Program-made: the position numbers and the translations under genes
Shown: in pieces, positions 1 through 64,000 of the stretch
Position numbering within the stretch: the stretch's first letter is position 1
How the letters are laid out: every line of letters begins with the position of its first letter
Assembly: GCF_039645975.1 (NCBI RefSeq)
Contig: NZ_CP147918.1
Coordinates: forward strand, 186,001 to 250,000
Direction: 5' to 3'
DNA from: Sulfurimonas sp. HSL-1716
GTDB taxonomy: Bacteria; Campylobacterota; Campylobacteria; Campylobacterales; Sulfurimonadaceae
Length of the DNA: 64,000 nucleotides
The notes under the pieces: model-generated
Seen by the model: the letters and a program-made list of their open reading frames with translations, nothing else
Told to the model about the DNA's origin: nothing
Database searches by the model: none

Positions 1-1
1 G

Positions 2-502
2 GCAGAAGGTAACAGTTATGGAAAGATATATGGTGAAGAAGCCATTATAAGCTTGATACAAAAACAACATACAAAAAATGAGATATTAGAAAAATACATG
101 TCCGGTCATATCGATTTTGATTTACAAAATAGATTTCAAGAGAGCATCGATATCTTGGTTCAAAAAGAGTACGAGACTGATATTAAAATATCAGACTTCA
201 TTGAACAAAATTATAAAAAAGAGAAGTTGTTTATTACGCATAATCATCCGACAAACATAGTATTCTATGAAATAATCAAAAAGATTTTTACGATTTTAGA
301 GATACCGTTTGATCAATCTAAAATAAAAAATTGCCGGGTTAATGATCTGTTTGAAACCAATTGTCCGATAACACCTTATGACATTGAGAGTCATGGATAT
401 CAATTTGTTCATCATAACAACTGGCTCGAAAAAGGTATAAAATTAATCGATTTAATTTGGAGCGAACATGCTCAACTTGACGCAGAAAAGGTAAAACATT
501 GA
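2..502 (+). CDS. WcbI-like polysaccharide biosynthesis protein, 5' partial
   Basis: The reading frame is open to the first base of the window, so the N-terminus lies upstream; the TTG at 53 is only the first in-frame start inside the window. The visible part (about 166 codons) is the C-terminal part of a WcbI-like protein: its KLFITHNHPTN stretch matches KLFYTCNHPTT in the complete WcbI-like gene at 3735-4625, and both have a nearby ITPYD/FTPAQ segment. WcbI family members act in capsule or exopolysaccharide assembly, perhaps as acyl-group transferases or hydrolases; the exact reaction is not settled. The stop codon overlaps the TTG of the next gene (TTGA), so it is translationally linked to the glycan operon downstream. 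Family call inferred by comparison with the second copy. Confidence 0.6.
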   Translation, partial: AEGNSYGKIYGEEAIISLIQKQHTKNEILEKYMSGHIDFDLQNRFQESIDILVQKEYETDIKISDFIEQNYKKEKLFITHNHPTNIVFYEIIKKIFTILEIPFDQSKIKNCRVNDLFETNCPITPYDIESHGYQFVHHNNWLEKGIKLIDLIWSEHAQLDAEKVKH

Positions 503-1254
503 AGCTATTGAGTGATGAAGATTATATAAAGCTAAGAGAATCTACACGTTTTGTGGAGAATGATCTGATTCTTTTCGATAAAAAGGTTTATATCCCGGAC
601 GTCGCATCTTTCTTCTTTTTACTCAAAGAGATATTTCAGCTGGAGATATACAAGTTTAGTACCCGGACAAAAAAACCTCTTATCATCGACTGCGGCGCAA
701 ATATAGGATTGAGTGTCATATATTTTAAAAGATTGTATCCTCATGCAAAGATCATTGCGTTCGAACCTGACAAAGAGATCTTTAAATATCTAAAGAGCAA
801 TGTGGAATCGTTTGGATACAAAGATGCCGAGCTTATAAATAAAGCTCTTTGGAATCAGGAGACGACACTGAGATTCTTTTCCGAAGGTGCAGACGGGGGA
901 AGGATAGCAGCAGATGACGAAAAGCAGCAAATCATCGAGGTGCAGACGGTCAAGTTAAGTGAATATCTCAAAGATGTAAACGTAGATTTTTTGAAGATCG
1001 ATATCGAGGGTGCTGAAACCGATGTGCTTTTAGAATGCCAAAACGAATTGAAAAATGTTGAAAATATTTTTATAGAGTACCATTCGTTTAGCGACAAACC
1101 TCAGACGCTCTCGACAATACTTTCTATTTTAGAAAAAAATGGTTTTAGATATTATATTGAACATATAGGTGTCAAATCCTCTCATCCGTTTGAAAGCATA
1201 ACAGACTACGTCGGTTTTGACAATCAGCTGAATATTTTTGGATACAGAAAATGA
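499..1254 (+). CDS. FkbM family methyltransferase
   Basis: Class I SAM-dependent methyltransferase of the FkbM family, which O-methylates sugars or polyketides. Visible motifs: SAM-binding DCGANIG at residues 64-70, the acidic FEP after strand 2 (88-90) and the FkbM signature VDFLKIDIEGAE at 162-173. Length (251 aa) is normal. The start is TTG at 499, overlapping the previous stop (TTGA), and the stop overlaps the ATG of the next methyltransferase (ATGA). Its place inside a run of glycosyltransferases suggests methylation of a surface-glycan sugar. It does not carry the C-terminal module that many neighbours share. The acceptor cannot be read from sequence. Confidence 0.85.
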   Translation: MKLLSDEDYIKLRESTRFVENDLILFDKKVYIPDVASFFFLLKEIFQLEIYKFSTRTKKPLIIDCGANIGLSVIYFKRLYPHAKIIAFEPDKEIFKYLKSNVESFGYKDAELINKALWNQETTLRFFSEGADGGRIAADDEKQQIIEVQTVKLSEYLKDVNVDFLKIDIEGAETDVLLECQNELKNVENIFIEYHSFSDKPQTLSTILSILEKNGFRYYIEHIGVKSSHPFESITDYVGFDNQLNIFGYRK

Positions 1255-2003
1255 AACTATTGAATTTGGGTTGTGGAAGCAGATACCACAAAGAGTGGAT
1301 AAACTTAGATTTTAAATCAAACAATGAACATGTGCAAGCGTTTGATCTGCACGAGAAACTACCGTTTGAAGATGACAGTATGGATGTCATATACAGTTCT
1401 CATGTATTGGAGCATTTTTCAAAATGTGAAGCGCCGAATTTTTTAAAAGAGTGTTACAGGGTCTTAAAACCGCAAGGGATATTTAGGGTTGTCGTGCCTG
1501 ATCTGGAACAGCTGATGAGAAGTTATATCGAATTCTTGGATAAAGCGAAAAAAGGCGATATCGATGCCGGACAAAAATATGAATGGATCATGATAGAACT
1601 GTTTGATCAGATGGTCAGAAATTATGGAGGCGGGGAGATGCTTGAGTATTGGAAGCAAAATCCGATGCCTCAAGAAGAGTTTGTTATCCAAAGAGTCGGT
1701 TCGGAAGTGAAAAATGTGCTTGAGAACATCAGAAAAGGCCCCAACAGCGTACCGAACAAAAAGTGTATAAAAAAAAGTGCAGATGAGATCGGTAAATTTA
1801 GAACTTCTGGAGAGGTACACCAATGGATGTACGATGAGTATTCTTTAGGAACTTTACTGGCCGACATAGGATTTCAAAAGATAAAAAGGGTTGGGTTCAA
1901 TGAGTCCGATATCAAAGATTTTACGACGTACTGTCTGGATAATGAAGTGGAGGGCACCGTCAGAAAGCCCGATTCTTTATTTATGGAAGCGGTCAAGCAG
2001 TGA
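1251..2003 (+). CDS. SAM-dependent methyltransferase (type 11)
   Basis: Small class I methyltransferase. Residues 4-10 are the SAM-binding loop LNLGCGS, HVLEHF at 51-56 is the usual post-IV motif of Methyltransf_11 proteins, and a VVPD strand lies at 81-84. The C-terminal half (from about residue 100) is a helical extension with no recognised motif that contains a W-M-Y-D cluster. Both ends overlap neighbours (ATGA upstream, GTGA downstream), so it belongs to one polycistronic unit with the FkbM methyltransferase and the GT4. Likely modifies a glycan or lipid-linked sugar; substrate unknown. Confidence 0.82.
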   Translation: MKLLNLGCGSRYHKEWINLDFKSNNEHVQAFDLHEKLPFEDDSMDVIYSSHVLEHFSKCEAPNFLKECYRVLKPQGIFRVVVPDLEQLMRSYIEFLDKAKKGDIDAGQKYEWIMIELFDQMVRNYGGGEMLEYWKQNPMPQEEFVIQRVGSEVKNVLENIRKGPNSVPNKKCIKKSADEIGKFRTSGEVHQWMYDEYSLGTLLADIGFQKIKRVGFNESDIKDFTTYCLDNEVEGTVRKPDSLFMEAVKQ

Positions 2004-3640
2004 AAGTAGCACTTTTCTCGACAACCGATAACAGCGGAGGAGCGGCTCGTGCGACTTACAGGCTGAAGCGCGGGCTGCAAAATATGCAAAATATCGACAT
2101 CGATTATTTTGTCTCACACAAAGCTGACGATCTCTCTCAAGCAAAAAAACTTGACTTTAAGAACGGTGATCTCAAGGAGGCGGATTCTGCATTTTATAGC
2201 AATTATATTGTAAAAAACAGGACGGCTTTGAGCAACACGCTTTTTTCTTTCTCATATGAGGATACGAGTTTACCCGGTCTGGATGAGTATGATGTGATTA
2301 ACCTGCATTGGATAGAGTTCTTTTTATCTCTGAACAACCTATATGAATTAACCAGATCAAATAGACCGATCGTGTGGACCCTGCATGACATGAAACCTTT
2401 TACCGGCGGATGTCATTACAGTTCTACATGTAAAGGTTATGAAAGTGATTGCTCAGAATGTCCGCAGCTCATAAACGATAGTAAAAGCCTGCCAAAAACA
2501 GTTTTACAAGCAAAGCGGGAGATACTGAAAAATGCAAATATCACGATAGTGGCTCCCAGTCAGTGGCTTGCAGACGAAGCGAGAAAAAGTTCGTTGTTTA
2601 AAGATAAAAGGATTGAAGTCATACCAAACAGCATTGACAGCAGTGTCTTTAAAGCTATCGACAAAGCAGAAGCCAAAGGGAGTCTCGGGATAGATAAGGA
2701 AAAGATCGTTCTGACCTTCGGGGTCATGAATCACAGTGAAAAACGAAAAGGCTTTTTTGAACTGGTTGAAGCGATGAAAATGCTCAAAGAGAGGATAAAA
2801 GAGCTTGATGTCATCGGCCTCTTTTTTGGAGGAGAATGCAGCGACGACTTTCCTATCCCCGTGATTAATTTAGGTCTCGTAGATAACGACGAAGAGCTGA
2901 GCCGTATCTATAGTGCGGCAGATATCTTCATCCTGCCTTCACTCGAGGATAATTTACCAAATACCATTTTGGAATCTTTTTCGTGCCAAACCGCCGTAGT
3001 AGCGTTTGATACGGGCGGAGCACAAGATATAATAAGCGAGGAAAACGGCAAAATCGTTGCAAAAGGCGATATCAAAGCTTTAAGTGATGCTGTTTACGAG
3101 CTGATAATAGATAAAAAAAGCAGAGAAGATAAAGCTAAAAATGGTCGAGAACTGATAGTGCAACAGTATCAGCTCCATCATCAAGCAAAAGCATACAACA
3201 AACTCTTTGAAGAACTCAAAGAAGAAAGTTTTTACTACCAAGACAGAAATATTGATGTTAACAGTTATTTTGATGCTTTGTTAGGTTTAACATGTAGGAG
3301 TTTTCTGCCGACAAAAAAGCTGAGGTTTTCACAAAACTTCAATAAGTTTTTTGAACAGATAAACAGTATTGAAGAACAATGCATTATCTACGGACACGGA
3401 ACGATCGGCAAAGTGATATATAAGCTTATCCCTGAAAAAATAGTCGCTTTTGTCGATATATCAAGTAATGTGATCTCTTGCGATATAGCAGTTGGTGCCG
3501 TGTACTCTCCAAAAAATCTACCGAATATGCAATATGAGAAGGTCATTATTAGCGTGTTTGGTCGTGAAGAGGAGATAATAAACTATCTTTTAAAAGAGTC
3601 TGGTGTTCAAAAAGATAGGATAATCACATTAGATATTTAA
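2000..3640 (+). CDS. GT4-type glycosyltransferase with C-terminal shared module
   Basis: GT-B fold retaining glycosyltransferase (GT4/WcaC-like). The N-terminus has NSGGAARA at about residues 11-18, typical of the donor-proximal loop of these enzymes. A cysteine cluster at about 138-154 (GCHYSSTC...CSEC) is a known feature of WcaC-like members. The EX7E-type motif reads LPSLEDNLPNTILESF at 312-327. Start is GTG overlapping the previous stop (GTGA). After the GT domain the last ~97 residues form a separate Rossmann-like domain beginning IIYGHGTIGK and containing VFGREEEII. The same module is fused to five other proteins of this cluster and, more weakly, to the HAD protein on the opposite strand. 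Donor and acceptor are unknown. Confidence 0.85.
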   Translation: MKVALFSTTDNSGGAARATYRLKRGLQNMQNIDIDYFVSHKADDLSQAKKLDFKNGDLKEADSAFYSNYIVKNRTALSNTLFSFSYEDTSLPGLDEYDVINLHWIEFFLSLNNLYELTRSNRPIVWTLHDMKPFTGGCHYSSTCKGYESDCSECPQLINDSKSLPKTVLQAKREILKNANITIVAPSQWLADEARKSSLFKDKRIEVIPNSIDSSVFKAIDKAEAKGSLGIDKEKIVLTFGVMNHSEKRKGFFELVEAMKMLKERIKELDVIGLFFGGECSDDFPIPVINLGLVDNDEELSRIYSAADIFILPSLEDNLPNTILESFSCQTAVVAFDTGGAQDIISEENGKIVAKGDIKALSDAVYELIIDKKSREDKAKNGRELIVQQYQLHHQAKAYNKLFEELKEESFYYQDRNIDVNSYFDALLGLTCRSFLPTKKLRFSQNFNKFFEQINSIEEQCIIYGHGTIGKVIYKLIPEKIVAFVDISSNVISCDIAVGAVYSPKNLPNMQYEKVIISVFGREEEIINYLLKESGVQKDRIITLDI

Positions 3641-3738
3641 GCGCAGCATACCTAAATCGTTATAGATACAGATCAGTTGAGTGGAATGAGACTGTTGAAA
3701 CAATTGTTTGGTTTATAAAGAGGAACTGTATCAGATGA
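3641..3738 (+). pseudogene. Gap with a possible 3' gene relic
   Basis: This 94-base gap breaks a chain of overlapping genes. One frame stays open across it and ends in a TGA that overlaps the ATG of the next gene (ATGA at 3735-3738), the junction type used throughout the operon. Its translation has protein-like composition (SVEWNETVETIVWFIKRN). A second frame holds a 10-codon ORF at 3686-3718 reading MRLLKQLFGL, which looks like the N-terminus of a glycan-cluster enzyme. I infer a deletion scar; the original gene cannot be named. Confidence 0.35.
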
Positions 3739-4625
3739 AAAACATTGCCGTTCTTACAAATTGCCAAGGTGAGGTAATAAAAAATATTTTAAAAGAGCAT
3801 CTCAAAGATAATGTCACTTTTTTTGATGTGCCGCTTGTACATACTATCGCGCAAGATGAAATAAAAAAAGATGAAGTATTGCAATTGCTAAATGATGCTG
3901 ATTTAATTATCACACAACCTTTAGGAAATTATTTTACATCAATAAGTCTGAAAAACATAAAAGAAAAACTTGATAAAAATTTATTTGTTTTTCCGTCTAT
4001 ATATTTTCAAGGATATAATCCTGAGATGTTTTATTTTAAAAATCTTAATGGTTTTAGTAATTTAGATTTTCCTGCACATTATCATGATCTGGTGATTTTT
4101 ATCGGCTATATGAAAAAATTAACGAAAAAACAGCTTGTTGATATTTTTTATGATGATGATTTCTATTATAGCGATATTCTCAAAAAGATGTTTGATGACA
4201 GTATCTTGACATTACAAGAGTATGAACTGGAGTGTGATTTGTCTGTCTCATCCATCATTGAAAATAATAAAACAAAAAAACTGTTCTATACCTGTAACCA
4301 TCCTACGACCGATCTTTTAAATTATGTATCCAGAAATATATTGGATTATTTGGACTATACGGGTACATTTACACCTGCACAGACCGCTTTGGATTGGATA
4401 AGATATCCATCTTATGCATCGGTTGCCAAATTTTACGGGTATGATTTTGAGAGCATGTATCATATTAATGGCAGGGAGTTCTCGCGCGAAGAGATGATAG
4501 AACAGTATTTTGATTTTTATGATTCCAGAAGCGATACGGAGCTTGAATATAATTTGAATTATATAATGAATTCGAGGGGCGGAATATATAAGATTATCGG
4601 AGACTTTATGCGTGAGAAGTTTTAA
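3735..4625 (+). CDS. WcbI-like polysaccharide biosynthesis protein
   Basis: Complete WcbI-like protein (about 296 aa from the ATG at 3735). An upstream in-frame TTG at 3708 is less likely, because AGAGGAA lies correctly before the ATG. The N-terminus has the family's NCQG loop (residues 7-10) after a short beta strand, followed by a long mixed region and the KLFYTCNHPTTD stretch at about 198-209 that it shares with the partial gene at the window start. WcbI proteins are required for some capsules and have been proposed to handle acyl groups; the biochemical role remains open. It lies among glycosyltransferases and has no signal peptide, so it probably works in the cytoplasm on a glycan precursor. 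Confidence 0.65.
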   Translation: MKNIAVLTNCQGEVIKNILKEHLKDNVTFFDVPLVHTIAQDEIKKDEVLQLLNDADLIITQPLGNYFTSISLKNIKEKLDKNLFVFPSIYFQGYNPEMFYFKNLNGFSNLDFPAHYHDLVIFIGYMKKLTKKQLVDIFYDDDFYYSDILKKMFDDSILTLQEYELECDLSVSSIIENNKTKKLFYTCNHPTTDLLNYVSRNILDYLDYTGTFTPAQTALDWIRYPSYASVAKFYGYDFESMYHINGREFSREEMIEQYFDFYDSRSDTELEYNLNYIMNSRGGIYKIIGDFMREKF

Positions 4626-4710
4626 TCCTATGGTCAATACGGTATTTACAGCTATAATAAGACGAGAAAAACTCTGTTTATTGAAAAAAGGGCGAAAGGT
4701 TTTCAGGTGA
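4612..4710 (+). pseudogene. Short ORF in gap, possible gene relic
   Basis: The 81-base gap between the WcbI-like gene and the next GT2 is bridged by a small open frame. It can begin at GTG 4612 or ATG 4630, and its TGA overlaps the GTG start of the GT2 gene (GTGA at 4707-4710). The peptide is basic (ends LLKKGRKVFR) and matches nothing I recognise. The coupled junction suggests either the end of a deleted gene or a tiny translated leader that delivers ribosomes to the GT2 start. Weak evidence. Confidence 0.25.
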
Positions 4711-5768
4711 ATAATGCACAAAAAATTACAGTAATCACGATAACTTATAATGCAGAAAAATATTTAGAGAAAACTATTCAAAGCGTGATCAATCAAGACT
4801 ATGCCCATATAGAATATATTATTATTGACGGCAAAAGCAGTGATGGAACTGTTGATATCATCAAAAAGTATGAAAAAAATATATCTTATTGGATAAGCGA
4901 AGCGGATGGGGGGATATATTATGCAATGAATAAAGGCATAGAAGTCGCAACCGGTAGCTGGGTCAACTTCATGAATGCAGGAGATACGTTCGCAAGCAGC
5001 AATACGATTTCATCGATTTTTAATCATGATCTATCCGACTATGACGTCATTTGCGGAGGTGTCAATATAATAGAGAATGATGAAATCATTTTCTATGAGC
5101 CGGCACAGTCCTTAGATGTGATGGAAAAAAGATTTCCATGCAATCATCAATCGATGTTTACCAGAATCGATCCGCTGAAAAGATATAAGTTTAATACAAC
5201 CTACAAGATCGCCAGCGATGCCGATCTGATGATGAAACTTTATTACAACGGACATAAGTTTAAATTTATCGATATACCTATAGCCAATTACCTAAAAGAG
5301 GGATTCTGGGATGAAAACTATGTAAAAGCGTATGCAGAGTTGACCTATATCGTTTCAACATATAAAGAGGATCAAAACGATATTTATAAGCATACGGCAT
5401 ATAAAGGGCTGATCAAATTCGATAATAATCCAAATAGATATTTTGCGGATCTGGTGAATAGATTGATACAGGAGGTCGATTCTTTTCGTAATAGCTCTAT
5501 CGCACTTTATGGGGACGGAAACATCACTAAATTTATTCTTCCTTTTTTAAATAGATCTGTGAAAGTGATTTTTGACATTTCAATAGATAATAGGATAGAA
5601 GGTGAAATCATAAAGGATAATCCAAAAAATATTCACAATTATGATTTTGAAAAGATAGTCGTGACAGTTTTGGGAAGAGAAGAGGAAATAATAAAATATC
5701 TGGTTGAACAATTACATGTCAACAGAAGTAAAATAGTTGCTTTTGATCTAAGTTATAAAGGTAATTGA
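4707..5768 (+). CDS. GT2 glycosyltransferase with C-terminal shared module
   Basis: GT-A family 2 inverting glycosyltransferase (WcaA-like). Residues 7-15 give the first strand TVITITYNA, DGKSSDGT at 41-48 binds the nucleotide, and FMNAGDT at 88-94 stands where the metal-binding D-x-D is expected (here an AGD variant found in this subfamily). NHQSMF further on is typical of the acceptor side. The GT2 domain ends near residue 240. The last ~95 residues are the shared module: SIALYGDGNITK, then VTVLGREEEIIKYL. Start is GTG with AAAGG at suitable spacing. The product overlaps the gmd-like gene. Sugar specificity unknown. Confidence 0.83.
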   Translation: MNNAQKITVITITYNAEKYLEKTIQSVINQDYAHIEYIIIDGKSSDGTVDIIKKYEKNISYWISEADGGIYYAMNKGIEVATGSWVNFMNAGDTFASSNTISSIFNHDLSDYDVICGGVNIIENDEIIFYEPAQSLDVMEKRFPCNHQSMFTRIDPLKRYKFNTTYKIASDADLMMKLYYNGHKFKFIDIPIANYLKEGFWDENYVKAYAELTYIVSTYKEDQNDIYKHTAYKGLIKFDNNPNRYFADLVNRLIQEVDSFRNSSIALYGDGNITKFILPFLNRSVKVIFDISIDNRIEGEIIKDNPKNIHNYDFEKIVVTVLGREEEIIKYLVEQLHVNRSKIVAFDLSYKGN

Positions 5769-6736
5769 TGAAGAAAACGGCGCTTATAACCGGCATTACC
5801 GGACAGGACGGGTCTTATTTAGCAGAACTTCTGATTTCAAAAGAGTATGAAGTGCATGCGATTGTAAGACGTGAAACTCTGGAAAATAGTGAAAAATTAA
5901 AAAATATCGCACATATAGAGAACAAGATCACTCTGCATGCGGGTAGTCTGAGTGATCATCTTTCCATATACAAGATATTTGCCAAAGTTTTGCCGGACGA
6001 GTGCTATCATCTTGCCGGTTCGACGTTTGTCGATTACTCTTTTGACGAAGAGTTTCAAACAATAAGCAGTAATTTTAGTTCTACACACTATTTACTATCG
6101 ATTATTAAAGAGCTAAAGCCTGCATGTAGATTGTTTTTTGCCGGCACAAGTGAAATGTTCGGTGAACCGGTGGAGTTCCCACAAAATGAAAAAACACCGT
6201 TTAATCCAAAGAGCATCTACGGGATATCTAAAGTTTCAAGTTATTATCTAATAAAAAATTATCGTGAAAAAGAAAATATCTTTGCCTGCACCGGGATTAT
6301 GTATAACCATGAAAGTCCAAGACGCGGAAATCAGTTCGTGACCAAAAAGATCGTTACGGCTGCCGTTAAAATTAAAAAAGGATTGCAAAAAGAGATCTTT
6401 TTAGGTAATCTAGATGCGAAAAGAGATTGGGGTTACGCAAAAGATTATGTTTTAATGATGTGGAAAATATTGCAGCAGGACAAAGCTGATGACTATATCA
6501 TGGCAACAGGGAAGCTTCACAGCGTCCGGGAGTTTTTAGATATAGCGTTTTCATATCTTGGACTGGATTATAGGGATTATTTTAAGATCGATCAAAGATT
6601 TTTTAGGGCGAGTGAAAAGCTGCCGCTTTGCGGAGACACTGAAAAATTGATTTCGGCTATCGGATTTCAACACACAAAGAGTCTGCACGAAATCGTTGAA
6701 GAGATGATAGAAGCGGAATTAAAAGGATACGAGTGA
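5768..6736 (+). CDS. gmd: GDP-mannose 4,6-dehydratase family SDR
   Basis: Extended SDR close to GDP-mannose 4,6-dehydratase, which makes GDP-4-keto-6-deoxymannose, the precursor of GDP-fucose, GDP-rhamnose and related sugars. Motifs numbered from ATG 5768: NADP-binding TGITGQDGSYL at 8-18, catalytic T-S-E at 127-129, YxxxK as YGISK at 151-155, and the Gmd signatures YNHESPRRG at 179-187 and LGNLDAKRDWGYAKDY further on. At 322 aa it is somewhat shorter than typical Gmd (about 345-370). The preceding TTG would add only one residue; TGATG overlap with the previous stop supports the ATG. It implies a 6-deoxyhexose in the glycan, but no fcl or rmd partner is present here. A related 4,6-dehydratase specificity is possible. 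Confidence 0.8.
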   Translation: MKKTALITGITGQDGSYLAELLISKEYEVHAIVRRETLENSEKLKNIAHIENKITLHAGSLSDHLSIYKIFAKVLPDECYHLAGSTFVDYSFDEEFQTISSNFSSTHYLLSIIKELKPACRLFFAGTSEMFGEPVEFPQNEKTPFNPKSIYGISKVSSYYLIKNYREKENIFACTGIMYNHESPRRGNQFVTKKIVTAAVKIKKGLQKEIFLGNLDAKRDWGYAKDYVLMMWKILQQDKADDYIMATGKLHSVREFLDIAFSYLGLDYRDYFKIDQRFFRASEKLPLCGDTEKLISAIGFQHTKSLHEIVEEMIEAELKGYE

Positions 6737-6765
6737 AGAGTCTGCTAAAATCAATGTTGCGATAA
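6733..6765 (+). pseudogene. 10-codon ORF, possible 5' gene relic
   Basis: A GTG overlapping the gmd stop (GTGA) and preceded by AGGA opens a 10-codon frame, MKSLLKSMLR, ending at TAA. The start signals and coupling are those of a normal operon gene, and the peptide resembles the N-terminus of glycan-modifying enzymes, as does the MRLLKQLFGL ORF at 3686. I read it as the remains of a gene lost between gmd and the next glycosyltransferase; a regulatory leader peptide is the alternative. Confidence 0.3.
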
Positions 6766-6796
6766 TCATGAATACTACAGAAGGTTGTATAGAAGT

Positions 6797-8203
6797 ATGA
6801 AAAAAATTTTATATATAGGGCTTGAGTTCCATAAAAAAACATTGTCCACAAAATTTTTTATAGACATACTCGCAAAGCATTATGAGATAGATTTCATTTG
6901 GTGTGGGCAGTTTGAAGCATCTTTAGATGTGATGAACTCGCCTTTGATACATTCTGAGTATGATGCAGTGATATTGTTCCAGATTATGCTTACAAAAGAG
7001 AAATTGCAGTTTTTCAAATGTCAAAATATTATTTTAATACCTATGTATGACAATGATTTGAACATTACATACGGCAAGTGGAGACAGTTCGCAAAATACA
7101 AATTTATCAACTTTTCCAAAACGCTTTACGACAAGTTCTCGTTTTTAGGGGTTACAGATAATCTATATGTCCAGTATGCTCCCGACGTTGACGACAGCAT
7201 ACCTTCGGCTGTTTCAACAAAAGCAAAACTTTTTTTTTGGCAAAGAGGCAATGCGATAAACTTTGAGCTTATCAAAAAGCTTCTGGACCTCGATCAAATA
7301 GAATCGATCCATCTTCACAGGCTCAACGATAATGTCCAAAAAGATATATTTTTTAAACCGCCAAGCAAAGAAGAGATCGAAAAATATAATATTACCAGGA
7401 CAAGTTGGTTTGAAGATAAAGAGGATATAAAAAGAGTGATGCAGGGGTGTGATATATTTATCGCTCCACGACTTTATGAAGGTATCGGACAAGCGTTTTT
7501 GGAAGCTATGAGCTATGGCAAATGTGTAATATCGCCGGACCATCCTACAATGAATGAATATATTGTAGACGGAGTGGACGGATTGCTGTTTGATTATCAC
7601 GATCCCAAACGAATAGATATCTCGGATTTTAAACTGCTGGGATCAAATGCCAAAAAAAAGATACGGCAGATCCATGAGAACTTCGTATCTCAGGAGAACG
7701 AGATCATAAGCTTCATTCAACAGCCTATGACAGATCTGGATGAGAGGAAACTTTTATCCGAAAATATCCGGGAGTTGAAAAAAAGTTTACAGCCAAGCAA
7801 TTATTTTGTAGCCGAAGACCTGAAGATGGGTTATTATAATAATAATCTTAGTATGCTTTTTTCAAAATATCTAAATGTTTTGCATCAAAGATTGAAAAAT
7901 GCGGATACAAAGTTCGTTATTTACGGAGCGGGAACGGGCGCGTCTTTACTGCTGAGCATAGAAAGCAAAAAGTGCGAATATATTGTAGACAGGGATCACA
8001 GTAAGCACAACACCTGTTTAAACGATATAAAAATATTTTCGCTGGACAAATTAAGAGAAGAAAAAGAACCTAAAGATGTACTCGTGAGTGTATTTGGAAG
8101 AGCGATCGCGATCATAAGAGAACTAAAAGGAGATGAATCCTTGAGTCGTCATAACTTTATATCTCTGGACATAGACCCTTTTTACGGAGAGCTGATTGAA
8201 TAG
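6797..8203 (+). CDS. Glycosyltransferase (GT-B) with C-terminal shared module
   Basis: GT-B glycosyltransferase of the GT4/GT1 type. The C-terminal donor-binding half contains DIFIAPRLYEGIGQAFLEAM, with the E-x7-E-like acidic pair, followed by a GLLFDYHDP stretch. The N-terminal half is divergent. I prefer ATG 6797 to the TTG at 6785 because AGAAGG lies 12 bases before the ATG and abuts the TTG. The last ~105 residues are the most diverged copy of the shared module: FVIYGAGTGAS and VSVFGRAIAII, where the usual GREEEI has become GRAIAI. The gene begins after a short gap holding a relic ORF, and its end overlaps the GT9 gene by 8 bases. Confidence 0.78.
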   Translation: MKKILYIGLEFHKKTLSTKFFIDILAKHYEIDFIWCGQFEASLDVMNSPLIHSEYDAVILFQIMLTKEKLQFFKCQNIILIPMYDNDLNITYGKWRQFAKYKFINFSKTLYDKFSFLGVTDNLYVQYAPDVDDSIPSAVSTKAKLFFWQRGNAINFELIKKLLDLDQIESIHLHRLNDNVQKDIFFKPPSKEEIEKYNITRTSWFEDKEDIKRVMQGCDIFIAPRLYEGIGQAFLEAMSYGKCVISPDHPTMNEYIVDGVDGLLFDYHDPKRIDISDFKLLGSNAKKKIRQIHENFVSQENEIISFIQQPMTDLDERKLLSENIRELKKSLQPSNYFVAEDLKMGYYNNNLSMLFSKYLNVLHQRLKNADTKFVIYGAGTGASLLLSIESKKCEYIVDRDHSKHNTCLNDIKIFSLDKLREEKEPKDVLVSVFGRAIAIIRELKGDESLSRHNFISLDIDPFYGELIE

Positions 8204-9704
8204 TAAAAATTTATTGTTCGTCCGACCGGACCACATCGGCGATTACATCATTTTCAGAAATATTATGTATGCGATAAAAAAGAGCAGCAGGTTTAAAGAT
8301 TATAAGGTATTTTTTGTAGTCAACCAAAGAGTAAAAGAGTTAGTAGAGTTCTTTGATCCTGACTTGGCCGACGGATATTTTTATGTGGATCTGCAAAAAT
8401 ATATTTTGGGTCAATGGTACTATGAAAGGAAAAATCAGGAGATCTGTCAGTATCAGTATGATACCGTGATCAATGCGATGTTTGCCAGACATGATGCACT
8501 GGAACGGTTCATCGGTTCCGTAGATGCCGGAGATAAAATACTTGTCAAAGACAGGGTACATCAAAACAGATTATTTGATGCTGCTGCTTTTGATAAAAAT
8601 TATATGTCGGTGTATGATATAACAGATAACAAAGTCTTCGAGTTTGACCAGTTAAAGAGTGTTTTTGAAACTATTTTAAATGAAAAGATCTTACAGGCGA
8701 AGCCTGCCCTACATTTACCGGATTCTTGGCAGATGCAGATCAATTTTGATTTTGATTATATTGTGGTATTTATCGGTGCAGATGCGGAATATAGAAAATG
8801 GAGTGTCTATAACTATATAGAACTGATAAGATATATTTTACATGTAACGGATCTGGCAGTCGTCTTGTGTGGGGGAAATGAAGAGTCTGATGATGCGGAT
8901 GCAGTCGCAGCCGCGGTAGCCGGCAAGAAGTTTTATAATCTTGTAGGCGAGACGTCTCTGGTCGATGTTGTGGCTTTAATTTCAAATTCGAAGCTGATGA
9001 TCTCAAACGAGACTGGTTCCGTGCATATCGCTGCAGCTCTGGATAAGCCTGTTTTCGTCCTATCAAATGCAAATCATTTCGGTAAATTTACGCCGTATCC
9101 GGCATCCCATGTACAAAACTATTTTGCTTTATACCCTTTTGAATATGATGAGAATAGTTTTATGAAGTATAAAGAGCTTTATTATAACGGTTCGGCTTTG
9201 GATATCAATGAGATCGGAATCGATCAAGCGGTATCAAAATTAAATGAGATATTTCAACAGGTGGGTATCTCTTTTAGCTCGGAAGATGTACGACAAACAG
9301 AGGCTGAAAAACAGTCGTATCTCATACCCAACCAAATAAAAAGAAATTACGGGTTCGCATCGGATTACAGTCTGATCTTTGCAGAGATAATGAACTTAAA
9401 ACAAAGCGGCAGCAGATTTGTCATATACGGTAACGGTTCTTTTGGTCAGACAATTGATAAGTTTTTAGGCGATGCATGTATCGCAATAGTGGATAACAAT
9501 TCATCTTTGGTAGGTCAAACGGCAGATAAAAAGAATATCCATTCTCCTAAAAGCCTAGAATATATCGAGTTTGATAAGATCATTATCAGTTTGCTTGGAA
9601 GAGAGAACGAGATCATAAAGGACCTGGTTGAAAAACATCATGTTGCACATGAAAAGATAATAAAGTTCAAGATAAGACAAAAAGGAAGATATGAGATATG
9701 TTAG
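8196..9704 (+). CDS. GT9 (heptosyltransferase-like) with C-terminal shared module
   Basis: Glycosyltransferase family 9, related to ADP-heptose:LPS heptosyltransferases. The N-terminal LLFVRPDHIGDYI (residues 5-17) is the GT9 glycine/aspartate loop (usually R-x-x-x-x-G-D). The C-terminal half has VVLCGG, then SKLMISNETGSVHIAAAL, matching the GT9 acceptor/donor signature (D/N-S/T-G-x-x-H-x-A-A). The start is TTG at 8196, with GGAGA five bases upstream and an 8-base overlap with the previous gene. Residues from about 400 form the shared module (FVIYGNGSFGQ, ISLLGRENEII). Probably extends LPS core or another surface glycan, though the fused module is not part of ordinary heptosyltransferases. 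Confidence 0.82.
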   Translation: MNSKNLLFVRPDHIGDYIIFRNIMYAIKKSSRFKDYKVFFVVNQRVKELVEFFDPDLADGYFYVDLQKYILGQWYYERKNQEICQYQYDTVINAMFARHDALERFIGSVDAGDKILVKDRVHQNRLFDAAAFDKNYMSVYDITDNKVFEFDQLKSVFETILNEKILQAKPALHLPDSWQMQINFDFDYIVVFIGADAEYRKWSVYNYIELIRYILHVTDLAVVLCGGNEESDDADAVAAAVAGKKFYNLVGETSLVDVVALISNSKLMISNETGSVHIAAALDKPVFVLSNANHFGKFTPYPASHVQNYFALYPFEYDENSFMKYKELYYNGSALDINEIGIDQAVSKLNEIFQQVGISFSSEDVRQTEAEKQSYLIPNQIKRNYGFASDYSLIFAEIMNLKQSGSRFVIYGNGSFGQTIDKFLGDACIAIVDNNSSLVGQTADKKNIHSPKSLEYIEFDKIIISLLGRENEIIKDLVEKHHVAHEKIIKFKIRQKGRYEIC

Positions 9705-10663
9705 AGCAAAGCAAAGCAGCCAGAAGACGTTTTTATAATGGCAATTTTCATAACAGATATTTTAATGGTGAGGGGATCGACATCGGCGGCAAACCCGATC
9801 CGTTTTCCCAGTATATAGGAGTGTTTCCGCTAGTCAGATCCGTAAAGATCTGGGATCTAGAGGATGGAGACGCTCAAAAAATGCAGAACTGCGAAGATGA
9901 AAGTTTTGATTTTGTAGTATCCAGCCATTGTCTGGAGCATATGGTCGATGTGTATGAAGCTTTCCAAAACTGGCTGCGCATAACCAAAAAAGGCGGCTAT
10001 CTTATCATTACGGTCCCGGATGAAGATATGTATGAACAAAAACAATGGCCGAGCGTCTATAACACGGATCATAAGCATACGTTCACGATCCAAAAAAGTC
10101 AGAGCTGGTCTGAGCACTCTATCAATATCTTTGATCTGCTGCGTAAGTTTCAGGATCATATAGAGATTGAAAAAGTAGAAAAGATCAGTGAGTTCTATAA
10201 TCATAATCTGTATCGGGCAGATCAGACTCTGCAGCCAAATGTGGAATCGGCGATAGAGTTTATAGTAAGAAAAAAGAGCGACTTGCAGATCATAGAGATC
10301 CAAAAAGAAAGATCTCACCTGGAACCAAAGATCGAGGACAGATTTCCAAATGAGTTCAGCGAACTGCTCACGGGTATCCAAAAACTGAAAAATCAAAATA
10401 GCAGGTTTGTTGTCTACGGATACGGGAACCTCGGACGGATGTTAGATGATCTTCTCGGCGATAAAATCGTCGGATTTGTCGACGGCATCAGCGATCTGAC
10501 GGATACGCACAGTAAACGCGATGTCGTATATTCGGTGAAGAACCTTCAAAACATGGAGTTCGACCACATCATCATCACTCTTCTCGGCCGAGAAGAACAG
10601 ATCGTTCAAGAGCTTTGCAAAACATATCATCTTGATAATGACAAGATAATCTTATTGAGGTAG
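9698..10663 (+). CDS. SAM-dependent methyltransferase with C-terminal shared module
   Basis: Class I methyltransferase-like protein. The expected SAM loop is EGIDIGGKPDP (residues ~24-34), a variant with IGG in place of the usual GCG. CLEHM with an adjacent YEAFQNWLRITKKGGYL stretch matches Methyltransf_11/23 post-I motifs. A conserved DHKHTF follows. The last ~95 residues carry the shared module: FVVYGYGNLGR and ITLLGREEQIV. ATG 9698 is preceded by AAAGGAAG. It overlaps the GT9 gene by 7 bases and lies 3 bases before the TylF-like gene. Whether it methylates or only binds a nucleotide-sugar is uncertain given the altered SAM loop. Confidence 0.75.
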   Translation: MLEQSKAARRRFYNGNFHNRYFNGEGIDIGGKPDPFSQYIGVFPLVRSVKIWDLEDGDAQKMQNCEDESFDFVVSSHCLEHMVDVYEAFQNWLRITKKGGYLIITVPDEDMYEQKQWPSVYNTDHKHTFTIQKSQSWSEHSINIFDLLRKFQDHIEIEKVEKISEFYNHNLYRADQTLQPNVESAIEFIVRKKSDLQIIEIQKERSHLEPKIEDRFPNEFSELLTGIQKLKNQNSRFVVYGYGNLGRMLDDLLGDKIVGFVDGISDLTDTHSKRDVVYSVKNLQNMEFDHIIITLLGREEQIVQELCKTYHLDNDKIILLR

Positions 10664-10666
10664 TTT

Positions 10667-11701
10667 ATGAGTCTATTAAATATAAAAGAGAGATATGTTT
10701 TCTCCAGATATCTTAATGAGCTAAATAGAGAGATCGAAGCTTTTCGTCAAGCAGATGGAGAGTTTATTTTATATGGTTTCGGGATAGTAGGCGAGTATAT
10801 ATACTCTAAAATATCGGAGAAGATTTCTAGTATCGTGGATATGAGATATTTGGAAATTTCAGATCTTACGGGTTTTGAGAGAGTATATGCCCCGACAAAA
10901 CTACCGTATCTCGAACATAACAAAATCATCGTGACTGTTTTGGGTCGGGAAGAGAAGATTATCGACTATCTTATCAATGAACTGAACATTGATAAAGACA
11001 GGATATCGGTCATTAAAATAGGGAAGCAGTTTTCCAAGGTGGGGTATGAAAATATCTTTTCAAATGCAAATTACGCACCATGGAAGATAGATAACAGTTT
11101 CTTTGAGACTTTCGAGATCATTTCGACTCATACCCTTGTCGATATTTATAAGGCTTATGAGTTATGGGAATTAGTTCAACAAACCTCTAAACTTGCAGAA
11201 GGAAGTCTTATAGAGGTTGGTGTATGGAGGGGCGGAACCGGTACACTCATAGCAAAGCGGGCTCAAGATTGCGATATACGTGAGCATATATATCTATGCG
11301 ATACTTTTTCAGGTGTCGTAAAGTCCAGTGAGCATGATACATATTACTTCGATGGAGAACATGCAGATACTAGTATAGAGTATGTTGAAGATTTAATACG
11401 TAAGTTGGATTTGAAAAATGTCGAAATATTGACAGGTATCTTTCCTGATGATACATCTTTTGTAGTTAAAGATAAGAAATTTCGATTTTGTCATATAGAT
11501 GTAGATGTATATAAGTCGGCGATAGATATTGTAGATTGGATATGGGAAAGATTGGTAGTCGGGGGTATGATAGTCTTTGATGATTACGGTTTTGAGTCTT
11601 GTGACGGAATTACAAAGTTTGTAAATGAACAAAGACAATTGACTGACAGAATGGTTATATATAATCTTAACGGGCATGCCATAGTTATTAAGATTTCCTA
11701 A
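10667..11701 (+). CDS. TylF-like O-methyltransferase with N-terminal shared module
   Basis: Two-domain protein. Residues ~20-125 are the shared module, here at the N-terminus rather than the C-terminus (FILYGFGIVGEY, VTVLGREEKIIDYL). Residues ~140-344 are a TylF/CmcI-type methyltransferase: SLIEVGVWRGGTG is the SAM loop, YLCDTFSGV follows, and FCHIDVDVYKS plus GGMIVFDDYG provide the metal-binding aspartates of this family. TylF is macrocin O-methyltransferase; relatives methylate sugar hydroxyls in glycan clusters. Start ATG has GAGG upstream. The stop codon overlaps the stop of the convergent HAD gene (TAA 11699-11701 against TAG on the other strand), leaving no room for a terminator. Confidence 0.83.
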   Translation: MSLLNIKERYVFSRYLNELNREIEAFRQADGEFILYGFGIVGEYIYSKISEKISSIVDMRYLEISDLTGFERVYAPTKLPYLEHNKIIVTVLGREEKIIDYLINELNIDKDRISVIKIGKQFSKVGYENIFSNANYAPWKIDNSFFETFEIISTHTLVDIYKAYELWELVQQTSKLAEGSLIEVGVWRGGTGTLIAKRAQDCDIREHIYLCDTFSGVVKSSEHDTYYFDGEHADTSIEYVEDLIRKLDLKNVEILTGIFPDDTSFVVKDKKFRFCHIDVDVYKSAIDIVDWIWERLVVGGMIVFDDYGFESCDGITKFVNEQRQLTDRMVIYNLNGHAIVIKIS

Positions 11702-14013
11702 AAACAGATGATACGAATCTCTTTTGATAGATTTGAAAGCTTTGCAGAGATCTCTTTTGAAAAGGCAACGGATGCGATCAAAAAATTTGATTCTCCTTTT
11801 AAAAGCGCTTGTTTTGCAGTGATGACCTCATAGTTATAAAGAGTGAAGTTCCCGTTCTCCGCTTTTGAATCTATGAGATAGTTGATCTTTATGCCCCGTC
11901 TTAACAGTTCGGGCATGACCAATAATAGAAAATCTCCCGTGCCGTAGATAGAGAGAGATCTGAGCGAACCGTTACTGTCGATTTGAAGCAATATGTTCTC
12001 CAATGCAAAATCATTTATGTTTTGTTTGTATATATATCTGTTTTGCTGAATATACTTGATGTCTGTTTTTCCTGCAGCACCTTGTGGCCATGGCAGTTCA
12101 TCGAAGTATCTGGACAGGTCGTCATAAAAATCATTCATGACATTTTCAAGACCGTTGCGATTTAAAAAATCTAAACCTCTTTTATCGATTATTTTCTCTG
12201 TATTTTCCGCGGTATAGTTGAGCTCAAGAGGCAGGTCTCCAAGTTGTTGTATCTCCATGTATGTCGGAAAGTCTACTATTCTTGACAGCAGTTTTAAGAT
12301 ATATGATTGTTCATACTGCAATTCGTTTGAACCGTACTTTTGTATCACTTCAAAATACGCGTCTATGCCGGCATCAAAAGCGTTTATGATCGATCGATAT
12401 TCTTGGGATAGAGAGTTTTCGCTCAGAATAGGGATGATCTGATGATCATGTTTCTCAAAAGAGATAGTGGTATTCTCTTCGCCGTTAAATAGAAATTCAA
12501 AAATATCGGGCGATCTTCTAAACAGCTGCGTATTTCTGTAAGTCTCATTCGTAAGCGGCAGGAAAGGAAAGAGTCTTGTCTGTACTCTTTTTTCAAATGC
12601 GTCCTCGGAGATATAAAAAAGAGCATGCAGCAACGTGACGTTGTGTTTTAAAAAGCCGTCTATAATCCCTTGAACCGTCCCTGAACCGCCAAAATCGAGC
12701 AGCATAGACCCTTTGGTTATCTTTAGCTGTTTGAGATACTGGCTAAAGATGCGTTTTTCTTTTTGAATATTGAGTCTGATAACCTCTTTTTTATCTGCCA
12801 GATCATTTTGTATCTTTTCTAAGGTGTCATTGTCCAGGTCAGATATAAAAACACTAGAGTAAGTTTTTAATTGCGTATTGTCAAGATCAAGTTTAAAGAT
12901 CTTGTAAAAATCGTTCACGGACAATTTTCGGAAATTAAAGAAGGTCAGATCATTAATAGCGATATTGTCTTCATCGAGGGTTAAAAGATAGGTGGCAACC
13001 CTTGAAGCGTAGATATGGTCAAGAGAGAGATCAAGACCGTTTTGCTGCAGCAAAATATTTATATATTTATTGAATATTCTTCCTTCTCTCATGATGCTGT
13101 ATATTTTTTTAATATTGTTTTTCTTTGCCGTATCTATGACCCAGCTGCTAAACGAATGCAGTAAAGGTCCTCCTGCAAAAGCACCGAAATTATAATAAAA
13201 CCTCTCTTTTTCACCCTCATACGGATTTAAGAGGGTTGTTAAAATCCTAAGCGGGACGATCTTGGCGGGATGCGTGAACTTTGTGTAGTAGTTTTCGTGT
13301 CGGAGCATACTTTTCATATAGTGGTCAGCATCATATAAAAGGGTGGCTATGCCAAGAGCGTTCGCCATTGTAAAATCAGTATGCTGGTTATCTCCTATGT
13401 GGAGCATTTCATGGGAGCGTATCTGAAGTCGGGAGAGAACCTCTAAATAGAGTGCACCTGTATGTTTGCTTTTATTAAACTCTGAAGATATGAACAGATC
13501 GCTGATAAATGTTTTGTGTTTAAGCTTGCTAAGGGCAATTTTTCCGATATCGCTTCTACTAAGATACATATCTGAGATCAGTATGATCTGTTTGTTATGG
13601 TCATGTGCAATTTTAATCCATCTGTCAAGTTGGTGATTTACAAAGAGCGATCTTTTTTCTTCATGAAGTTCGAGCTTTATGATTTTTAAACGTTGTTTTT
13701 TTGTCAAATAGCTGAATTCATCATATATCTCATCGATTGCAACGGCGTCTTTTTTCAATTTTTTCTTGGCAGATTTTTGCGCTGCAATCCGAAAGTTTGT
13801 AAATGTGTGTTCATCTTGAAAAATATTTTTGACATAGGGATCTCTTCCAACTGCCAAGAAGATCTCTTCGTGGTTTAGGCTTTCTCGAAATACAAGAGTT
13901 TCAAAAATATCAAATGACACTACTTTAATATCAGGATCTTGTAAAAGCTCCAAAAATCTTTTTTCAACGGTGCTGCTGCTGCAAAGAGAAATAAATTTTT
14001 TGTTAGAGTTCAT
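11698..14013 (-). CDS. Large HAD-superfamily protein of the glycan cluster
   Basis: About 771 aa from the ATG at 14013; an upstream ATG at 14061 would overlap the sulfotransferase gene by 59 bases and is less likely. The N-terminal third is a HAD phosphatase-like domain: FDIFETL (motif I, with Asp nucleophile), LISDMYLS (motif II) and HIGDNQHTD (motif IV). The middle ~400 residues are not assigned; they include a GGSGTVQG loop. The final ~90 residues resemble the shared nucleotide-binding module of neighbouring proteins (LSIYGTGDF) but lack GREEEI. Very large HAD proteins of this type occur in polysaccharide loci without known reaction. It ends the minus-strand operon and overlaps the sulfotransferase gene by 11 bases. 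Confidence 0.7.
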   Translation of the reverse strand: MNSNKKFISLCSSSTVEKRFLELLQDPDIKVVSFDIFETLVFRESLNHEEIFLAVGRDPYVKNIFQDEHTFTNFRIAAQKSAKKKLKKDAVAIDEIYDEFSYLTKKQRLKIIKLELHEEKRSLFVNHQLDRWIKIAHDHNKQIILISDMYLSRSDIGKIALSKLKHKTFISDLFISSEFNKSKHTGALYLEVLSRLQIRSHEMLHIGDNQHTDFTMANALGIATLLYDADHYMKSMLRHENYYTKFTHPAKIVPLRILTTLLNPYEGEKERFYYNFGAFAGGPLLHSFSSWVIDTAKKNNIKKIYSIMREGRIFNKYINILLQQNGLDLSLDHIYASRVATYLLTLDEDNIAINDLTFFNFRKLSVNDFYKIFKLDLDNTQLKTYSSVFISDLDNDTLEKIQNDLADKKEVIRLNIQKEKRIFSQYLKQLKITKGSMLLDFGGSGTVQGIIDGFLKHNVTLLHALFYISEDAFEKRVQTRLFPFLPLTNETYRNTQLFRRSPDIFEFLFNGEENTTISFEKHDHQIIPILSENSLSQEYRSIINAFDAGIDAYFEVIQKYGSNELQYEQSYILKLLSRIVDFPTYMEIQQLGDLPLELNYTAENTEKIIDKRGLDFLNRNGLENVMNDFYDDLSRYFDELPWPQGAAGKTDIKYIQQNRYIYKQNINDFALENILLQIDSNGSLRSLSIYGTGDFLLLVMPELLRRGIKINYLIDSKAENGNFTLYNYEVITAKQALLKGESNFLIASVAFSKEISAKLSNLSKEIRIICF

Positions 14014-14791
14014 TTTGCTGCTCTTTGAATGAAAGTAGTGTCTCATAAGTCGAAGTGACATCGCTTTGGTCGAAGATAGCTCTGGCTTTGTCTGACCACA
14101 AAATCTCTTTATCCACGTAGACGGGTTCGTTTACGGTTTTCGTTTTGTTCTCTTCATTGATGATTTCGTCATACAGATTGTCCATATCTGCAGCCGTAGT
14201 ATCTAATTTGAACAGATCGATGATCTTTTGCAAGATTTTTAAACCCTCCTCTTTGTTCAAAAACTCTTTAAAATTCAAGATATAAAGATTCGCATCGTTG
14301 GGTAAGGTTTTTGTCGCTATCTTATTGTAGAAATTATGCATCTCGCGGAAGATATTTTCCGTATGGATCAGATTTTTTTGCAGATAGTGTTCAAAGGCCA
14401 GAGTATCGTCTTTGATGACCTCTTTTGATACCCACTGAATATCATCTCTTCTAAACCTAAAATCGATGAACTCAGATTCTACGACCTCTTTTGGATCCCT
14501 GATCGAGAGGAGAACATTGAGATTTTGCCATTGGTCTTTTCTAAAATGAAAAGGTGTCATATGACCGAACAAAAAGCTTCCCTCTGCTATCTTATCCAGC
14601 AGTTGATCTGAAGGAGATTCTTTTGACTGCCTGCTCGGAGACGATATATTATCGTTCATGCCGGCAGCTTTCGTATCGAGGTACTTACCGGGCTTGATAT
14701 GATAACCCGTGTTATGGACTCCTGCTTTTTCCAAAAGAACGGCTAAAAGATATGTACCGGCTTTTGGAACGGTGTATATGTAGTATTTCAT
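14003..14791 (-). CDS. Sulfotransferase-like protein
   Basis: The N-terminus YIYTVPKAGTYLL (residues 4-16) is the 5'-phosphosulfate-binding loop of PAPS-dependent sulfotransferases (PKxGTxxL), and the central LLSIRDPKEVVESEF is the 3'-phosphate-binding motif (R-D-P-x-x-x-x-x-S). Length (262 aa) fits Sulfotransfer_1/3. It would transfer sulfate from PAPS to a glycan hydroxyl, or act in a related P-loop reaction. The ATG overlaps the GT2 stop (ATGA). PAPS-dependent glycan sulfation is uncommon in Campylobacterota, so this is an informed family call and not a proven activity. Confidence 0.75.
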   Translation of the reverse strand: MKYYIYTVPKAGTYLLAVLLEKAGVHNTGYHIKPGKYLDTKAAGMNDNISSPSRQSKESPSDQLLDKIAEGSFLFGHMTPFHFRKDQWQNLNVLLSIRDPKEVVESEFIDFRFRRDDIQWVSKEVIKDDTLAFEHYLQKNLIHTENIFREMHNFYNKIATKTLPNDANLYILNFKEFLNKEEGLKILQKIIDLFKLDTTAADMDNLYDEIINEENKTKTVNEPVYVDKEILWSDKARAIFDQSDVTSTYETLLSFKEQQNEL

Positions 14792-16149
14792 TTGATGTTC
14801 AGTTCTTTAAAGAGAGTCGTAAACTTATGTTGCAACACAGGTTTTGTGATGTTGTCGAACATGGTCATAAAAGATCCGTAGCTTTGAACATTTATCTTAT
14901 CGGCATCGTCTGCGATACAGTTTCCAAAAGCGTCTATGTATGCACCGCACTCATCGTAATCTTTATAATTGGTTATATGCTCCACGCTTTGAATGACCAT
15001 GTCATACTCTGACAGGTCGCCGATCTCTTTGGTCGCATATGCATTGTCTATATTATCCAGGATCGATGAGACGTATTCAAACTCTAAGTATTTTGCCAAA
15101 ACGGTTATTTTAGCATCCGTATGCATTCTGATATTGACGATTGTCTGTTGAAAGTCCACGCTGTCGATGTTGTCTATGATCAAAATATCCTGTTTTGTCG
15201 AGGAGAGCTCATATATCTTGTTGGCCGCTTCTTTTTTCGGGTATATTCCACTCCACTGCGCACCGAGTCTTTTAGCATAGGCATCGTCTATGCCTATAAG
15301 CATAGAGCGGACCGAACTTGTTTGACCTTTGAGATTGGCAAAGAACATCATCTTGCTTATCTTGCTGCTGACTTCGTTGATAAAATGTTCAAGCTTGTCG
15401 GGCGAGATGTTCTTGAGAAAAAAACGCGTCATGTTCCTGTAATAATAATAGTGATACATCGTATTGGTAGCTATTTTTGCGCCGCCTTTATGCCAAACGA
15501 GGGAATCTTTAAAAGCCACGATCTTATACCCTAAGTCTTTCACCCGTGTACACCAGTCGATATCATCCAAATAGATAAAATAATCTCTGTCAAAAATACC
15601 GGCTTTTTGTAAAACTTCACCGGTAGTCATAAGGCAGCAAGCAGGTACGTAATCACACTCGATCTGTTGGGGGATAATTGGATTTTCAATGTTAAAATCT
15701 TTATAATTAAGTTTTAGGATATAGTTTTCCCAATCAAGCATAGCGCCTACTTCTTGTACGTTTTGAGGATTATCCATCTGAAGGATGGTAGAACCGGCTA
15801 CTCCGATTGAGCTGTCGTCATTGAGATGCTTGATTAAATTTATGAAATTGTTTTTTTCCACTTTTGTGTCATTATCGAGTAAGCTGACATATCGGTATCC
15901 ATGATCAAGAGCATACTGCATCCCTTTTGCAAAACCGCCAGCACCTCCACTGTTCTCGTTGTTTCGTATTAAAATCACATCGGGAAAATGTTTTTCGATC
16001 ATATCCGCACTGCCGTCGTTTGAAAGATTGTCGACGACAATGATATCTTTGGAATAGTTTTCAAATACCGCATTTGAAATGGAGTGTAAACACTCTTTTA
16101 AGTATTCTACTTTATTGTAATTGCATATTACTATCGCTAAATCTTTCAC
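14788..16149 (-). CDS. GT2 glycosyltransferase, GlfT/rhamnosyl-like, with C-terminal extension
   Basis: GT-A fold family 2 enzyme. AIVICNYNK (residues 5-13), VDNLSNDGS, NSGGAGGFAKGM (~67-78) and SLLDNDT (~90-96, the D-x-D) are the pattern of galactofuranosyl- and rhamnosyl-transferases. FDRDYFIYLDDIDWCTR carries the acceptor-site acidic residues. The GT domain ends near residue 300. The remaining ~150 residues begin with a Rossmann-like strand (ILIIDNIDS) and have no recognised family. Start is GTG overlapping the upstream GT2 stop (GTGA). UDP-galactopyranose mutase two genes upstream makes a galactofuranose donor plausible. Confidence 0.8.
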   Translation of the reverse strand: MKDLAIVICNYNKVEYLKECLHSISNAVFENYSKDIIVVDNLSNDGSADMIEKHFPDVILIRNNENSGGAGGFAKGMQYALDHGYRYVSLLDNDTKVEKNNFINLIKHLNDDSSIGVAGSTILQMDNPQNVQEVGAMLDWENYILKLNYKDFNIENPIIPQQIECDYVPACCLMTTGEVLQKAGIFDRDYFIYLDDIDWCTRVKDLGYKIVAFKDSLVWHKGGAKIATNTMYHYYYYRNMTRFFLKNISPDKLEHFINEVSSKISKMMFFANLKGQTSSVRSMLIGIDDAYAKRLGAQWSGIYPKKEAANKIYELSSTKQDILIIDNIDSVDFQQTIVNIRMHTDAKITVLAKYLEFEYVSSILDNIDNAYATKEIGDLSEYDMVIQSVEHITNYKDYDECGAYIDAFGNCIADDADKINVQSYGSFMTMFDNITKPVLQHKFTTLFKELNIK

Positions 16150-17108
16150 TCAAAACCTTTTAAAATATTTTTTGCTTTTTCGTTATCAAAGAGTTCATTC
16201 AAACCATCTAAATAAGAAAGTGTAGAAAACTTTATTCGTCTTAGTTTATTATCGTCATAAAGTAAAATATCTTTCATTAAATTCAGATATTCATTAAATA
16301 ATTTAAAATAAAAAGATATTTTACATGTAGAGTATCGTTTGGCCAGATAGATGCTGTTTCTTCTGCCGAAATATTTTATCCAGAGTTTATCATATCTGAT
16401 ACGGTTCTTTTTAAACCATAAAAAGCTCTTTTGGATCTTCTCTTCCTGTCGCTTCTCTTTGTGGTAGATGATGCTTTGCGGGATCATCAGTATCTTTGAA
16501 AGCTTTGAAAGGCGCATACAGTATTCGGTGTCGTCAAAGTGGATAAAGAACTCATCTCTTGGAAAACCGATCCGTGTAATGGAATCTATGGGTATCAGTA
16601 TTCCCACAAATGAAGCCATGTCGATCTCGACGCTCTCTTTGTCGTATTCTTGCAGAGGGAGTGCTTTTTGGGGCGTCGGATAGATATCGCACCAGTCAAA
16701 ACGGCCTCGATGCGATGTTTCTTGCAGCTCGAAATTATTATAGACTGCCGATGCAAAAGCGCTGTGTTTTTGATCCAAATAGGGTACGAGTTTTTCAATG
16801 GCATCCTCTGCGGGCTGGGCATCGTCGTCTAAAAGATAGTAAAAATCGTGCTTGTTTTCGTATGCCGTTTTTAGCCCGTGAGCAAATCCGCCTGCCCCGC
16901 CGATGTTGCGATAGAGTTTTACGTACTCTATCTGCGGATGCGCCAAATACCCTTTTACTTCCAAACTTTCATGTGTACCGTCGCTGCTGTTATTGTCGAT
17001 AAGATATATTTTTTTGAGTGCATACGTCTGCTTTAAAAGTGCGTCCAAACACTCCAAAAGCAGCTCTTTGCGGTTAAATGTGACGACTACGGCACAGATG
17101 TCATGCAT
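16146..17108 (-). CDS. GT2 glycosyltransferase, GlfT-like
   Basis: Family 2 glycosyltransferase with VVVTFNRKELL near the N-terminus, DNNSSDGT for nucleotide binding, NIGGAGGFAHGL and YLLDDDAQP (D-D-D metal site); the GGAGGFAHG stretch is characteristic of galactofuranosyltransferase-like enzymes. Later FFIHFDDTEYC matches the acceptor region of the next GT2, so the pair are probably paralogues adding consecutive residues. I place the start at ATG 17108 (an upstream TTG at 17114 adds two residues); it overlaps the glf stop by 8 bases. Direct adjacency to glf supports UDP-galactofuranose as donor, which remains inference. Confidence 0.82.
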   Translation of the reverse strand: MHDICAVVVTFNRKELLLECLDALLKQTYALKKIYLIDNNSSDGTHESLEVKGYLAHPQIEYVKLYRNIGGAGGFAHGLKTAYENKHDFYYLLDDDAQPAEDAIEKLVPYLDQKHSAFASAVYNNFELQETSHRGRFDWCDIYPTPQKALPLQEYDKESVEIDMASFVGILIPIDSITRIGFPRDEFFIHFDDTEYCMRLSKLSKILMIPQSIIYHKEKRQEEKIQKSFLWFKKNRIRYDKLWIKYFGRRNSIYLAKRYSTCKISFYFKLFNEYLNLMKDILLYDDNKLRRIKFSTLSYLDGLNELFDNEKAKNILKGFE

Positions 17109-18249
17109 CGGCAAATCTTTCTTCGAACACTTCCAATGCGCGCAATACGATGTCGTCCATATCGTAGTATTTATACTCCGCCAGACGCCCTACGAGAGTG
17201 AGATTTTTGAAGCTTTGCGCATACTTTTTATACTCTTCATAGCGTTTTTGATTTTCATCCGTGAAGATCGGATAGTAAGGTGTGTTCTTTCCGTAGACGA
17301 ACTCTTGCGGATACTCTTTTGCTATGGTCGTTGATTCGTGTTTTGCGTCATACATCTTTTTAAATTCGGTGATACGGGTATAATCATAATCGTTAGGATA
17401 GTTCGTCGTCGTGGCATTTTGAAAGGAATCCGTTTCGTGGTTTTCAAACACCAGCTCTATCGAACGGTAGGGAAGCGTGCCGAATCTAAAATCAAATAGC
17501 TCATCGATCATTCCCGTAAAGACGACTTCACCCTCAAGGAGGCGATCTTCAAATATAAAGTTCTCACCCTCTATGCGCAAGATGTCTTTGAACTCCGTGT
17601 TAAGGCGTATCTCTATATTTTCATGAGAAAGCATGTTCTCAAAAAGCTTTGCATATCCCTCTTGGGGCATCGCCTGAAATGGGTCGTGGAAATATCTGTC
17701 GTCTTTGCTGATGGCTACGGGAACCCTTGCGCTCACCGCAGGGTCAAGCTCTTCGATCTTTTTGCCCCACTGTTTTGCGGAGTAGTGCAAAAAGATCTTT
17801 TCGTAAATAAAATCAGCGATGAATCTGAGATCTTTGTCGGCTGTCTTTTGAAGTTCCAGGATCGTGACTTTTTTTCCGTAACCATAGGTTTCTACCAGGT
17901 TTTTTTCGATCGATTCGGCCATGAAACGGGGGAAAAGCTTGTGAAGGGTGTTGAGGTTAAAAGGGATCGGAACATAGTGTCCGTCTATGAATCCTTCTAC
18001 TTTATGATGGTAATTATGCCATGAGGTGAACTGACTAAGAAAAGTCCATACTTTTTGACTGTCGGTATGAAAAAGGTGCGGACCGTAGTTATGGATGAGA
18101 ATTCCGTGTTCATCGATGCTGTCAAAACAGTTTCCGCCGATATGGGGGCGTTTGTCTATGATCAAAACTTTTTTGTTCTGCCGGGTTGCCAGTTTGTGAG
18201 CTAGGACGCTGCCCGCAAATCCTGCTCCGACTATGATGACGTCATACAT
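17101..18249 (-). CDS. glf: UDP-galactopyranose mutase
   Basis: Flavoenzyme that interconverts UDP-galactopyranose and UDP-galactofuranose, supplying Galf for surface polysaccharides. The whole 382-aa protein reads as Glf: FAD-binding VGAGFAGS at residues 7-14, HIGGNCFD at ~36-43, the YGPHLFHT stretch at ~55-62 and, near the C-terminus, LVGRLAEYKYYDMDD, which contacts flavin and substrate. It is followed by two GlfT-like glycosyltransferases with overlapping frames and preceded by pseI (8-base overlap). The combination implies the cell makes both Galf and pseudaminic acid from one transcript. Confidence 0.95.
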   Translation of the reverse strand: MYDVIIVGAGFAGSVLAHKLATRQNKKVLIIDKRPHIGGNCFDSIDEHGILIHNYGPHLFHTDSQKVWTFLSQFTSWHNYHHKVEGFIDGHYVPIPFNLNTLHKLFPRFMAESIEKNLVETYGYGKKVTILELQKTADKDLRFIADFIYEKIFLHYSAKQWGKKIEELDPAVSARVPVAISKDDRYFHDPFQAMPQEGYAKLFENMLSHENIEIRLNTEFKDILRIEGENFIFEDRLLEGEVVFTGMIDELFDFRFGTLPYRSIELVFENHETDSFQNATTTNYPNDYDYTRITEFKKMYDAKHESTTIAKEYPQEFVYGKNTPYYPIFTDENQKRYEEYKKYAQSFKNLTLVGRLAEYKYYDMDDIVLRALEVFEERFADA

Positions 18250-19258
18250 TGATATTCTCCCATGAAAGCGGTGTGCCTGCCTTTATATCGGTTAGTGCAA
18301 TTTTACCCAAAATCTCTTCATAGTGTTTTGGATGCAGCCCGTCGCCCGGACGGATGCTTTTGATGTTCTCTTTTGTAAAGCTTTCGCCTTTTTTGATGTC
18401 GCGGCTGACATAGAGGCTTCTGGCGTATTTTTTGGATTTGTCGTCATATTTTACGTGTCCCAGCATCTTTTCGACGTTTCGCACGCTTTGCACCATCTCG
18501 CGCAGCTGAGAGGGCGAGAGTGAGAAGGCGCCATCGGGCGTTTCTATGTTTTCATCGGGGGTGAAATGTTTTTCTATCACTCTCGCACCGAGTGCCACCG
18601 AGGCGATGACCGCGTCGTTGCCAAGCGTATGATCGGAAAGTCCGACCTCCGCAGCGAATCGCTCTTTCATATCGGCGATGGTGAGCAGGTTCATGGATTC
18701 GGGTGCGGCGGGGTAGGCGCTTGTACATTTTAAAAGCACGATATTTTCATTGCCCTCACTCTTGCAGGCAGCGACTGCGAGCTCGATGTCTAGGGTATCG
18801 CCGACACCCGTGGAGATGATGACGGGCTTGCCTTTGGAAGCGGCATAACGGATAAGCGGGATGTCCGTTATCTCAAAGGAGGCTATTTTGTATGCGGGTA
18901 CTTCTATCTTTTCCAAGACATCGACCGCCTGCAGATCAAAAGGCGATGAAAAAAGCAAGATGCCCAGTTCGTCTGCATACTTCTTTAACGGTTTGTGCCA
19001 CTCATAAGGCATACATGCACGTTTGTAAAGGTCGTAAAGGTATTCGTCCTGCCACAGGTCACCCGCTTTGAACCTCTCCTCTTTGACATCAAGGGTAAGT
19101 GAATCCGGTGTGTAGGTCTGTAGTTTTACGGCGTCGCATCCCGCTTCATACGCGACTCTTACTCCCTTTTTTGCCAGTTCAAAATCTTGGTTGTGGTTTG
19201 CCGAGAGCTCTGCGATGATAAAGACTTTTTTGTCCGTGTCGTGTGTACCTATCTTCAT
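18242..19258 (-). CDS. pseI: Pseudaminic acid synthase PseI
   Basis: NeuB-family synthase that condenses phosphoenolpyruvate with 2,4-diacetamido-2,4,6-trideoxy-L-altrose to give pseudaminic acid. The N-terminal TIM barrel shows IIAELSANHNQ (residues 14-24), AVKLQTYTPD (~43-52), YKIASFEI and the VIEKHFTPD metal-site region; the C-terminal ~60 residues form the SAF/antifreeze-like domain (RSLYVSRDIKKGE). Length is normal (338 aa). The ATG overlaps the pseH stop (ATGA). Neighbouring pseH, pseG, pseC and pseB support PseI over legionaminic or sialic acid synthase. Confidence 0.93.
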   Translation of the reverse strand: MKIGTHDTDKKVFIIAELSANHNQDFELAKKGVRVAYEAGCDAVKLQTYTPDSLTLDVKEERFKAGDLWQDEYLYDLYKRACMPYEWHKPLKKYADELGILLFSSPFDLQAVDVLEKIEVPAYKIASFEITDIPLIRYAASKGKPVIISTGVGDTLDIELAVAACKSEGNENIVLLKCTSAYPAAPESMNLLTIADMKERFAAEVGLSDHTLGNDAVIASVALGARVIEKHFTPDENIETPDGAFSLSPSQLREMVQSVRNVEKMLGHVKYDDKSKKYARSLYVSRDIKKGESFTKENIKSIRPGDGLHPKHYEEILGKIALTDIKAGTPLSWENINV

Positions 19259-19776
19259 TCTTTCTCTCTTAAAAGCAGTTTTGATATCTTCGCATCCGCT
19301 CTTTTATAATCTTCATATGCGAGTTCATAACTTTTATAAAGTTCATGCTCCTCTTTTTCTTTGTAACCCAAAGAGAGGTTAAAGCGTATTGCTCTTGGAT
19401 TGTCGTGCATGATCTTGCATCTGAGAATCCTGTAATCTTTTTCGTTAAAAAGATAATCGTGAAACAGCGTGACTATCTTGTACGGCACGAGCGAGTTCTG
19501 CTTTGAAGCGTCGTAAAGGTAAAATCCGGTCTCTACGCTTTCACCGCGCTTGTTGAACCAGATAAGCCCGATGGGTTTCTCTTTGACTCGGATAACGAAA
19601 TACTCATCCTCTTTTTTTGCCAAAGAGGCGAACCACGCTTCTTGCTGCTCTTGCGTGATGTGGCTTTGATCGAGTGCGTAGCGCTTTACTTCATCGCTGT
19701 TTCGCCAAAAGCGTACCGTTTCGATATCTTTGTGTTCGAGGGGCGTGAGTGCTATGTCAAAACCTTTAAGCGTCAA
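19255..19776 (-). CDS. pseH: GNAT N-acetyltransferase PseH
   Basis: GNAT-fold acyltransferase matching PseH, which N-acetylates the 4-amino group of UDP-4-amino-4,6-dideoxy-AltNAc. DIETVRFWRNS near the N-terminus, the ETGFYL strand and NPRAIRFNLSLGYKE (GNAT motif B) are visible in 173 aa. Start is TTG 19776 with AAAGG five bases upstream, overlapping the ACP gene by 11 bases. Because an ACP and a KAS III-like gene lie immediately upstream, the acyl donor in this organism could be an acyl-ACP and not acetyl-CoA; that is inference. It is followed by pseI. Confidence 0.85.
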   Translation of the reverse strand: MTLKGFDIALTPLEHKDIETVRFWRNSDEVKRYALDQSHITQEQQEAWFASLAKKEDEYFVIRVKEKPIGLIWFNKRGESVETGFYLYDASKQNSLVPYKIVTLFHDYLFNEKDYRILRCKIMHDNPRAIRFNLSLGYKEKEEHELYKSYELAYEDYKRADAKISKLLLREKE

Positions 19777-19990
19777 AGCCCGCCTTTGTCAGGATATCTT
19801 TTATGCTCACGCAGTTTTCAAGTTCGTCTATCTCCACGGACGCGCCTATTTCGTCAAATACACTCAGTGCACCGAGCATCGCAAGCGAATCCCATTCAGG
19901 GATATCGCACAGCAGTTCGTCCGGGTTTAAAGGGCGGTCAAGCTGTACCTCTTCGGCGAGGCGGATCAAGAATTCTTCTTCACTCATCAT
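19766..19990 (-). CDS. Acyl carrier protein
   Basis: A 74-aa acidic helical protein with EWDSLAMLG; the serine at about residue 35 in the DSL motif is the 4'-phosphopantetheine attachment site. It starts at ATG 19990 (a second ATG follows directly) and overlaps both the KAS III gene and pseH. It is one of two ACPs that flank the KAS III gene, distinct in sequence from each other and from housekeeping AcpP (which is much better conserved). Role inferred: carrying an acyl or glyceryl group destined for a sugar. Confidence 0.85.
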   Translation of the reverse strand: MMSEEEFLIRLAEEVQLDRPLNPDELLCDIPEWDSLAMLGALSVFDEIGASVEIDELENCVSIKDILTKAGFDA

Positions 19991-21060
19991 GCTTCCTTTT
20001 TGTAGATTAGAGTACGCGGTGCGTAGATATTGTCCGTTTGGATCACGGCTCCGCCCCAGCTTAGACCTATGCCGAATCCCGCAACGGCGATAGTGAGTTT
20101 CTTTGCGCTAAACTCCTCGTTTAAAAAGCCGTTGATAGTCCCGGGGATGGAAGCTGCGTTTTGGTTGCCGTAGATCTTTCCCGTTTCCATCGGCACTTTT
20201 TGCGGTGCCACTTTGAGGCGCGAGGCGATGGTTTTTAGGATGTAAGGATTTGCTTGATGCAGTACGAAATAGTCTATCTCGTCGTTTTGCAGTCCTGCAG
20301 ATTCCACGACCTCTTTGATGAGCGGAGGCACGGTCTTGATGGCGAAGTTAAACACCTCCTTACCGTCCATAAAGAGATCTTCGTCGCGTCTTATACCGCC
20401 GTCTTCGCGAAGTTTTGCAACAAGCGTTTCATGTGTCGTGGGAGTTCGCGCTCCGCCTGCGGGGATAATGAGATGCTTGTATCCGCTTCCGTCGCTGTAG
20501 AGCGAGAAAAAACTTTTTGGTGCATCTTTTTTCTCGATGACTATCGCACTTCCCGCATCGCCCATCAAGGGAGTGAATATCTTATCCCGTTCCCCCGAGA
20601 AGTAGCTGTTGACGTCGCCTACGCACAAAAGTACTTTTTTCATGCCGCTGTTGACGTAGCTGTAGGCTGTAAAGAGTCCGTAGATAAAACCGCTGCATCC
20701 GAGGTTGATGTCAAAAGCTCCGCAGCTCTTCGGCAGTCCCAGACGATCTTGCATGATGATGGCGGTGGAGGGCGCTTTGAAGTCGGGACTCTGCGTCACG
20801 AACAAAAGCGCTTCTATCTCCTCTTTTTTGATGTCGGTGTTGGTAAAGATATCTTCCGCACTTTGCACGCACAGGTCGCTCGTACACACGTCTTCATCGG
20901 CGATGTAGCGGGTTTTCAGCCCTATGCTTCTTTGAAGTCTGCTAAATGAGTCGTCGTCAAACCCGAAACGCTCTTTTTCATCTTCAAGGTCGATGATGTT
21001 GCCACCCACCGTGGTCGCCATCGCCGTGACGGCGATGTTCTCAAAACTGATCTGACTCAT
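19987..21060 (-). CDS. KAS III (FabH-like) 3-oxoacyl-ACP synthase family protein
   Basis: Thiolase-fold enzyme of the FabH family, about 357 aa from ATG 21060 (AAAGGA seven bases upstream; TTG 21066 is an alternative). The catalytic triad is intact: Cys in NLGCSGF at about residue 122, His in LHQANP at about 268 and Asn in GNQNAAS about 20 residues later. The C-terminal GFGIGLSWG is also canonical. It lies between two ACP genes and next to an FkbH-like gene, so it more likely makes or transfers a special acyl group for glycan modification than starts housekeeping fatty acid synthesis. Such FabH paralogues can also act as acyl-transferases. Confidence 0.88.
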   Translation of the reverse strand: MSQISFENIAVTAMATTVGGNIIDLEDEKERFGFDDDSFSRLQRSIGLKTRYIADEDVCTSDLCVQSAEDIFTNTDIKKEEIEALLFVTQSPDFKAPSTAIIMQDRLGLPKSCGAFDINLGCSGFIYGLFTAYSYVNSGMKKVLLCVGDVNSYFSGERDKIFTPLMGDAGSAIVIEKKDAPKSFFSLYSDGSGYKHLIIPAGGARTPTTHETLVAKLREDGGIRRDEDLFMDGKEVFNFAIKTVPPLIKEVVESAGLQNDEIDYFVLHQANPYILKTIASRLKVAPQKVPMETGKIYGNQNAASIPGTINGFLNEEFSAKKLTIAVAGFGIGLSWGGAVIQTDNIYAPRTLIYKKEA

Positions 21061-21331
21061 CGGCAATCCTTTGCTCTAAAAATTTTTCCAGCGTCACTAT
21101 CGTTTTAAAGGGAGTGTTCTTGGCGTCCATGCTTTCTTCGCTTGCCACGGCGATGTAATTTCCGGTGGCATCTTCGAGCGAGGATTCAAGCTCCAAGATC
21201 AGATCAAGCGTGCCCAGCGAATCGAGCAGCTCAAAGAGCGGCGTTTCGTCGTTCACGTTTTGCAGCTCTTCTATATTCAGCTCTTCGTTGATGTTTTTTA
21301 CAGCTTTTAAAATAATCTCTTTAAGATCCAT
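21041..21331 (-). CDS. Acyl carrier protein
   Basis: A 96-aa acidic protein with LLDSLGTLDL; the serine at about residue 38 is the phosphopantetheine site. It overlaps the 3' end of the FkbH-like gene by 11 bases and the KAS III gene by about 20 bases. In polyketide and glycan clusters, an ACP directly beside an FkbH-like HAD protein usually receives a glyceryl unit from 1,3-bisphosphoglycerate; this gene is the best candidate for that carrier. The second ACP (19766-19990) may receive the KAS III product. Assignments of which ACP does which are inference. Confidence 0.85.
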   Translation of the reverse strand: MDLKEIILKAVKNINEELNIEELQNVNDETPLFELLDSLGTLDLILELESSLEDATGNYIAVASEESMDAKNTPFKTIVTLEKFLEQRIADESDQF

Positions 21332-22877
21332 ACTCTACCTTTATACTTTCATTAACATCGGCAAAACGCTTGAATTTATAATGTTTGCAATCGCCGTTTT
21401 TTACCGCTTCAAAACCGTTTTTCTCATAGAACTCTTCGACAAGCGCGTTTTTGTCCGTTTTGCAATAAGATGCGGTGAGATCTTGATGTCTGCGGGTGAT
21501 GAAGTTCAAGACGCTCTCTTCGATCCCGCGTCCGAGCACGCGGCAGCTCATCAAAAAGGTATCTATATCGCCGTCCTTGATGATGACTACCCCGACGATC
21601 CCCATGTCACCGAACTTGTCTTTGACACTGAAGTCGTACACGAAACCGCTTTGCATCAGCTCTTTTACAAAGGAGAGTTCGTAGCGTTTGGTGGTAAGAT
21701 TGAACTGGTTCGTTTTGTTAATCAGCTGCGTAATGCGCTCTATGTTCTTTTCGTTGTTGCATGTGACACCGATGCGGATGCCAAGCGAAGCGATGAAATC
21801 CTCTTTGCTGGGCATCTTTGAGCTTAGATCCAGACGCTCTTTCTCATCTTTGTAAAGTGTCGTCTTTTTTGCATCCTCAGCGCTTATGTGCAGAGTTTTT
21901 AAAGCGGTGATCTTCTTTAGCGTTTCGATGTTTAAAAGCGGGTTTGCCGGGTTCATTTTGTAACATTCTATCCCCATACGCTGGCGCATCTCTGCTAACT
22001 CCGCGTCGGAATCGTCGATGAAGATGATACCCGTTTTGGTGAGGCCGAGCTCCTTTAAAACGGCATTTAGGTTTTCGCTTTTGGAGTTCCAGTTCACTGC
22101 GTGCGCGACAAAATCATCAAGGCCAAGCGGCATCGTTTTTGTTTCAAACACTTCCTGCACGGCGTTTTCATCGTTCTTGCTGAGTAAAATAAGGATGATC
22201 CCGCTGTTTTTGAGCTCCAGCAGATACTCTTGAAACTTCGTGTAGACGATGCCGGGGTAGTTGTTGTCTATTTTGATCCCTCCCAGTCCGTCTTCGCCGA
22301 TGATCCCGCCCCAGAGCGTGTTGTCGGCATCGACGGCTATCGCTTTGATGCGCGGAGCATCAAAAAGTGAGATAAGTTCTTGTATCTTTGCACTGAGAAG
22401 TTCTGTCGCAAGTTTTGTAAAGGGTGTCTGAAAAAGATAACGGTTCCTCTGGCTTATGAGGTTTTTTGTTCCGTGTTCTTTGCACATTGTGTAAAAATCC
22501 AAAACTGCAAGACCGTTTAGCTCCTCTTGAAGCGAAGCGATCTTGCAGTTTAGCTTTGCAAGTTCGAGTTCTTGGCGTATTTTGTCGGGAGTGAAAATAT
22601 CGTTAAACTCTTCGTTTAGCGTGTTTATGATGATCTTTGCGCTGTTGTTCATCCTAAAATGAAGCAGAGCATTTTTTAAAACAGCGAAGCTTTCATCGTG
22701 ATCATCGGCAAAAAAACTGCTGTCCAAAAGCAGTATTAACACTTGTTCATCTACCTTCGCATAGAGCGTATCGATAATCGTATCAAGCGGATAGTGCGTA
22801 AGAGAATACTCTTTTAAGAATCTGTCAAAGGGCTTTGTGACGGTATTTGACAAGAATGCGATGCTATTTGTATTCAA
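21321..22877 (-). CDS. FkbH-like HAD-IIIC family protein (glyceryl-ACP synthase-like)
   Basis: The HAD-IIIC signature AVDADNTLWGG lies at residues 181-191, with motif II/III regions LILLSKND and FIDDSDAE following. The C-terminal ~150 residues look like the GNAT-like domain typical of FkbH proteins. In well-studied family members the enzyme dephosphorylates 1,3-bisphosphoglycerate and loads the glyceryl group onto an ACP. Total length 518 aa fits FkbH proteins with an N-terminal ~150-residue extension. Start is TTG 22877, supported by AAAGGAG seven bases upstream. It overlaps pseG and the ACP gene, so it is embedded in the pseudaminic acid operon. Confidence 0.85.
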   Translation of the reverse strand: MNTNSIAFLSNTVTKPFDRFLKEYSLTHYPLDTIIDTLYAKVDEQVLILLLDSSFFADDHDESFAVLKNALLHFRMNNSAKIIINTLNEEFNDIFTPDKIRQELELAKLNCKIASLQEELNGLAVLDFYTMCKEHGTKNLISQRNRYLFQTPFTKLATELLSAKIQELISLFDAPRIKAIAVDADNTLWGGIIGEDGLGGIKIDNNYPGIVYTKFQEYLLELKNSGIILILLSKNDENAVQEVFETKTMPLGLDDFVAHAVNWNSKSENLNAVLKELGLTKTGIIFIDDSDAELAEMRQRMGIECYKMNPANPLLNIETLKKITALKTLHISAEDAKKTTLYKDEKERLDLSSKMPSKEDFIASLGIRIGVTCNNEKNIERITQLINKTNQFNLTTKRYELSFVKELMQSGFVYDFSVKDKFGDMGIVGVVIIKDGDIDTFLMSCRVLGRGIEESVLNFITRRHQDLTASYCKTDKNALVEEFYEKNGFEAVKNGDCKHYKFKRFADVNESIKVEYGS

Positions 22878-23925
22878 TTATCAACTCCTTTGCCACACCA
22901 TTTTTTTTAAAGCTGTATCTGTCTAAGACTCTTTTGATCTTGTAAGGGTGGTATTGTACAAAATTAAGCGCTTTTTTTAAAGCTGCAGGCGTAAAAACCT
23001 CTATGATGTTTTTAAGGTCTTGTCTTTTTAGTATATCGACGGTTCGTGCCTGATTTGAAGCGCATTTTATGGCGATAAACGGTTTTTTTAGGGCGAATGT
23101 CTCTAAAAGAGAGGTGCTCGCACTCGTGATGATGAGATCATGTGCTCTCATAAGCTCTGCCATCTCCTTTTCATCTATGACAAGCTCTTTGTCTCTGATC
23201 TTTAAAAAGGTGATCTTTTGGTTTGCAGAGGTCGTAACAATGGTCACGGACAGAGTCTTTTCAAGCGATAGAAGATATTTTTTCACACGAAGAGAGAGAC
23301 CCAGCGGATCGCTTCCTCCAAGCGTTACAAGCACTTTTTTGTTTTTAAGAGAGTCAAGGGGAGTAAAACGGTTCTTATGAGATAAAAAATCATCTTTTAA
23401 AAGAGTGTATCTGGCTCCCGCAAGTATCTTTGTGTCTTTTAGATAGGAGTAGTCCTTTTCATCTGCGATAAAAGAGTGGTTTAAAACGATATCTGCACGA
23501 TGTTCCTTGAACTCGTCGTCAAACACTAAAACACGGCAGAGCTCTTTGAGCTTTGCTTCGCAGTTTATATCGACTCCGTAGTGATCGATGATGAAAAGGG
23601 AAGGCTTCAGCTCTTTAGCGATCTCTATGAGTTCGCTGCAATCCATACTGCTTACGATCCTGCGGGCAAACCCGTTTTGCTCTATGAGACGGTTTTGGTT
23701 TCCTTTGAGTTCTTGCGTGATGTAGGTGATAGAAAAATCATTTCTCAATCCTTCTGCCAAAAGAAGCGTGCGCATAAGATGACCGAGACCGATGGCCGAA
23801 GAAGAATCCATTCTTATCAATATCACGCCCACAGGAGCAAAGTCCCTTTGTGCTGCGCTGGCCGCTGAGGCACTAAAGCTTGCCTCTTGCAAGGCAGATA
23901 AATTACTGTTTTTTTTGTTCGACAT
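22864..23925 (-). CDS. pseG: UDP-sugar hydrolase PseG
   Basis: GT-B-like hydrolase that removes UDP from UDP-2,4-diacetamido-2,4,6-trideoxy-altropyranose, giving the substrate of PseI. RMDSSSAIGLGHLMR (about residues 38-52) holds the G-x-G-H catalytic histidine; VTLGGSDP and ITSASTSLLET are the C-terminal nucleotide-binding motifs. Compared with usual PseG, which starts directly before this strand, the protein has an extra N-terminal ~33 residues rich in Ser and Ala if ATG 23925 is used. That ATG lacks a clear Shine-Dalgarno; GTG codons just before the RMDSS strand are possible later starts. It overlaps the cytidylyltransferase gene by 23 bases. Confidence 0.9.
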   Translation of the reverse strand: MSNKKNSNLSALQEASFSASAASAAQRDFAPVGVILIRMDSSSAIGLGHLMRTLLLAEGLRNDFSITYITQELKGNQNRLIEQNGFARRIVSSMDCSELIEIAKELKPSLFIIDHYGVDINCEAKLKELCRVLVFDDEFKEHRADIVLNHSFIADEKDYSYLKDTKILAGARYTLLKDDFLSHKNRFTPLDSLKNKKVLVTLGGSDPLGLSLRVKKYLLSLEKTLSVTIVTTSANQKITFLKIRDKELVIDEKEMAELMRAHDLIITSASTSLLETFALKKPFIAIKCASNQARTVDILKRQDLKNIIEVFTPAALKKALNFVQYHPYKIKRVLDRYSFKKNGVAKELIIEYK

Positions 23926-24619
23926 GCTTGTTCATTTCATAGATGTAAAGGTTTTGTTCCAGGGTCTCGATGAGCTTTTCGTAGCTGAAGTCCGTTTCGC
24001 AGTTCAGTTTTTCGTACAGCTCGGTTATTGCTTTGTAGTCATCTTCCTCGTCGAGTGTCAGACGGTATCTTGAATGGTCGTGAGAGTTTTTGTAAGACGC
24101 GCACTTCACGTTTTCTTTGATGTAGGGCGTGACATGTTCTTTGTGATGCTCTGTTATCGCATTCTCATAAGCTTCTTTGAGGTGGGCAAAGGAGAACACC
24201 TCCGTATCCATCCCGCGCGGAAAACCGCTCTGTTGACAGGCACAGACATACCGGGCATCGCTGTTTTTGTAAAACTCGATCGTCTTTTTTACGATCTGTG
24301 CGTCAATGAGCGGGCAGTCGCTTGTACAGCGCACGATGATGCTCTTTTCATCCGCGCCGAATTTTGAAGCACTGTGGTAGTATCGTGCCAAGACATCATC
24401 CGTATCGCCTTGGAAATATTTTACATGCAGACGTTTACAAAGCTCGACTATGGGCATCTGCGAGCCGTCATCCGTGGTAGCTACGATGATGTTTTCTTTA
24501 AACTCCTCCAGACGAGAGAGCATCACTTCCAAAATCGTTTTGCCGCACAGGGGAAGCATTACTTTGGCTCTTAGTCTGGTGCTGGTCATGCGGGCTTGAA
24601 TGATGATATACAAATTCAT
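23903..24619 (-). CDS. spsF: SpsF-type cytidylyltransferase (probable CMP-pseudaminate synthetase)
   Basis: GT-A-like nucleotidyltransferase of the SpsF family: IIIQARMTSTRLRAKVM at residues 5-21 is the nucleotide-binding N-terminus (R-x-x-S-x-R-x-x-x-K), RCTSDCPLID at about 96-105 is the central metal/substrate motif, and RLTLDEEDD lies near the C-terminus. SpsF-like enzymes replace NeuA-type PseF in some pseudaminic acid pathways, notably in Bacillus, where they activate the sugar with CTP. No NeuA-type pseF is present in the window, which supports this role. A TATAAT box 7 bases before the ATG and no Shine-Dalgarno suggest a leaderless mRNA. Confidence 0.8.
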   Translation of the reverse strand: MNLYIIIQARMTSTRLRAKVMLPLCGKTILEVMLSRLEEFKENIIVATTDDGSQMPIVELCKRLHVKYFQGDTDDVLARYYHSASKFGADEKSIIVRCTSDCPLIDAQIVKKTIEFYKNSDARYVCACQQSGFPRGMDTEVFSFAHLKEAYENAITEHHKEHVTPYIKENVKCASYKNSHDHSRYRLTLDEEDDYKAITELYEKLNCETDFSYEKLIETLEQNLYIYEMNKHVEQKKQ

Positions 24620-24621
24620 AG

Positions 24622-24631
24622 TATAATTATA
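24622..24631. promoter_or_regulatory. Palindromic -10 box shared by divergent genes
   Basis: TATAATTATA is its own reverse complement, so it provides a perfect TATAAT on each strand. On the minus strand the transcript would start at or within one base of the spsF ATG (24619), making it leaderless. On the plus strand it would give a leader of about 50 bases before the YwbE gene. No clear -35 is visible on either strand, which is usual for Campylobacterota. Predicted from sequence only. Confidence 0.5.
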
Positions 24632-24683
24632 GCTAGAACCAATCTCAAAATGCCCTTAAAACGGGATATACAAAGGAAGTTGT

Positions 24684-24881
24684 TTGATAGACGGCAGAGA
24701 ACGCAAAAATATACGAAGCGGCATACGCGTGGCGATAGTGCTTAAACAGGATCAAAGCACGGGAAAATTGACCGAAGGCGTAGTGCGCGACATCCTGACA
24801 AATTCGGCTTTTCATCCTCACGGTATCAAAGTGCGTCTTATGAACAAAGAGGTCGGACGTGTGAAGGAGATATACGGCTAG
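24684..24881 (+). CDS. ywbE: YwbE family protein
   Basis: Short 65-aa protein reading as the YwbE (DUF2196) family along its full length: DGRERKNIRSGIRV, VLKQDQSTGKLTEG and SAFHPHGIKVRL are near-identical to the family pattern. The fold is probably a small beta barrel; the function is unknown. The start is TTG 24684 with AAAGGAAG immediately upstream. It is followed directly by the beta-propeller gene (stop TAG abuts the ATG), and both sit, in opposite orientation, between the two halves of the pse operon. Confidence 0.88.
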   Translation: MIDGRERKNIRSGIRVAIVLKQDQSTGKLTEGVVRDILTNSAFHPHGIKVRLMNKEVGRVKEIYG

Positions 24882-26258
24882 ATGACGATACTTTTTCCGG
24901 ATGACGATCATATCGCCGCTTCTTATAACATTGAATACAGACAGGCAGAAATAAAACCCTCCGAAGCGATCTTAAAGCCCGAATTTCATTGGGAAGGCAA
25001 TCGCACTCATATGTATGGCACGGTTATCAAAAAAGAATCGGGGTATGAGATGTATTACCAGTGCGGAAATGCCCTTCGCATAGGGTATGCCATAAGCAAT
25101 GACGGCCTTGTATGGGAGAAACCTATGATAAACGCGGCCGATTTTAAGGCATCTGCTCATAAAGTGGTGCAGGCAAATGATACTCTTGAAGCCTCGGATG
25201 TGCCAAAGCTCGGCGAAGGACAGGAGATGACCAATCTTGCCGCGGGGTATCATATGCCAAGCGTCATTTACGAGCCTAAGTCCGAAAAGCCCTATAAGCT
25301 TTTTGCCTACGGCGAGGCAGGGTATAGAGCCCTTTACTCCAAAAACGGCAGACAGTTTTACGAATACGGGTACAATCCCGTCATCGAGCTTTTGGAGTTT
25401 CCTAACCGCTATACGAAAAAGATGTGGTACAGCGACGTAGCTCCCGCATACAAAGACGGCGATCTTTACAAAGCGATGATAAAGACCTATGAGATAGATG
25501 CCGATGGCAGAACCAGACGCTGTATAGGCTATAGTCAAAGCCGTGATTTTATCGGTTGGAGCAGTATCGAGACTGTATGGATTCCCGGTAAAGGCGAGGA
25601 TGATATTGCAAAAAAACGCGGATTTTTTTGGAGTGATTTTTACGGTTTGTGTCCGTTTGCTTACGGCAGCGGATATTTGGGATTTTTATGGCTTTTTGAG
25701 ATAGAAAAAGAGCTGCCCCGCGGTACGAATCAAGGAAAAATGGAGATATTTTTGGCTTACAGTCGTGACGGAAAATCATGGAGGCGCATAAGCGATGAAG
25801 CTTTTATCCCTTGGGATCTCAATTTTAGAGATGAGGGAGGAATGGTCACGACACCCTCAGCCCCGGTCTTTGAAGAAGATCATATCAAGCTCTATTATTC
25901 CGATTCCAACTTTGAACACGGATTGCATGAAAAAGATTTTACCAAAGTTATACAACAGCCCATATGGGTGACACGCTGCAGTATTGTGCAAAAAGAGCGG
26001 CTGGTGGGAGCTGCCTCGACGCAGGGGTGGCTGCAGACATGTTCTTTGAGTTTTTATGATCGCAGATTACGGCTCAACCTTGCATGTAAAAACGGCGAAG
26101 TGGTGCTGCGTTATCTAGTATCGGGTCATGAGGTGGCATCGCAGCGTGTAAAAGCCGTCGACGATACGGATCTGGTGATCAAGCCGGCTTATGAGGGGGA
26201 TGCGGTTTTACATATAAGTCTTGAAAACGCCGCTGTTTATGCGATAGAGCTTATCTGA
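24882..26258 (+). CDS. Glycosyl hydrolase-like five-bladed beta-propeller protein
   Basis: 458 aa, no signal peptide. Repeated blade-like strands with aromatic/acidic turns (GTVIKKESGYEMYYQ, IGYAISNDGLVWEKP, IEIFLAYSRDGKSWRR-type repeats) resemble the GH32/GH43/GH68 propeller superfamily used by glycosidases acting on sugars. SRDGKSW and SNDGLVW are the typical S-x-D-G-x-x-W blade motif. The last ~100 residues look like a beta-sandwich appendage. Substrate unknown; a cytoplasmic role in the glycan pathway or trimming of a sugar nucleotide is possible. It lies tail to tail with pseC, with one base between stops. AAGGAG lies 12 bases before the ATG. Confidence 0.6.
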   Translation: MTILFPDDDHIAASYNIEYRQAEIKPSEAILKPEFHWEGNRTHMYGTVIKKESGYEMYYQCGNALRIGYAISNDGLVWEKPMINAADFKASAHKVVQANDTLEASDVPKLGEGQEMTNLAAGYHMPSVIYEPKSEKPYKLFAYGEAGYRALYSKNGRQFYEYGYNPVIELLEFPNRYTKKMWYSDVAPAYKDGDLYKAMIKTYEIDADGRTRRCIGYSQSRDFIGWSSIETVWIPGKGEDDIAKKRGFFWSDFYGLCPFAYGSGYLGFLWLFEIEKELPRGTNQGKMEIFLAYSRDGKSWRRISDEAFIPWDLNFRDEGGMVTTPSAPVFEEDHIKLYYSDSNFEHGLHEKDFTKVIQQPIWVTRCSIVQKERLVGAASTQGWLQTCSLSFYDRRLRLNLACKNGEVVLRYLVSGHEVASQRVKAVDDTDLVIKPAYEGDAVLHISLENAAVYAIELI

Positions 26259-26259
26259 A

Positions 26260-28652
<2,393 letters not shown>

Positions 28653-28666
<14 letters not shown>

Positions 28667-29027
28667 TAGTCTCTTCTCTCCAGGCCTCTAAAAGTCCGCG
28701 GACCACTTGGTTTACTTCATCAAGGGAGCTTTCTTTGTTCTCAAAGTTGGCTTTTGCCAAGAGAGTCAGCTGATAGGTATAGAGTCCGTGAAGATAAGCG
28801 GAGATATCGCCCTGACTTATATCCAAAGTGTTTATCAGTTCGGTGAAGATTGCATTTGAGCGGTTTATCCAATATGTGCGCTTTTCTATATCGTTATCTC
28901 TTATGGCTCGTTTTGCCTGGGTGTTAAAACGCAAAACACCTTCATACAGCATCTCTATAAGCTTTTGCGGAGATTCGACCCCCACGTTGTTTTGTGCATA
29001 CGTATTGTAAGCATTTGTCTGATACAT
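28653..29027 (-). CDS. fliS: Flagellin export chaperone FliS
   Basis: 124-aa helical protein with the FliS signatures: the N-terminal NAYNTYAQNNVGVESPQKL (residues 5-23), LIEMLYEGVLRF and the ANFENKESSLDEV loop near the end. FliS binds the flagellin C-terminus and prevents polymerisation in the cytoplasm. It lies 12 bases downstream of fliD, in the same transcription unit under the sigma-28 promoter at 30805-30831. Confidence 0.93.
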
Positions 29028-29039
29028 AATTATTATCCT

Positions 29040-30755
29040 TTATTTACCGCTGATCGCCATAGAAATTTGTTGCTGCAGTGCTGAAAACTGGTTGTTCATA
29101 TTGCTGATGATCGAGTCATATTCAATAAATCTCGCCGTCATAGTATCATATTTGCTGTTTAACAAATCAAGGGCTTTTGTTCTGTCATCGGCAAGGGATT
29201 TGCCTTCGGTAGTGAGACCGTCTCCAAGAGCCGTGAGCGTTCCGTTCGTAGCGGTCAGGTTCTTCAAGTTGTCATAAAGTGTATTGAACACGCCGTCGGT
29301 GGTAGTCGTATTGCCGTTGGAATCGACCGTGGTACTGCCGCTGAAATAGGTGGCCATCGCATCGGGGTCCTCTGCCATTTTGGTGTCAAAGGTACTGCTG
29401 TCAAAACTTAACGTTCCGTCTCTATTAAGAGTCACGCCGTACTGCGCAAGCCCCAGCCCGGTATTGCTGTCTACCGAAGAGAGTATGCTTCTGATATCCC
29501 TGCCTATGCTGTTGATGGAGTTGTCGCCGTTAAATATACCCACTTTGCCCGCTTCGGTGTCCGTTAAGGTCATGGAATCGAGCTGTTTGCTCATAGTGTT
29601 ATAGCTGTCAACCAAAGATTGCAGGGCATCTTTTATGGGCTGTGCGTCTTGCGTGATACTGATATTCGCACTGGAGTTGTCGCTTAAGAGGTTTATGGTA
29701 AGTCCTACGGTTATGTCCGTAATCGTGTTTGATGATCTTGTAAGCGTAATCCCGTTATATTTGAAAGAGGAATCCGAAGCCGTCTGGATATCCGACATGC
29801 CGCCGTCTACCCAGCTGTTGCTTGTCAGATTCGTATCCAATGTTCCTCCGCTGGCTTGATCTGTAATGGAGATTGATTGATTTTCGCCTCCGCTTTTTGC
29901 GCTCAAGGAAAGACGGTATTCCCCGTTAAGATCCTTAATGACGCTCGCATACACGCTTTGACTTGCTGTTGCATCACTGTTTATCATATCTGCCAGATCC
30001 GTAAGGGAAGTGGACGAACTATAGTTAAAGGTCGTATCCACTCCGGCTGCGTTAAGCGTCAGCGTTCCCGAACCGCTTGCGATAGCAGAGGTTTTGGAGG
30101 TAAATGCTCCGGATGTCAAGGAGTCATTGACCAAATTGGAGTTTAATGCGCTTGCTCCGCCGCTTGTTCCCAGATCGGTCAAAGTCATCTGCTGATCTTT
30201 TCCAGTGGTTTTCGAGTTTATGACAAGACTATAAGCGCCGTCTCCCGTCTGCAGGATACTTGCAGTCACGTCGCTGCCCGCTACATCGTTGATCTTGGTC
30301 TTTAGGTCGTCATAAGTCGTGCTCGAATCGTATGCTATTTGGTAATCGGTTCCGTTGATGTTCAGGTTCATGGTCCCCGAAGCACTTGCGACAGAAAGGG
30401 AAGATGAAGAGAACGTGCCGGATTGTATGACGTTTGTTGTAGCAAGCTTTGTATCGGATATAGAAAAATCCTGTATCGCCACACCGGTATCCGCGGTGAC
30501 GCTTACACCGTCGTTGCTGCCAGAAACGGTCCTTTTTTGATATAAAGAGCTGTCTTGAAGAGAGGAAACGGACGAATTAAACGATGTCGTCAAACTCTGC
30601 AATAGACTTAAAGCTTGCTGTTTTTGCGTATTGAGCGTGATCTTGTTATCTATGGGCGTAACGGTCAGTGTTTGATCGTTGGCTTTTAGTTTATCGATGA
30701 CATCAGATGTTAAAACACCGGAACCCAGACCTAATGAGCTAATAACTCCAGCCAT
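29040..30755 (-). CDS. fliD: Flagellar hook-associated capping protein FliD
   Basis: 571-aa filament cap protein; promotes flagellin insertion at the tip. N-terminal D0 helix (SLGLGSGVLTSDVIDKLK), Ser/Thr/Ala-rich repetitive D2-D3 region (residues ~100-350) with repeated SGTMNLNI/SGTLTLN-type beta strands, and a C-terminal helical FliD_C region (about 360-571, with TKALDLLNSKYDTMTARF). The D2-D3 region contains several similar repeats, as in other Campylobacterota FliD. Transcribed from a sigma-28 promoter; upstream neighbour is an SDR gene of the same direction. Confidence 0.95.
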   Translation of the reverse strand: MAGVISSLGLGSGVLTSDVIDKLKANDQTLTVTPIDNKITLNTQKQQALSLLQSLTTSFNSSVSSLQDSSLYQKRTVSGSNDGVSVTADTGVAIQDFSISDTKLATTNVIQSGTFSSSSLSVASASGTMNLNINGTDYQIAYDSSTTYDDLKTKINDVAGSDVTASILQTGDGAYSLVINSKTTGKDQQMTLTDLGTSGGASALNSNLVNDSLTSGAFTSKTSAIASGSGTLTLNAAGVDTTFNYSSSTSLTDLADMINSDATASQSVYASVIKDLNGEYRLSLSAKSGGENQSISITDQASGGTLDTNLTSNSWVDGGMSDIQTASDSSFKYNGITLTRSSNTITDITVGLTINLLSDNSSANISITQDAQPIKDALQSLVDSYNTMSKQLDSMTLTDTEAGKVGIFNGDNSINSIGRDIRSILSSVDSNTGLGLAQYGVTLNRDGTLSFDSSTFDTKMAEDPDAMATYFSGSTTVDSNGNTTTTDGVFNTLYDNLKNLTATNGTLTALGDGLTTEGKSLADDRTKALDLLNSKYDTMTARFIEYDSIISNMNNQFSALQQQISMAISGK

Positions 30756-30804
30756 AACAAATCCTTTTTTATAAAATTGTTAGATTTATTTATCATTGAA
30801 TGTA

Positions 30805-30831
30805 TAATCGACAGAGTCTAAAGAATCTTTA
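30805..30831 (-). promoter_or_regulatory. Sigma-28 (FliA) promoter of fliD
   Basis: On the minus strand the sequence reads TAAAGATT, 11 bases, GTCGATTA, against the sigma-28 consensus TAAAGTTT-N11-GCCGATAA (7 of 8 and 6 of 8 matches). It lies 50-76 bases before the fliD ATG in the 109-base gap after the SDR gene. This fits late flagellar control of fliD-fliS-fliT and perhaps of pseB-pseC downstream. Confidence 0.7.
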
Positions 30832-30864
30832 ATTAAGTCATATGACAAGCAAAAATGATTCCAG

Positions 30865-31560
30865 TTAGCTTTTTTTGACTATTGCAAACTTTTGCGGGCG
30901 TATGGTTATATCTGTTATGCAGGCACCGTTTCTCATCTCCAGAATATTTTGGATCACGTCGGCTATATCTTCGGCCTCAAGCCTTTTGTCAAACTCGGCC
31001 GAAGGATTGAAACGAAGTTCGTCGAAAAACGAGGTGTCGGTCATATCGGGGTTTATGCTTACGACGTTTACTCCGCTTTTTCTTACCTCTTCAAAAAGAG
31101 ACTGGCTGAATGCTCTAAGACCGGTTTTCGTGGCCGTGTAGATTGCGGAGAACTTGGATGAACGCAACGCTTCGATGGAGGTTATGTTAAATATGATCCC
31201 CTGATTGAATTTTAAGACTTTAAGCAAGACGTTGCTTAAGATCATGGGAGCGTTGAGATTGAGTGCGACCATCTTGGATATGGTGTTTGTATCTATCTCT
31301 TCATACGGTTTAAAGACTCCAAAACCGGCGATGTTACAGAGAATGGATATAGAAGGATCCGTCTGCAGCAGGGGAATTATGGCGTTTAGTTCTATCTCGT
31401 CACTAAGGTCACAGCAAAGCATGCTGAAGTTCGGATGGTCGATGGCGTTCTTGTCTATGTTTCTGCTGATACCGATGACGTCGTATCCAAATTCCAAAAG
31501 TCTCAATGAGACGGCTTTTCCTATTCCGCTGCTTGCTCCGGTGATCACTGCAGTAGCCAT
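30865..31560 (-). CDS. Short-chain dehydrogenase/reductase
   Basis: Classical SDR of 231 aa: NAD(P)-binding TGASSGIG (residues 7-14), NIAGFG (~81-86, NAG-type motif), catalytic Ser in ITSIE and YTATK (~141-145, Y-x-x-x-K). Substrate cannot be predicted. Start ATG 31560 has AGAGGAAG upstream. It reads in the same direction as fliD, but the fliD sigma-28 promoter lies after its stop, so the two need not be co-regulated. Confidence 0.85.
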   Translation of the reverse strand: MATAVITGASSGIGKAVSLRLLEFGYDVIGISRNIDKNAIDHPNFSMLCCDLSDEIELNAIIPLLQTDPSISILCNIAGFGVFKPYEEIDTNTISKMVALNLNAPMILSNVLLKVLKFNQGIIFNITSIEALRSSKFSAIYTATKTGLRAFSQSLFEEVRKSGVNVVSINPDMTDTSFFDELRFNPSAEFDKRLEAEDIADVIQNILEMRNGACITDITIRPQKFAIVKKS

Positions 31561-31736
31561 ATATTCTTCCTCTTAACTTTTATCTCCGTATAGTACGGTA
31601 CGCTTTGGCACGTAATGCCGCAACTGTATACGACATATCGGCATTTTATCGTATTCCTCTTTTAAAATAGTTTTTTTTTTGATATACTTGCACTCTCAAA
31701 AGCGCTCAGGGCATACTTTAGTCTATGTTTTGAACG

Positions 31737-31840
31737 CTCTCCTTTAGACCTGTGCAATGATATTTTGAAGTAATGTGTCAGGGTAGGAATACAGCAGCAC
31801 GCTTTGATTTGTTATGTGCCGCAGGTATCTGGAGGGGAGT
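31737..31840 (+). ncRNA. ffs: SRP RNA (4.5S type)
   Basis: The core GTGTCAGG-GTA-GGAA-TAC-AGCAGCAC has every element of SRP RNA domain IV: the CAGG/AGCAG asymmetric loop that binds Ffh, a short helix and a GGAA tetraloop (31785-31788). Flanking arms pair over a long distance: CCTG at 31749-31752 with CAGG at 31822-31825, AGA with TCT, and CTCC (31739-31742) with GGAG (31831-31834). The whole hairpin is about 100 nt, the right size for a bacterial 4.5S RNA. A -10-like TATGTT at 31724-31729 would give a start near 31736; TATACT at 31683-31688 is an alternative. Exact ends are estimated. Confidence 0.8.
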
Positions 31841-31869
31841 ACCTCGTTTAAATAAAATCCGCAACTAAA

Positions 31870-31888
31870 ATTACAGTAAGCTTTTTTT
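31870..31888 (+). terminator. Possible weak terminator after SRP RNA
   Basis: A short AT-rich hairpin (TTAC-A-GTAA with flanking A and T runs) is followed by seven T residues. It is weak, but correctly placed between the SRP RNA and the promoter of the next gene. Confidence 0.3.
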
Positions 31889-31905
31889 ATAGTTTTTGGT
31901 GATAT

Positions 31906-31911
31906 TATAAT
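31906..31911 (+). promoter_or_regulatory. -10 box of the diguanylate cyclase gene
   Basis: A perfect TATAAT preceded by a T-rich region and no clear -35, as common in Campylobacterota. A transcript would start near 31918, only about 21 bases before the proposed CTG start, so no upstream start codon could be used. Confidence 0.5.
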
Positions 31912-31938
31912 CTCAAGTTCTATGATCAAGGAGCTAAA

Positions 31939-34900
31939 CTGAAACTCTTATTTATACTCTCTTTTCTTTTTATGACCCTTTTTAGTGCCGATCCCGTCAA
32001 GGTGACGCTGCAGTTGAAATGGAGAAATCAGTTTCAGTTTGCCGGTTATTACATGGCAAAGGAAAAAGGATTTTACAAAGAGCTCGGTCTTGATGTTGAC
32101 ATAAAAGAGCTTGAGTTCGGCGATGATGTCGTAAAAAAGGTCATGAGCAATGAAGCCGATTTCGGTGTAGGTGACTCATCCGTTTTCCTTTACAATGCCA
32201 ATCGCGATTTGAACCTGCTGTTCTTATTGGCTGCATACCAGACCTCACCCTCTGTTCTTATCACGAAGGGCGATATTAAAGATATATCCTCTTTAAAAGA
32301 CAAGCGCATCATCTTTAACGACGGTGAAATAGACAACGTATCGATCGATTCGATGTTGTATTCAAAAGGCTTAACGCAAAACAGTTACACGAAAGTGCCG
32401 AACCGTTTCAGTCTTGATGAGCTCACTGCGCATAAAGCGGACGCTATGATGGCTTATGTGTCAAACGAACCCTACGGATTAAAAAAAAGAGGGTATAAGT
32501 TTAATATTTTCGATCCGGCTGATTACGGATACAAGTTCTATGATGATATTCTTTTTACTTCAAACATCTATGCAAGAAAACATCCCAAGATCGTAAACAG
32601 ATTTTATGCCGCGTCGATAAAAGGATGGAACTACGCTTTTAGTCATATCGACGAGACGGTAGATGTGATCTTAAAAAAATACAATACGCAGTTAAAGACA
32701 AAAGAAGCGTACCGCTACGAAGCCGGAGTACTTAAAAAACTGGCACTGAAACAGGGTGTGGCGTTTGGAGATATAGATCAAAAACGCATTATCGATATTT
32801 TAAAAGTATATGACAGTCTGGGATTTTTAGATAAAAGATCTATGTCGCTGCAATATGATATTTTTGTGCCTAAAAAGATAAGAAGCGACAGTTTCACAAA
32901 GCTGGAGGCGGATTATATAGGTAAAAAACGTGTCGTATCCATGTGTGTAAATTCGGATTTGATGCCTCTTGAGACGATAAAAAACGGTACTCTCATAGGA
33001 ATTGAGCCGGAGGTCATGAACCTGCTCAAAATAAAAACGGGTCTGACTTTTAAGCAGATAAAAACGAAAAACTTCGAAGAATCTTTGAAATTCGTAAGAG
33101 ATAAAAAATGCGACATCCTCCCTCTTGCCGTCAAAACAGATGAAAATAAAAAATATATGAACTTTACCGCACCCCTTATGGATGCACGGATATCTTTTGC
33201 CACGACTTCGGATAAACTTTTTATGAACGACATATCGGTATTAAACGGTAAAAAGGTCGGAGTGCTGAAGGGAAGCGGAATAAAATCGAAAATAATGTTT
33301 AAATATCCGAATATAGATATCGTGGAAGTCGAGAATCTGCAAGAAGGGTTTAAAAAACTATTGAAAAACGAACTCTACGCGATGGCAGAGTCCACAATGC
33401 GCCTTAACTATCTGATAGAGGACAAATATGTAGGAAAGATCAATATCTCAAGTCAGTTTTCCGATCTCTTGCATCTTGGTATAGGGGTCAGAAACGATGA
33501 CTTTGTGCTTCTTTCTATCTTAAACAGAGCCGTTGCCTCGGTCAATGAGAAAGATATATCCGATATCTACAACAGATGGAACGGAGCAAACAGACAAAAA
33601 ACTGCCGATAACGGTGCGCTTGTCTACAATATCATTGCCCTGTTTATTTTTATCATTTTAATACTTTTTTTTGTATCCGTCAGGCTTAACGTAAAGCTGA
33701 AGAAAAACCTGCGGGAATTTCACCGAATGCTTAACACTTTCGATAAAAACGTCGTAGCCGTCATTGTAAATCTGGACGGCGATATAGTGCATGCGAGTCA
33801 TGCGTTTATTGCGATCAGCGGTTACACGGAGGACGAGCTGCTGCGTTCAAAATTTTTAAAACTTGTAAATAACAGAAATAAAACAGAGATCTTCGACAAT
33901 ATAATCGATGCGGTGATCGACGGTGATTCTTATAGGACAGAGCTTGAAAATATTAAAAAAAACGGTGACCTTTACTGGACGGAAGTGATCTTCAACCCTG
34001 AAGCGATAGGTAGAAATATTTTTGGATTTCATGCGATAATGCATGATATCACTTTAAAAAAAGAGATCGAGCATATAAGCGAGAATCTTGAGCATATGGT
34101 CGAAATAAGAACACAGGAACTTCTTGATAAAAACCGCGAGATCGAGCATATACTCGATACTACGATGGAGGGTATCTTGATCTTTCACAACTCTATATGC
34201 ATCAATGCCAATAAGTCCGCCATCGAGATAGGCGGCTACGATTCAAAGATCGATCTTATAGGGCGTACGATCGAAGAGGTCGTAGCAGACGAATACAAAG
34301 AGCTCGTAAAAGAGAACATACAGCGCAACTATATGAAACCTTATGAAATTATGGGAGTGAAAAAAGACGGGTCTACGCTGCCATGTCTGGTCAAAGGGCA
34401 TACTTTTGAGATAAACGGAAGGGTCTTGAGGATCACTACGTTTATAGATCTGACATATATAAAAGAGAAGGAAGCACAGCTTATAGAGGTTCAAAAAGAG
34501 CTTCAAGAACAGGCACACAAAGATTATCTGACGGGACTTTACAACAGAAGATATTTCGCAGAACTTGCTCAAAACTATATGGCGCTGTTTCATAGGGAGC
34601 GCAAAGAAGCCTGTATCATGATGATCGATATCGATCTCTTTAAGAACATAAACGATACGCACGGGCATGCAGAGGGAGACAAGGTCATAAAGACTCTGGT
34701 TGCGGCCCTAATCGAACATACGAGGCATAGTGATATCATTGCTCGTTTCGGCGGAGAGGAATTTGTGGTCTTACTGCCAAATATCGGGGTAAAAGGCGCT
34801 TTGCACCTGGCACAGAAGATAAGAAAAAACGTGGAAACCCTGGAAGTCGTCTCAGATAAGAACGAGATCATAAAATTTACGATCAGTATAGGGATATCGG

Positions 34901-35007
34901 AGATAAATTCTGACGATGACAGCATAGAGAGTTCTATCAAAAGAGCCGATAACGCTATGTATAAAGCAAAAGAAGGCGGAAGAAACAGAGTGGAATTGAG
35001 CGGTTAA
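31939..35007 (+). CDS. Membrane diguanylate cyclase with two periplasmic binding domains, CTG start
   Basis: From CTG 31939 the protein is 1022 aa; ATG 31972 would remove 11 residues. The CTG is preceded by a perfect AAGGAG at five-base spacing and adds a normal signal peptide (KLLFILSFLF before ADPVKV); no ATG, GTG or TTG lies in frame upstream. Domains: NMT1/SsuA-like binding domain (about 20-240), SBP_bac_3-like domain (about 315-545), transmembrane helix (~565-585), two PAS domains (~600-860) and a C-terminal GGDEF domain with TGLYNRRYF and an active-site GGEEF. It should bind small molecules in the periplasm and make cyclic di-GMP in the cytoplasm. Ligands unknown. Confidence 0.85.
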   Translation: MKLLFILSFLFMTLFSADPVKVTLQLKWRNQFQFAGYYMAKEKGFYKELGLDVDIKELEFGDDVVKKVMSNEADFGVGDSSVFLYNANRDLNLLFLLAAYQTSPSVLITKGDIKDISSLKDKRIIFNDGEIDNVSIDSMLYSKGLTQNSYTKVPNRFSLDELTAHKADAMMAYVSNEPYGLKKRGYKFNIFDPADYGYKFYDDILFTSNIYARKHPKIVNRFYAASIKGWNYAFSHIDETVDVILKKYNTQLKTKEAYRYEAGVLKKLALKQGVAFGDIDQKRIIDILKVYDSLGFLDKRSMSLQYDIFVPKKIRSDSFTKLEADYIGKKRVVSMCVNSDLMPLETIKNGTLIGIEPEVMNLLKIKTGLTFKQIKTKNFEESLKFVRDKKCDILPLAVKTDENKKYMNFTAPLMDARISFATTSDKLFMNDISVLNGKKVGVLKGSGIKSKIMFKYPNIDIVEVENLQEGFKKLLKNELYAMAESTMRLNYLIEDKYVGKINISSQFSDLLHLGIGVRNDDFVLLSILNRAVASVNEKDISDIYNRWNGANRQKTADNGALVYNIIALFIFIILILFFVSVRLNVKLKKNLREFHRMLNTFDKNVVAVIVNLDGDIVHASHAFIAISGYTEDELLRSKFLKLVNNRNKTEIFDNIIDAVIDGDSYRTELENIKKNGDLYWTEVIFNPEAIGRNIFGFHAIMHDITLKKEIEHISENLEHMVEIRTQELLDKNREIEHILDTTMEGILIFHNSICINANKSAIEIGGYDSKIDLIGRTIEEVVADEYKELVKENIQRNYMKPYEIMGVKKDGSTLPCLVKGHTFEINGRVLRITTFIDLTYIKEKEAQLIEVQKELQEQAHKDYLTGLYNRRYFAELAQNYMALFHRERKEACIMMIDIDLFKNINDTHGHAEGDKVIKTLVAALIEHTRHSDIIARFGGEEFVVLLPNIGVKGALHLAQKIRKNVETLEVVSDKNEIIKFTISIGISEINSDDDSIESSIKRADNAMYKAKEGGRNRVELSG

Positions 35008-35231
35008 TCCGTTCTGTATTTCGATATTCCGCAAGGCAGGTTTGGAGCCGGAGGATGTTCTTTTAGATATGTCAGGTCTTCCAAAGTCTGCATAAGTACC
35101 TTTTTTTGCTGCAGTAGAGGAAGCATTATATTGTCTTTTTCTTTTAATGAGAGCTTCATGTTTAAAAGAGTCTCTTCGACCTCCATGTCAAGTTCTTTAA
35201 GTGCCGATTTTATATATTCTATTGATTTCAT
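35004..35231 (-). CDS. Small coiled-coil protein, unknown function
   Basis: 75-aa protein, mostly helical and charged, with two leucine-rich heptad stretches (YIKSALKELDMEVEE and LLQQKKVLMQTLEDLTYL) and a short Pro/Cys tail. I do not recognise a family. It lies 23 bases after rnhB on the same strand and its stop overlaps that of the convergent diguanylate cyclase. A TATAAT at 35239-35244 sits seven bases before the ATG with no Shine-Dalgarno, suggesting its own leaderless transcript. Confidence 0.6.
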   Translation of the reverse strand: MKSIEYIKSALKELDMEVEETLLNMKLSLKEKDNIMLPLLQQKKVLMQTLEDLTYLKEHPPAPNLPCGISKYRTD

Positions 35232-35238
35232 AGACGTG

Positions 35239-35244
35239 ATTATA
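35239..35244 (-). promoter_or_regulatory. -10 box giving a possible leaderless mRNA
   Basis: On the minus strand GCTATAAT is followed by seven bases and then the ATG of the small coiled-coil gene. The spacing puts transcription start at the A of ATG. The same GCTATAAT and spacing occur before spsF. Confidence 0.4.
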
Positions 35245-35254
35245 GCTTAGTATT

Positions 35255-35800
35255 TTAAAATAGTGAAGGCTGCAATGCTTTGATCTTGTAGCTGCGTCTG
35301 TGAGCGTCGCAGTAGCCATGTTTTTTTATCATCTGTACATGCAGGGCGGTTCCGTACCCTTTATGAGAGGCAAAGTTGTACTGAGGGTAGAGCTCGTCAA
35401 GTTTGAGCATATCTTTGTCATGTACCACTTTTGCGAGGATGGAAGCAGCGCTTACTTCGGGCACTTTGCCATCAGCTTTTACCATCGTCTGCAACCCTTT
35501 AACACCGAAGGTGCTGTTGCCGTCAAAAAGGTATTCATCGGCAGGCAGGTTCTCTAAAATCTCCTTAAGCCCGCTTGTAATGCATTGGGAGATGCCTAGA
35601 GTGTCAATCTTTTGCGCACTGAACTTTACGATATGGTATCGGGAATTTCGGACAATCTCTTCATACAGCTTCTCGCGTTTTTTTGCCGTGAGCTTTTTTG
35701 AATCGTTCAAGCCCTGTATCTCTGTATGCAAGACACAGCCGGCCATCACCAAATCTCCGGCAATGGGACCCCGTCCCGCTTCGTCTATCCCGCATAACAT
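35255..35800 (-). CDS. rnhB: Ribonuclease HII
   Basis: Type II RNase H, which removes ribonucleotides and RNA primers from DNA-RNA hybrids. GIDEAGRGPIAGDL (residues 3-16) carries the first catalytic Asp-Glu pair; LNDSKKL (~32-38), LFDGNST with the third acid, and SIL(A)KVVHDKDM with HKGYGT are standard. The protein is about 181 aa from ATG 35800; a TTG at 35803 adds one residue. It overlaps the stop of the histidine kinase gene. Confidence 0.95.
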   Translation of the reverse strand: MLCGIDEAGRGPIAGDLVMAGCVLHTEIQGLNDSKKLTAKKREKLYEEIVRNSRYHIVKFSAQKIDTLGISQCITSGLKEILENLPADEYLFDGNSTFGVKGLQTMVKADGKVPEVSAASILAKVVHDKDMLKLDELYPQYNFASHKGYGTALHVQMIKKHGYCDAHRRSYKIKALQPSLF

Positions 35801-37389
35801 CAATACTCCTCTATCTCTTTTCGTATTTTTGGAAGATATACCTCAAAGATAGCACCGTTTTCCCAGTTTGAGGGGATTATTTTTCCTCCATGATCGTCTA
35901 TGATCCGTTTTGCGACATTGAGACCTATTCCTATGCCTCCCTCCTCTTTATTGCTTTGAAACGGGTCGAATATTTTCGGCAGTATCTCTTCACTGATTCC
36001 GCCGCCCGTATCTTTGAATTTTACGACGATATATTCATCCTGCTCATACAAAGTGATCATAAGAGCACGTGAATCGAAATCTTCGATGACATTGAGTGCG
36101 TCAAGGGCATTGTTTATGATGATGATAAAAAGCTGTTCTATTCTCTGTTTTTGCAAGACGGCATTGAACGTGTATCTGTTTTTATTCAAATCAAGTGTAA
36201 AAAGTTCGTCTTGGACATAGATCTTTGAGATCTGTTTTGCTTTGTTACTAGAGAGGGTCAAAGCGGTCATCAGGCAGGAATAAACATTGGTCGGTTTGGG
36301 CAGTTCTGTAGATTTTGAAGCCATCTCCCGCATCGATTCGACGATGCTTGCTATTCTGTTGACTCCGTTTAGTATGGTCTTAATATCGTCTTGGAGATAA
36401 GCTTTTTGTTTGATATCGTCACTCAGGCTGGCAATGTCTTGAAACATAATTTCGAGATTTCCTTTGATATATGTCAGCGGAGTGTTTATTTCATGGGTGA
36501 TCCCCGCCGCCATCTTTCCGATGGTCGAGAATTTTTCTTCACGGATATGCTCCTCTTCGCGCTCTTTTAAAAGTTTTGTGTTTTTATTGATCTCTTCGTT
36601 TATCCGTTCTTTTAGGTACTGTTCATGCAGATACAGATCCGTAATGTCCTGAGTCAGCGCTATATATTCTACGATCTCGTCATCTTCGTCGAGGATAGGT
36701 ACGATCACGGCGTATTCGTAGTAGACCTCATGATTTTTTTTGAGGTTTTTTATGCGTCCTTTCCATACCTGTTTGTTCGTTATGGTCCCCCACATATTCT
36801 TATATATTTCGACGCTGGTGTCTGGATGTTTGACGATATTATGTCTTTTTCCGATCAGCTCCTCTTTCTCATATCCAGACATATAGCAAAAAGAATCGTT
36901 TACGTAAGTTATCACGCCGGTAGGGTCTGTTTTGGTTACGGAGGCACTGGCATCTATGGCGCCTTTATACTCCTCTAAGAGCTTATGCTGGTTTTTGAGA
37001 TGCTTATGAAGCAGCGCGCGTTTGGAAAGCTTGTCTATGAGATGCAACAGTTTTTTTACTCTTACGGGCTTGAATATGTATCCGTCTATTCCGATATTGA
37101 TGGCTCTTTCAAGTATATTTACCTGTTCTGCGGCAGTTATGAGGATGATCGGGATATCCTGATTGTCCTCTTTGATCTTTTCAGACATATCCAGACCGTT
37201 CATTTTCGGTATGTAGTGATCCGAAAGAACGATATCGGGCTGATATTTATAGTACAGGTTTAAACCCTCTTCACCGTCTTTGGCGGTATATATCTCTTTA
37301 AAGGGTGTTCTTTTTAAGATCTTTAGCGTCTGTTCTCTTATCGAATCGTTGTCTTCTACGAGTAACGCCGTCAGAGTATTGATGCCCAT
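35800..37389 (-). CDS. Response regulator-PAS-histidine kinase hybrid
   Basis: Cytoplasmic 529-aa protein without membrane segments. Residues 7-125 are a REC domain (LLVEDND, phospho-acceptor Asp in VLSDHYIPKMNG, Lys in IFKPVRV). Residues ~140-265 are a PAS domain (DPTGVITYVNDSF...GYEKEELIGK). A coiled-coil precedes the HisKA-type dimerisation region with phospho-acceptor His in GITHEINTPL (~300), and the HATPase domain has the N box (INNALDAL), G1 (DTGGGI) and G2 (GIGIGLNVAKRI) motifs. With the upstream CheY-like regulator and TlpD-like receptor it forms a probable sensory unit. Its output is not evident. Confidence 0.88.
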   Translation of the reverse strand: MGINTLTALLVEDNDSIREQTLKILKRTPFKEIYTAKDGEEGLNLYYKYQPDIVLSDHYIPKMNGLDMSEKIKEDNQDIPIILITAAEQVNILERAINIGIDGYIFKPVRVKKLLHLIDKLSKRALLHKHLKNQHKLLEEYKGAIDASASVTKTDPTGVITYVNDSFCYMSGYEKEELIGKRHNIVKHPDTSVEIYKNMWGTITNKQVWKGRIKNLKKNHEVYYEYAVIVPILDEDDEIVEYIALTQDITDLYLHEQYLKERINEEINKNTKLLKEREEEHIREEKFSTIGKMAAGITHEINTPLTYIKGNLEIMFQDIASLSDDIKQKAYLQDDIKTILNGVNRIASIVESMREMASKSTELPKPTNVYSCLMTALTLSSNKAKQISKIYVQDELFTLDLNKNRYTFNAVLQKQRIEQLFIIIINNALDALNVIEDFDSRALMITLYEQDEYIVVKFKDTGGGISEEILPKIFDPFQSNKEEGGIGIGLNVAKRIIDDHGGKIIPSNWENGAIFEVYLPKIRKEIEEY

Positions 37390-37392
37390 CTG

Positions 37393-37767
37393 CTAATCTT
37401 TTAACATATCTTCTATTTTATTACCGAGTTCGTTGAGTGAAGAGAAAGGCTTCATCACGTAGTTGGTCGCGCCTTTTCTGTGGGCGTTTAGGACTTTGTC
37501 GAGTGTCGAATACGCAGTCATCATCAACACTTTTACGTCAGGGTTCTTTTCCAGAAGTTTTGGAAGTACGTCCAGGCCGTTCATCTGCGGCATCATAATG
37601 TCTAGAAGTACCAGATCCGTGTCCTTGGAAATGGACGAAATCGCAGTTACCGGATTGTTAAATGTTCTGACCTTGTATCCGCCTTCACGGGTAAGGTATT
37701 TTTCCAGCATCGATAAAATGTCGTTTTCATCATCTATGATTACAATAGAGCTCTCTTTTTTACTCAT
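37393..37767 (-). CDS. Single-domain response regulator
   Basis: 124-aa CheY-like receiver domain. The acidic pair is IIDDEND (residues 10-16), the phospho-acceptor Asp is in LVLLDIMMPQMNG at about 55-57, and the conserved Thr and Lys appear in MMTAYS and VMKPF. No DNA-binding domain. It is 3 bases upstream of the REC-PAS-kinase gene and 10 bases after the chemoreceptor gene; phosphotransfer from the kinase is a reasonable guess. It is probably not the flagellar-switch CheY, which usually lies with other che genes. Confidence 0.85.
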   Translation of the reverse strand: MSKKESSIVIIDDENDILSMLEKYLTREGGYKVRTFNNPVTAISSISKDTDLVLLDIMMPQMNGLDVLPKLLEKNPDVKVLMMTAYSTLDKVLNAHRKGATNYVMKPFSSLNELGNKIEDMLKD

Positions 37768-37777
37768 TTTTTCTCCC

Positions 37778-39091
37778 TTAGCTAAATAGTTTTTTTGCGG
37801 CTTGATGCATTACGACGTCCGCTCTTTGTTCAACGAGCTCGTCAAGGTATTTAAAGACGTCGTGACTTGCATTTTCTATGGCCGTTATGCGCTCTTCGAT
37901 GATCTCTTTAGAGCAGAGAACTTTGTCGCCGCCGCATTCGTTTGCGAGTAGATTTGCCTGTTCGTGTACGAGGGCATGCGGTTTCTCCAGTTTCGGATAT
38001 GAAGGCATTTGCGAAAAGTTTTCTTTTCCTATCCCTTCTGAATACCATTTTCCTAAACGGCACTCTTTATGTGACGATGCTTTGAAGTTATGCTCTTCGC
38101 CGAATATCAAGGCATAGACGTTGTGTTTATAGATGACATGATCGATCTTTGCAAGAGACGTAAAGATCTTGTCGCTTATATGTTCCACTTCATACTGGTT
38201 GCGGGAGGCATTCTTTTCAAACGATTTGATCTTTACGTTGAGGTCTTCTATCTTATCTTTGGTATCTACCACTATCTCGTTGACCTCGTTCGTATTTGTT
38301 TCTGCCTGTACGGTTTCTTGCTGCATCGCTTTTACTACGAGGGAGATCTCTTTTGTGGCCGTTTGGGTTTTTTCGGCAAGTTTTCTAACCTCATCGGCGA
38401 CAACGGCGAAGCCGCGTCCATGTTCCCCGGCACGAGCCGCTTCGATGGCGGCATTTAGGGCAAGCAGATTCGTCTGGTCGGCAATATCTTGGATAAGAGT
38501 CACAACGGTAGATATCTCGCCGCTTCTTTCATTTAAGGAACGCATTCCGTGCATGGTTTCTTGCATGTTTTGGTTCAATATGTCCATAGCACCCGATGAT
38601 TGCTCTATAAGGACAAGACCCTCTTTGGATTCTTCGGCGATCTGCGTAGATTCGCTTTTCATGACTTTCAGCTCTTCGAGCATCTGTGAAAATGTTTTCT
38701 GGGTATCGGTCAGGGCAATAGTGATGGCCTTTTGATGCATACTTAGGATATTGCTGTCACGAGTATCTCTCATGTCTGTTTTTTTGATGATGTAGAGTGT
38801 CGCGCTGCCGTTTTTGACCTTGCGGGATTCGACCTTTCCGGTGCAATCGTTAAGTTCGATGATATTTCCGCCTTGTAAAAGTTCGCGTGCGAGCATCTGC
38901 GGTTCTTTTACACTTTGGGACGCTTTTTCATTTTGAAAGACAGGATTTCCACTTTCGTCCAGGGCGATCAGCATCTCTTCTTGAGAGAAATTCGCAGCCT
39001 CTTTGTAAAATTCCAGCTCTTTCTCAAGAGATGAGATTTTATTTTCCAATACCTCGATTCTGTCATTATCATCTTTTTTTGAAAAAAACAT
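37778..39091 (-). CDS. Cytoplasmic chemoreceptor with CZB domain, TlpD-like
   Basis: 437-aa soluble methyl-accepting chemotaxis protein with no transmembrane segment. An N-terminal coiled coil (residues ~8-35) and a small sensory region (~38-100) precede the signalling hairpin with the highly conserved tip [20 protein letters not shown] (~205-225). The C-terminal CZB zinc-binding domain has its Cys in [13 protein letters not shown] and conserved histidines at HVIYKHN, KPHALVH and a late H. Size and architecture match Helicobacter pylori TlpD (about 430 aa), which senses redox/energy state or oxidants. A TACAAT -10 lies at 39123-39128. Confidence 0.9.
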
Positions 39092-39122
39092 AAAGCCAAG
39101 TCCTAATGTGAAAGTTTTAAGT

Positions 39123-39128
39123 ATTGTA
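39123..39128 (-). promoter_or_regulatory. Likely -10 box of the chemoreceptor operon
   Basis: TACAAT on the minus strand, about 32 bases before the ATG at 39091, with AGGA nine bases before the ATG. It would drive the receptor, regulator, kinase and rnhB genes. No convincing -35. Confidence 0.35.
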
Positions 39129-39169
39129 GCCTATTTATATAGTAATTTGGTAACATGTACAGTTATTTT

Positions 39170-40234
39170 TTAATCACTCAGTGCCCACTCGGCAAAGGGA
39201 ATAATCTCTACTTGGCTCATAGGGTGGCTTATAGTCCCCTCTTTACTCATAGTAACACATGTGATTTTTTGAACCTGATTGGAGAAGATAAAAGCCTCTA
39301 TGGATTCCAGTTTTTTAAAGAGCGTTCTTTCATCCGCAAAGGGCATACAGAGTATGATCTCGCTTCTTTTGGGAATATAAAAATCCACCCCTTCGTCGTA
39401 AAAACATTCGGTTTCGTTTTTAAACATCTCTAAAAAGACCATGTTCTCAAAAATCCTTGCAAAGTTTTTTTGTATAGTGATGGTATGTTTGAACACGATA
39501 TCGCACAGATATATTTTTTTGGTGGCTTTTGGATGGGCCAGTTTTGAGAGCTGATGGATATATCCGTCCGTCGTCATCGTCTCAAAAGATCTGTAAAGCA
39601 TATCTTTTGATATCTTTCTTTTTAGTTTCAATTTTTCATATACGTTAAAAGCAGAAAGTTTCTGCCCCGCAAATCTTGCTGCCGTTAGCAAAATATCGAA
39701 TTCAAGCGCTGAGAGGGCATATCTGAATTTTTCTTGTATGTATTTGGCACGGTTGTCTGTCGAGATCCTGTGCATCGCCGCAAATCCGCCTATCTGCAGA
39801 TAGTGCGATACCGCAGTCGAATCATATCGGCTTTCAAATGCCAAAAACTCTTCATAATCAAGCGGATAAAGCGTTTTCGAGATCAAAAAATCGAGTTCAT
39901 AGTGTCTGCGCGAACAGACGATAAGCTGTGATACGTTTATGATCTTTATTTCGGGGTGGTAATTGTCAAGGACAAGGATATCTATCTTGTTGGACGTACA
40001 GAAGTTTTGCAGTTTTTCATTAAGTTCGTCGACCTCTATTCTGACGTCATCTGCGTCTATATAGAGATAGCTGCTTTTTTTGCGGGTGAGCAGGTATGCC
40101 TTGACTAGCTCCGTTTTTCCGCTTTGCGCGATACCGTTGATCTGATAGCTTTGAGAATCAAGCTGCAGCTTTCTTTGGACATAGTGGCTGGCAGTCAAGT
40201 CTATTTTATACAGCTCTTCTAGTAATATTTCCAT
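39170..40234 (-). CDS. AAA-type ATP-binding protein
   Basis: 354 aa. The N-terminal third is a P-loop ATPase: Walker A as GIAQSGKTELVKAY at ~33-46, Walker B as DILVLDNYHP at ~94-103. The C-terminal half has a winged-helix-like stretch (KISKDMLYRSFETMTTDGYIHQL) and ends in a nuclease-like region with NMVFLEMFKNE, recalling the DUF4143/AAA_14 group of ATPases. These are often of unknown cellular role. It stands alone between the chemotaxis operon and the S10 operon, divergent from the latter. Confidence 0.7.
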   Translation of the reverse strand: MEILLEELYKIDLTASHYVQRKLQLDSQSYQINGIAQSGKTELVKAYLLTRKKSSYLYIDADDVRIEVDELNEKLQNFCTSNKIDILVLDNYHPEIKIINVSQLIVCSRRHYELDFLISKTLYPLDYEEFLAFESRYDSTAVSHYLQIGGFAAMHRISTDNRAKYIQEKFRYALSALEFDILLTAARFAGQKLSAFNVYEKLKLKRKISKDMLYRSFETMTTDGYIHQLSKLAHPKATKKIYLCDIVFKHTITIQKNFARIFENMVFLEMFKNETECFYDEGVDFYIPKRSEIILCMPFADERTLFKKLESIEAFIFSNQVQKITCVTMSKEGTISHPMSQVEIIPFAEWALSD

Positions 40235-40326
40235 AATTATCCGATTTTTTTGTTATCGCAATTTTATCATTTCCTTATTAAAAGGAAATAAATTTTATAA
40301 AAAAATGAAATTTACCCCCTAAATCC

Positions 40327-40355
40327 TTGAATATCGAAGAGTAGTTGGGTATAAT
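40327..40355 (+). promoter_or_regulatory. Sigma-70 promoter of the S10 operon
   Basis: TTGAAT at 40327-40332, 17 bases, TATAAT at 40350-40355: the best promoter in the window. Transcription would start near 40362, giving a leader of about 49 bases that contains a small hairpin (GTTAGG 40373-40378 with CCTGAC 40384-40389). The leader is too short for the S10-type L4-binding structure known from gamma-proteobacteria, so that kind of autoregulation is not evident. Confidence 0.8.
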
Positions 40356-40410
40356 TCCGCTCCCTTAATATAGTTAGGCTTGACCTGACGAGTTCTTTAG
40401 AAGGAAAAAC

Positions 40411-40722
40411 ATGGAAAAAATTCGTTTGAAATTGAAAGCTTATGATCATCGTGTTCTCGATCGTTCGGTAGCATCAATCGTTGAGGCTGTAAAGCGTACT
40501 GGTGCCGCAATCCGCGGTCCGATCCCTTTGCCAACAAAGATTCGTAAATATACGGTATTAAAATCTGTTCACGTTAACAAAGATTCTCGTGAGCAATTCG
40601 AGATCCGTATGCACGCTCGTTTAATAGATATCGTATCCGCTACGCCGGAAACCGTTGATTCTTTAATGAAGCTTGATCTTGCACCGGAAGTGGACGTAGA
40701 AGTTCGCTCTATGGATAAGTAA
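40411..40722 (+). CDS. rpsJ: Ribosomal protein S10 (NusE)
   Basis: First gene of the S10 operon. 103 aa, ends in [19 protein letters not shown] at the N-terminus and [15 protein letters not shown] in the middle are diagnostic. S10 is part of the 30S head and also acts as NusE in transcription antitermination. AAGGAA stands 6-7 bases before the ATG. Confidence 0.97.
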
Positions 40723-40731
40723 GGAGAGGTC

Positions 40732-41307
40732 ATGGAATTTATTGTTGAAAAAATCGGTATGAGCCGTACTATCACTGTACCTAGTAAACCTGTTACTTTA
40801 TTAAAAGTAAAAGAAGCTAAAGTATGTGAAGTTAATGATGGGATCGCTATTGTTGCGTACAACGATGGTAAAAAAATGAATAAATCTATAGAAGGTCAAC
40901 AAAAGAAATACTCTTTATCTTCTGAGTTTAATCGTTTTGTCACAATGAGTGTTTCAAACACAGAAGCCGGTGATTTAGACTTAAGTCCGTTAGCGGAAGC
41001 AAAAGTTCTTAAATCTTCTTTTACGACGAAAGGTCGCGGATTCAGCGGTGCTATGAAACGTTGGAACTTTGCAGGTGGTCCTGGCGGTCACGGTTCACGT
41101 TTCCACAGACTAGTCGGTTCGATCGGTAATGCTGAATGGCCGGGTCGTGTACAACCGGGAAGAAAAATGCCGGGTCAATACGGTAATGTCAAAGTTACTG
41201 TTAAAAATGAAATTATCTCTTACGACGCTGAAAATGGTGTACTTGTAGTAACTGGATCCGTTCCGGGCGCTAACGGTGCATTAGGTCGTGTAAAGGTTGC
41301 TAAATAA
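40732..41307 (+). CDS. rplC: Ribosomal protein L3
   Basis: 191 aa, with the C-terminal loop [18 protein letters not shown] and [10 protein letters not shown] that reaches the peptidyl transferase centre. GAGG precedes the ATG. It lies 9 bases after rpsJ; its stop overlaps the rplD start (TAATG). Confidence 0.97.
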
Positions 41308-41921
41308 TGAGCGCTATAGTACTTAATGAAAAATTTGAAAAAGCATCTGAGTTAGCATTACCGGAGAGTTTTAGTGGGATCAATTCACACAACTTATATC
41401 TTTACGTAAAGTCTTACCAAGCAGCATTACGCGCTAATACTGCTTCTACTAAGACACGTTCGGAAGTAAGCGGCGGTGGTAAAAAACCATGGGCTCAAAA
41501 AGGTAAAGGCGGCGCACGTGCCGGTTCACGTCGTTCACCTCTATTTGTTGGCGGGGGTCAAGCGTTCGGTTCGAAAAACAACCGTAACTACGATCTTAAA
41601 GTTAACAAAAAACAGAAAAAACTTGCTCTAAAGTTTGCTTTAGATGCGCTTGCTAATCAAGGTAAACTGTTTATCGTTGACAGCATAGAAGTTGCTTCTG
41701 GGAAGACAAAAGACGCACAAGCGATATTTAACGCTCTTGGTCAACGTGATGCATTGTTTGTAAAATCTATCTTAGATGAACAAACATTCTTAGCATTCCG
41801 TAATATTCAATCTGCTTATCTGATTGAAGAAAACGAATTGAATGCATTCTTAGCTGCAACTTATCGCTCGGTAGTGATAGAAAAAGCGGTTTGGGAAAAT
41901 CTTGTAAGAGAGGCTGAATAA
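41307..41921 (+). CDS. rplD: Ribosomal protein L4
   Basis: 204 aa with the L4 extended loop ([20 protein letters not shown], then [10 protein letters not shown]) that lines the exit tunnel. Overlaps both rplC and rplW by one base. In gamma-proteobacteria L4 represses its own operon; no matching leader is obvious here. Confidence 0.97.
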
Positions 41922-42202
41922 TGGCAGATATTACAGATATCAAATCAATTTTATATACAGAAAAGACTCTTGGTCTTCAAGAAGATGGTGTCATCGTGGT
42001 ACAAACATCTCCTCGTATGACCAAAACAGGTCTTAAAGAGGTGTTTAGAGAGTATTTTGGGATCGTTCCGACCCGCATCAACTCTCTTAACCAAACGGGA
42101 AAAGTAAAACGTTTCCGTGGTATCGCTGGTAAACAAAACAACTTCAAGAAGTTTTATGTAACGTTGCCAGAGGGTGCACAAATAGAAAGTTTGGCGGTAT
42201 AA
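41921..42202 (+). CDS. rplW: Ribosomal protein L23
   Basis: 93 aa; [17 protein letters not shown] and [11 protein letters not shown] are typical of bacterial L23, which sits at the tunnel exit and binds trigger factor and SRP. Starts at the rplD stop. Confidence 0.96.
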
Positions 42203-42203
42203 G

Positions 42204-43043
42204 ATGGCAATTAAAACTTATAGACCGATAACACCAAGTCGTCGTTTTTATACAAATATTGACAGCAGTGATATCACTGCTAAAGCAAGTGTCCGTTCAT
42301 TACTTGTAAAACTTCCTGCACATGCCGGTCGTAACAACAATGGTCGTATCACTTCTCGTCATAAGCAAGCCGGTGCGAAAAAACTGTATCGTATCATCGA
42401 TTTCAAACGTAACAAGTTCGATATCCCTGGAACGGTAGCAGCTATCGAGTATGATCCGTACCGTAACTGTCGTATCGCACTTATCAACTATGCTGACGGT
42501 GAAAAGCGTTATATCCTTCAACCAAAAGGTCTAAACGTAGGTGATGTTATTTCATCTGCAGAATCAGGTCTTGACGTTAAAGTCGGTAATGCTATGAAAC
42601 TAATGAACATTCCTGTGGGTACTGTAGTACACAACATCGAGCTAAAGCCTGGCAAAGGCGGTCAAATGGTTCGTTCAGCCGGTACAAGTGCTCAGATCAT
42701 GGGTCGTGACGGTAAATATGTTTCACTTCGTATGCCGTCTTCTGAGATGCGTTTGGTTTTAGGTGAATGTATTGCTACTATCGGTACTGTTGGTAATGAA
42801 GAGTACGCAAACATCGTTATTGCAAAAGCGGGTCGTTCTCGTCATATGGGTATTCGTCCTCAAACTCGTGGTTCTGCGATGAACCCTATCGATCACCCGC
42901 ACGGTGGTGGTGAAGGTAAAACGAATTCAGGCCGTCATCCGGTTACTCCGTGGGGTAAACCAACGAAGGGTGCTAAAACTCGTCGTAAAAAAGCTAGTGA
43001 TAAACTAATTATTACTCGCCGTAAATCTAATCCGAAGAGGTAG
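42204..43043 (+). CDS. rplB: Ribosomal protein L2
   Basis: 279 aa; the conserved [13 protein letters not shown] near the C-terminus carries the histidine close to the peptidyl transferase centre. [16 protein letters not shown] is the N-terminal signature. One base after rplW. Confidence 0.98.
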
Positions 43044-43047
43044 TTAA

Positions 43048-43326
43048 ATGGCAAGAAGTGTAAAAAAAGGTCCATTTGTTGATGACCATTTAATGAAAAA
43101 AGTTGTTACTGCAAAAGCTGCAAAAGACAACAAACCTATTAAAACTTGGTCACGTCGTAGTATGATTCTTCCAGATATGGTAGGTATAACTTTCAACGTT
43201 CATAACGGACGTCAGTTTATACCTGTATATGTAACGGAGAACCATATCGGTTATAAACTTGGAGAATTCGCTCCAACTCGTACATTCAAGGGCCATAAAG
43301 GTTCTGTACAAAAGAAGGTAGGTTAA
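43048..43326 (+). CDS. rpsS: Ribosomal protein S19
   Basis: 92 aa; [29 protein letters not shown] and [11 protein letters not shown] are canonical. Four bases after rplB. S19 packs with S13 in the 30S head. Confidence 0.97.
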
Positions 43327-43328
43327 TC

Positions 43329-43646
43329 ATGGCTAGAGCATTATTGAAATTTATCCGTGTGTCACCTATCAAATCACGTCTTATAGCTCGTGAAATTCAA
43401 GGTATGAATGCTGAGCAGGCTCTTGCGGCTTTAGAATTCACTCCGAACAAAGCGGCAAAAATTATTGCTAAAGTCGTTGCATCTGCAGTGGCTAACAGCG
43501 GCAATGAAGCAGAAGATTGTGTTATCACATCTTGCCGTGTTGACAACGGTCCGGTACTAAAACGTTTCCGTCCGCGTGCTCGTGGTATGGCATCTGGTAT
43601 TCGTAAACCGACAGCACATATCTTAGTAGAAGTAGAGGGTAAATAA
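43329..43646 (+). CDS. rplV: Ribosomal protein L22
   Basis: 105 aa, short but normal for the phylum; [17 protein letters not shown] and [19 protein letters not shown] form the beta hairpin in the exit tunnel. Two bases after rpsS. Confidence 0.96.
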
Positions 43647-43648
43647 TT

Positions 43649-44371
43649 ATGGGACAAAAAGTTAATCCTATCGGCCTTCGCCTTGGTATCAACCGTAATT
43701 GGGAGAGCCGCTGGTTCCCTAATTTCAAAAGTGCTGCCGCTAATATAGGTGAAGATCACAAAATTCGTACATATTTGAAAAAAGAGCTTTACTATGCCGG
43801 TGTTTCCAACATCATCATCGAGCGTACGGTTAAACGTCTTCGTGTAACTATCATCGCTGCTCGTCCTGGTATCATCATCGGGAAAAAAGGTTCAGATATC
43901 GAGAAACTAAAATCAAACCTTGAGAACTTGATCGGCAAACCGGTTTCTGTAAACATCAAAGAAGAGAAAAAAGCGCAGGCTTCAGCTCAACTTGTTGCAG
44001 AGAACGTTGCTACTCAGTTAGAGCGTCGTGTTGCATTCCGTCGTGCTATGAAGAAAGTTATGCAAGGTGCTCAACGTTCAGGTGCAAAAGGTATTAAAAT
44101 ATCTGTTGCAGGTCGTCTTGGCGGTGCTGAAATGGCTCGTACAGAGTGGTATTTGGAGGGACGTGTTCCGCTTCATACTCTACGTGCTAAGATCGATTAC
44201 GGTTTTGCTGAAGCACATACTACATACGGAATCATCGGTATTAAAGTATGGATCTTCAAAGGTGAGGTACTAACAAAAGGTATCCCTGCTGAAGCAAAAG
44301 AAGAGAAAAAAGAGTCGCGTCGTCCTGCGAAACGTGCTCCAAAACGCGAAAATAGCGGAAAGGCTGAATAA
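43649..44371 (+). CDS. rpsC: Ribosomal protein S3
   Basis: 240 aa with KH-domain motif [17 protein letters not shown] and the C-terminal [20 protein letters not shown]. The basic, charged tail after about residue 210 is longer than minimal S3. Two bases separate it from rplV and rplP. Confidence 0.97.
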
Positions 44372-44373
44372 TC

Positions 44374-44799
44374 ATGTTGATGCCTAAGAGAACTAAATAT
44401 CGTAAAGTAATGAAGGGTCGTAACCGCGGTTACGCTCGTAGCGGTTATACACTTGCATTTGGAAGTATCGGATTTAAAGCTGTCGAAGCCGGCCGTATCA
44501 ATTCTCGCCAAATAGAAGCAGCTCGTATCTCGGCTACTCGTCATATTAAACGTAACGGAAAGATCTGGATCAGAGTATTCCCTGCAAAACCGTTGACTGC
44601 TAAGCCTCTAGAAACTCGTATGGGTAAAGGTAAAGGTGGAGTTGATCAATGGGTAATGAATATTAAACCGGGTCGTATAATCTTTGAAATGGGCGGTGTA
44701 AACCATGATTTGGCACGTGAAGCGCTGACTCTTGCAATGCACAAACTACCATTCAAAACTAAAATCATAACTGCGGAGATGAACAATGAAATATTCTGA
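44374..44799 (+). CDS. rplP: Ribosomal protein L16
   Basis: 141 aa; [11 protein letters not shown] at the N-terminus is the normal bacterial start, followed by KGRNRGY and [12 protein letters not shown]. Its last 14 bases overlap rpmC. Confidence 0.97.
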
Positions 44800-44971
44800 T
44801 TTAGCAGGAAAGAGTGCAGCTGAGCTTCAAGTAATGCTTAAAGAGAAAAAAACTGAGCTGTTTACTTTGAAAATAAAACAAAAAATGATGCAATTAAATA
44901 ACAGCAGCGAACTTCGCGTAGCTAAAAAAGATATTGCACGTATCAACACTGCGCTTAGCGCAATGAAGTAA
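44786..44971 (+). CDS. rpmC: Ribosomal protein L29
   Basis: 61-aa helical hairpin protein; [18 protein letters not shown] and [11 protein letters not shown] match L29. ATG lies within the end of rplP, indicating translational coupling. Confidence 0.95.
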
Positions 44972-44980
44972 GGGTTGGTA

Positions 44981-45232
44981 ATGACACATAAACGTGAAAT
45001 TCAAGGTAATGTAATTAAGATTTCTGGTGACAAGACTGTATCTATCGTAGTAGAACGCCGTGTAATGCACCCGAAATATCACAAAGTTGTTAAACGTTTC
45101 AAAAAGTACCTGGTACATGATGAGCGTAATGAACTTAAAGTTGGTGATGAGATCGTTGCGACTGAATGTCGTCCATTATCTAAAACTAAATCTTATAGAT
45201 TGAAAAGCATTGTATCAGGAGCGCAGTTATGA
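44981..45232 (+). CDS. rpsQ: Ribosomal protein S17
   Basis: 83 aa from ATG 44981; a TTG six bases earlier is rejected because AAGGG is well placed for the [22 protein letters not shown] and [10 protein letters not shown] are diagnostic. Overlaps rplN by 4 bases (ATGA). Confidence 0.96.
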
Positions 45233-45597
45233 TTCAAAGTTTTACTCGTCTTAACGTTGCGGATAATACAGGTGCAAAAGAGATAATGTGTATCAAGGTA
45301 CTTGGCGGATCTAAAAAACGCTATGCTACTGTCGGTGACGTTATCGTTGCTTCAGTAAAGAAAGCTATACCGACTGCAAAAGTTAAAAAAGGTGCGGTTG
45401 TCAAAGCTGTAGTTGTTAGAACTAAAAAAGAGGTACATCGTGAAAACGGTTCTTTGATCCGTTTTGATGATAACGCAGCAGTTATCCTGGATGCAAAACG
45501 TGAGCCTATCGGAACACGTATATTCGGGCCGATCAGCCGTGAAGTTCGTTATTCAGGTTTTATGAAGATCGTATCTCTTGCGCCGGAGGTTGTGTAA
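45229..45597 (+). CDS. rplN: Ribosomal protein L14
   Basis: 122 aa, normal L14 length; [18 protein letters not shown] and [13 protein letters not shown] are canonical. Overlaps rpsQ upstream and rplX by one base. Confidence 0.97.
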
Positions 45598-45827
45598 TGG
45601 CAAAATTTAATTTCAAAAAAGGTGATACCGTAGAGATCATCGCCGGTGACGATAAAGGCACCAAAGCGGAAGTTCTAGCGGTTATGCCAAAGAAAAACAA
45701 AGTGGTCGTAAAAGGTTGTAAAGTAGCAAAAAAAGCTGTCAAACCAACCGAAGACAATCCAAAAGGCGGCTTTTTAAATAAAGAGATGCCTATCGATGCG
45801 TCAAATGTACGTAAAGTGGAGGCATAA
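45597..45827 (+). CDS. rplX: Ribosomal protein L24
   Basis: 76 aa with the KOW motif [19 protein letters not shown] near the N-terminus. Short form typical of the phylum. L24 starts 50S assembly. Confidence 0.95.
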
Positions 45828-45830
45828 TTC

Positions 45831-46376
45831 ATGGCACGTTTAAAAGAAAAATATCTTTCTCTAAAACCGGAACTACAAAAAGAGCTTGGAATCGAGAACG
45901 TTATGAACGTTCCTGCGGTTGAAAAGATCATGATAAGTGTCGGTGCCGGTTTTGCGATGAAAGATAATAAACTTATCCAAAACATAGAGGACACGATTAC
46001 GGCAATTGCCGGACAACGTGCTACTACTGTTATCGCAAAAAAATCTGTTGCAGGTTTTAAAGTGCGTGAAGGTATGCCTGTAGGTGTTAAAGTTACATTA
46101 CGCGGGGAAAACATGTATAACTTCCTTGATCGTCTGATCTCTATAGCGCTTCCGCGTGTGAAAGATTTCCGCGGTGTTGCTCGTAACGGTTTTGACGGTC
46201 GCGGTAACTATAACTTCGGTCTGCAAGAGCAATTGATCTTTCCTGAGGTCAGTTATGATTCTATAATGCAGATCCATGGTATGAACATCACAATTGTAAC
46301 TACCGGTTCTGATGACAAGCAAGCATTCGCATTACTTACAAAACTAGGTATGCCTTTTGCAAAAGGAAGAGAATAA
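45831..46376 (+). CDS. rplE: Ribosomal protein L5
   Basis: 181 aa; [28 protein letters not shown] and the [10 protein letters not shown] stretch are canonical for the 5S rRNA-binding protein. Its stop overlaps the rpsN start. Confidence 0.97.
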
Positions 46377-46561
46377 TGGCTAAGAAGTCAATGATCGCGA
46401 AAGCGAAAAGAACTCCAAAATTCAAAGTTCGTGGTTATACACGTTGTCAGATCTGCGGTCGTCCGCACTCTGTACTTCGTGATTTCGGTATTTGTCGCGT
46501 TTGCTTTAGAAAAATGGCAAATGAAGGGATGATCCCAGGCGTTAGAAAGTCAAGCTGGTAA
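46376..46561 (+). CDS. rpsN: Ribosomal protein S14, zinc-binding (type Z)
   Basis: 61 aa with four cysteines at residues 24, 27, 40 and 43 (CQIC...CRVC), so it is the zinc-containing short form rather than the longer cysteine-free type. The rest ([22 protein letters not shown]) is standard. A 43-base gap follows before rpsH. Confidence 0.97.
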
Positions 46562-46604
46562 GAGGCTCGATACTTCTAATCGTTAATAGCAACAAGGAAA
46601 ATAG

Positions 46605-47000
46605 ATGATTAATGATTTAATTGCAGATGCGTTGACTCGTATTCGTAATGCAGCTATGCGCAGACTTGATGTAACAACACTTGTTCACAACAAATCTGTT
46701 GAGGCAATAGCAAATATTTTAGTAGAAAAAGGTTATATTGAAAGTTGTAACGTTGTCGAAGACGGCGTTAAAAAAACTATCAATGTTGTTTTGAAGTATG
46801 ATGAAAACGGTAAGACTGTAATCAACGAACTTAAACGTATATCTAAACCGGGTCGTCGTGTTTATAAACCGGCATCTGAGATCAAACGTTTTAAAAACGG
46901 TTACGGAACGATCATAGTAAGTACATCAAAGGGCGTAATCACTAACGATAAAGCACATGAGCTTAACGTTGGCGGCGAAGTTCTTTGTACAGTATGGTAG
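46605..47000 (+). CDS. rpsH: Ribosomal protein S8
   Basis: 131 aa; [13 protein letters not shown] and, near the C-terminus, [12 protein letters not shown] are canonical. S8 is the spc-operon regulator in E. coli. Preceded by AAGGAAAA and a short non-coding gap without evident structure. Confidence 0.97.
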
Positions 47001-47010
47001 GAGGTAGAAG

Positions 47011-47547
47011 ATGAGTCGTATTGGAAAAAATCCTGTAGAATTTTCTTCAGATATCAATGTTAAAGTTGATGGACCTGTTATCACTTTTACAAAAGGCAAA
47101 AACAGTGTTGATCTAGATACTAAAGGAAACGTCGGTATCGCTGTTGAAGGAAACACTTTAACTTTTAGCAAAAACTCTGATTCACGTGAAGACCGTGCGT
47201 TTTGGGGAACTTACCGTTCATTGGCGGCAAACATTGTAACTGGTCTAACGACTGGATATACTAAATCTTTAGAGATCAATGGTGTCGGTTACCGTGCTGC
47301 CGTTAAAGGAAATGTTCTTAACATGCAGCTTGGCTTTTCTCACGATATCGATTATGTGATTCCTGAAGGAATCGAGATCGTTGTTGACAAAAACATCATT
47401 ACCGTAAAAGGTATAGACAAACAACAACTCGGTCAGATATGTGCGGAGATCCGTGCGTTCCGTCCACCGGAGCCTTATAAAGGTAAAGGTGTTAAATATG
47501 TTGGTGAAGTTATCGTGCGTAAAGCCGGTAAAACTTCTAAGAAATAA
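47011..47547 (+). CDS. rplF: Ribosomal protein L6
   Basis: 178 aa; [10 protein letters not shown] at the start and [14 protein letters not shown] near the end are diagnostic. GGAGG precedes the ATG. Confidence 0.97.
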
Positions 47548-47560
47548 GGGAGGGTGATAG

Positions 47561-47917
47561 ATGAATGCTAAAGTTATGAAACAGAAATTGGCAAAACGTA
47601 TTCAACGTAAGCGCCGTATTCGTTCAAAGATATCTGGCAACACTACACTTCCTCGTGTTTCTGTGTTCCGTTCAAACAGATATTTGAGTGCACAGGCTAT
47701 TGACGATACGAATTCGACGACACTGGCGGCTATTCACTCAAAAGCAAATGGTCTTCGTGCAAACAAAGACGGTGCTGCCGCATTAGGTGCTGCATTCGCT
47801 GAGACACTTAAAAAAGCCGGTATCACTACAATTGTTTTCGATCGTAACGGTTACCAATATCACGGTGTTGTAGCTGCGTTTGGTGAAGCACTTCGTGCAA
47901 ACGAAATTAAGTTCTAG
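47561..47917 (+). CDS. rplR: Ribosomal protein L18
   Basis: 118 aa, typical L18: [20 protein letters not shown] and the C-terminal [21 protein letters not shown]. Binds 5S rRNA together with L5. Confidence 0.96.
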
Positions 47918-47922
47918 GGGTC

Positions 47923-48366
47923 ATGATGGAAATCAATAGAGAAGATTTTGAAGAATCAATCGTAAATATTGGTCGTGTGACCAAAGTTGTAAAAGGTGGT
48001 AGACGCTTTCGTTTTACCGCACTGATCGTTGTCGGTAACAAAAACGGTACTGTCGGTTACGGTGTAGGTAAAGCTAAAGAGGTCCCGGATGCTATTCGTA
48101 AAGCAGTTGATAATGCGTTTAAGAACTTAACTACTGTTAAGATTAAAGGCAGTACAATAGCTCACGATATAGAGCATAAATATAACGCAAGCCGTGTTCT
48201 TTTGAAGCCAGCTTCAGAAGGTACGGGTGTTATCGCCGGTGGAGCTGCTCGTCCAGTTCTTGAGTTAGCGGGTATCCAAGATATCTTGACTAAATCTATC
48301 GGTTCAAACAATCCAAATACTTTGGTACGTGCTACAATCGAAGCTCTATCAAGAATAAAAGGATAA
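47923..48366 (+). CDS. rpsE: Ribosomal protein S5
   Basis: 147 aa with [21 protein letters not shown] and [18 protein letters not shown]. Two adjacent ATGs; either could be used. The next gene is directly rplO: rpmD (L30), which lies here in many bacteria, is absent. Confidence 0.97.
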
Positions 48367-48369
48367 GAA

Positions 48370-48768
48370 ATGGCATTAGAAAACTTGACTCCTGCTCCCG
48401 GCTCTGTTGCTAACAGAAAAAGAATAGGCCGCGGACAGGGAAGTGGTACTGGTAAAACTGCCGGTAAAGGTAACAAAGGTCAAAAAGCTCGTACGGGTTA
48501 CAGCAGAAAACGTAACTTCGAGGGTGGACAACAGCCTTTAGCACGCCGTTTACCAAAAATCGGGTTTACAGTTCTTAACGATAAACCGTACGTGATCAAC
48601 GTAGAACGCATACCGGCTGTAGCCGAGCTTGCGGAGATCACGATGGAGACTATCCGTTCAGTGCATAAACTTGGAAAATCTGTAACAAAAGTTAAACTTG
48701 TCGGTTCGACTGCTAAAGACTTAGCATCTAAAATCAAAGACGAAAACGTTTTAACTACAGGTAAATAA
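48370..48768 (+). CDS. rplO: Ribosomal protein L15
   Basis: 132 aa; the Gly/Lys-rich N-terminal part ([18 protein letters not shown], then [18 protein letters not shown]) penetrates 23S rRNA. Three bases after rpsE and two before secY. Confidence 0.97.
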
Positions 48769-48770
48769 TT

Positions 48771-50033
48771 ATGAATAAAAATCTCGTAAATAAGATCCTT
48801 ATTACGGTTGGTTTTTTATTCATCTACCGCTTACTGGCATATGTGCCGGTACCCGGTGTAGATGCGTCTGTCATCGCCTCTTTCTTCAATAATCATCATA
48901 ATGATGCTTTAGGTCTAATGAATATGTTCAGCGGTAACGCTGTCAAACGTATGTCGATCATCTCTCTTGGAATCATGCCTTATATCACCGCTTCAATTAT
49001 CATGGAGCTTTTAGCGGCTACTTTTCCAAATCTTGCGCAAATGAAAAAAGAGCGCGACGGTATGGTTAAATATATGCAGATTATTCGTTATGCGACTATT
49101 GTTATTACGATCATTCAGGCTATCGGAGTAAGTATAGGATTACAAAGTATGACGGGACCAAGCGGAAACAGTGCTATCTTAATAGACCATAATACATTTA
49201 TTTTATTATCTGCAGTCTCGATGCTTGCAGGGACCATGCTTCTTATGTGGATAGGAGAGCAGATAACTCAAAACGGTATCGGAAACGGTATCTCTTTAGT
49301 CATCTTTGCGGGTATCGTATCGGCTATTCCAAATGCGATCGGGCATACGTTTACGATGATCAATACGGGTGAGATGAGTTTTATCACTCTGATCGCTGTC
49401 GTTGCTTTGATCCTTGGAACTATCGGTGTCATCATCTATGTCGAACTCGGTGAGCGCCGTGTACCGGTTACATACGCTAAAAAGACTATGATGCAAAATC
49501 AAAACAAACGCGTTATGAACTATATTCCGATCAAAGTGAACCTTTCGGGCGTCATTCCGGTAATCTTTGCCAGTGCGATACTGATGTTCCCTATGACGGT
49601 GCTTTCAAGCAGTCAGAACCCTACGGTTCAGGCAGTAGCGGATTTCTTGCATCCGGGCAGTTATTTCTTTGAATTCTTGACATTCCTGTTCGTCGTGTTC
49701 TTTGCATTTTTCTATTCATCGATCACGTTCAATGCAAAAGATATCTCCGACAATCTAAAACGTCAAGGCGGTTTTATCCCTGGTATCCGTACCGGAGAAG
49801 CTACTAAAAACTTTTTGAACGTAACTGCCAGCAACCTTACTTTTACGGGTGCGCTTTACCTGGGTCTTATCGCAACATTGCCGTTTATGATCATAAAAGG
49901 GATGGGCGTTCCGTTTTATTTCGGAGGAACCGCGGTCTTGATCGTCGTTCAGGTTGCACTTGATACGATGAGAAAAATCGAAGCGCAAATATATATGAGC
50001 AAATATGAAACATTAAGTGCGGTTGGCTTATAA
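48771..50033 (+). CDS. secY: Protein translocase subunit SecY
   Basis: Ten-helix channel of the Sec translocon, 420 aa. Plug/TM2 region (FSGNAVKRMSIISLGIMPYI), the cytoplasmic loop before TM7 (ELGERRVPVTYAKK) and QGGFIPGIRTGE are conserved landmarks. Lies in the usual place after rplO. Two bases separate it from map. Confidence 0.98.
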   Translation: MNKNLVNKILITVGFLFIYRLLAYVPVPGVDASVIASFFNNHHNDALGLMNMFSGNAVKRMSIISLGIMPYITASIIMELLAATFPNLAQMKKERDGMVKYMQIIRYATIVITIIQAIGVSIGLQSMTGPSGNSAILIDHNTFILLSAVSMLAGTMLLMWIGEQITQNGIGNGISLVIFAGIVSAIPNAIGHTFTMINTGEMSFITLIAVVALILGTIGVIIYVELGERRVPVTYAKKTMMQNQNKRVMNYIPIKVNLSGVIPVIFASAILMFPMTVLSSSQNPTVQAVADFLHPGSYFFEFLTFLFVVFFAFFYSSITFNAKDISDNLKRQGGFIPGIRTGEATKNFLNVTASNLTFTGALYLGLIATLPFMIIKGMGVPFYFGGTAVLIVVQVALDTMRKIEAQIYMSKYETLSAVGL

Positions 50034-50035
50034 AA

Positions 50036-50794
50036 ATGGCTATTGCTCTTAGAAAACCTCAAGAGATAGATAAACTTCGAGCCGCCAACAAAATCGTTGG
50101 CGGCGCTTTAAAACTTCTTGTAGAAAATACAAAACCCGGAATTTCCTTAAAAGAGCTGGATGCAATGGCTGAAGATTACATCAGAAGTCATGACGCTAAA
50201 CCTTCGTTTAAAGGTTTGTACGGTTTTCCAAATGCCGTATGTACGTCTTTAAACGAGGTTATTATCCACGGGATACCGAGCGAATACAAGCTGCAAGAAG
50301 GAGATGTCATCGGTTATGATATCGGAACTGAACGAGAAGGATACTTCGGCGATGCGGCAGTTTCAGTCGGTGTCGGCAAGATAAGTGTTGAAGACGAAGC
50401 GTTGATCGCATGTGCGAAAGACAGCTTGTACTACGCTATTGAAAATATAAAAGAGGGGATACGCTTTAAAGAGTTGTCTCTTTTGCTGGAAAACTTTATA
50501 ATCTCAAGAGGATTCGTTCCTCTTAGAAACTTTTGCGGCCACGGTATCGGTAAAAAACCTCATGAAGAGCCGGAGATCCCGAACTATCTTGAGGGAGGCA
50601 ATCCCAAAGCAGGTCCGAAGATCAAAAACGGAATGGTTTTTTGTATAGAGCCGATGATATGTCAAAAAGAATCAAAGCCAGTTATCCTTGATAACGGCTG
50701 GGATGTAGTTAGTACCGACGGTTTGCGCGGTTCACATTATGAGCACACTGTCGCTATAGTTGGTGGCAAGGCTGAAATTTTATCTCTACCATAA
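50036..50794 (+). CDS. map: Methionine aminopeptidase, type I
   Basis: 252 aa. The metal-binding residues are visible: Asp in VIGYDIGTE, Asp in [10 protein letters not shown], His in FCGHGIG, Glu in FCIEPM and Glu in HYEHTV. Removes the initiator Met. It follows secY closely and shares the operon; infA begins 20 bases after its stop. Confidence 0.97.
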
Positions 50795-50813
50795 GAGAAA
50801 CAAGGATTTAAAG

Positions 50814-51032
50814 ATGGCAAAATCAGATGTTATCGAGGTTGATGGCAAGATTGTTGAGGCTTTACCAAATGCAACATTTCGTGTAGAGCTGGATAATGGT
50901 CATATTATATTGTGTCATATCGCAGGAAAGATGCGTATGCACTATATAAAGATATTACCGGGTGACCGTGTAAAACTGGAACTAACTCCATACTCTCTTG
51001 ACAAAGGCCGTATCACTTACAGATACAAGTAA
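50814..51032 (+). CDS. infA: Translation initiation factor IF-1
   Basis: 72-aa OB-fold protein from ATG 50814, with AAGGA seven bases upstream; an earlier in-frame start inside map is not credible. [35 protein letters not shown] and [10 protein letters not shown] are canonical. It ends the operon; the rpmJ-rpsM group that follows in many genomes is not here. Confidence 0.97.
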
Positions 51033-51043
51033 CACACAAATTT

Positions 51044-51081
51044 CCTGCATGCAGCTTCTTGCATGCGGGGATCTTTATTTT
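51044..51081. terminator. Rho-independent terminator after infA
   Basis: A 9-bp GC-containing stem, CCTGCATGC (51044-51052) with GCATGCGGG (51061-51069; one T-G pair) and an 8-base loop, is followed by TTTATTTT. It ends the ribosomal operon and overlaps the stop codon of the convergent rhodanese gene, so it probably limits read-through in that direction too, although the T tract favours the plus strand. Confidence 0.85.
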
Positions 51082-51956
51082 AAGACCTCCCATTTAAAAC
51101 GTACCATAGGCGTATCGTCCCGATTCCCCCATTCTCTCATAGAAGCATCGTATATCTTCGCATTTTTAAGCCCCAGATGGTTGTATAATATATACCAGTT
51201 CATCGAAGCTTCAAGTCCGCTCGTACAGTAGGAGACGACTTCATCCTCAGCATGTAGATCATAACCTGTCAGAAACATCTCTTTTAACTCTTCATCCGAA
51301 CGCAGGGTTTCGTCTTTTAAGAACTTATCTTTCCAAAAACTAGACATTGCGTTTTTTATGTGTCCTGCACGTTTTACACCTTCAGGTATCGCCGTACCGT
51401 AATAAAATTCGGTTGAACGGGCGTCAAGCATAGGAATCTTGGAAATATTGTTTTTTACATAATCAAGACCGACTACGATGTTTGGATTGTAAACGGCAGT
51501 GAAGTTGCCCTCTTTGTTCGTTACGTTTTGAGTGGAGGAAAGAAGATTGCTTTCAAAAGTCCATGAAAGATATCCGCCGTCGAGGATAGATATGTCTTTT
51601 GCACCGTTTACGATAAGACAAAGTGCGAGATAGCTCTCTTTGAGCAGTTCTTTTTTATTTCCATGACCGTAAATAACGATTTGTGAATCGTTATTTATTC
51701 CTAGCCCGCGAGCCAGTTTTTGTATTTCTGCCGAGGGTTTCATGACCCGGTATGAGCCTGTCTGGTTTATAAATTTTGTCACATCCGCCAAAACGGCATT
51801 TTTGATATGCCCTTTTTTATATGTTGCGTGGTCGGTGACGTCTATAATGATCAGGTTCTTATCATCTATTTTTTTTTGAAGTTCATCGACGGAGATGAAT
51901 CCGCCGGATGCAAAAAGAGTTAAAGAAAAGAGGAGTATTGCCGTTATAAATTTCAT
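51075..51956 (-). CDS. Exported two-domain rhodanese (thiosulfate sulfurtransferase-like)
   Basis: 293 aa with a signal peptide (KFITAILLFSLTLFASG). Two rhodanese domains: the N-terminal one (about 20-140) has no catalytic cysteine (IVIYGHGNK where the loop is expected), and the C-terminal one (about 165-290) has Cys in VVSYCTSGLEAS, as in tandem-domain thiosulfate:cyanide or mercaptopyruvate sulfurtransferases. Periplasmic sulfur transfer fits a sulfur-oxidising organism. Start overlaps the chorismate mutase stop. Confidence 0.87.
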   Translation of the reverse strand: MKFITAILLFSLTLFASGGFISVDELQKKIDDKNLIIIDVTDHATYKKGHIKNAVLADVTKFINQTGSYRVMKPSAEIQKLARGLGINNDSQIVIYGHGNKKELLKESYLALCLIVNGAKDISILDGGYLSWTFESNLLSSTQNVTNKEGNFTAVYNPNIVVGLDYVKNNISKIPMLDARSTEFYYGTAIPEGVKRAGHIKNAMSSFWKDKFLKDETLRSDEELKEMFLTGYDLHAEDEVVSYCTSGLEASMNWYILYNHLGLKNAKIYDASMREWGNRDDTPMVRFKWEVLK

Positions 51957-52255
51957 TAAAAGTTTCCGCCGTTTCTGAATTCGGCTATTTCCGATTCCAC
52001 CATTTCATTGATCATGATCTTATAAAGCTCGGAGATAAGATTTGGAGAAAGGTTCAATGAAAGAGCTTTGTGACGGACTTTTTGCAGGACTGCGTCGACA
52101 CGTTCGGGGGCTTTGACCTCTTCGACGCTCTCTTTAAACGAAGCAGCCTGATGTACATAGCGGTTTCTTTTGGCGATAAGTTCGACTATCTCGTCATCCA
52201 GTTTATCTATCTCTTCTCTTACTTCCTGCAGCGAGGTACATTGTTTAATACTCAT
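51956..52255 (-). CDS. Chorismate mutase, AroQ type
   Basis: About 99 aa from ATG 52255, preceded by AAGGA; the TTG at 52273 is an alternative. All-helical AroQ pattern: EVREEIDKLDDEIVELIAKR with the Arg and Asp of the active site, KRNRYVHQAASFK and a C-terminal Glu. Monofunctional form; the phenylalanine/tyrosine branch usually has it fused to prephenate dehydratase in many Campylobacterota. A PchB-like lyase activity cannot be excluded. Co-oriented with the rhodanese gene. Confidence 0.85.
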   Translation of the reverse strand: MSIKQCTSLQEVREEIDKLDDEIVELIAKRNRYVHQAASFKESVEEVKAPERVDAVLQKVRHKALSLNLSPNLISELYKIMINEMVESEIAEFRNGGNF

Positions 52256-52415
52256 TTTTAATCCTTGATCCAAGTATTTGCGAAAAAATCGATTTCATCG
52301 TATAGTATCTGATAAAATCTAAAAAAACTGTAAAAGCTGACACTGTTTTTATTAACACTACTGTAACTATTTTCGTGTAAGATTCTAAGAATCCTTAAAA
52401 TTCAAAGCTTGATTT

Positions 52416-52443
52416 AAAAGTGATATGTCCATTTATCACTTTT
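52416..52443. terminator. Bidirectional terminator
   Basis: A perfect 10-bp stem, AAAAGTGATA (52416-52425) and TATCACTTTT (52434-52443), with an 8-base loop and T runs on both strands. It overlaps the stop codon of the lipoprotein gene and ends the Mla-type operon read on the minus strand. Confidence 0.75.
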
Positions 52444-53092
52444 AGTCACTGAGTATTTTCAATCTTTTCATGATCAGGCCTTTTTCGTTATCATCGGTTA
52501 TTTTAGTTTTATAAAACTTCATCCAGCTTACAACGGCTTTCTTGTAACCGTAGAACGAGGCCTCCTCGATAATTTTTTTGACGGTATCTGCACTTAAGGC
52601 ATCCTTTATCAGCGAAGCGGCTATCATTTTCGAGACTATGTCGTCCATTTTCTGCACCTCTTTTTGCGCATCTTTATAATCACCGTTTTCTTTGAACGCG
52701 GCAAAGTCCCTGTATCTCGAAGGCAGATTCTTGATCTCTTCTTTAGTGATCCTGTTTTGTAAAAACAGGTAATAGCCGTGCAGTTCGTCTGAGACCACAA
52801 GAGAGTCTAAATCTTTGTACTTTTCGCAGCTATCTTTTTTTAAAACACCCGTATGTAATGCGCATTCACTTAAGTAGATTCTTGCCAGAGTATCCAGATC
52901 GGCACTTTGTTTTGCATATTTTACGGCGCGTTTGAGATCGGTGTCTGCAAGATTGTCCTCATTTTTCAAATAGTATCTTTTATAGCTTTCATATGCATTT
53001 ATACTGTTTATCTGCCAATCGTTTTTCGGAGTTGCAAACGAACAGCCAGCAAGAAGAACAAGAGTACATGAAAGAAGTATATATTTTATCAT
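52442..53092 (-). CDS. Putative lipoprotein of the Mla-type locus
   Basis: 216-aa protein with a lipoprotein signal (LVLLAGCSF; the lipobox LAGC ends at Cys16). The mature part is helical and charged, with no recognised domain. It overlaps the MlaD gene (ATGA). The gene order permease, ATPase, MlaD, lipoprotein matches the Campylobacter iamB-iamA locus (Cj1646 to Cj1649), so it is probably an outer-membrane or periplasmic partner in lipid transport. Confidence 0.7.
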   Translation of the reverse strand: MIKYILLSCTLVLLAGCSFATPKNDWQINSINAYESYKRYYLKNEDNLADTDLKRAVKYAKQSADLDTLARIYLSECALHTGVLKKDSCEKYKDLDSLVVSDELHGYYLFLQNRITKEEIKNLPSRYRDFAAFKENGDYKDAQKEVQKMDDIVSKMIAASLIKDALSADTVKKIIEEASFYGYKKAVVSWMKFYKTKITDDNEKGLIMKRLKILSD

Positions 53093-54024
53093 GGCAGCAC
53101 GACCTTGCTTTTTTTATCGTCTTGAAGCAGAGCGTCCACTTTTTCCATCACCTTATTGGTCTTATCTATACCCGTCATTATCTGCTCTTTTATGGTTGTG
53201 AGATCCTTATCGTAGCCGCCGACCGCTTTTACCGTACCGTTGAGGGTTTTTAATTTTTGCTGTATATCTTTCATGATGAGATTGATGTTTTGTAACGCTT
53301 CATTGGACGGTTTTACCAGGTTTTCGTTCAGTCCGCCCATGATCTTATCGAGTTTAACGCTGATATCATGTATTTGCTGCATAGTCTTTTGCGTCTCATT
53401 TAAAGAGGAGACAAGTGCATCTGTGCTGTTTTGATCTCCGGTTATGCTTGTAAGCAGAGACTTGTTATTTGCTATGCGGGTCGTGATAGTGTCTATGTTC
53501 TTCATCGAATGCGCCAGTTCGCCTTTATCGCTGGAGAGTCTTGAAGTGATCGTTTCGATGTTGTCTATGATTTTTATCATCTTTGTGATTGCAGGTTGAA
53601 GTTTTGTGATCATATCGTTGATATCGTCGCTTTCTAAAAGCTCAAGAGTTGTATTCGGCTTAAGAGGGGTGTTGCCTACCGTCGTTAGAATTTCTATATG
53701 CGGAGAGCCGATAAGCGGTTTTACCAAAAGCAGCACGGAGTACTTACACACCCACTTGCTGTTCTCTTTGGAAACGGAGAAGACAAGATGGACGTTGCCG
53801 TCGTCGGTGAGCCTTATGTCATCGATCGTACCTATGTCAAAGCCCGAATATGAAAGAGGCATACCGACCTTAAAAGGAGCGGCGCTTGCGGCATAGAAGT
53901 TGTAGCTGTATCTTTTTTCAAAAGCGCCTTTCTCTTTGAGGATAAGATAGAAAAAAATGGTCAGGACGCTTGTGAGAACGATCACGAAGACACCGACTGC
54001 TAATTTCATTCTGCTATATGGCAT
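53089..54024 (-). CDS. MlaD family substrate-binding protein (MCE domain)
   Basis: 311 aa. One N-terminal TM anchor (VGVFVIVLTSVLTIFFYLI, ~residues 10-28), then an MCE domain (about 38-118; GMPLSYSGFDIGTIDDI) and a long coiled-coil tail (~150-300) with many polar repeats. The coiled coil may form a tunnel across the periplasm, as in other long MCE proteins. Start ATG 54024 has AAGGAG four bases upstream; ATG 54009 would give an ATGA junction but has no Shine-Dalgarno. Confidence 0.85.
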   Translation of the reverse strand: MPYSRMKLAVGVFVIVLTSVLTIFFYLILKEKGAFEKRYSYNFYAASAAPFKVGMPLSYSGFDIGTIDDIRLTDDGNVHLVFSVSKENSKWVCKYSVLLLVKPLIGSPHIEILTTVGNTPLKPNTTLELLESDDINDMITKLQPAITKMIKIIDNIETITSRLSSDKGELAHSMKNIDTITTRIANNKSLLTSITGDQNSTDALVSSLNETQKTMQQIHDISVKLDKIMGGLNENLVKPSNEALQNINLIMKDIQQKLKTLNGTVKAVGGYDKDLTTIKEQIMTGIDKTNKVMEKVDALLQDDKKSKVVLP

Positions 54025-54422
54025 AGGTCTCCTTCGTAATTGGTCTGATTGTTTTTCATATCCGCTATTATTATATCTTTTTTTATATCCAGTTTGTAGA
54101 TAACTTCGGCTATCTCTTTTATACTGGTAAGCGAGGTGATGAAACTAAAGGGCGTCACTATGACGATTCTTTCGTTATCGTTCATCAAGGCGCGAAGGAG
54201 CATGGCGCAGAAGATTTCGAACTCGCTGCACTGGGAGGCTCTTTTTTGAGCTATCTCTTCAAGGGCTATAATCCTTAAAAGTTCTAGTGCCTCCGCTTCG
54301 GCTTTTATGACCTGTTTGTACGCATGAACTTCTTGGATTATAGCGATGTTCTCTACGATATTGAGATTCGATATAAGCGGTATATGCTCCCTGATAACGG
54401 TTGTATCTTGCAGAGAGTCCAC
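54006..54422 (-). CDS. Short MlaF-like ABC ATPase remnant/partner without Walker A
   Basis: About 138 aa from GTG 54422. It sits where the ATPase of a Mla-type transporter belongs and reads like the later half of an ABC domain: the NLNIVENIAIIQE stretch after the Q loop, the helical domain, and a degenerate signature/Walker B region (QCSEFEIFCAMLLRALMNDNERIVIVTP). There is no P-loop (GxxGxGKS/T). The frame continues open upstream into the permease gene, but without a Walker A there either. ATP binding should therefore be impaired; it may work with another ATPase or have become structural. Campylobacter has a longer IamA here. Confidence 0.65.
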   Translation of the reverse strand: MDSLQDTTVIREHIPLISNLNIVENIAIIQEVHAYKQVIKAEAEALELLRIIALEEIAQKRASQCSEFEIFCAMLLRALMNDNERIVIVTPFSFITSLTSIKEIAEVIYKLDIKKDIIIADMKNNQTNYEGDLCHIAE

Positions 54423-54457
54423 ATACTCTTCAAGTTCATTATAGTGATGAAACAGTT

Positions 54458-55246
54458 TTATAGTAATTGCAGCAGTAATGATAACACCTCGATAACGAAG
54501 ATAGCGATAAAGAGCTTGACCATGCCGTTTAAAACGGAGATGGGGATGGCGCTGTAGCTCTGCATCGTTTTGAGCCCGCTGTATATGGGAATAAGCATGA
54601 TTACAAATCCGAATGCTACACTTTTAGAGATCAAAACGACGAGGTCTTTGACCTCGATGGAACTGATAAGCATCTTGATATAAGAGTTCATATCCATCCC
54701 CATGTAAAAGAGCGTAAATATATACCCGCTGCTTAGCATGATGATAGCAAAAATTATGGACAAAGACGTGACGCTCAGCATTCCTGCGAAGATCCTCGGG
54801 ATGAAAAGATAATCGATGAGATCGATCTTGAAGTGTTCGAGCGTGCTTAGTTCATGGTTGACTTTCATCACTGCTATTTCTGTATTGACCGCCGTACTTG
54901 AGCGCAGCGATATGAGCAGGGCAGTAAAAAAAGGTGCGAACTCATCGAGCGTAAAGTTGATGATGATAGATCCTATCTGGTCTTGAAGCGAATACTCAAA
55001 TGCCAAGGATACGACAAAACCTATGATGATAGAACCGAACAGAACCGCAAGAAAGGTAAAAAAAGGGATGATCTCCACGGCGGTAAAGTAGATCTGTTTT
55101 GTAAGCACCGTTATCATTGCGGGGTTGTAGCTTTTTGGTCTTAACATATGCACCATGCATATGATAGCGAACTTGATGGCTTCATATACGGATGAACCGG
55201 CTCTTATCGCAGCATTACCGATATTTTCTACAACATTTACAACCAC
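54458..55246 (-). CDS. MlaE-family ABC permease (IamB-like)
   Basis: 262 aa, with 5-6 predicted membrane helices (YFTAVEIIPFFTFLAVLFG, TSLSIIFAIIMLSSGYIF and a C-terminal pair). The central region has the MlaE signature EFAPFFTALLISLRSSTAVNTEI. Start GTG 55246 with AGGTG seven bases upstream. It forms the transmembrane part of a retrograde or anterograde lipid transporter with the downstream ATPase-like, MCE and lipoprotein genes. Confidence 0.88.
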   Translation of the reverse strand: MVVNVVENIGNAAIRAGSSVYEAIKFAIICMVHMLRPKSYNPAMITVLTKQIYFTAVEIIPFFTFLAVLFGSIIIGFVVSLAFEYSLQDQIGSIIINFTLDEFAPFFTALLISLRSSTAVNTEIAVMKVNHELSTLEHFKIDLIDYLFIPRIFAGMLSVTSLSIIFAIIMLSSGYIFTLFYMGMDMNSYIKMLISSIEVKDLVVLISKSVAFGFVIMLIPIYSGLKTMQSYSAIPISVLNGMVKLFIAIFVIEVLSLLLQLL

Positions 55247-55306
55247 TTTTATACACCTCTGTATGATTACGTGCTATTTTACCTTTATAATATCACAAAA
55301 ATGGTG

Positions 55307-55618
55307 TTAAAAAAATAGCCAGACAAGCAGACCAAAGCCAACTGTGAGGTTTAACCAGCTGACACCGTCTTCAAACATCATCACAAGAAGTTTATAATAG
55401 TAGTACATCTCGGTACTGTTTGGCTGCAGAAGCTGGGCATTTGCATACGAGGTTATGTCGGCTCCGTAAAAAAATGCCACGACCTCTGGCAGTATGAAAA
55501 AGAAAATGATCCCCAAAAATCCCCATATCGTTTTTTCCGGTTTCATAGAAGCAATGGTTTTTTTTGCGACCGGGTTTTGCGCGATTTGTTTTGCTTTTTC
55601 CTGTAATATTCTTTTCAT
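55307..55618 (-). CDS. Small membrane protein, unknown function
   Basis: 103 aa with two hydrophobic segments (GFLGIIFFFILPEVVAFFYG and WLNLTVGFGLLVWLFF) and a basic N-terminus. No family recognised. It lies about 60 bases upstream of the mlaE-like gene in the same direction and 29 bases after the GGDEF-EAL gene, so it may belong to either unit. Confidence 0.65.
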   Translation of the reverse strand: MKRILQEKAKQIAQNPVAKKTIASMKPEKTIWGFLGIIFFFILPEVVAFFYGADITSYANAQLLQPNSTEMYYYYKLLVMMFEDGVSWLNLTVGFGLLVWLFF

Positions 55619-55647
55619 ATCCGTTTTTATTTCTTATAGATAAGCAC

Positions 55648-58191
55648 TTATTTAGAAAAAGTGCTTGAAGGTCTTCCTATGTGGAAGCCCTGAAGATAAT
55701 CGACTCCCATCTCTTTTAATGACTGTACGATATCCTCATCCTCGACAAACTCTGCGACCGTTTTGACGTTAAGCTCTTTGGCGAGCGTCAAGATACTGTT
55801 GACAAAAGCGCGGTCCTGCTTGTCTTTGTTTATATTGATAATGAATTCGCCGTCAATCTTCAAGTAGTCGATAGGGAATTTTTTGATGTAATGAAACGAT
55901 GAAAAACCTGAGCCAAAATCATCAATGGCGAATTTGTATCCGGCTATTTTTAGATTAATGACGAATTTTTCCAGGATTGAGAAGTTCTTCACCGTTTCTC
56001 TTTCGGTTATCTCAAATACAATCTTCTCTTTTGAAATATTGTATTTTTTTACCAAGGTCGTTATGGAGTCCGCATAATTCCCCACAATCAGAGATTTTGG
56101 AGAAAGGTTTATAAAGAGTGTCCCTTCGTAATTCTCCTCATTGATCTTTTTAAATGCGTTTTCTATAACCATGAGATCCATGCGGTTTATCATACTCATA
56201 CTTTCTGCGACCTCTATAAACTCATAAGCAGGTATTATCTTACCGTCTATCTCTATACGCATCAGCAGCTCATGTATCTTGATCTCGTCGGTGGATGTAG
56301 TACGAATCGGCTGAAAATACGGGACGATGCGGTTGTTCGTAACGGCATCTACAAGAAGAGCAGATTTTGCTTTTTGTTCTTTTATCACAGAAAGAATATC
56401 GTCACCAGAAGGTATCCTTACCCCGTTTTTACCCTCCTCTTTGACCTTATACATCATACTGTCGGCGATGAGGAAAAGCTCTTTTTCCGTTTGTGCATGG
56501 TCAGGGTATATCGATACACCGATAGAAGCGGTGACACCGACGTAGCTGCCGTCCGTACTTAAAAGTTTATAATCTTCGATGGCACTGATGATCTTATGGG
56601 CTATGGCGACTGCACATTTTAGATCGCATTCCGGGAGTATGAGGGTAAATTCATCTCCGCCGTAGCGTGAGAGGATATCTTCCTCTCTTTTGTTCTCGAC
56701 CAGAAGTCTTGAAAATTCCTGCAGGAAGATATCTCCGAATGCATGCCCGTAACGGTCGTTGATCGGTTTGAAATTATCACAGTCGATGACCAAAAGAGCA
56801 AAGGAGTAGTCGTGATGATTTGATCTTTTTATTTCGTATTCCAGCAGATCCGTAAATATCCTTTGATTGAACAATCCCGTCAAAGGATCATGCGCGGCAT
56901 AATATTCCAGGTCGTTGGTATATTTGTTGATGGCTTTTACCGAACCGACAAGGTTTGCCATGGTCGTGAGTATACTGTCGATGACGATGTGTTTGACCGG
57001 ATCCATCGCTATGTCAGACTGAACGCTGAGGCCCACTATGCCTCCTATTTTTGGAGTGTCCAAAAAGAGCGATTTCGTTCTATGGGCAAAGTTTTCGTAG
57101 TGCGAGATATTGATGTTCTTGCTGTGTTCGGATATATTGTGGCGGATCGTATAATCCGTGTATCCCAAAAAGTGGTCGGTTTCTTTTACTTCGTCTCTTA
57201 CATATTGTTCGAACTTCTCTTTTACATGCGGTTCTGGAACGCCGTACCAGAATATGTCGACTTCGAACTGGTCGTCACCGACTCTAAAGATTGTCATCAG
57301 GGTATATGTAGGCATGACATGGTTGATATCGATCAAAAGTTCGCCTATATAGTCGCGCCAGTCTTTTACGACATCGGAAGTGATGATGAACTTGTCGAGC
57401 AGCTGTACTTCAAACTCCAAAAGGTCTTTGTCGACGGCGATCGCTTTTAGTTTTTGGGCAAGAAGGTTTACGTTTGCTATGATTTCGTTGATCTCTTCAA
57501 ACTTCAGATCTATCTCTGTCGGATCAAACTCTTTAAAATCTTCCATCGAGTTTATATTTTGCACTTTGTTGTTAAACAGTTTCAGCGAATTCGTTATTTT
57601 TGCGCTGGTGTACCTTGATACGAAAAAAGCGGCCAAAATAAATAACGGGATAGTTATCAAAAAGAAATATATATACTCAAAAAACGTTTTGCTCATAATA
57701 CTGTTGAGATCCTGTTCCACTTCGATCACGCCGAGCGTATCGCCTACATGGGCATTGACATGGCATTTTAAACATTCGTTTTTTGCATTTAAAGGCAATG
57801 AATTTTTTAAGAGTCCAAAATTATTTACCGTTTCTTTTTTTCCGGTCACAAACGTACGGTTTACGACATCATCTCTTTCGCTTTCTTCCACCGTCCCGAA
57901 AAGCTGCTTGACAAGAGGTCCTCTATATACGTTGATGACGTAATTTGAATCGTTGAAATTAGATTTGAAAGAGTGTATAAAATCATTTAGATCATCTCTG
58001 TTCCATCCTCTTTTCATAACTTGGTACATAGATGAAAAAATCTGATTTGAAATTGTATGTGAATATTTAATGGCGCTTCTTTCGGCTAATGTCATATGAA
58101 TGTATGTCGAAAATAGAAAGATTAAAATAAAAAGCAGGGAAAGAAGGATGACATTGATCGCGAATATAAAGTTTTTCAGAGTTTTCGGCAT
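55648..58191 (-). CDS. Heme-c sensor with GGDEF and EAL domains
   Basis: 847 aa. N-terminal TM (about 8-30), a periplasmic domain with a covalent heme-binding CxxCH motif (ECLKCH, Cys140-His144), second TM (~170-190), a HAMP-like/coiled linker (~200-270), a GAF-like region (~275-430), then GGDEF (~440-600: DPLTGLFN, active RYGGDEF) and EAL (~615-845). The EAL motif reads ELLMRIE with the catalytic Glu retained; the downstream EITE, DDFGSGFS, LKIDG, E in TVAEFVE and LQGF are also present, so both domains could be active. A periplasmic c-type heme suggests redox or gas (NO/O2) control of cyclic di-GMP. Confidence 0.87.
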   Translation of the reverse strand: MPKTLKNFIFAINVILLSLLFILIFLFSTYIHMTLAERSAIKYSHTISNQIFSSMYQVMKRGWNRDDLNDFIHSFKSNFNDSNYVINVYRGPLVKQLFGTVEESERDDVVNRTFVTGKKETVNNFGLLKNSLPLNAKNECLKCHVNAHVGDTLGVIEVEQDLNSIMSKTFFEYIYFFLITIPLFILAAFFVSRYTSAKITNSLKLFNNKVQNINSMEDFKEFDPTEIDLKFEEINEIIANVNLLAQKLKAIAVDKDLLEFEVQLLDKFIITSDVVKDWRDYIGELLIDINHVMPTYTLMTIFRVGDDQFEVDIFWYGVPEPHVKEKFEQYVRDEVKETDHFLGYTDYTIRHNISEHSKNINISHYENFAHRTKSLFLDTPKIGGIVGLSVQSDIAMDPVKHIVIDSILTTMANLVGSVKAINKYTNDLEYYAAHDPLTGLFNQRIFTDLLEYEIKRSNHHDYSFALLVIDCDNFKPINDRYGHAFGDIFLQEFSRLLVENKREEDILSRYGGDEFTLILPECDLKCAVAIAHKIISAIEDYKLLSTDGSYVGVTASIGVSIYPDHAQTEKELFLIADSMMYKVKEEGKNGVRIPSGDDILSVIKEQKAKSALLVDAVTNNRIVPYFQPIRTTSTDEIKIHELLMRIEIDGKIIPAYEFIEVAESMSMINRMDLMVIENAFKKINEENYEGTLFINLSPKSLIVGNYADSITTLVKKYNISKEKIVFEITERETVKNFSILEKFVINLKIAGYKFAIDDFGSGFSSFHYIKKFPIDYLKIDGEFIININKDKQDRAFVNSILTLAKELNVKTVAEFVEDEDIVQSLKEMGVDYLQGFHIGRPSSTFSK

Positions 58192-58213
58192 ATTAATTCC
58201 TGTGAAATTTTGA

Positions 58214-58228
58214 TGATATAGTATATCA
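58214..58228. promoter_or_regulatory. 15-bp palindrome upstream of the GGDEF-EAL gene
   Basis: TGATATA-G-TATATCA is a perfect inverted repeat about 23-37 bases before the ATG at 58191 (SD AGGA seven bases before it), overlapping a TATACT -10-like sequence on the minus strand. It could be an operator for a dimeric repressor. The rest of the 299-base gap up to the TetR gene is AT-rich with no other gene or structure that I can see. Confidence 0.35.
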
Positions 58229-58424
58229 AAAAAGTTAATTTCGATTTAATGTCTTAAATCAATAACCTATGGATCGATTTAAATGGTGATAAGTATAACA
58301 TAGATAGTTTAGATGCAATAGAAAGAATATAAAAAATTGATCGTATGTTTTTCGTTTCAACCGGAGATATGAAAGTATATATAGGTTACACGAACGATTA
58401 ATACGGCTAAAATCATATGAATAA

Positions 58425-58455
58425 TTGCAAAGTTATGTATATTTATTGATACAAT
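58425..58455 (+). promoter_or_regulatory. Possible promoter of the TetR-hydrogenase operon
   Basis: TTGCAA at 58425-58430 and TACAAT at 58450-58455 with a 19-base spacer, 36 bases before the TetR start codon. Spacing is longer than ideal, and the -35 is of limited value in this phylum. No copy of the TGAATG-N2-CATTCA palindrome found before hydA occurs here. Confidence 0.3.
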
Positions 58456-58490
58456 ATTGAACTGTTATTCACAAAAAAGGATCATTTATT

Positions 58491-59078
58491 TTGACGGATA
58501 AAAAAGAGCAGAAAAGAGAGCAGATCATGCTTGCATCGTTGCATCTTTTTGCGACGAAAGGTTTTTATAACACGACGATACCGGATATTGCACTATCTTT
58601 GAAGATGAGCGTCGGAAATATGTATAACTATTTTAAATCAAAAGACCTGCTTGCAAAAGAGATTATCAAGTTCGTATCCTCATATTTCGGGAAAAAGATC
58701 AAAGAGGTAAACGATCAAAATATCTCTACCAGAGAAAAGACCAGAAAGATCGTTGAGATCTATTTTAAAACGGCACTGCTCAGACCGGAGATGATAGATT
58801 ATTTTCTTCGCATCTATCTTTCCACGCGCGAAGTGTTTAAAGAGGGATGCGAGGGTATGATATGCGTCAACGATTTCGTCACCGAGATCATGATCTACTT
58901 TGAAGAGGGCGTAAAATGCGGCGACCTTAGAGATCAGGATTTTTTCAGCGCGTTTGGACTTTTCATGGGCTATATGGGCGGTATGGTGTTTTTAAAAGGC
59001 GAAAACGTACTTCCAAAAGAGCTCGACGAATATATCGACGACGTAGCGTCCAATATATATAAAGCATTAAGCGTATAA
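58491..59078 (+). CDS. TetR family transcriptional regulator
   Basis: 195 aa. N-terminal TetR helix-turn-helix: residues ~10-55 (REQIMLASLHLFATKGFYNT, then TIPDIALSLKMSVGNMYNYF). The C-terminal ligand-binding part has several Cys residues (in EGCEGMICVND and KCGDLR). Start is TTG with AAGG ten bases upstream. It lies 2 bases before hupS and is co-oriented with the hydrogenase genes, so it may control the cluster; a TetR-type palindrome lies before hydA. Confidence 0.83.
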   Translation: MTDKKEQKREQIMLASLHLFATKGFYNTTIPDIALSLKMSVGNMYNYFKSKDLLAKEIIKFVSSYFGKKIKEVNDQNISTREKTRKIVEIYFKTALLRPEMIDYFLRIYLSTREVFKEGCEGMICVNDFVTEIMIYFEEGVKCGDLRDQDFFSAFGLFMGYMGGMVFLKGENVLPKELDEYIDDVASNIYKALSV

Positions 59079-59080
59079 TC

Positions 59081-59959
59081 ATGAAAAAAGTGAGAGTTTT
59101 ATGGCTGAGCCTGATGGCCTGCAACGGAAACACTCACTCTTTTTTGAACTACCCCCATCTGGAGAGCTTCTTAAATGATTTTGAGTTTATTTATCATCCC
59201 GTCATAGATTCAAATTACTCTTTGGAAGATATCATCTCCAAAGAGATAGCGTGTGATATCCTGCTTATAGAGGGTGCTATCGCGGATGATTTTATCAAGG
59301 CAGGAATCCCTGCGGTCGATATCGTGAAAAAATATGCCGAAATAGCCCAAACGATAGTCACTGTCGGAACGTGCGCCACTTTTGGCGGAATATTCAGGCA
59401 AAGTGCTTACGAAGATGTCTCGGGTCTGCATTTTAAAGAACAAAACCGTACAGACAAGTTTAACGATGTTTTTGAGAAGACCGTATCGGTCTCGGGTTGT
59501 CCGATCCATCCGGAGGTTCTGGTCAATACGCTTTATGCGATCAAAAAGAGGCTTTCTTTAAAGCTCGATAGCTATTTGAGGCCAAAAGAGTTTTTCTCCT
59601 ATACGGTGCATAACGGCTGTACGAGAAACGAATATTTCGAATATAAGGTGGATAAGCACAATTTCGGAGAACTGGAAGGGTGTATGTTTTATGACCATGG
59701 CTGCAGAGGCCCTTTCACCCATGGCAGCTGCAACAAAATACTATGGAACGAAGTAAACTCCAAAACGCGGGCGGGTCTGCCATGTATGGGATGCACCGAA
59801 CCGGACTTTCCAAAACAAAATCTCTTCAGTACCAAAAAAAATATGGGTATACCGGAACATCTGCCCGTAGGCGTATCAAAACGGACCTATCTGACACTAG
59901 CCGGGATCACCAAAGCGTTTACCATTGACAGACTGGAAAGGAAGCTGTTTGATGATTAA
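59081..59959 (+). CDS. hupS: [NiFe]-hydrogenase small subunit, cytoplasmic group 2 type
   Basis: 292 aa, no Tat signal peptide and no C-terminal anchor, so it is cytoplasmic. Cluster ligands: the first motif reads ACNGN (Cys14, Asn17) where CxxC is usual, then Cys98 in GTCATFGG and Cys140 in SGCPIHP for the proximal cluster; His177, Cys180, Cys201 and Cys208 for the distal one; Cys217, Cys235 and Cys238 (LPCMGC) for the medial one. Sequence resembles HupS of group 2 uptake or sensory hydrogenases, as known from Sulfurimonas (group 2d). It is co-translated with hupL (8-base overlap). Electron acceptor unknown. Confidence 0.83.
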   Translation: MKKVRVLWLSLMACNGNTHSFLNYPHLESFLNDFEFIYHPVIDSNYSLEDIISKEIACDILLIEGAIADDFIKAGIPAVDIVKKYAEIAQTIVTVGTCATFGGIFRQSAYEDVSGLHFKEQNRTDKFNDVFEKTVSVSGCPIHPEVLVNTLYAIKKRLSLKLDSYLRPKEFFSYTVHNGCTRNEYFEYKVDKHNFGELEGCMFYDHGCRGPFTHGSCNKILWNEVNSKTRAGLPCMGCTEPDFPKQNLFSTKKNMGIPEHLPVGVSKRTYLTLAGITKAFTIDRLERKLFDD

Positions 59960-61211
59960 GCTGATAGAAAAAATCGAGGGCGAAGCCAAACTTAACTTTA
60001 GTTTTCAAGAGGGCAGGATCGATGACGTTCAAGTCGATTTTATGTCTTCGCGCGGGATCGAAGAGATACTCAAAGGCAAATCACCTTTGGACGCTTTGGT
60101 GATAAATCCGAGAGTCTGCGGCATCTGCGGGCATGCGCATCTTATCGCCACGGTACAGGCTTTGGAAAGCTGTTACGAGGATATCAAGATCTCAAAAAAA
60201 GCAAAGATCATCAGAGAACTTACGCTGAACTTCGAGATCATCCAAAACCACTTTAAATGGTTTTACCTGACTATATTTCCTCTTTTTGGTTTGAAACAGG
60301 AGATCATGAAAGCTCTTCATCCGTCTCAGCTGATGGGAAAAGCCATAGCGCTCTTTGGCGGCCAGTACCCGCATACTTCGTATGCTATAGTGGGAGGAGT
60401 TGCCTGCGAGATCACCAATATGGATATCATTAAACTGCAGCGCTACATAGACGAGACGATAGGATTTTTTGAGAAAAATGTCGCAAATGCGGATATTCAA
60501 ACGCTGCAAAAACTCGAAAACACGGCAGATATCATGACAAAGCAGGGTGATTTGCCCGATATCTTAAGAACGATAGAAAAGAACGGCTGGCAGAAACTTG
60601 GCAAAAGCTACGACAGATTTATAGCTTTTGGGGAAAACAGCTGTTTTGCAAAAGGCAAGCTGCTTAACGCCAGGATATACCGTAACGTCTTTGTCGAAGA
60701 TGTGAGAGAATCCGATTCGACGACGTCGTTTGCAAAAAGCGTTCACTATCTCGACAGATATTATGAGGTAGGGCCTCTTGCCCGTGCAATGATCAAAAAA
60801 AATCCTCTTATCAAAGATGCGCACGGCAGATATGAAGACAGTATGTTCACAAGGATTTTAGCCCGTGTATATGAGATAGCAGGGCTTTTAACGCATTCAA
60901 GATCACTGATCGAAGAACTGGATCTGAGCGAGCCCTCTTACATAAAACCCGATATCGACATATCTCAGCTCAATTCAAGCGGTTCTTCGGCCGTAGAGGC
61001 GGCCAGAGGAACTCTGATCCATAAAGTAGAGATCGAAAACTCGGTAATAAAAAACTACGAGATCATTACTCCCACACAATGGAACCTGTGCGGCGGGGAT
61101 AATAAAAACCGCGGTGTCTCCCAAAAAGCGATGATAGGACTCAATAATACAGATATCGCAGAACTGGTTTTCAAGACTTTTGATGTCTGCTCGGTCTGCA
61201 CCACTCATTAA
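59952..61211 (+). CDS. hupL: [NiFe]-hydrogenase large subunit, cytoplasmic group 2 type, no C-terminal extension
   Basis: 419 aa from ATG 59952 (AAAGGAAG 7 bases upstream; an in-frame TTG at 59925 is rejected). The two active-site motifs are present: L1 RVCGICGHAH with Cys56 and Cys59, and the C-terminal L2 DVCSVCTTH with Cys413 and Cys416 and the final His419. The stop codon follows that His directly, so the peptide normally removed by the maturation endopeptidase is missing, as in regulatory (HupV/HoxC-type) hydrogenases. L2 has DVC in place of the usual DPC. It pairs with HupS; function as H2 sensor or low-rate uptake enzyme is open. Confidence 0.85.
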   Translation: MIKLIEKIEGEAKLNFSFQEGRIDDVQVDFMSSRGIEEILKGKSPLDALVINPRVCGICGHAHLIATVQALESCYEDIKISKKAKIIRELTLNFEIIQNHFKWFYLTIFPLFGLKQEIMKALHPSQLMGKAIALFGGQYPHTSYAIVGGVACEITNMDIIKLQRYIDETIGFFEKNVANADIQTLQKLENTADIMTKQGDLPDILRTIEKNGWQKLGKSYDRFIAFGENSCFAKGKLLNARIYRNVFVEDVRESDSTTSFAKSVHYLDRYYEVGPLARAMIKKNPLIKDAHGRYEDSMFTRILARVYEIAGLLTHSRSLIEELDLSEPSYIKPDIDISQLNSSGSSAVEAARGTLIHKVEIENSVIKNYEIITPTQWNLCGGDNKNRGVSQKAMIGLNNTDIAELVFKTFDVCSVCTTH

Positions 61212-61282
61212 ACACAAAATAACATATAACTTTTTATTATTTAAGCAATCTTGAAGATTTATTTCTTTACAATTTAGCTAAT

Positions 61283-61296
61283 TGAATGAACATTCA
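61283..61296. promoter_or_regulatory. Palindromic operator candidate before hydA
   Basis: TGAATG-AA-CATTCA, a perfect 6+2+6 inverted repeat, lies 19 bases before the hydA ATG. Palindromes of this kind are typical operators of TetR-family repressors, and a TetR gene lies 2.2 kb upstream. A weak promoter (TTGAAG 61251-61256, TAGCTA 61275-61280) just precedes it, so binding could block transcription of hydAB. Confidence 0.45.
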
Positions 61297-61314
61297 TTTT
61301 TCAAGGAGTTTGGT

Positions 61315-62550
61315 ATGCCGGATAGAATCGAAGGGGTGAAGAAGTTGTTTACCTCAAGGAGCGCTCGAGTCGAGACGAACAAAGGTGAGTCTTATTACAA
61401 CGATCTGTTTGAGAGGTGTCAGACACGATTACGGGAACTACGGGTATCACAGCCTGCAAACGACCGGCTGGATTTTAGCGAAGTGTTAAGTAACAACGGC
61501 GTCGACAGACGCGATTTTATGAAATGGGTGAGCGCGACGACGGCGATGCTTATGCTTCCTCCGATGTTCTCCCCTTTAGTGGCCGAAGCCGCGGAGCTTA
61601 TGAACCGCGCTCCGGTCATCTGGCTGGAACTCCAAGACTGCGCGGGCAACTCCGAAGCGCTTTTGCGTTCTGACGGGCCCAAGATTGACGAGATCGTCTT
61701 GGATATCATCTCTTTGGAGTTCCATGAAACGCTTCAGGCCGCAGCGGGCTTTCAGGCGGAAAAACAGCTCGAAGACGCGATCAAGACCTTTAAAGGCAAA
61801 TACCTGCTCTTTGTAGAAGGCTCGGTGCCTATGGGGATGAACGGCCAGTACGGCACCATAGGTGCAGGCGCGGAGACCTTTTACGATCACCTGATGCGTG
61901 TCTCCAAAGATGCTGCGGCAGTCGTGGCAGTAGGCGCGTGCGCGACATTCGGCGGTATTCCCGCGGCTGCTCCCAACCCGACACAGGCCGTGGGCGTCAT
62001 GGACGTCGTAAAAGGCAAACCCCTCATTAACATCCCCGCCTGTCCGGCAAACCCGGCCAACATGGTAGGGGTCGTTATCCACTATATCCTCACGGGACAG
62101 CTTCCCGAACTCGATTCCCTGCTGCGTCCGAAATTCGCCTTTGGATACCGTATCCATGACAACTGCGAAAGACGCGCGCACTTCGATGCGGGAGAGTATG
62201 TGGAAGAGTGGGGCGACGAGGGAGCGAAGAACAATTTTTGTCTGTACAAGATGGGATGTAAAGGCCCGATGACGTTTAACAACTGCTCCATCATACGCTA
62301 TAACGAAGCGGTGAACTGGCCGATCGGGGTCGGACGCGGATGTATCGGCTGTTCGGAACCCGATTTCTGGGATAAATACGCATATGAACGCCCGATGGCA
62401 AACGCGAAGATAAAAGCGCCGGCGGGCGGAGTCGAGAAAAGCGTCGATGAGTTCGGTCTGGGACTGCTCACCGCAGCGGGTATAGGTATAGGTATTCATG
62501 CGATCGCCAGTGCAATCGGCGGTAAAAAAGAAGACGGAGGAGCAGAATAA
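61315..62550 (+). CDS. hydA: [NiFe]-hydrogenase small subunit, Tat-exported (group 1b-like)
   Basis: 411 aa from ATG 61315, with AAGGAG six bases upstream; the TTG at 61282 falls inside the palindrome region. A twin-arginine signal (RRDFMKW, Arg65-Arg66, then a hydrophobic stretch ending at AEA) directs export of the complex. The mature N-terminus has CAGN (Cys109, Asn112) instead of CxxC at the first proximal-cluster motif. Other ligand regions GACATFGG, CPANP, CERRAHFD, CLYKMGCKGP, NNCS and CIGCSEP are present. A C-terminal hydrophobic anchor (GLLTAAGIGIGIHAIAS) is followed by a charged tail. This is the membrane-bound uptake hydrogenase that feeds a quinone pool via a cytochrome b outside the window. 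Confidence 0.93.
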   Translation: MPDRIEGVKKLFTSRSARVETNKGESYYNDLFERCQTRLRELRVSQPANDRLDFSEVLSNNGVDRRDFMKWVSATTAMLMLPPMFSPLVAEAAELMNRAPVIWLELQDCAGNSEALLRSDGPKIDEIVLDIISLEFHETLQAAAGFQAEKQLEDAIKTFKGKYLLFVEGSVPMGMNGQYGTIGAGAETFYDHLMRVSKDAAAVVAVGACATFGGIPAAAPNPTQAVGVMDVVKGKPLINIPACPANPANMVGVVIHYILTGQLPELDSLLRPKFAFGYRIHDNCERRAHFDAGEYVEEWGDEGAKNNFCLYKMGCKGPMTFNNCSIIRYNEAVNWPIGVGRGCIGCSEPDFWDKYAYERPMANAKIKAPAGGVEKSVDEFGLGLLTAAGIGIGIHAIASAIGGKKEDGGAE

Positions 62551-64000
62551 TGAGCAAGAAACATATCGTAGTGGATCCTATAACACGTATAGAGGGGCAT
62601 CTGAGGATCGAGGCGGTCATAGACGAGAACAACACCATAGTAGACGCATACAGCGCATCGACGATGTTCCGCGGGATAGAGACCATCCTGCAGGGGCGCG
62701 ATCCGCGCGACTGCGGACTCTTGGCTATGCGTATCTGCGGCGTGTGTACGGGTACGCATTACCAGAGATCCATCGAGGCCGTCGAAGATGCATTTGATAT
62801 CACCATCCCTAAAAACGCGCGTATCGTGCGCAACCTGATTCAGGGATCGCTCTATGTCCATGACCATCTCGTACACTTCTACCATCTGCATGCACTTGAT
62901 TTCGTGGATGTGGTCTCCGCACTCTCGGCAGATCCCGCAAAAACCGCCGCAGAAGCCAGAAAGTGGGCAGGTGTCGCGGGCGTGAACCCGTATACCGACG
63001 GTCAAGGCGAGTTCAAGGAGATCCAGGACCGTGTCGCCAAGTTCGTAAAACAGGGACGCCTTGGAATATTTGGCAACGGGTACTGGGGCAACAAACACTA
63101 TAAACTGACCCCCGAACAGAACCTCATAGGCGTGGCGCACTACCTAAAGGCGCTGGATATTCAGCGCGACCTGGCGAAGATGCAGGCGATATTCGGCGGA
63201 AAGAACCCGCATCCACAGTCCATCGTGGTGGGCGGTGTGACCTGTGTGCAGGATATCGAGAACCCTGCGCGTATAGCCCTGTTCAAACAGCTGCTCTCAG
63301 ACGGTACGAGATTCGTAAAAGAGGCATACCTTCCCGATGTTTACATGGCGGGGACGATGTACGCCGATGAGGCGACCGATTCAAAAGCCACCTTCAGCGA
63401 GCTGATGGAGGGCAAAGGCGTAGGCGGAACGGGAGGCGGTCTGCTTAACTATATGAGCTACGGGGATTTTCGTCTGGACGATACCGGCTTTTATAAATCC
63501 GCTCTGCTTTTTCCCAGCGGCATAGTGTACGGCGGCGATATCTCCAAAGTACAGGATGTGGACCCTCAAAAGATCGCAGAGGACGTCACGCATGCCTGGT
63601 ATGAGGGAAGCAAACCTCTACACCCTTACGACGGTCAGACCATTCCTAAATATACAGGTCTTGACAAACGCTCAGACGGTATCGCCTACCTGAAGACGAA
63701 TGAGAAATACAGCTGGATAAAATCTCCTATCTACAACGATACCCGCGTAGAAGTGGGACCGCTTGCGCGTATGATCGTGGGAGTGGCAAGAAAAGACGAG
63801 AGGATCACCAAATACGTGATGAACTTCTTAAAACGCGGAAACCTTCCGGTCTCCGTGCTCTTTAGTACCGTAGGAAGAACCGCGGCGCGCGCGGTGGAGA
63901 CGGAGCTGATGGCCGATATGCTCGTCGAGTGGGCGGATGAACTCGCCGCAAACGCAGCAGCGGGCGATCTTCGCACCTGGACGGAGTTTGACTTTGATAA
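62550..64000 (+). CDS. hydB: [NiFe]-hydrogenase large subunit, 3' partial
   Basis: Starts at ATG 62550, overlapping the hydA stop (TAATG), and runs off the window end after 483 codons, without a stop. L1 RICGVCTGTH appears at residues ~61-70, with DPITRIEGHLR at 9-19, so this is the true catalytic subunit partner of HydA. Later stretches GKNPHPQS and VEVGPLARM are conserved in group 1 large subunits. The C-terminal Ni-binding L2 motif and any cleavable extension lie beyond the window. Confidence 0.95.
   Translation, partial: MSKKHIVVDPITRIEGHLRIEAVIDENNTIVDAYSASTMFRGIETILQGRDPRDCGLLAMRICGVCTGTHYQRSIEAVEDAFDITIPKNARIVRNLIQGSLYVHDHLVHFYHLHALDFVDVVSALSADPAKTAAEARKWAGVAGVNPYTDGQGEFKEIQDRVAKFVKQGRLGIFGNGYWGNKHYKLTPEQNLIGVAHYLKALDIQRDLAKMQAIFGGKNPHPQSIVVGGVTCVQDIENPARIALFKQLLSDGTRFVKEAYLPDVYMAGTMYADEATDSKATFSELMEGKGVGGTGGGLLNYMSYGDFRLDDTGFYKSALLFPSGIVYGGDISKVQDVDPQKIAEDVTHAWYEGSKPLHPYDGQTIPKYTGLDKRSDGIAYLKTNEKYSWIKSPIYNDTRVEVGPLARMIVGVARKDERITKYVMNFLKRGNLPVSVLFSTVGRTAARAVETELMADMLVEWADELAANAAAGDLRTWTEFDFD

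Follow-up and report, generated by a model that had tools for sequence, protein, structure and literature searches.

The window analysed here is a 64,000-nucleotide stretch of the Sulfurimonas sp. HSL-1716 chromosome (NZ_CP147918.1, positions 186,001 to 250,000). Near its start lie six neighbouring genes (2000-11701), each encoding one homologous domain of ~88 residues (henceforth referred to as 'the module'), which was detected by BLASTP and by a hidden Markov model (HMM), the coordinates below being those of the HMM alignment. The module is C-terminal in five hosts and N-terminal in the TylF-type methyltransferase, and six of the eight genes in 2000-11701 bear it; the methyltransferases at 499-2003, in the same operon, are without it.

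2000-3640, + strand: GT4 glycosyltransferase with C-terminal module (Pfam PF00534/PF13692/PF13439)
3374-3637, + strand: module copy 1, on GT4 (HMM E 2e-37)
3708-4625, + strand: WcbI-like gene without module, same operon (PF18588)
4707-5768, + strand: GT2 glycosyltransferase (WcaE-like) with C-terminal module (PF00535; TIGR04009 match below cut-off)
5493-5756, + strand: module copy 2, on GT2 (HMM E 2e-32)
5765-6736, + strand: GDP-mannose 4,6-dehydratase-like gene without module, same operon (PF16363)
6785-8203, + strand: GT-B glycosyltransferase (Glycos_transf_1) with C-terminal module (PF00534)
7907-8179, + strand: module copy 3, on GT-B, the most divergent of the six (sub-threshold PF08484 match)
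8196-9704, + strand: GT9 (heptosyltransferase-like) with C-terminal module (PF01075)
9411-9680, + strand: module copy 4, on GT9 (HMM E 2e-38); sister of the methyltransferase copy (support 99/83)
9698-10663, + strand: SAM methyltransferase (Methyltransf_11/23) with C-terminal module (PF08241, PF13489)
10400-10660, + strand: module copy 5, on the methyltransferase; the copy modelled with AlphaFold2
10667-11701, + strand: TylF-type methyltransferase with N-terminal module (PF05711)
10757-11026, + strand: module copy 6, on the TylF-type host (HMM E 3e-35)
11698-14061, - strand: HAD-type protein with divergent C-terminal relative of the module (PF00702, PF13242)
11704-11961, - strand: module copy 7, divergent, at the HAD C-terminus (HMM, profile-profile, predicted fold)

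A preliminary description of this DNA had proposed a Rossmann-like block repeated on six enzymes. The block is real, and all six host ORFs are present as described, save that the GT-B ORF, placed at 6797, starts at 6785, with 6797 as a possible internal start. Pairwise BLASTP, with E-values scaled to a database of 1e8 letters, linked the GT9 and methyltransferase copies (E 1e-22) and the GT4 copy to those of the TylF-type host (1e-17), the methyltransferase (1e-16), GT9 (3e-12) and GT2 (4e-12). Only the GT-B copy was weak in pairwise comparison (E 0.04-0.2); it was clearly matched (HMM E 1e-32) by a profile that itself included this copy, and it groups with copies of other genomes in a supported subclade. 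The BLAST and HMM scores over the whole domain rule out a chance likeness of GxGxxG motifs. The motifs themselves are looser than first described: the GxGxxG start stands, except that its last glycine is absent in the GT2 and GT-B copies, and the GREEEI end reads GRENEI, GREEQI or GREEKI in three copies and GRAIAI in GT-B. Likewise, the hosts, taken to be six unrelated enzymes, do belong to six families but represent three catalytic folds (GT-A, GT-B and SAM methyltransferase), the HAD protein being additional.

The weaker seventh copy suspected on the HAD protein is a divergent relative. It has no pairwise BLAST link to the six other copies, but was recovered when the single protein was searched with an HMM (i-E 2.4e-5) and by profile-profile comparison (probability 94%), and its independently predicted fold matches 3nkl, 2g6t and the GDP-perosamine N-acetyltransferase PerB, whose structure contains its nucleotide sugar. 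The module relative looks like a fixed part of its HAD host, since the full-length relatives seen align across this region.

Fold and known relatives of the module

The AlphaFold2 model of the methyltransferase copy is a small Rossmann fold (pLDDT 89.3, pTM 0.81), and its nearest solved structures are the Clostridium structure 2g6t, the WbpM-type N-domain 3nkl, Rex and the C-domain of a C-methyltransferase (KijD1, 5t6b). AlphaFold2, Foldseek and profile comparison together recovered the traits of the small Rossmann superfamily of nucleotide-sugar enzymes, namely a beta-alpha-beta unit, a glycine-rich loop, an Asp after strand 2 and a small parallel sheet. Across 46 copies on different hosts, Y6, G7 and D28 are invariant and G9 is nearly so, S/T60, G63, R64 and E65 are conserved in most, and the model puts these positions at the ends of strands, where the classical nucleotide site is formed. 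The third glycine of GxGxxG is often lost, one copy lacks GREE, and the sequence beyond the cleft is very divergent among copies.

No Pfam or NCBIfam model is assigned to the module copies of the six window proteins, and model-based annotation would therefore miss the module there. C2185-like_N (PF22674)/2g6t, from Clostridium acetobutylicum, ranks first among PDB fold matches (E 1.2e-3) and second among profile matches (9e-5); PF22674, which we take, from the names, to be the domain of structure 2g6t, is matched weakly by 17 of 65 module copies; the matches of full proteins and those in genomes stay under the cut-off of 27 bits, with a best score in relative genomes of 19.7 bits, and the six window proteins do not match it. 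The best PDB profile match (1e-8) is the N-domain of WbpM/FlaA1-type nucleotide-sugar 4,6-dehydratases (3nkl; CoA_binding_3, PF13727). This domain is confined to one enzyme family, where it stands N-terminal to Polysacc_synt_2, whereas the module occurs on many and is dispensable there, and its hosts in the window are without PF02719. The window genome's own relatives of the module are the N-domain of a WbpM-like protein, encoded by a separate gene, and the C-terminus of a Methyltransf_23 protein. Methyltransf_14 (PF08484; KijD1, 5t6b) matches in fold (TM 0.65) and, weakly, as a Pfam model in 7 copies, although at 160 positions that model exceeds the length of the module; the GT-B copy reaches 19.1-21.2 bits against a cut-off of 23.5 bits, the other window copies have no match, and the C-methyltransferase layout (Zn-binding and SAM domains, then PF08484) is absent from the hosts, which are GT2, GT4, GT9, TylF-type and others. 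PglD_N (PF17836), a family that includes the domain of PerB and is normally fused to a left-handed beta-helix acetyltransferase, is matched weakly in 18 of 65 copies; no full-length window protein matches it, the weak matches being in other copies, and a score above its cut-off together with fusion to a hexapeptide-repeat acetyltransferase was not seen.

The novelty of the module is limited: small Rossmann accessory domains beside glycan enzymes (PglD_N, Methyltransf_14, C2185-like_N and the WbpM N-domain) are a known kind, of which the module is an unmodelled branch. In the literature we found no description of the domain, of CAC2185/2g6t or of Methyltransf_14 fusions.

Spread across hosts and association with nonulosonate islands

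Whole-genome searches covered the window's phylum, Campylobacterota, and yielded one well-supported clade (100/99) of 46 copies from 19 loci or genomes, whose hosts include GT2, GT4, GT9, WbsX, RgpF, methyltransferases, a sulfotransferase, GSCFA, radical-SAM and other proteins. The module has been passed among a dozen or more types of enzyme in gene islands like the one described below. Twenty-seven of 29 GT9 relatives are without it, as are close GT2 and TylF-type relatives, which rules out that it is an obligatory part of these hosts, the HAD host excepted. The earlier suggestion of a mobile or shared accessory domain is thus borne out for the six copies, which form one family on differing glycan enzymes. 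Plasmid and phage sequences searched with the module consensus gave no match, and a scan of the collection with a single protein found one locus. LicD-type proteins carry N-terminal relatives that form separate branches and often have Trp where the GRE loop would be. A number of these (f7 genomes) lie in nonulosonate (NulO) islands; for those checked in f3 genomes (G012, G017, G158, G268), the best NeuB match was distant or on another contig.

The island in the window genome spans from flagellin and Maf to FliD, and brings nonulosonate synthesis genes, Maf and flagellar genes together:

G000:C1:162-168.6 kb: flagellin and Maf
18242-19258, - strand: NeuB/PseI nonulosonate synthase (PF03102)
22864-28391, - strand: nonulosonate pathway genes, namely PseG-like (by reading only), CTP_transf_3, DegT aminotransferase and Polysacc_synt_2 dehydratase
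24882-26258, + strand: unassigned ORF amid the nonulosonate pathway genes
29040-30755, - strand: FliD-like flagellar cap protein on the far side of the island (read from the translation)

The same setting recurs elsewhere: 17 of 18 genomes have NeuB within 8.3 kb of module copies. In one GT2 family, every one of the seven module-bearing members lies in a NulO island, compared to 2 of 20 module-less members (Fisher 4e-5). Module copies therefore mark the nonulosonate (pseudaminic/legionaminic-type) flagellin-glycosylation islands of Campylobacterota, which is new, and the module offers a way to spot, from sequence, elaborate flagellin glycans built on nonulosonates. The window island resembles the Aeromonas polar-flagellum glycosylation island (Fgi-1 to Fgi-12), which adjoins Pse genes and in which hexoses and HexNAc, along with methyl and phosphate groups, are added to Pse-linked flagellin; flagellin without Fgi-1 retains a single Pse (PMC7874193).

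Possible roles of the module

We tentatively propose, with somewhat less than even confidence, that the module is a common substrate handle that recognises a shared nucleotide-linked acceptor. The module itself is an accessory Rossmann domain with kin in nucleotide-sugar enzymes (WbpM N-domain, PglD_N, C-methyltransferase C-domain); copies of it have reached glycosyltransferases, methyltransferases, a sulfotransferase and further tailoring enzymes, whose families at large do not need it for catalysis. Binding of the acceptor's nucleotide or phosphate moiety would fall to three elements, namely the glycine-rich loop, the invariant Asp that follows strand 2 and the Gly-Arg-Glu loop behind strand 4. 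The acceptor would plausibly be a nonulosonate activated by a nucleotide, or a sugar chain begun from it, and once bound it would be presented to whichever catalytic domain is fused.

We favour acceptor recognition over docking, which we consider possible but doubtful, because the nucleotide-binding edge is where the conserved residues sit, and there is no genome-specific co-variation that would point to docking. As docking modules, the domains would bind each other or a shared partner (Maf, flagellin or a chaperone) and hold the enzymes together as one assembly complex, as might be expected from their clustering in adjacent genes, with one island per genome, from their presence in six of the eight genes here and from fusion at either end of the host. 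However, mean identity was 0.308 within genomes and 0.312 between genomes (permutation p 0.61); since copies from the same genome are no more alike than copies from different genomes, no genome-specific interface is visible, and the invariant residues are at the nucleotide edge and not on the outer helix faces. The same identities gave no sign of concerted evolution of copies within one genome. As far as sequence and model can tell, ligand binding is what the relatives and the conserved cleft point to, and none of the tests points to docking.

We regard it as unlikely that the module is a vestigial or stabilising domain, derived by fusion from nucleotide-sugar enzymes and kept ligand-free for folding or oligomerisation: many host relatives are module-less and the sequence outside the cleft diverges greatly, but invariance of Y6, G7 and D28, and near-invariance of G9, in 46 copies on different hosts exceeds the needs of such a domain. 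Least probable is a Rex-like sensor of NAD(H) or a similar metabolite that regulates the fused enzyme, for although Rex is among the better fold and profile matches and GxGxxG is followed by an acidic residue after strand 2, this is a general Rossmann signature common to relatives of Rex, the third glycine is often lost, and these glycan enzymes have no obvious need for redox control compared to relatives elsewhere in the genome.

Returning to the acceptor handle, the lack of a module on the operon's GDP-sugar dehydratase counts for it, and its absence from the operon's WcbI gene and from the methyltransferases at 499-2003 counts against it, as do the frequent loss of the third glycine and the copy without GREE; nor do we know of any CMP-NulO binding by such a domain. 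In a universal form, which we think improbable, the elaborate flagellin glycans of these bacteria would be built and decorated on CMP-NulO before Maf transfers the finished chain to flagellin, each acceptor-using enzyme holding the CMP end via its own module. Against the handle also stands the Aeromonas Fgi-1 result, which fits growth of the chain on Pse bound to protein no less than on Pse bound to a nucleotide (PMC7874193). Through the module it becomes testable how the enzymes of nonulosonate glycan extension and decoration recognise their substrate, and whether the chain grows on nucleotide, lipid or protein. As a domain that has spread to glycosyltransferases, methyltransferases and a sulfotransferase, the module could also serve to redirect such enzymes.

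A domain shared by six glycan enzymes

The six genes that the preliminary description had reported as sharing one block are all present as described, and their catalytic parts are assigned as follows (window positions; the block is C-terminal in every host except the TylF-type protein, where it is N-terminal).

2000-3640, GT4
4707-5768, GT2
6785-8203, GT-B (Glycos_transf_1)
8196-9704, GT9
9698-10663, Methyltransf_11/23
10667-11701, TylF

When aligned, the six blocks form one ~88-residue domain with the invariant columns Y, G, G, D, G, R, I and L. In BLASTP among the blocks, run with an effective database of 1e8 letters, the five well-conserved copies were linked to one another (1e-22 between the GT9 and methyltransferase blocks, 1e-17 between the GT4 and TylF blocks); the GT-B copy had weak pairwise links and a clear profile match. 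Alignment, BLASTP and profile thus establish the shared block as a homologous domain. Its proposed motifs, GxGxxG and GREEEI, require small corrections: the final GxGxxG glycine is missing in the GT2 and GT-B copies, and the GT-B copy reads GRAIAI.

Pfam and NCBIfam models assigned the block in the six window proteins to no family, the sole exception being a sub-threshold Methyltransf_14 match in the GT-B copy. Scanned singly, 65 Campylobacterota copies gave mainly weak matches to PglD_N, C2185-like_N, Methyltransf_14 and general NAD/CoA domains. In the AlphaFold2 model built from these copies (mean pLDDT 89.3) the elements follow one another as in a small Rossmann fold, in keeping with the Rossmann-like character first ascribed to the block. 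The best match in the PDB by Foldseek (no E-value below 1e-3) was 2g6t, an uncharacterised protein from C. acetobutylicum after which, judging by the name, PF22674 'C2185-like' was probably named; 3nkl, a WbpM-type N-domain, came next, and Rex and the C3-methyltransferase KijD1 ranked lower. A profile search (3nkl 1e-8, 2g6t 9e-5, Rex 3e-4) is in agreement. Overall, small Rossmann accessory domains are a known kind, of which this domain forms a branch, and no description of this branch was found in the family libraries and papers searched; the new points are the breadth of its hosts and its tie to nonulosonate (NulO) islands. Four more distant relatives occur in the window's own genome, two of them in the same island as the window modules.

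WbpM-like dehydratase, N-domain
Methyltransf_23 protein, C-terminus
GT2/radical-SAM protein
514-residue protein, N-terminus (locus L060, 10196-11740; 39 bits; hydrophobic segment; no Pfam match)

The weaker seventh copy suspected at the end of the HAD protein (11698-14061, minus strand) proved to be a divergent relative. Its C-terminus had no BLAST link to the other six copies; the module profile, run on this single protein, matched it (i-E 2.4e-5), profile-profile comparison with the module gave 94%, and a separate model from HAD relatives only (pLDDT 78.5) matched 3nkl, Rex, 2g6t and, lower, PerB with bound nucleotide sugar. Since the alignment with full-length relatives from three other genomes extends across the module-like C-terminus, the module relative appears to be a fixed part of this HAD family. 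The HAD gene repeatedly adjoins a module-bearing gene, convergently and in different genera (window 11698-14061; loci L042, L044 and L052); a common pathway step for the two products is suggested.

Host range and association with nonulosonate islands

The module was found in 48 of the 397 Campylobacterota genomes searched, on the following hosts.

Glycosyltransferase-type: GT2, two GT4 types, GT-B, GT9, CgeB-like (Glyco_trans_1_2), GT2-FkbM fusion
Methyltransferases: TylF, Methyltransf_11/23, Methyltransf_24
Others: WbsX, RgpF, LicD, sulfotransferase, GSCFA, radical SAM/SPASM, several unassigned proteins

A tree built from the 65 domains, based on few columns and with many forks left open, places 46 copies in one starred clade (100/99) with most host types intermixed. 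This clade includes the window and G294 TylF copies, which are N-terminal, as well as the window GT9 and methyltransferase copies, which are sisters (99/83, starred); the N-terminal modules of other TylF proteins and of LicD proteins lie outside. The module is absent from 27 of 29 GT9 relatives, 8 of 21 TylF relatives (including one fragment) and at least 24 GT2 relatives; in most module-less GT9 and GT2 relatives the sequence ends anywhere from a few to several tens of residues past the catalytic domain. Judged from these sequences, the module is dispensable in its host families, and the view of it as a mobile or shared accessory domain is borne out by the many host types in one clade and by the module-less host relatives. 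Locus L045 (3519-3917) encodes a stand-alone 132-residue module protein with a weak PglD_N match, inside a glycan gene cluster.

Module-bearing clusters of other genomes also contain NeuB, PseG, PseC, PseB or Maf homologues. NeuB is on the module contig in 17 of the 18 genomes with strong module matches, always at ≤8.3 kb; no more than ~1% of random sites in those genomes would lie as close. The eighteenth genome has its modules at a contig end, and Maf is on that contig too. Because glycan genes cluster anyway, relatives of the window GT2 catalytic domain served as a stricter control: all 7 with the module (one by Maf only) are in NulO islands, compared to 2 of 20 sampled without it (Fisher 4e-5; scoring the Maf-only member as outside an island gives 6e-4; these p-values overstate independence since the members are related by descent). 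Genomes G202 and G253 have both GT2 kinds, and in each it is the member with the module that lies in the island, the other being encoded elsewhere.

Possible role of the module

Across the 46-copy clade no copy departs from Y6, G7 or D28, almost none from G9, and conservation is strong at S/T60, G63, R64 and E65. Placed by secondary structure, the conserved residues fall where strands 1, 2 and 4 of the module model end, on the edge where Rossmann domains bind nucleotides. Domains related to the module serve nucleotide-sugar enzymes, namely PerB/PglD and sugar C-methyltransferases, PerB with GDP-perosamine is among the structural matches of the HAD-copy model, and the window operon's gene acting on free GDP-sugar has no module. 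Given this conserved edge, these relatives and the module-less GDP-sugar gene, we favour a role in which the module would be a shared acceptor handle for the fused enzymes. In the N-terminal LicD-type relatives strand 2 is followed by DN, and Trp often replaces the GRE loop; these differences point to another ligand. Were the module instead a docking domain, its surfaces could be conserved everywhere, so the finding that same-genome copies resemble each other no more than copies from different genomes do (p 0.61) is weak evidence against that role.

Flagellin glycosylation in Aeromonas is a known analogue of the pathway: its flagellin glycan is linked through pseudaminic acid (Pse), with further sugars added and methyl and phosphate decorations, and without Fgi-1 it is reduced to one Pse (PMC7874193). 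The Fgi-1 result is compatible with extension on either nucleotide-linked or protein-linked Pse and does not discriminate between them.

Gene content of the island

The first genes of the island encode flagellins and a Maf-type transferase, and it runs on to NeuB, other nonulosonate genes and a FliD-like gene.

G000:C1:162-168.6 kb, flagellin genes and Maf-type transferase (matches to PF01973 and PF20157, each exceeding its cut-off)
L060 2465-8414, upstream island part: three radical-SAM/SPASM-like genes and a split transketolase pair, with Maf on one side and further glycosyltransferases on the other (read from translations)
Window 19987-22877, amid nonulosonate genes: KAS III-like gene (ACP_syn_III domains) and HAD/FkbH-like gene
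Window 24882-26258, opposite strand, within the nonulosonate block: 458-residue protein, Pfam match not found

In C. jejuni, Pse can bear methylated glyceric acid, and proteins of the FkbH type load glyceryl units on ACP; with an FkbH-like gene present, a glyceryl-type decoration of the island's glycan is possible. Beyond the FliD-like gene, window 31972-35007 encodes a 1011-residue signalling protein with NMT1/THI5-like and family 3 solute-binding domains, PAS and GGDEF.

Follow-up and report, generated by a model that had tools for sequence, protein, structure and literature searches.

Tannerella and Campylobacter are known to make nonulosonic acids whose acyl groups derive from glycerate. 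Tannerella forsythia ATCC 43037 makes Pse5Am7Gra, which carries an N-glyceroyl group on C7 and also occurs in its CMP-activated form (PMC6388019); we calculated 683.19 for the [M-H]- ion of CMP-Pse5Am7Gra, the reported value being 683.2. The gene for the glyceroyl group "remains elusive", and the Gra genes are unassigned (PMC6120980, PMC6388019). In Campylobacter jejuni, the difference between the dimethylglyceric derivative and Pse5Ac7Ac is 74.0368, which by mass arithmetic is exactly the change from acetyl to dimethylglyceroyl, hence an exchange of the acyl group is suggested. The derivative is present in strain 11168, and it is missing both from strain 12664, where cj1302 (with an fkbH domain) is a pseudogene, and from strain 12661, which has no cj1301 (PMC7099621). 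As strains 12664 and 12661 differ in other genes too, the link of cj1301/cj1302 to dimethylglyceroyl is only suggestive; Cj1295 is also required for the derivative (PMC3068675). The literature searched held no description of the biochemistry of the Campylobacter form of this gene set.

Other described systems share some components with the locus considered here. The tetronate glycerate-utilisation operon (FkbH, ACP, a FabH-like protein, an acyltransferase and a dehydratase; for example, mad7/8/16/17/18) has its first three components in common with it. The methoxymalonyl-ACP operon (FkbG-K) was also considered as a candidate identity. The group II flagellar islands of Aeromonas (ACP, reductase, ligase, LuxE and LuxC; 376 Da pseudaminic acid) represent an ACP-based acyl supply within a pse island. 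The Aeromonas pseudaminic acid mass of 376.148 (PMC7874193) corresponds, by mass arithmetic only, to Pse5Ac7Ac with one acetyl replaced by dihydroxybutanoyl. Nothing on FkbH with O-antigen and acyl carrier protein was found in the literature searched.

The window, that is, the whole analysed stretch of 64,000 nucleotides from Sulfurimonas sp. HSL-1716, contains on its minus strand a flagellar glycosylation operon that adjoins fliD- and fliS-like genes. In the order of transcription, it comprises pseB and pseC, and then a cytidylyltransferase gene, pseG, fkbH, acp1, a KAS III gene, acp2, a pseH-like gene, pseI, glf and two GT2 genes; from the cytidylyltransferase through the two GT2 genes, neighbours overlap by between 4 and 26 bases. 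Inside the pseudaminic acid operon lies the cassette pseG-fkbH-acp-KASIII-acp-pseH-pseI (23925-18242, minus strand), with successive overlaps of 14, 11, 26, 4, 11 and 4 bases from pseG to pseI. The initial annotation, made from the sequence alone, had claimed an ACP/KAS III/ACP/FkbH-like cassette between pseI-pseH and pseG with all genes overlapping, and both this description and its coordinates held; its PseH held as a variant that falls below the equivalog cut-off.

In pseudaminic acid synthesis PseB and PseC precede N4-acylation, PseH performs the acylation, and the acylated sugar then goes to PseG and PseI. Here pseB (27384..28391, minus strand), encoding the UDP-GlcNAc 4,6-dehydratase/5-epimerase that acts upstream of acylation, is 88-91% identical to PseB of the same genus, and the aminotransferase PseC (26260..27387, minus strand; TIGR03588, 474 bits, over the cut-off) makes the 4-amino group that gets acylated. 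The cassette-type UDP-sugar hydrolase PseG (22864..23925, minus strand) scores 193 bits with TIGR03590 (cut-off 153.6), and the pseudaminic acid synthase PseI of the cassette-type clade (18242..19258, minus strand) meets the TIGR03586 cut-off (462 bits vs 340). The pseF position is occupied by an SpsF/KdsB-like cytidylyltransferase (23903..24619, minus strand; PF02348 over the cut-off), which is not a TIGR03584 PseF, scoring 16 bits vs the cut-off of 205.7; several cassette loci encode a protein like it. Between pseC and the remaining pse operon lies a 458-aa gene of opposite orientation (24882-26258, plus strand), which had no match in the Pfam or NCBIfam searches and whose position is taken by other genes in relatives of the same genus. 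The glycan operon ends with a 787-aa protein (11698-14061, minus strand) with an N-terminal HAD domain; in several relatives, homologues sharing 32-37% identity are encoded after pseI. Elsewhere in the window, a 1011-aa protein (31972-35007, plus strand) with NMT1/THI5-like and SBP3 binding domains, PAS and GGDEF is probably a sensor diguanylate cyclase.

Within the cassette, FkbH (21321..22877, minus strand), which consists of a HAD-IIIC domain and a GNAT-like C-terminal domain, is a member of TIGR01686 (245 bits vs the cut-off of 146.65). In the alignment of homologues, D183, D185, N186 and T187 (DxDNT) and the SCR motif are invariant, and the structural model (pLDDT 87) matches 3slr, MDP-1 and GNAT folds. 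By inference, this protein is a glyceryl-ACP synthase using 1,3-bisphosphoglycerate, an activity that has not been shown. Neither ACP scores in the Pfam search, and both have the phosphopantetheine DSL site: LLDSLG and WDSLAM. Acp1 (21041..21331, minus strand), directly after fkbH, is the predicted carrier loaded by FkbH, and acp2 (19766..19990, minus strand) is the predicted carrier of the KAS III product. The FabH-like KAS III (19987..21066, minus strand; the start is possibly ATG at 21060) has the Cys124-His270-Asn301 triad, invariant across 9 cassette homologues. Its best model is PRK12880 (NF009519), with a score of 270.7, short of the equivalog cut-off of 436. We rejected the possibility that the cassette is the housekeeping fatty-acid locus, since a distinct FabH with 37% identity to the cassette KAS III is encoded elsewhere in the genome. 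No reductase gene is present within the window cassette; we rejected an SDR at 30865-31560 as a candidate for it, as a 231-aa gene occupies the same place in genomes of the same genus without the cassette, and the SDR is therefore not linked to the cassette.

The PseH-like GNAT (19255..19776, minus strand) scores 54.9 bits with TIGR03585 (cut-off 93.1), and the GNATs beside other ACP sets score 51.6 and 64.7, vs 152-153 bits, above the cut-off, for canonical PseH from the cassette-free genomes of the same genus. The Q/RxxGxG acetyl-CoA loop of GNATs is replaced by KQNSLVPY in the window protein. The GxG loop, or at the least one glycine of it, is kept in nearly all canonical PseH examined; of the first set, all 12 PseH genes that immediately adjoin an ACP lack both glycines, and this loss requires three changes on the PseH tree. 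A further GNAT from Lachnospiraceae (L272) retains one loop glycine. PseH keeps its canonical loop at two loci where an ACP lies no more than 6 kb away, and there each ACP has its own, other acyltransferase. In one genome (G087), which has canonical PseH, genes for an ACP, an AAC(3)-like acyltransferase and an uncharacterised protein of 426 aa lie close to pseI (L169, 957-3770), and this set could be a separate re-acylation system; a similar ACP is found in G082 (L163, 13800-14081).

The AlphaFold model of the window PseH is a confident GNAT (pLDDT 88). Its best match among solved folds, ahead of PseH itself, is FdhC (5ktc, with the 3-hydroxybutanoyl product; TM 0.84), a nucleotide-sugar 3-hydroxybutanoyl transferase (5kta/5ktc). 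FdhC also lacks the P-loop glycines, but it shares only about 20% identity with the PseH variant, its acceptor is dTDP-Fuc3N, and its donor is CoA. As loop-less FdhC has been solved with CoA, the loss of the loop suggests a non-acetyl donor, and not strictly an ACP donor. Thus, while the loss itself is directly observed, the donor is inferred, and from sequence and structure the window PseH is likely to transfer a non-acetyl group.

Two genomes of the same genus without the cassette (G006, G007) have PseC 81-83% identical to that of the window, vs 53-54% for PseI, 36-38% for PseG and about 26% or less for PseH, and PseI from cassette loci of other genera is 73-79% identical to the window one. 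In the PseI tree, a single clade of cassette loci is compatible with the data (p-AU 0.8) and monophyly of the genus is rejected (p 0.0003). The PseC tree is the reverse: the genus forms a clade (99), and the cassette clade is rejected (p 4e-8). The PseG tree behaves like the PseI one, with rejection of the genus clade (p 1.6e-5), and the PseB tree does not decide. PseI also scores about 430-466 bits in cassette loci vs about 490-520 in most others. Thus, the identities and the PseI, PseG and PseC trees show that PseI, PseG and PseH, and not PseC, have been exchanged within the genus together with the cassette. From this joint exchange one may infer that PseG and PseI are specialised for an altered substrate.

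The initial annotation had proposed a survey of gene neighbourhoods for FkbH-ACP-KAS III adjacent to pseG/pseH, and such a survey yielded a conserved order in Sulfurimonadaceae and beyond. In the search of genome contigs for FkbH homologues, an alignment query worked and a single FkbH sequence matched nothing. FkbH was found in 35 of the 399 sampled Campylobacterales genomes. The order fkbH-acp-KASIII-acp is kept in genomes of the same genus, in other genera of Sulfurimonadaceae and in another family of the order (L176), and it is also present in the unrelated Methylobacterium, Massilia, Sphingopyxis, a Bacteroidetes MAG and Nitratifractor. As the same cassette gene order recurs at 40-90% identity in many genomes, the arrangement is not due to chance. 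Other Campylobacterales have FkbH with an ACP and a methyltransferase, and no KAS III in the stretch examined.

Almost all FkbH loci with sufficient flanks (58 of 61) have an ACP near fkbH. The second ACP tracks KAS III (20 of 24 loci with KAS III vs 1 of 37 without it; Fisher p 3e-11), as does an SDR reductase (17 of 24 vs 4 of 37; Fisher p 3e-6); these tests were not corrected for kinship and demonstrate association only. Where the cassette stands outside a pse operon, the next genes encode the SDR, often a VOC protein, and a PglD-like hexapeptide acyltransferase, and several such clusters also carry a DegT aminotransferase and a 4,6-dehydratase. Judging from these neighbours, the non-pse cassettes would supply the acyl group of a 4-amino sugar. 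Loci of the window type lack both the SDR and the hexapeptide enzyme, and the PseH-like GNAT directly follows acp2. The third, minimal arrangement is the contiguous fkbH-acp-GNAT-pseI cluster of Lachnospiraceae (L084, L250, L263, L272), which has no KAS III. Given these three arrangements, the core consists of FkbH, an ACP and a sugar N-acyltransferase, KAS III being optional. No fkbH was found beside pseI in any sampled Bacteroidales pseI locus.

These observations support the earlier proposal that an ACP-bound, glycerate-derived acyl group is placed on pseudaminic acid by an acyltransferase, perhaps PseH, and make PseH the likely transferase. The grounds are the exchange of PseH, PseG and PseI without PseC, the loop-less PseH, the minimal fkbH-acp-GNAT-pseI cluster, and the known N-glyceroyl and N-dimethylglyceroyl pseudaminic acids (PMC6388019, PMC7099621). 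Glyceryl loading is established for FkbH relatives in polyketide pathways. By inference from them, the cassette FkbH would load D-glyceryl from 1,3-bisphosphoglycerate onto ACP1; KAS III would move the glyceryl unit onto ACP2 or extend it; and the PseH variant, the predicted N4-acyltransferase, would take the acyl from ACP2 and attach it at the 4-amino position of UDP-4-amino-4,6-dideoxy-L-AltNAc. PseG, PseI and the cytidylyltransferase would then convert the acylated sugar to N7-acyl pseudaminic acid for the flagellum. It is likely that the cassette yields a thioester of a non-acetyl acyl group derived from glycerate and that the PseH variant attaches this acyl to the sugar 4-amino group, although neither the acyl nor the enzyme activities have been shown. 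The probable product is a pseudaminic acid in which the N7-acyl derives from glycerate and replaces acetyl, the N7 position being inferred and the glycan of the organism not known.

The choice between a glyceryl and an extended acyl group, both of which had been suggested, is not settled by the evidence, and the role of KAS III is not shown. The intact triad and the linkage of KAS III to the second ACP and the reductase favour condensation, that is, a C5 acyl formed with malonyl. Vice versa, the Campylobacter set, if it makes dimethylglyceroyl, has KAS III without chain extension, which favours simple transfer; we consider these two inferred roles to be evenly balanced. In a bolder reading, KAS III would condense glyceryl-ACP1 and malonyl-ACP2, giving a C5 polyhydroxy acyl; the cassette would thus be a miniature polyketide synthase that decorates a sialic-acid-like sugar; elsewhere, the cassette together with the reductase would yield a reduced C5 acyl for other 4-amino sugars. 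The calculated oxonium ions for this reading, which we consider less likely than not, are m/z 405.150 (keto) and 407.166 (reduced). For the other options, the calculated values are m/z 363.140 with glyceroyl, 361.161 with hydroxybutanoyl and 317.134 with acetyl alone.

Compared with the described systems, the proposed product of the cassette resembles that of the Tannerella pathway, where the CMP-activated sugar already carries the N-glyceroyl on C7; the difference is that the glyceroyl genes there are unassigned (PMC6120980). In Campylobacter jejuni, the flagellar glycosylation genes cj1299-cj1304, which we take to be ACP, methyltransferase, VOC "epimerase", FkbH, KAS III and ACP, likewise have FkbH, a PRK12880-type KAS III and an ACP adjacent to each other. 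One of our loci (L102) contains ACPs, two methyltransferases, VOC, FkbH, a PRK12880-type KAS III (574 on that model) and an ACP, and its FkbH and KAS III are, respectively, 33% and 35% identical to those of the window; its identification as the Campylobacter cj1299-cj1304-type set rests on gene order and the descriptions in PMC7099621. In contrast to the window, the Campylobacter set includes methyltransferases and VOC and is not part of a fused pseG-pseH-pseI operon. Cj1295 is needed there as well, which suggests that transfer takes a different route.

The Aeromonas group II islands, unlike the window, have neither FkbH nor KAS III. One genome (G009, locus L155) has a set of the Aeromonas kind together with PseI that groups with the cassette-type PseI of the window: ACP, SDR, AMP ligase, LuxE- and LuxC-like genes (10446-15480) are situated beside a loop-less PseH. 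By inference from this resemblance, the set may be an alternative acyl supply. Identity with the tetronate operon was rejected, as no Agg4-type acyltransferase or Agg5-type dehydratase was recognised in the operon and there is no polyketide partner near the cassette. Identity with the methoxymalonyl-ACP operon was rejected too, its two dehydrogenases and O-methyltransferase not being in the operon.

Three alternatives to the glycerate-derived acyl supply should be considered. The first, which is rather unlikely, is that KAS III bypasses glyceryl: acetoacetyl-ACP2 would be formed from acetyl-CoA and malonyl-ACP and yield 3-hydroxybutanoyl for PseH, with FkbH and ACP1 serving a separate O-acylation. 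The intact KAS III triad, the 3-hydroxybutanoyl transferase FdhC as the top fold of the PseH variant, and the second ACP and reductase tracking KAS III speak for it. Against it, FkbH, ACP1, KAS III and ACP2 are kept in order across unrelated genomes and contexts, the cassette has only one obvious acyltransferase gene, and that of the window is without a reductase gene.

The second, unlikely alternative is that FkbH loads another three-carbon unit (for example, lactyl), or that the ACP comes to carry a tetronate-like ring formed by KAS III, hence the acyl would not be a plain glyceryl derivative. Some FkbH-like proteins are thought to load units other than glyceryl. FkbH, ACP and a FabH-like protein are indeed the first three genes of the tetronate operon (PMC7489565), but the later tetronate genes and the polyketide chain are absent, and the known related sugars bear glyceroyl or dimethylglyceroyl. 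The third, that the cassette serves another sugar or lipid, sits in the pse operon by chance and leaves PseH to use acetyl-CoA, gains some support from cassettes in other amino-sugar clusters of other bacteria, but is very unlikely given the sub-cut-off PseH with its lost CoA loop, the contiguity of fkbH-acp-GNAT-pseI in another phylum, and the fact that PseH, PseG and PseI were exchanged along with the cassette.

Thus, that the cassette is the acyl supply for pseudaminic acid is well supported; it is assembled from known parts and does not imply a new kind of chemistry. The initial claim that no enzymatic source of glyceryl groups has been described agrees with PMC6120980 and PMC6388019 within the literature searched, with the qualification that cj1301/cj1302 (PMC7099621) had been known before as the Campylobacter homologue of the gene set. 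With the cassette, a candidate pathway can be named in full: FkbH, ACP, optional KAS III and modified PseH. It also provides a signature by which PseH enzymes that probably transfer a group other than acetyl may be recognised from sequence. A documented open question, the genetic source of the glyceroyl groups in Tannerella, becomes testable, including Tannerella ORFs previously set aside. If the glycerate-derived reading is right, an intermediate of glycolysis would become an unusual side group of a flagellar sugar in an environmental relative of Campylobacter.
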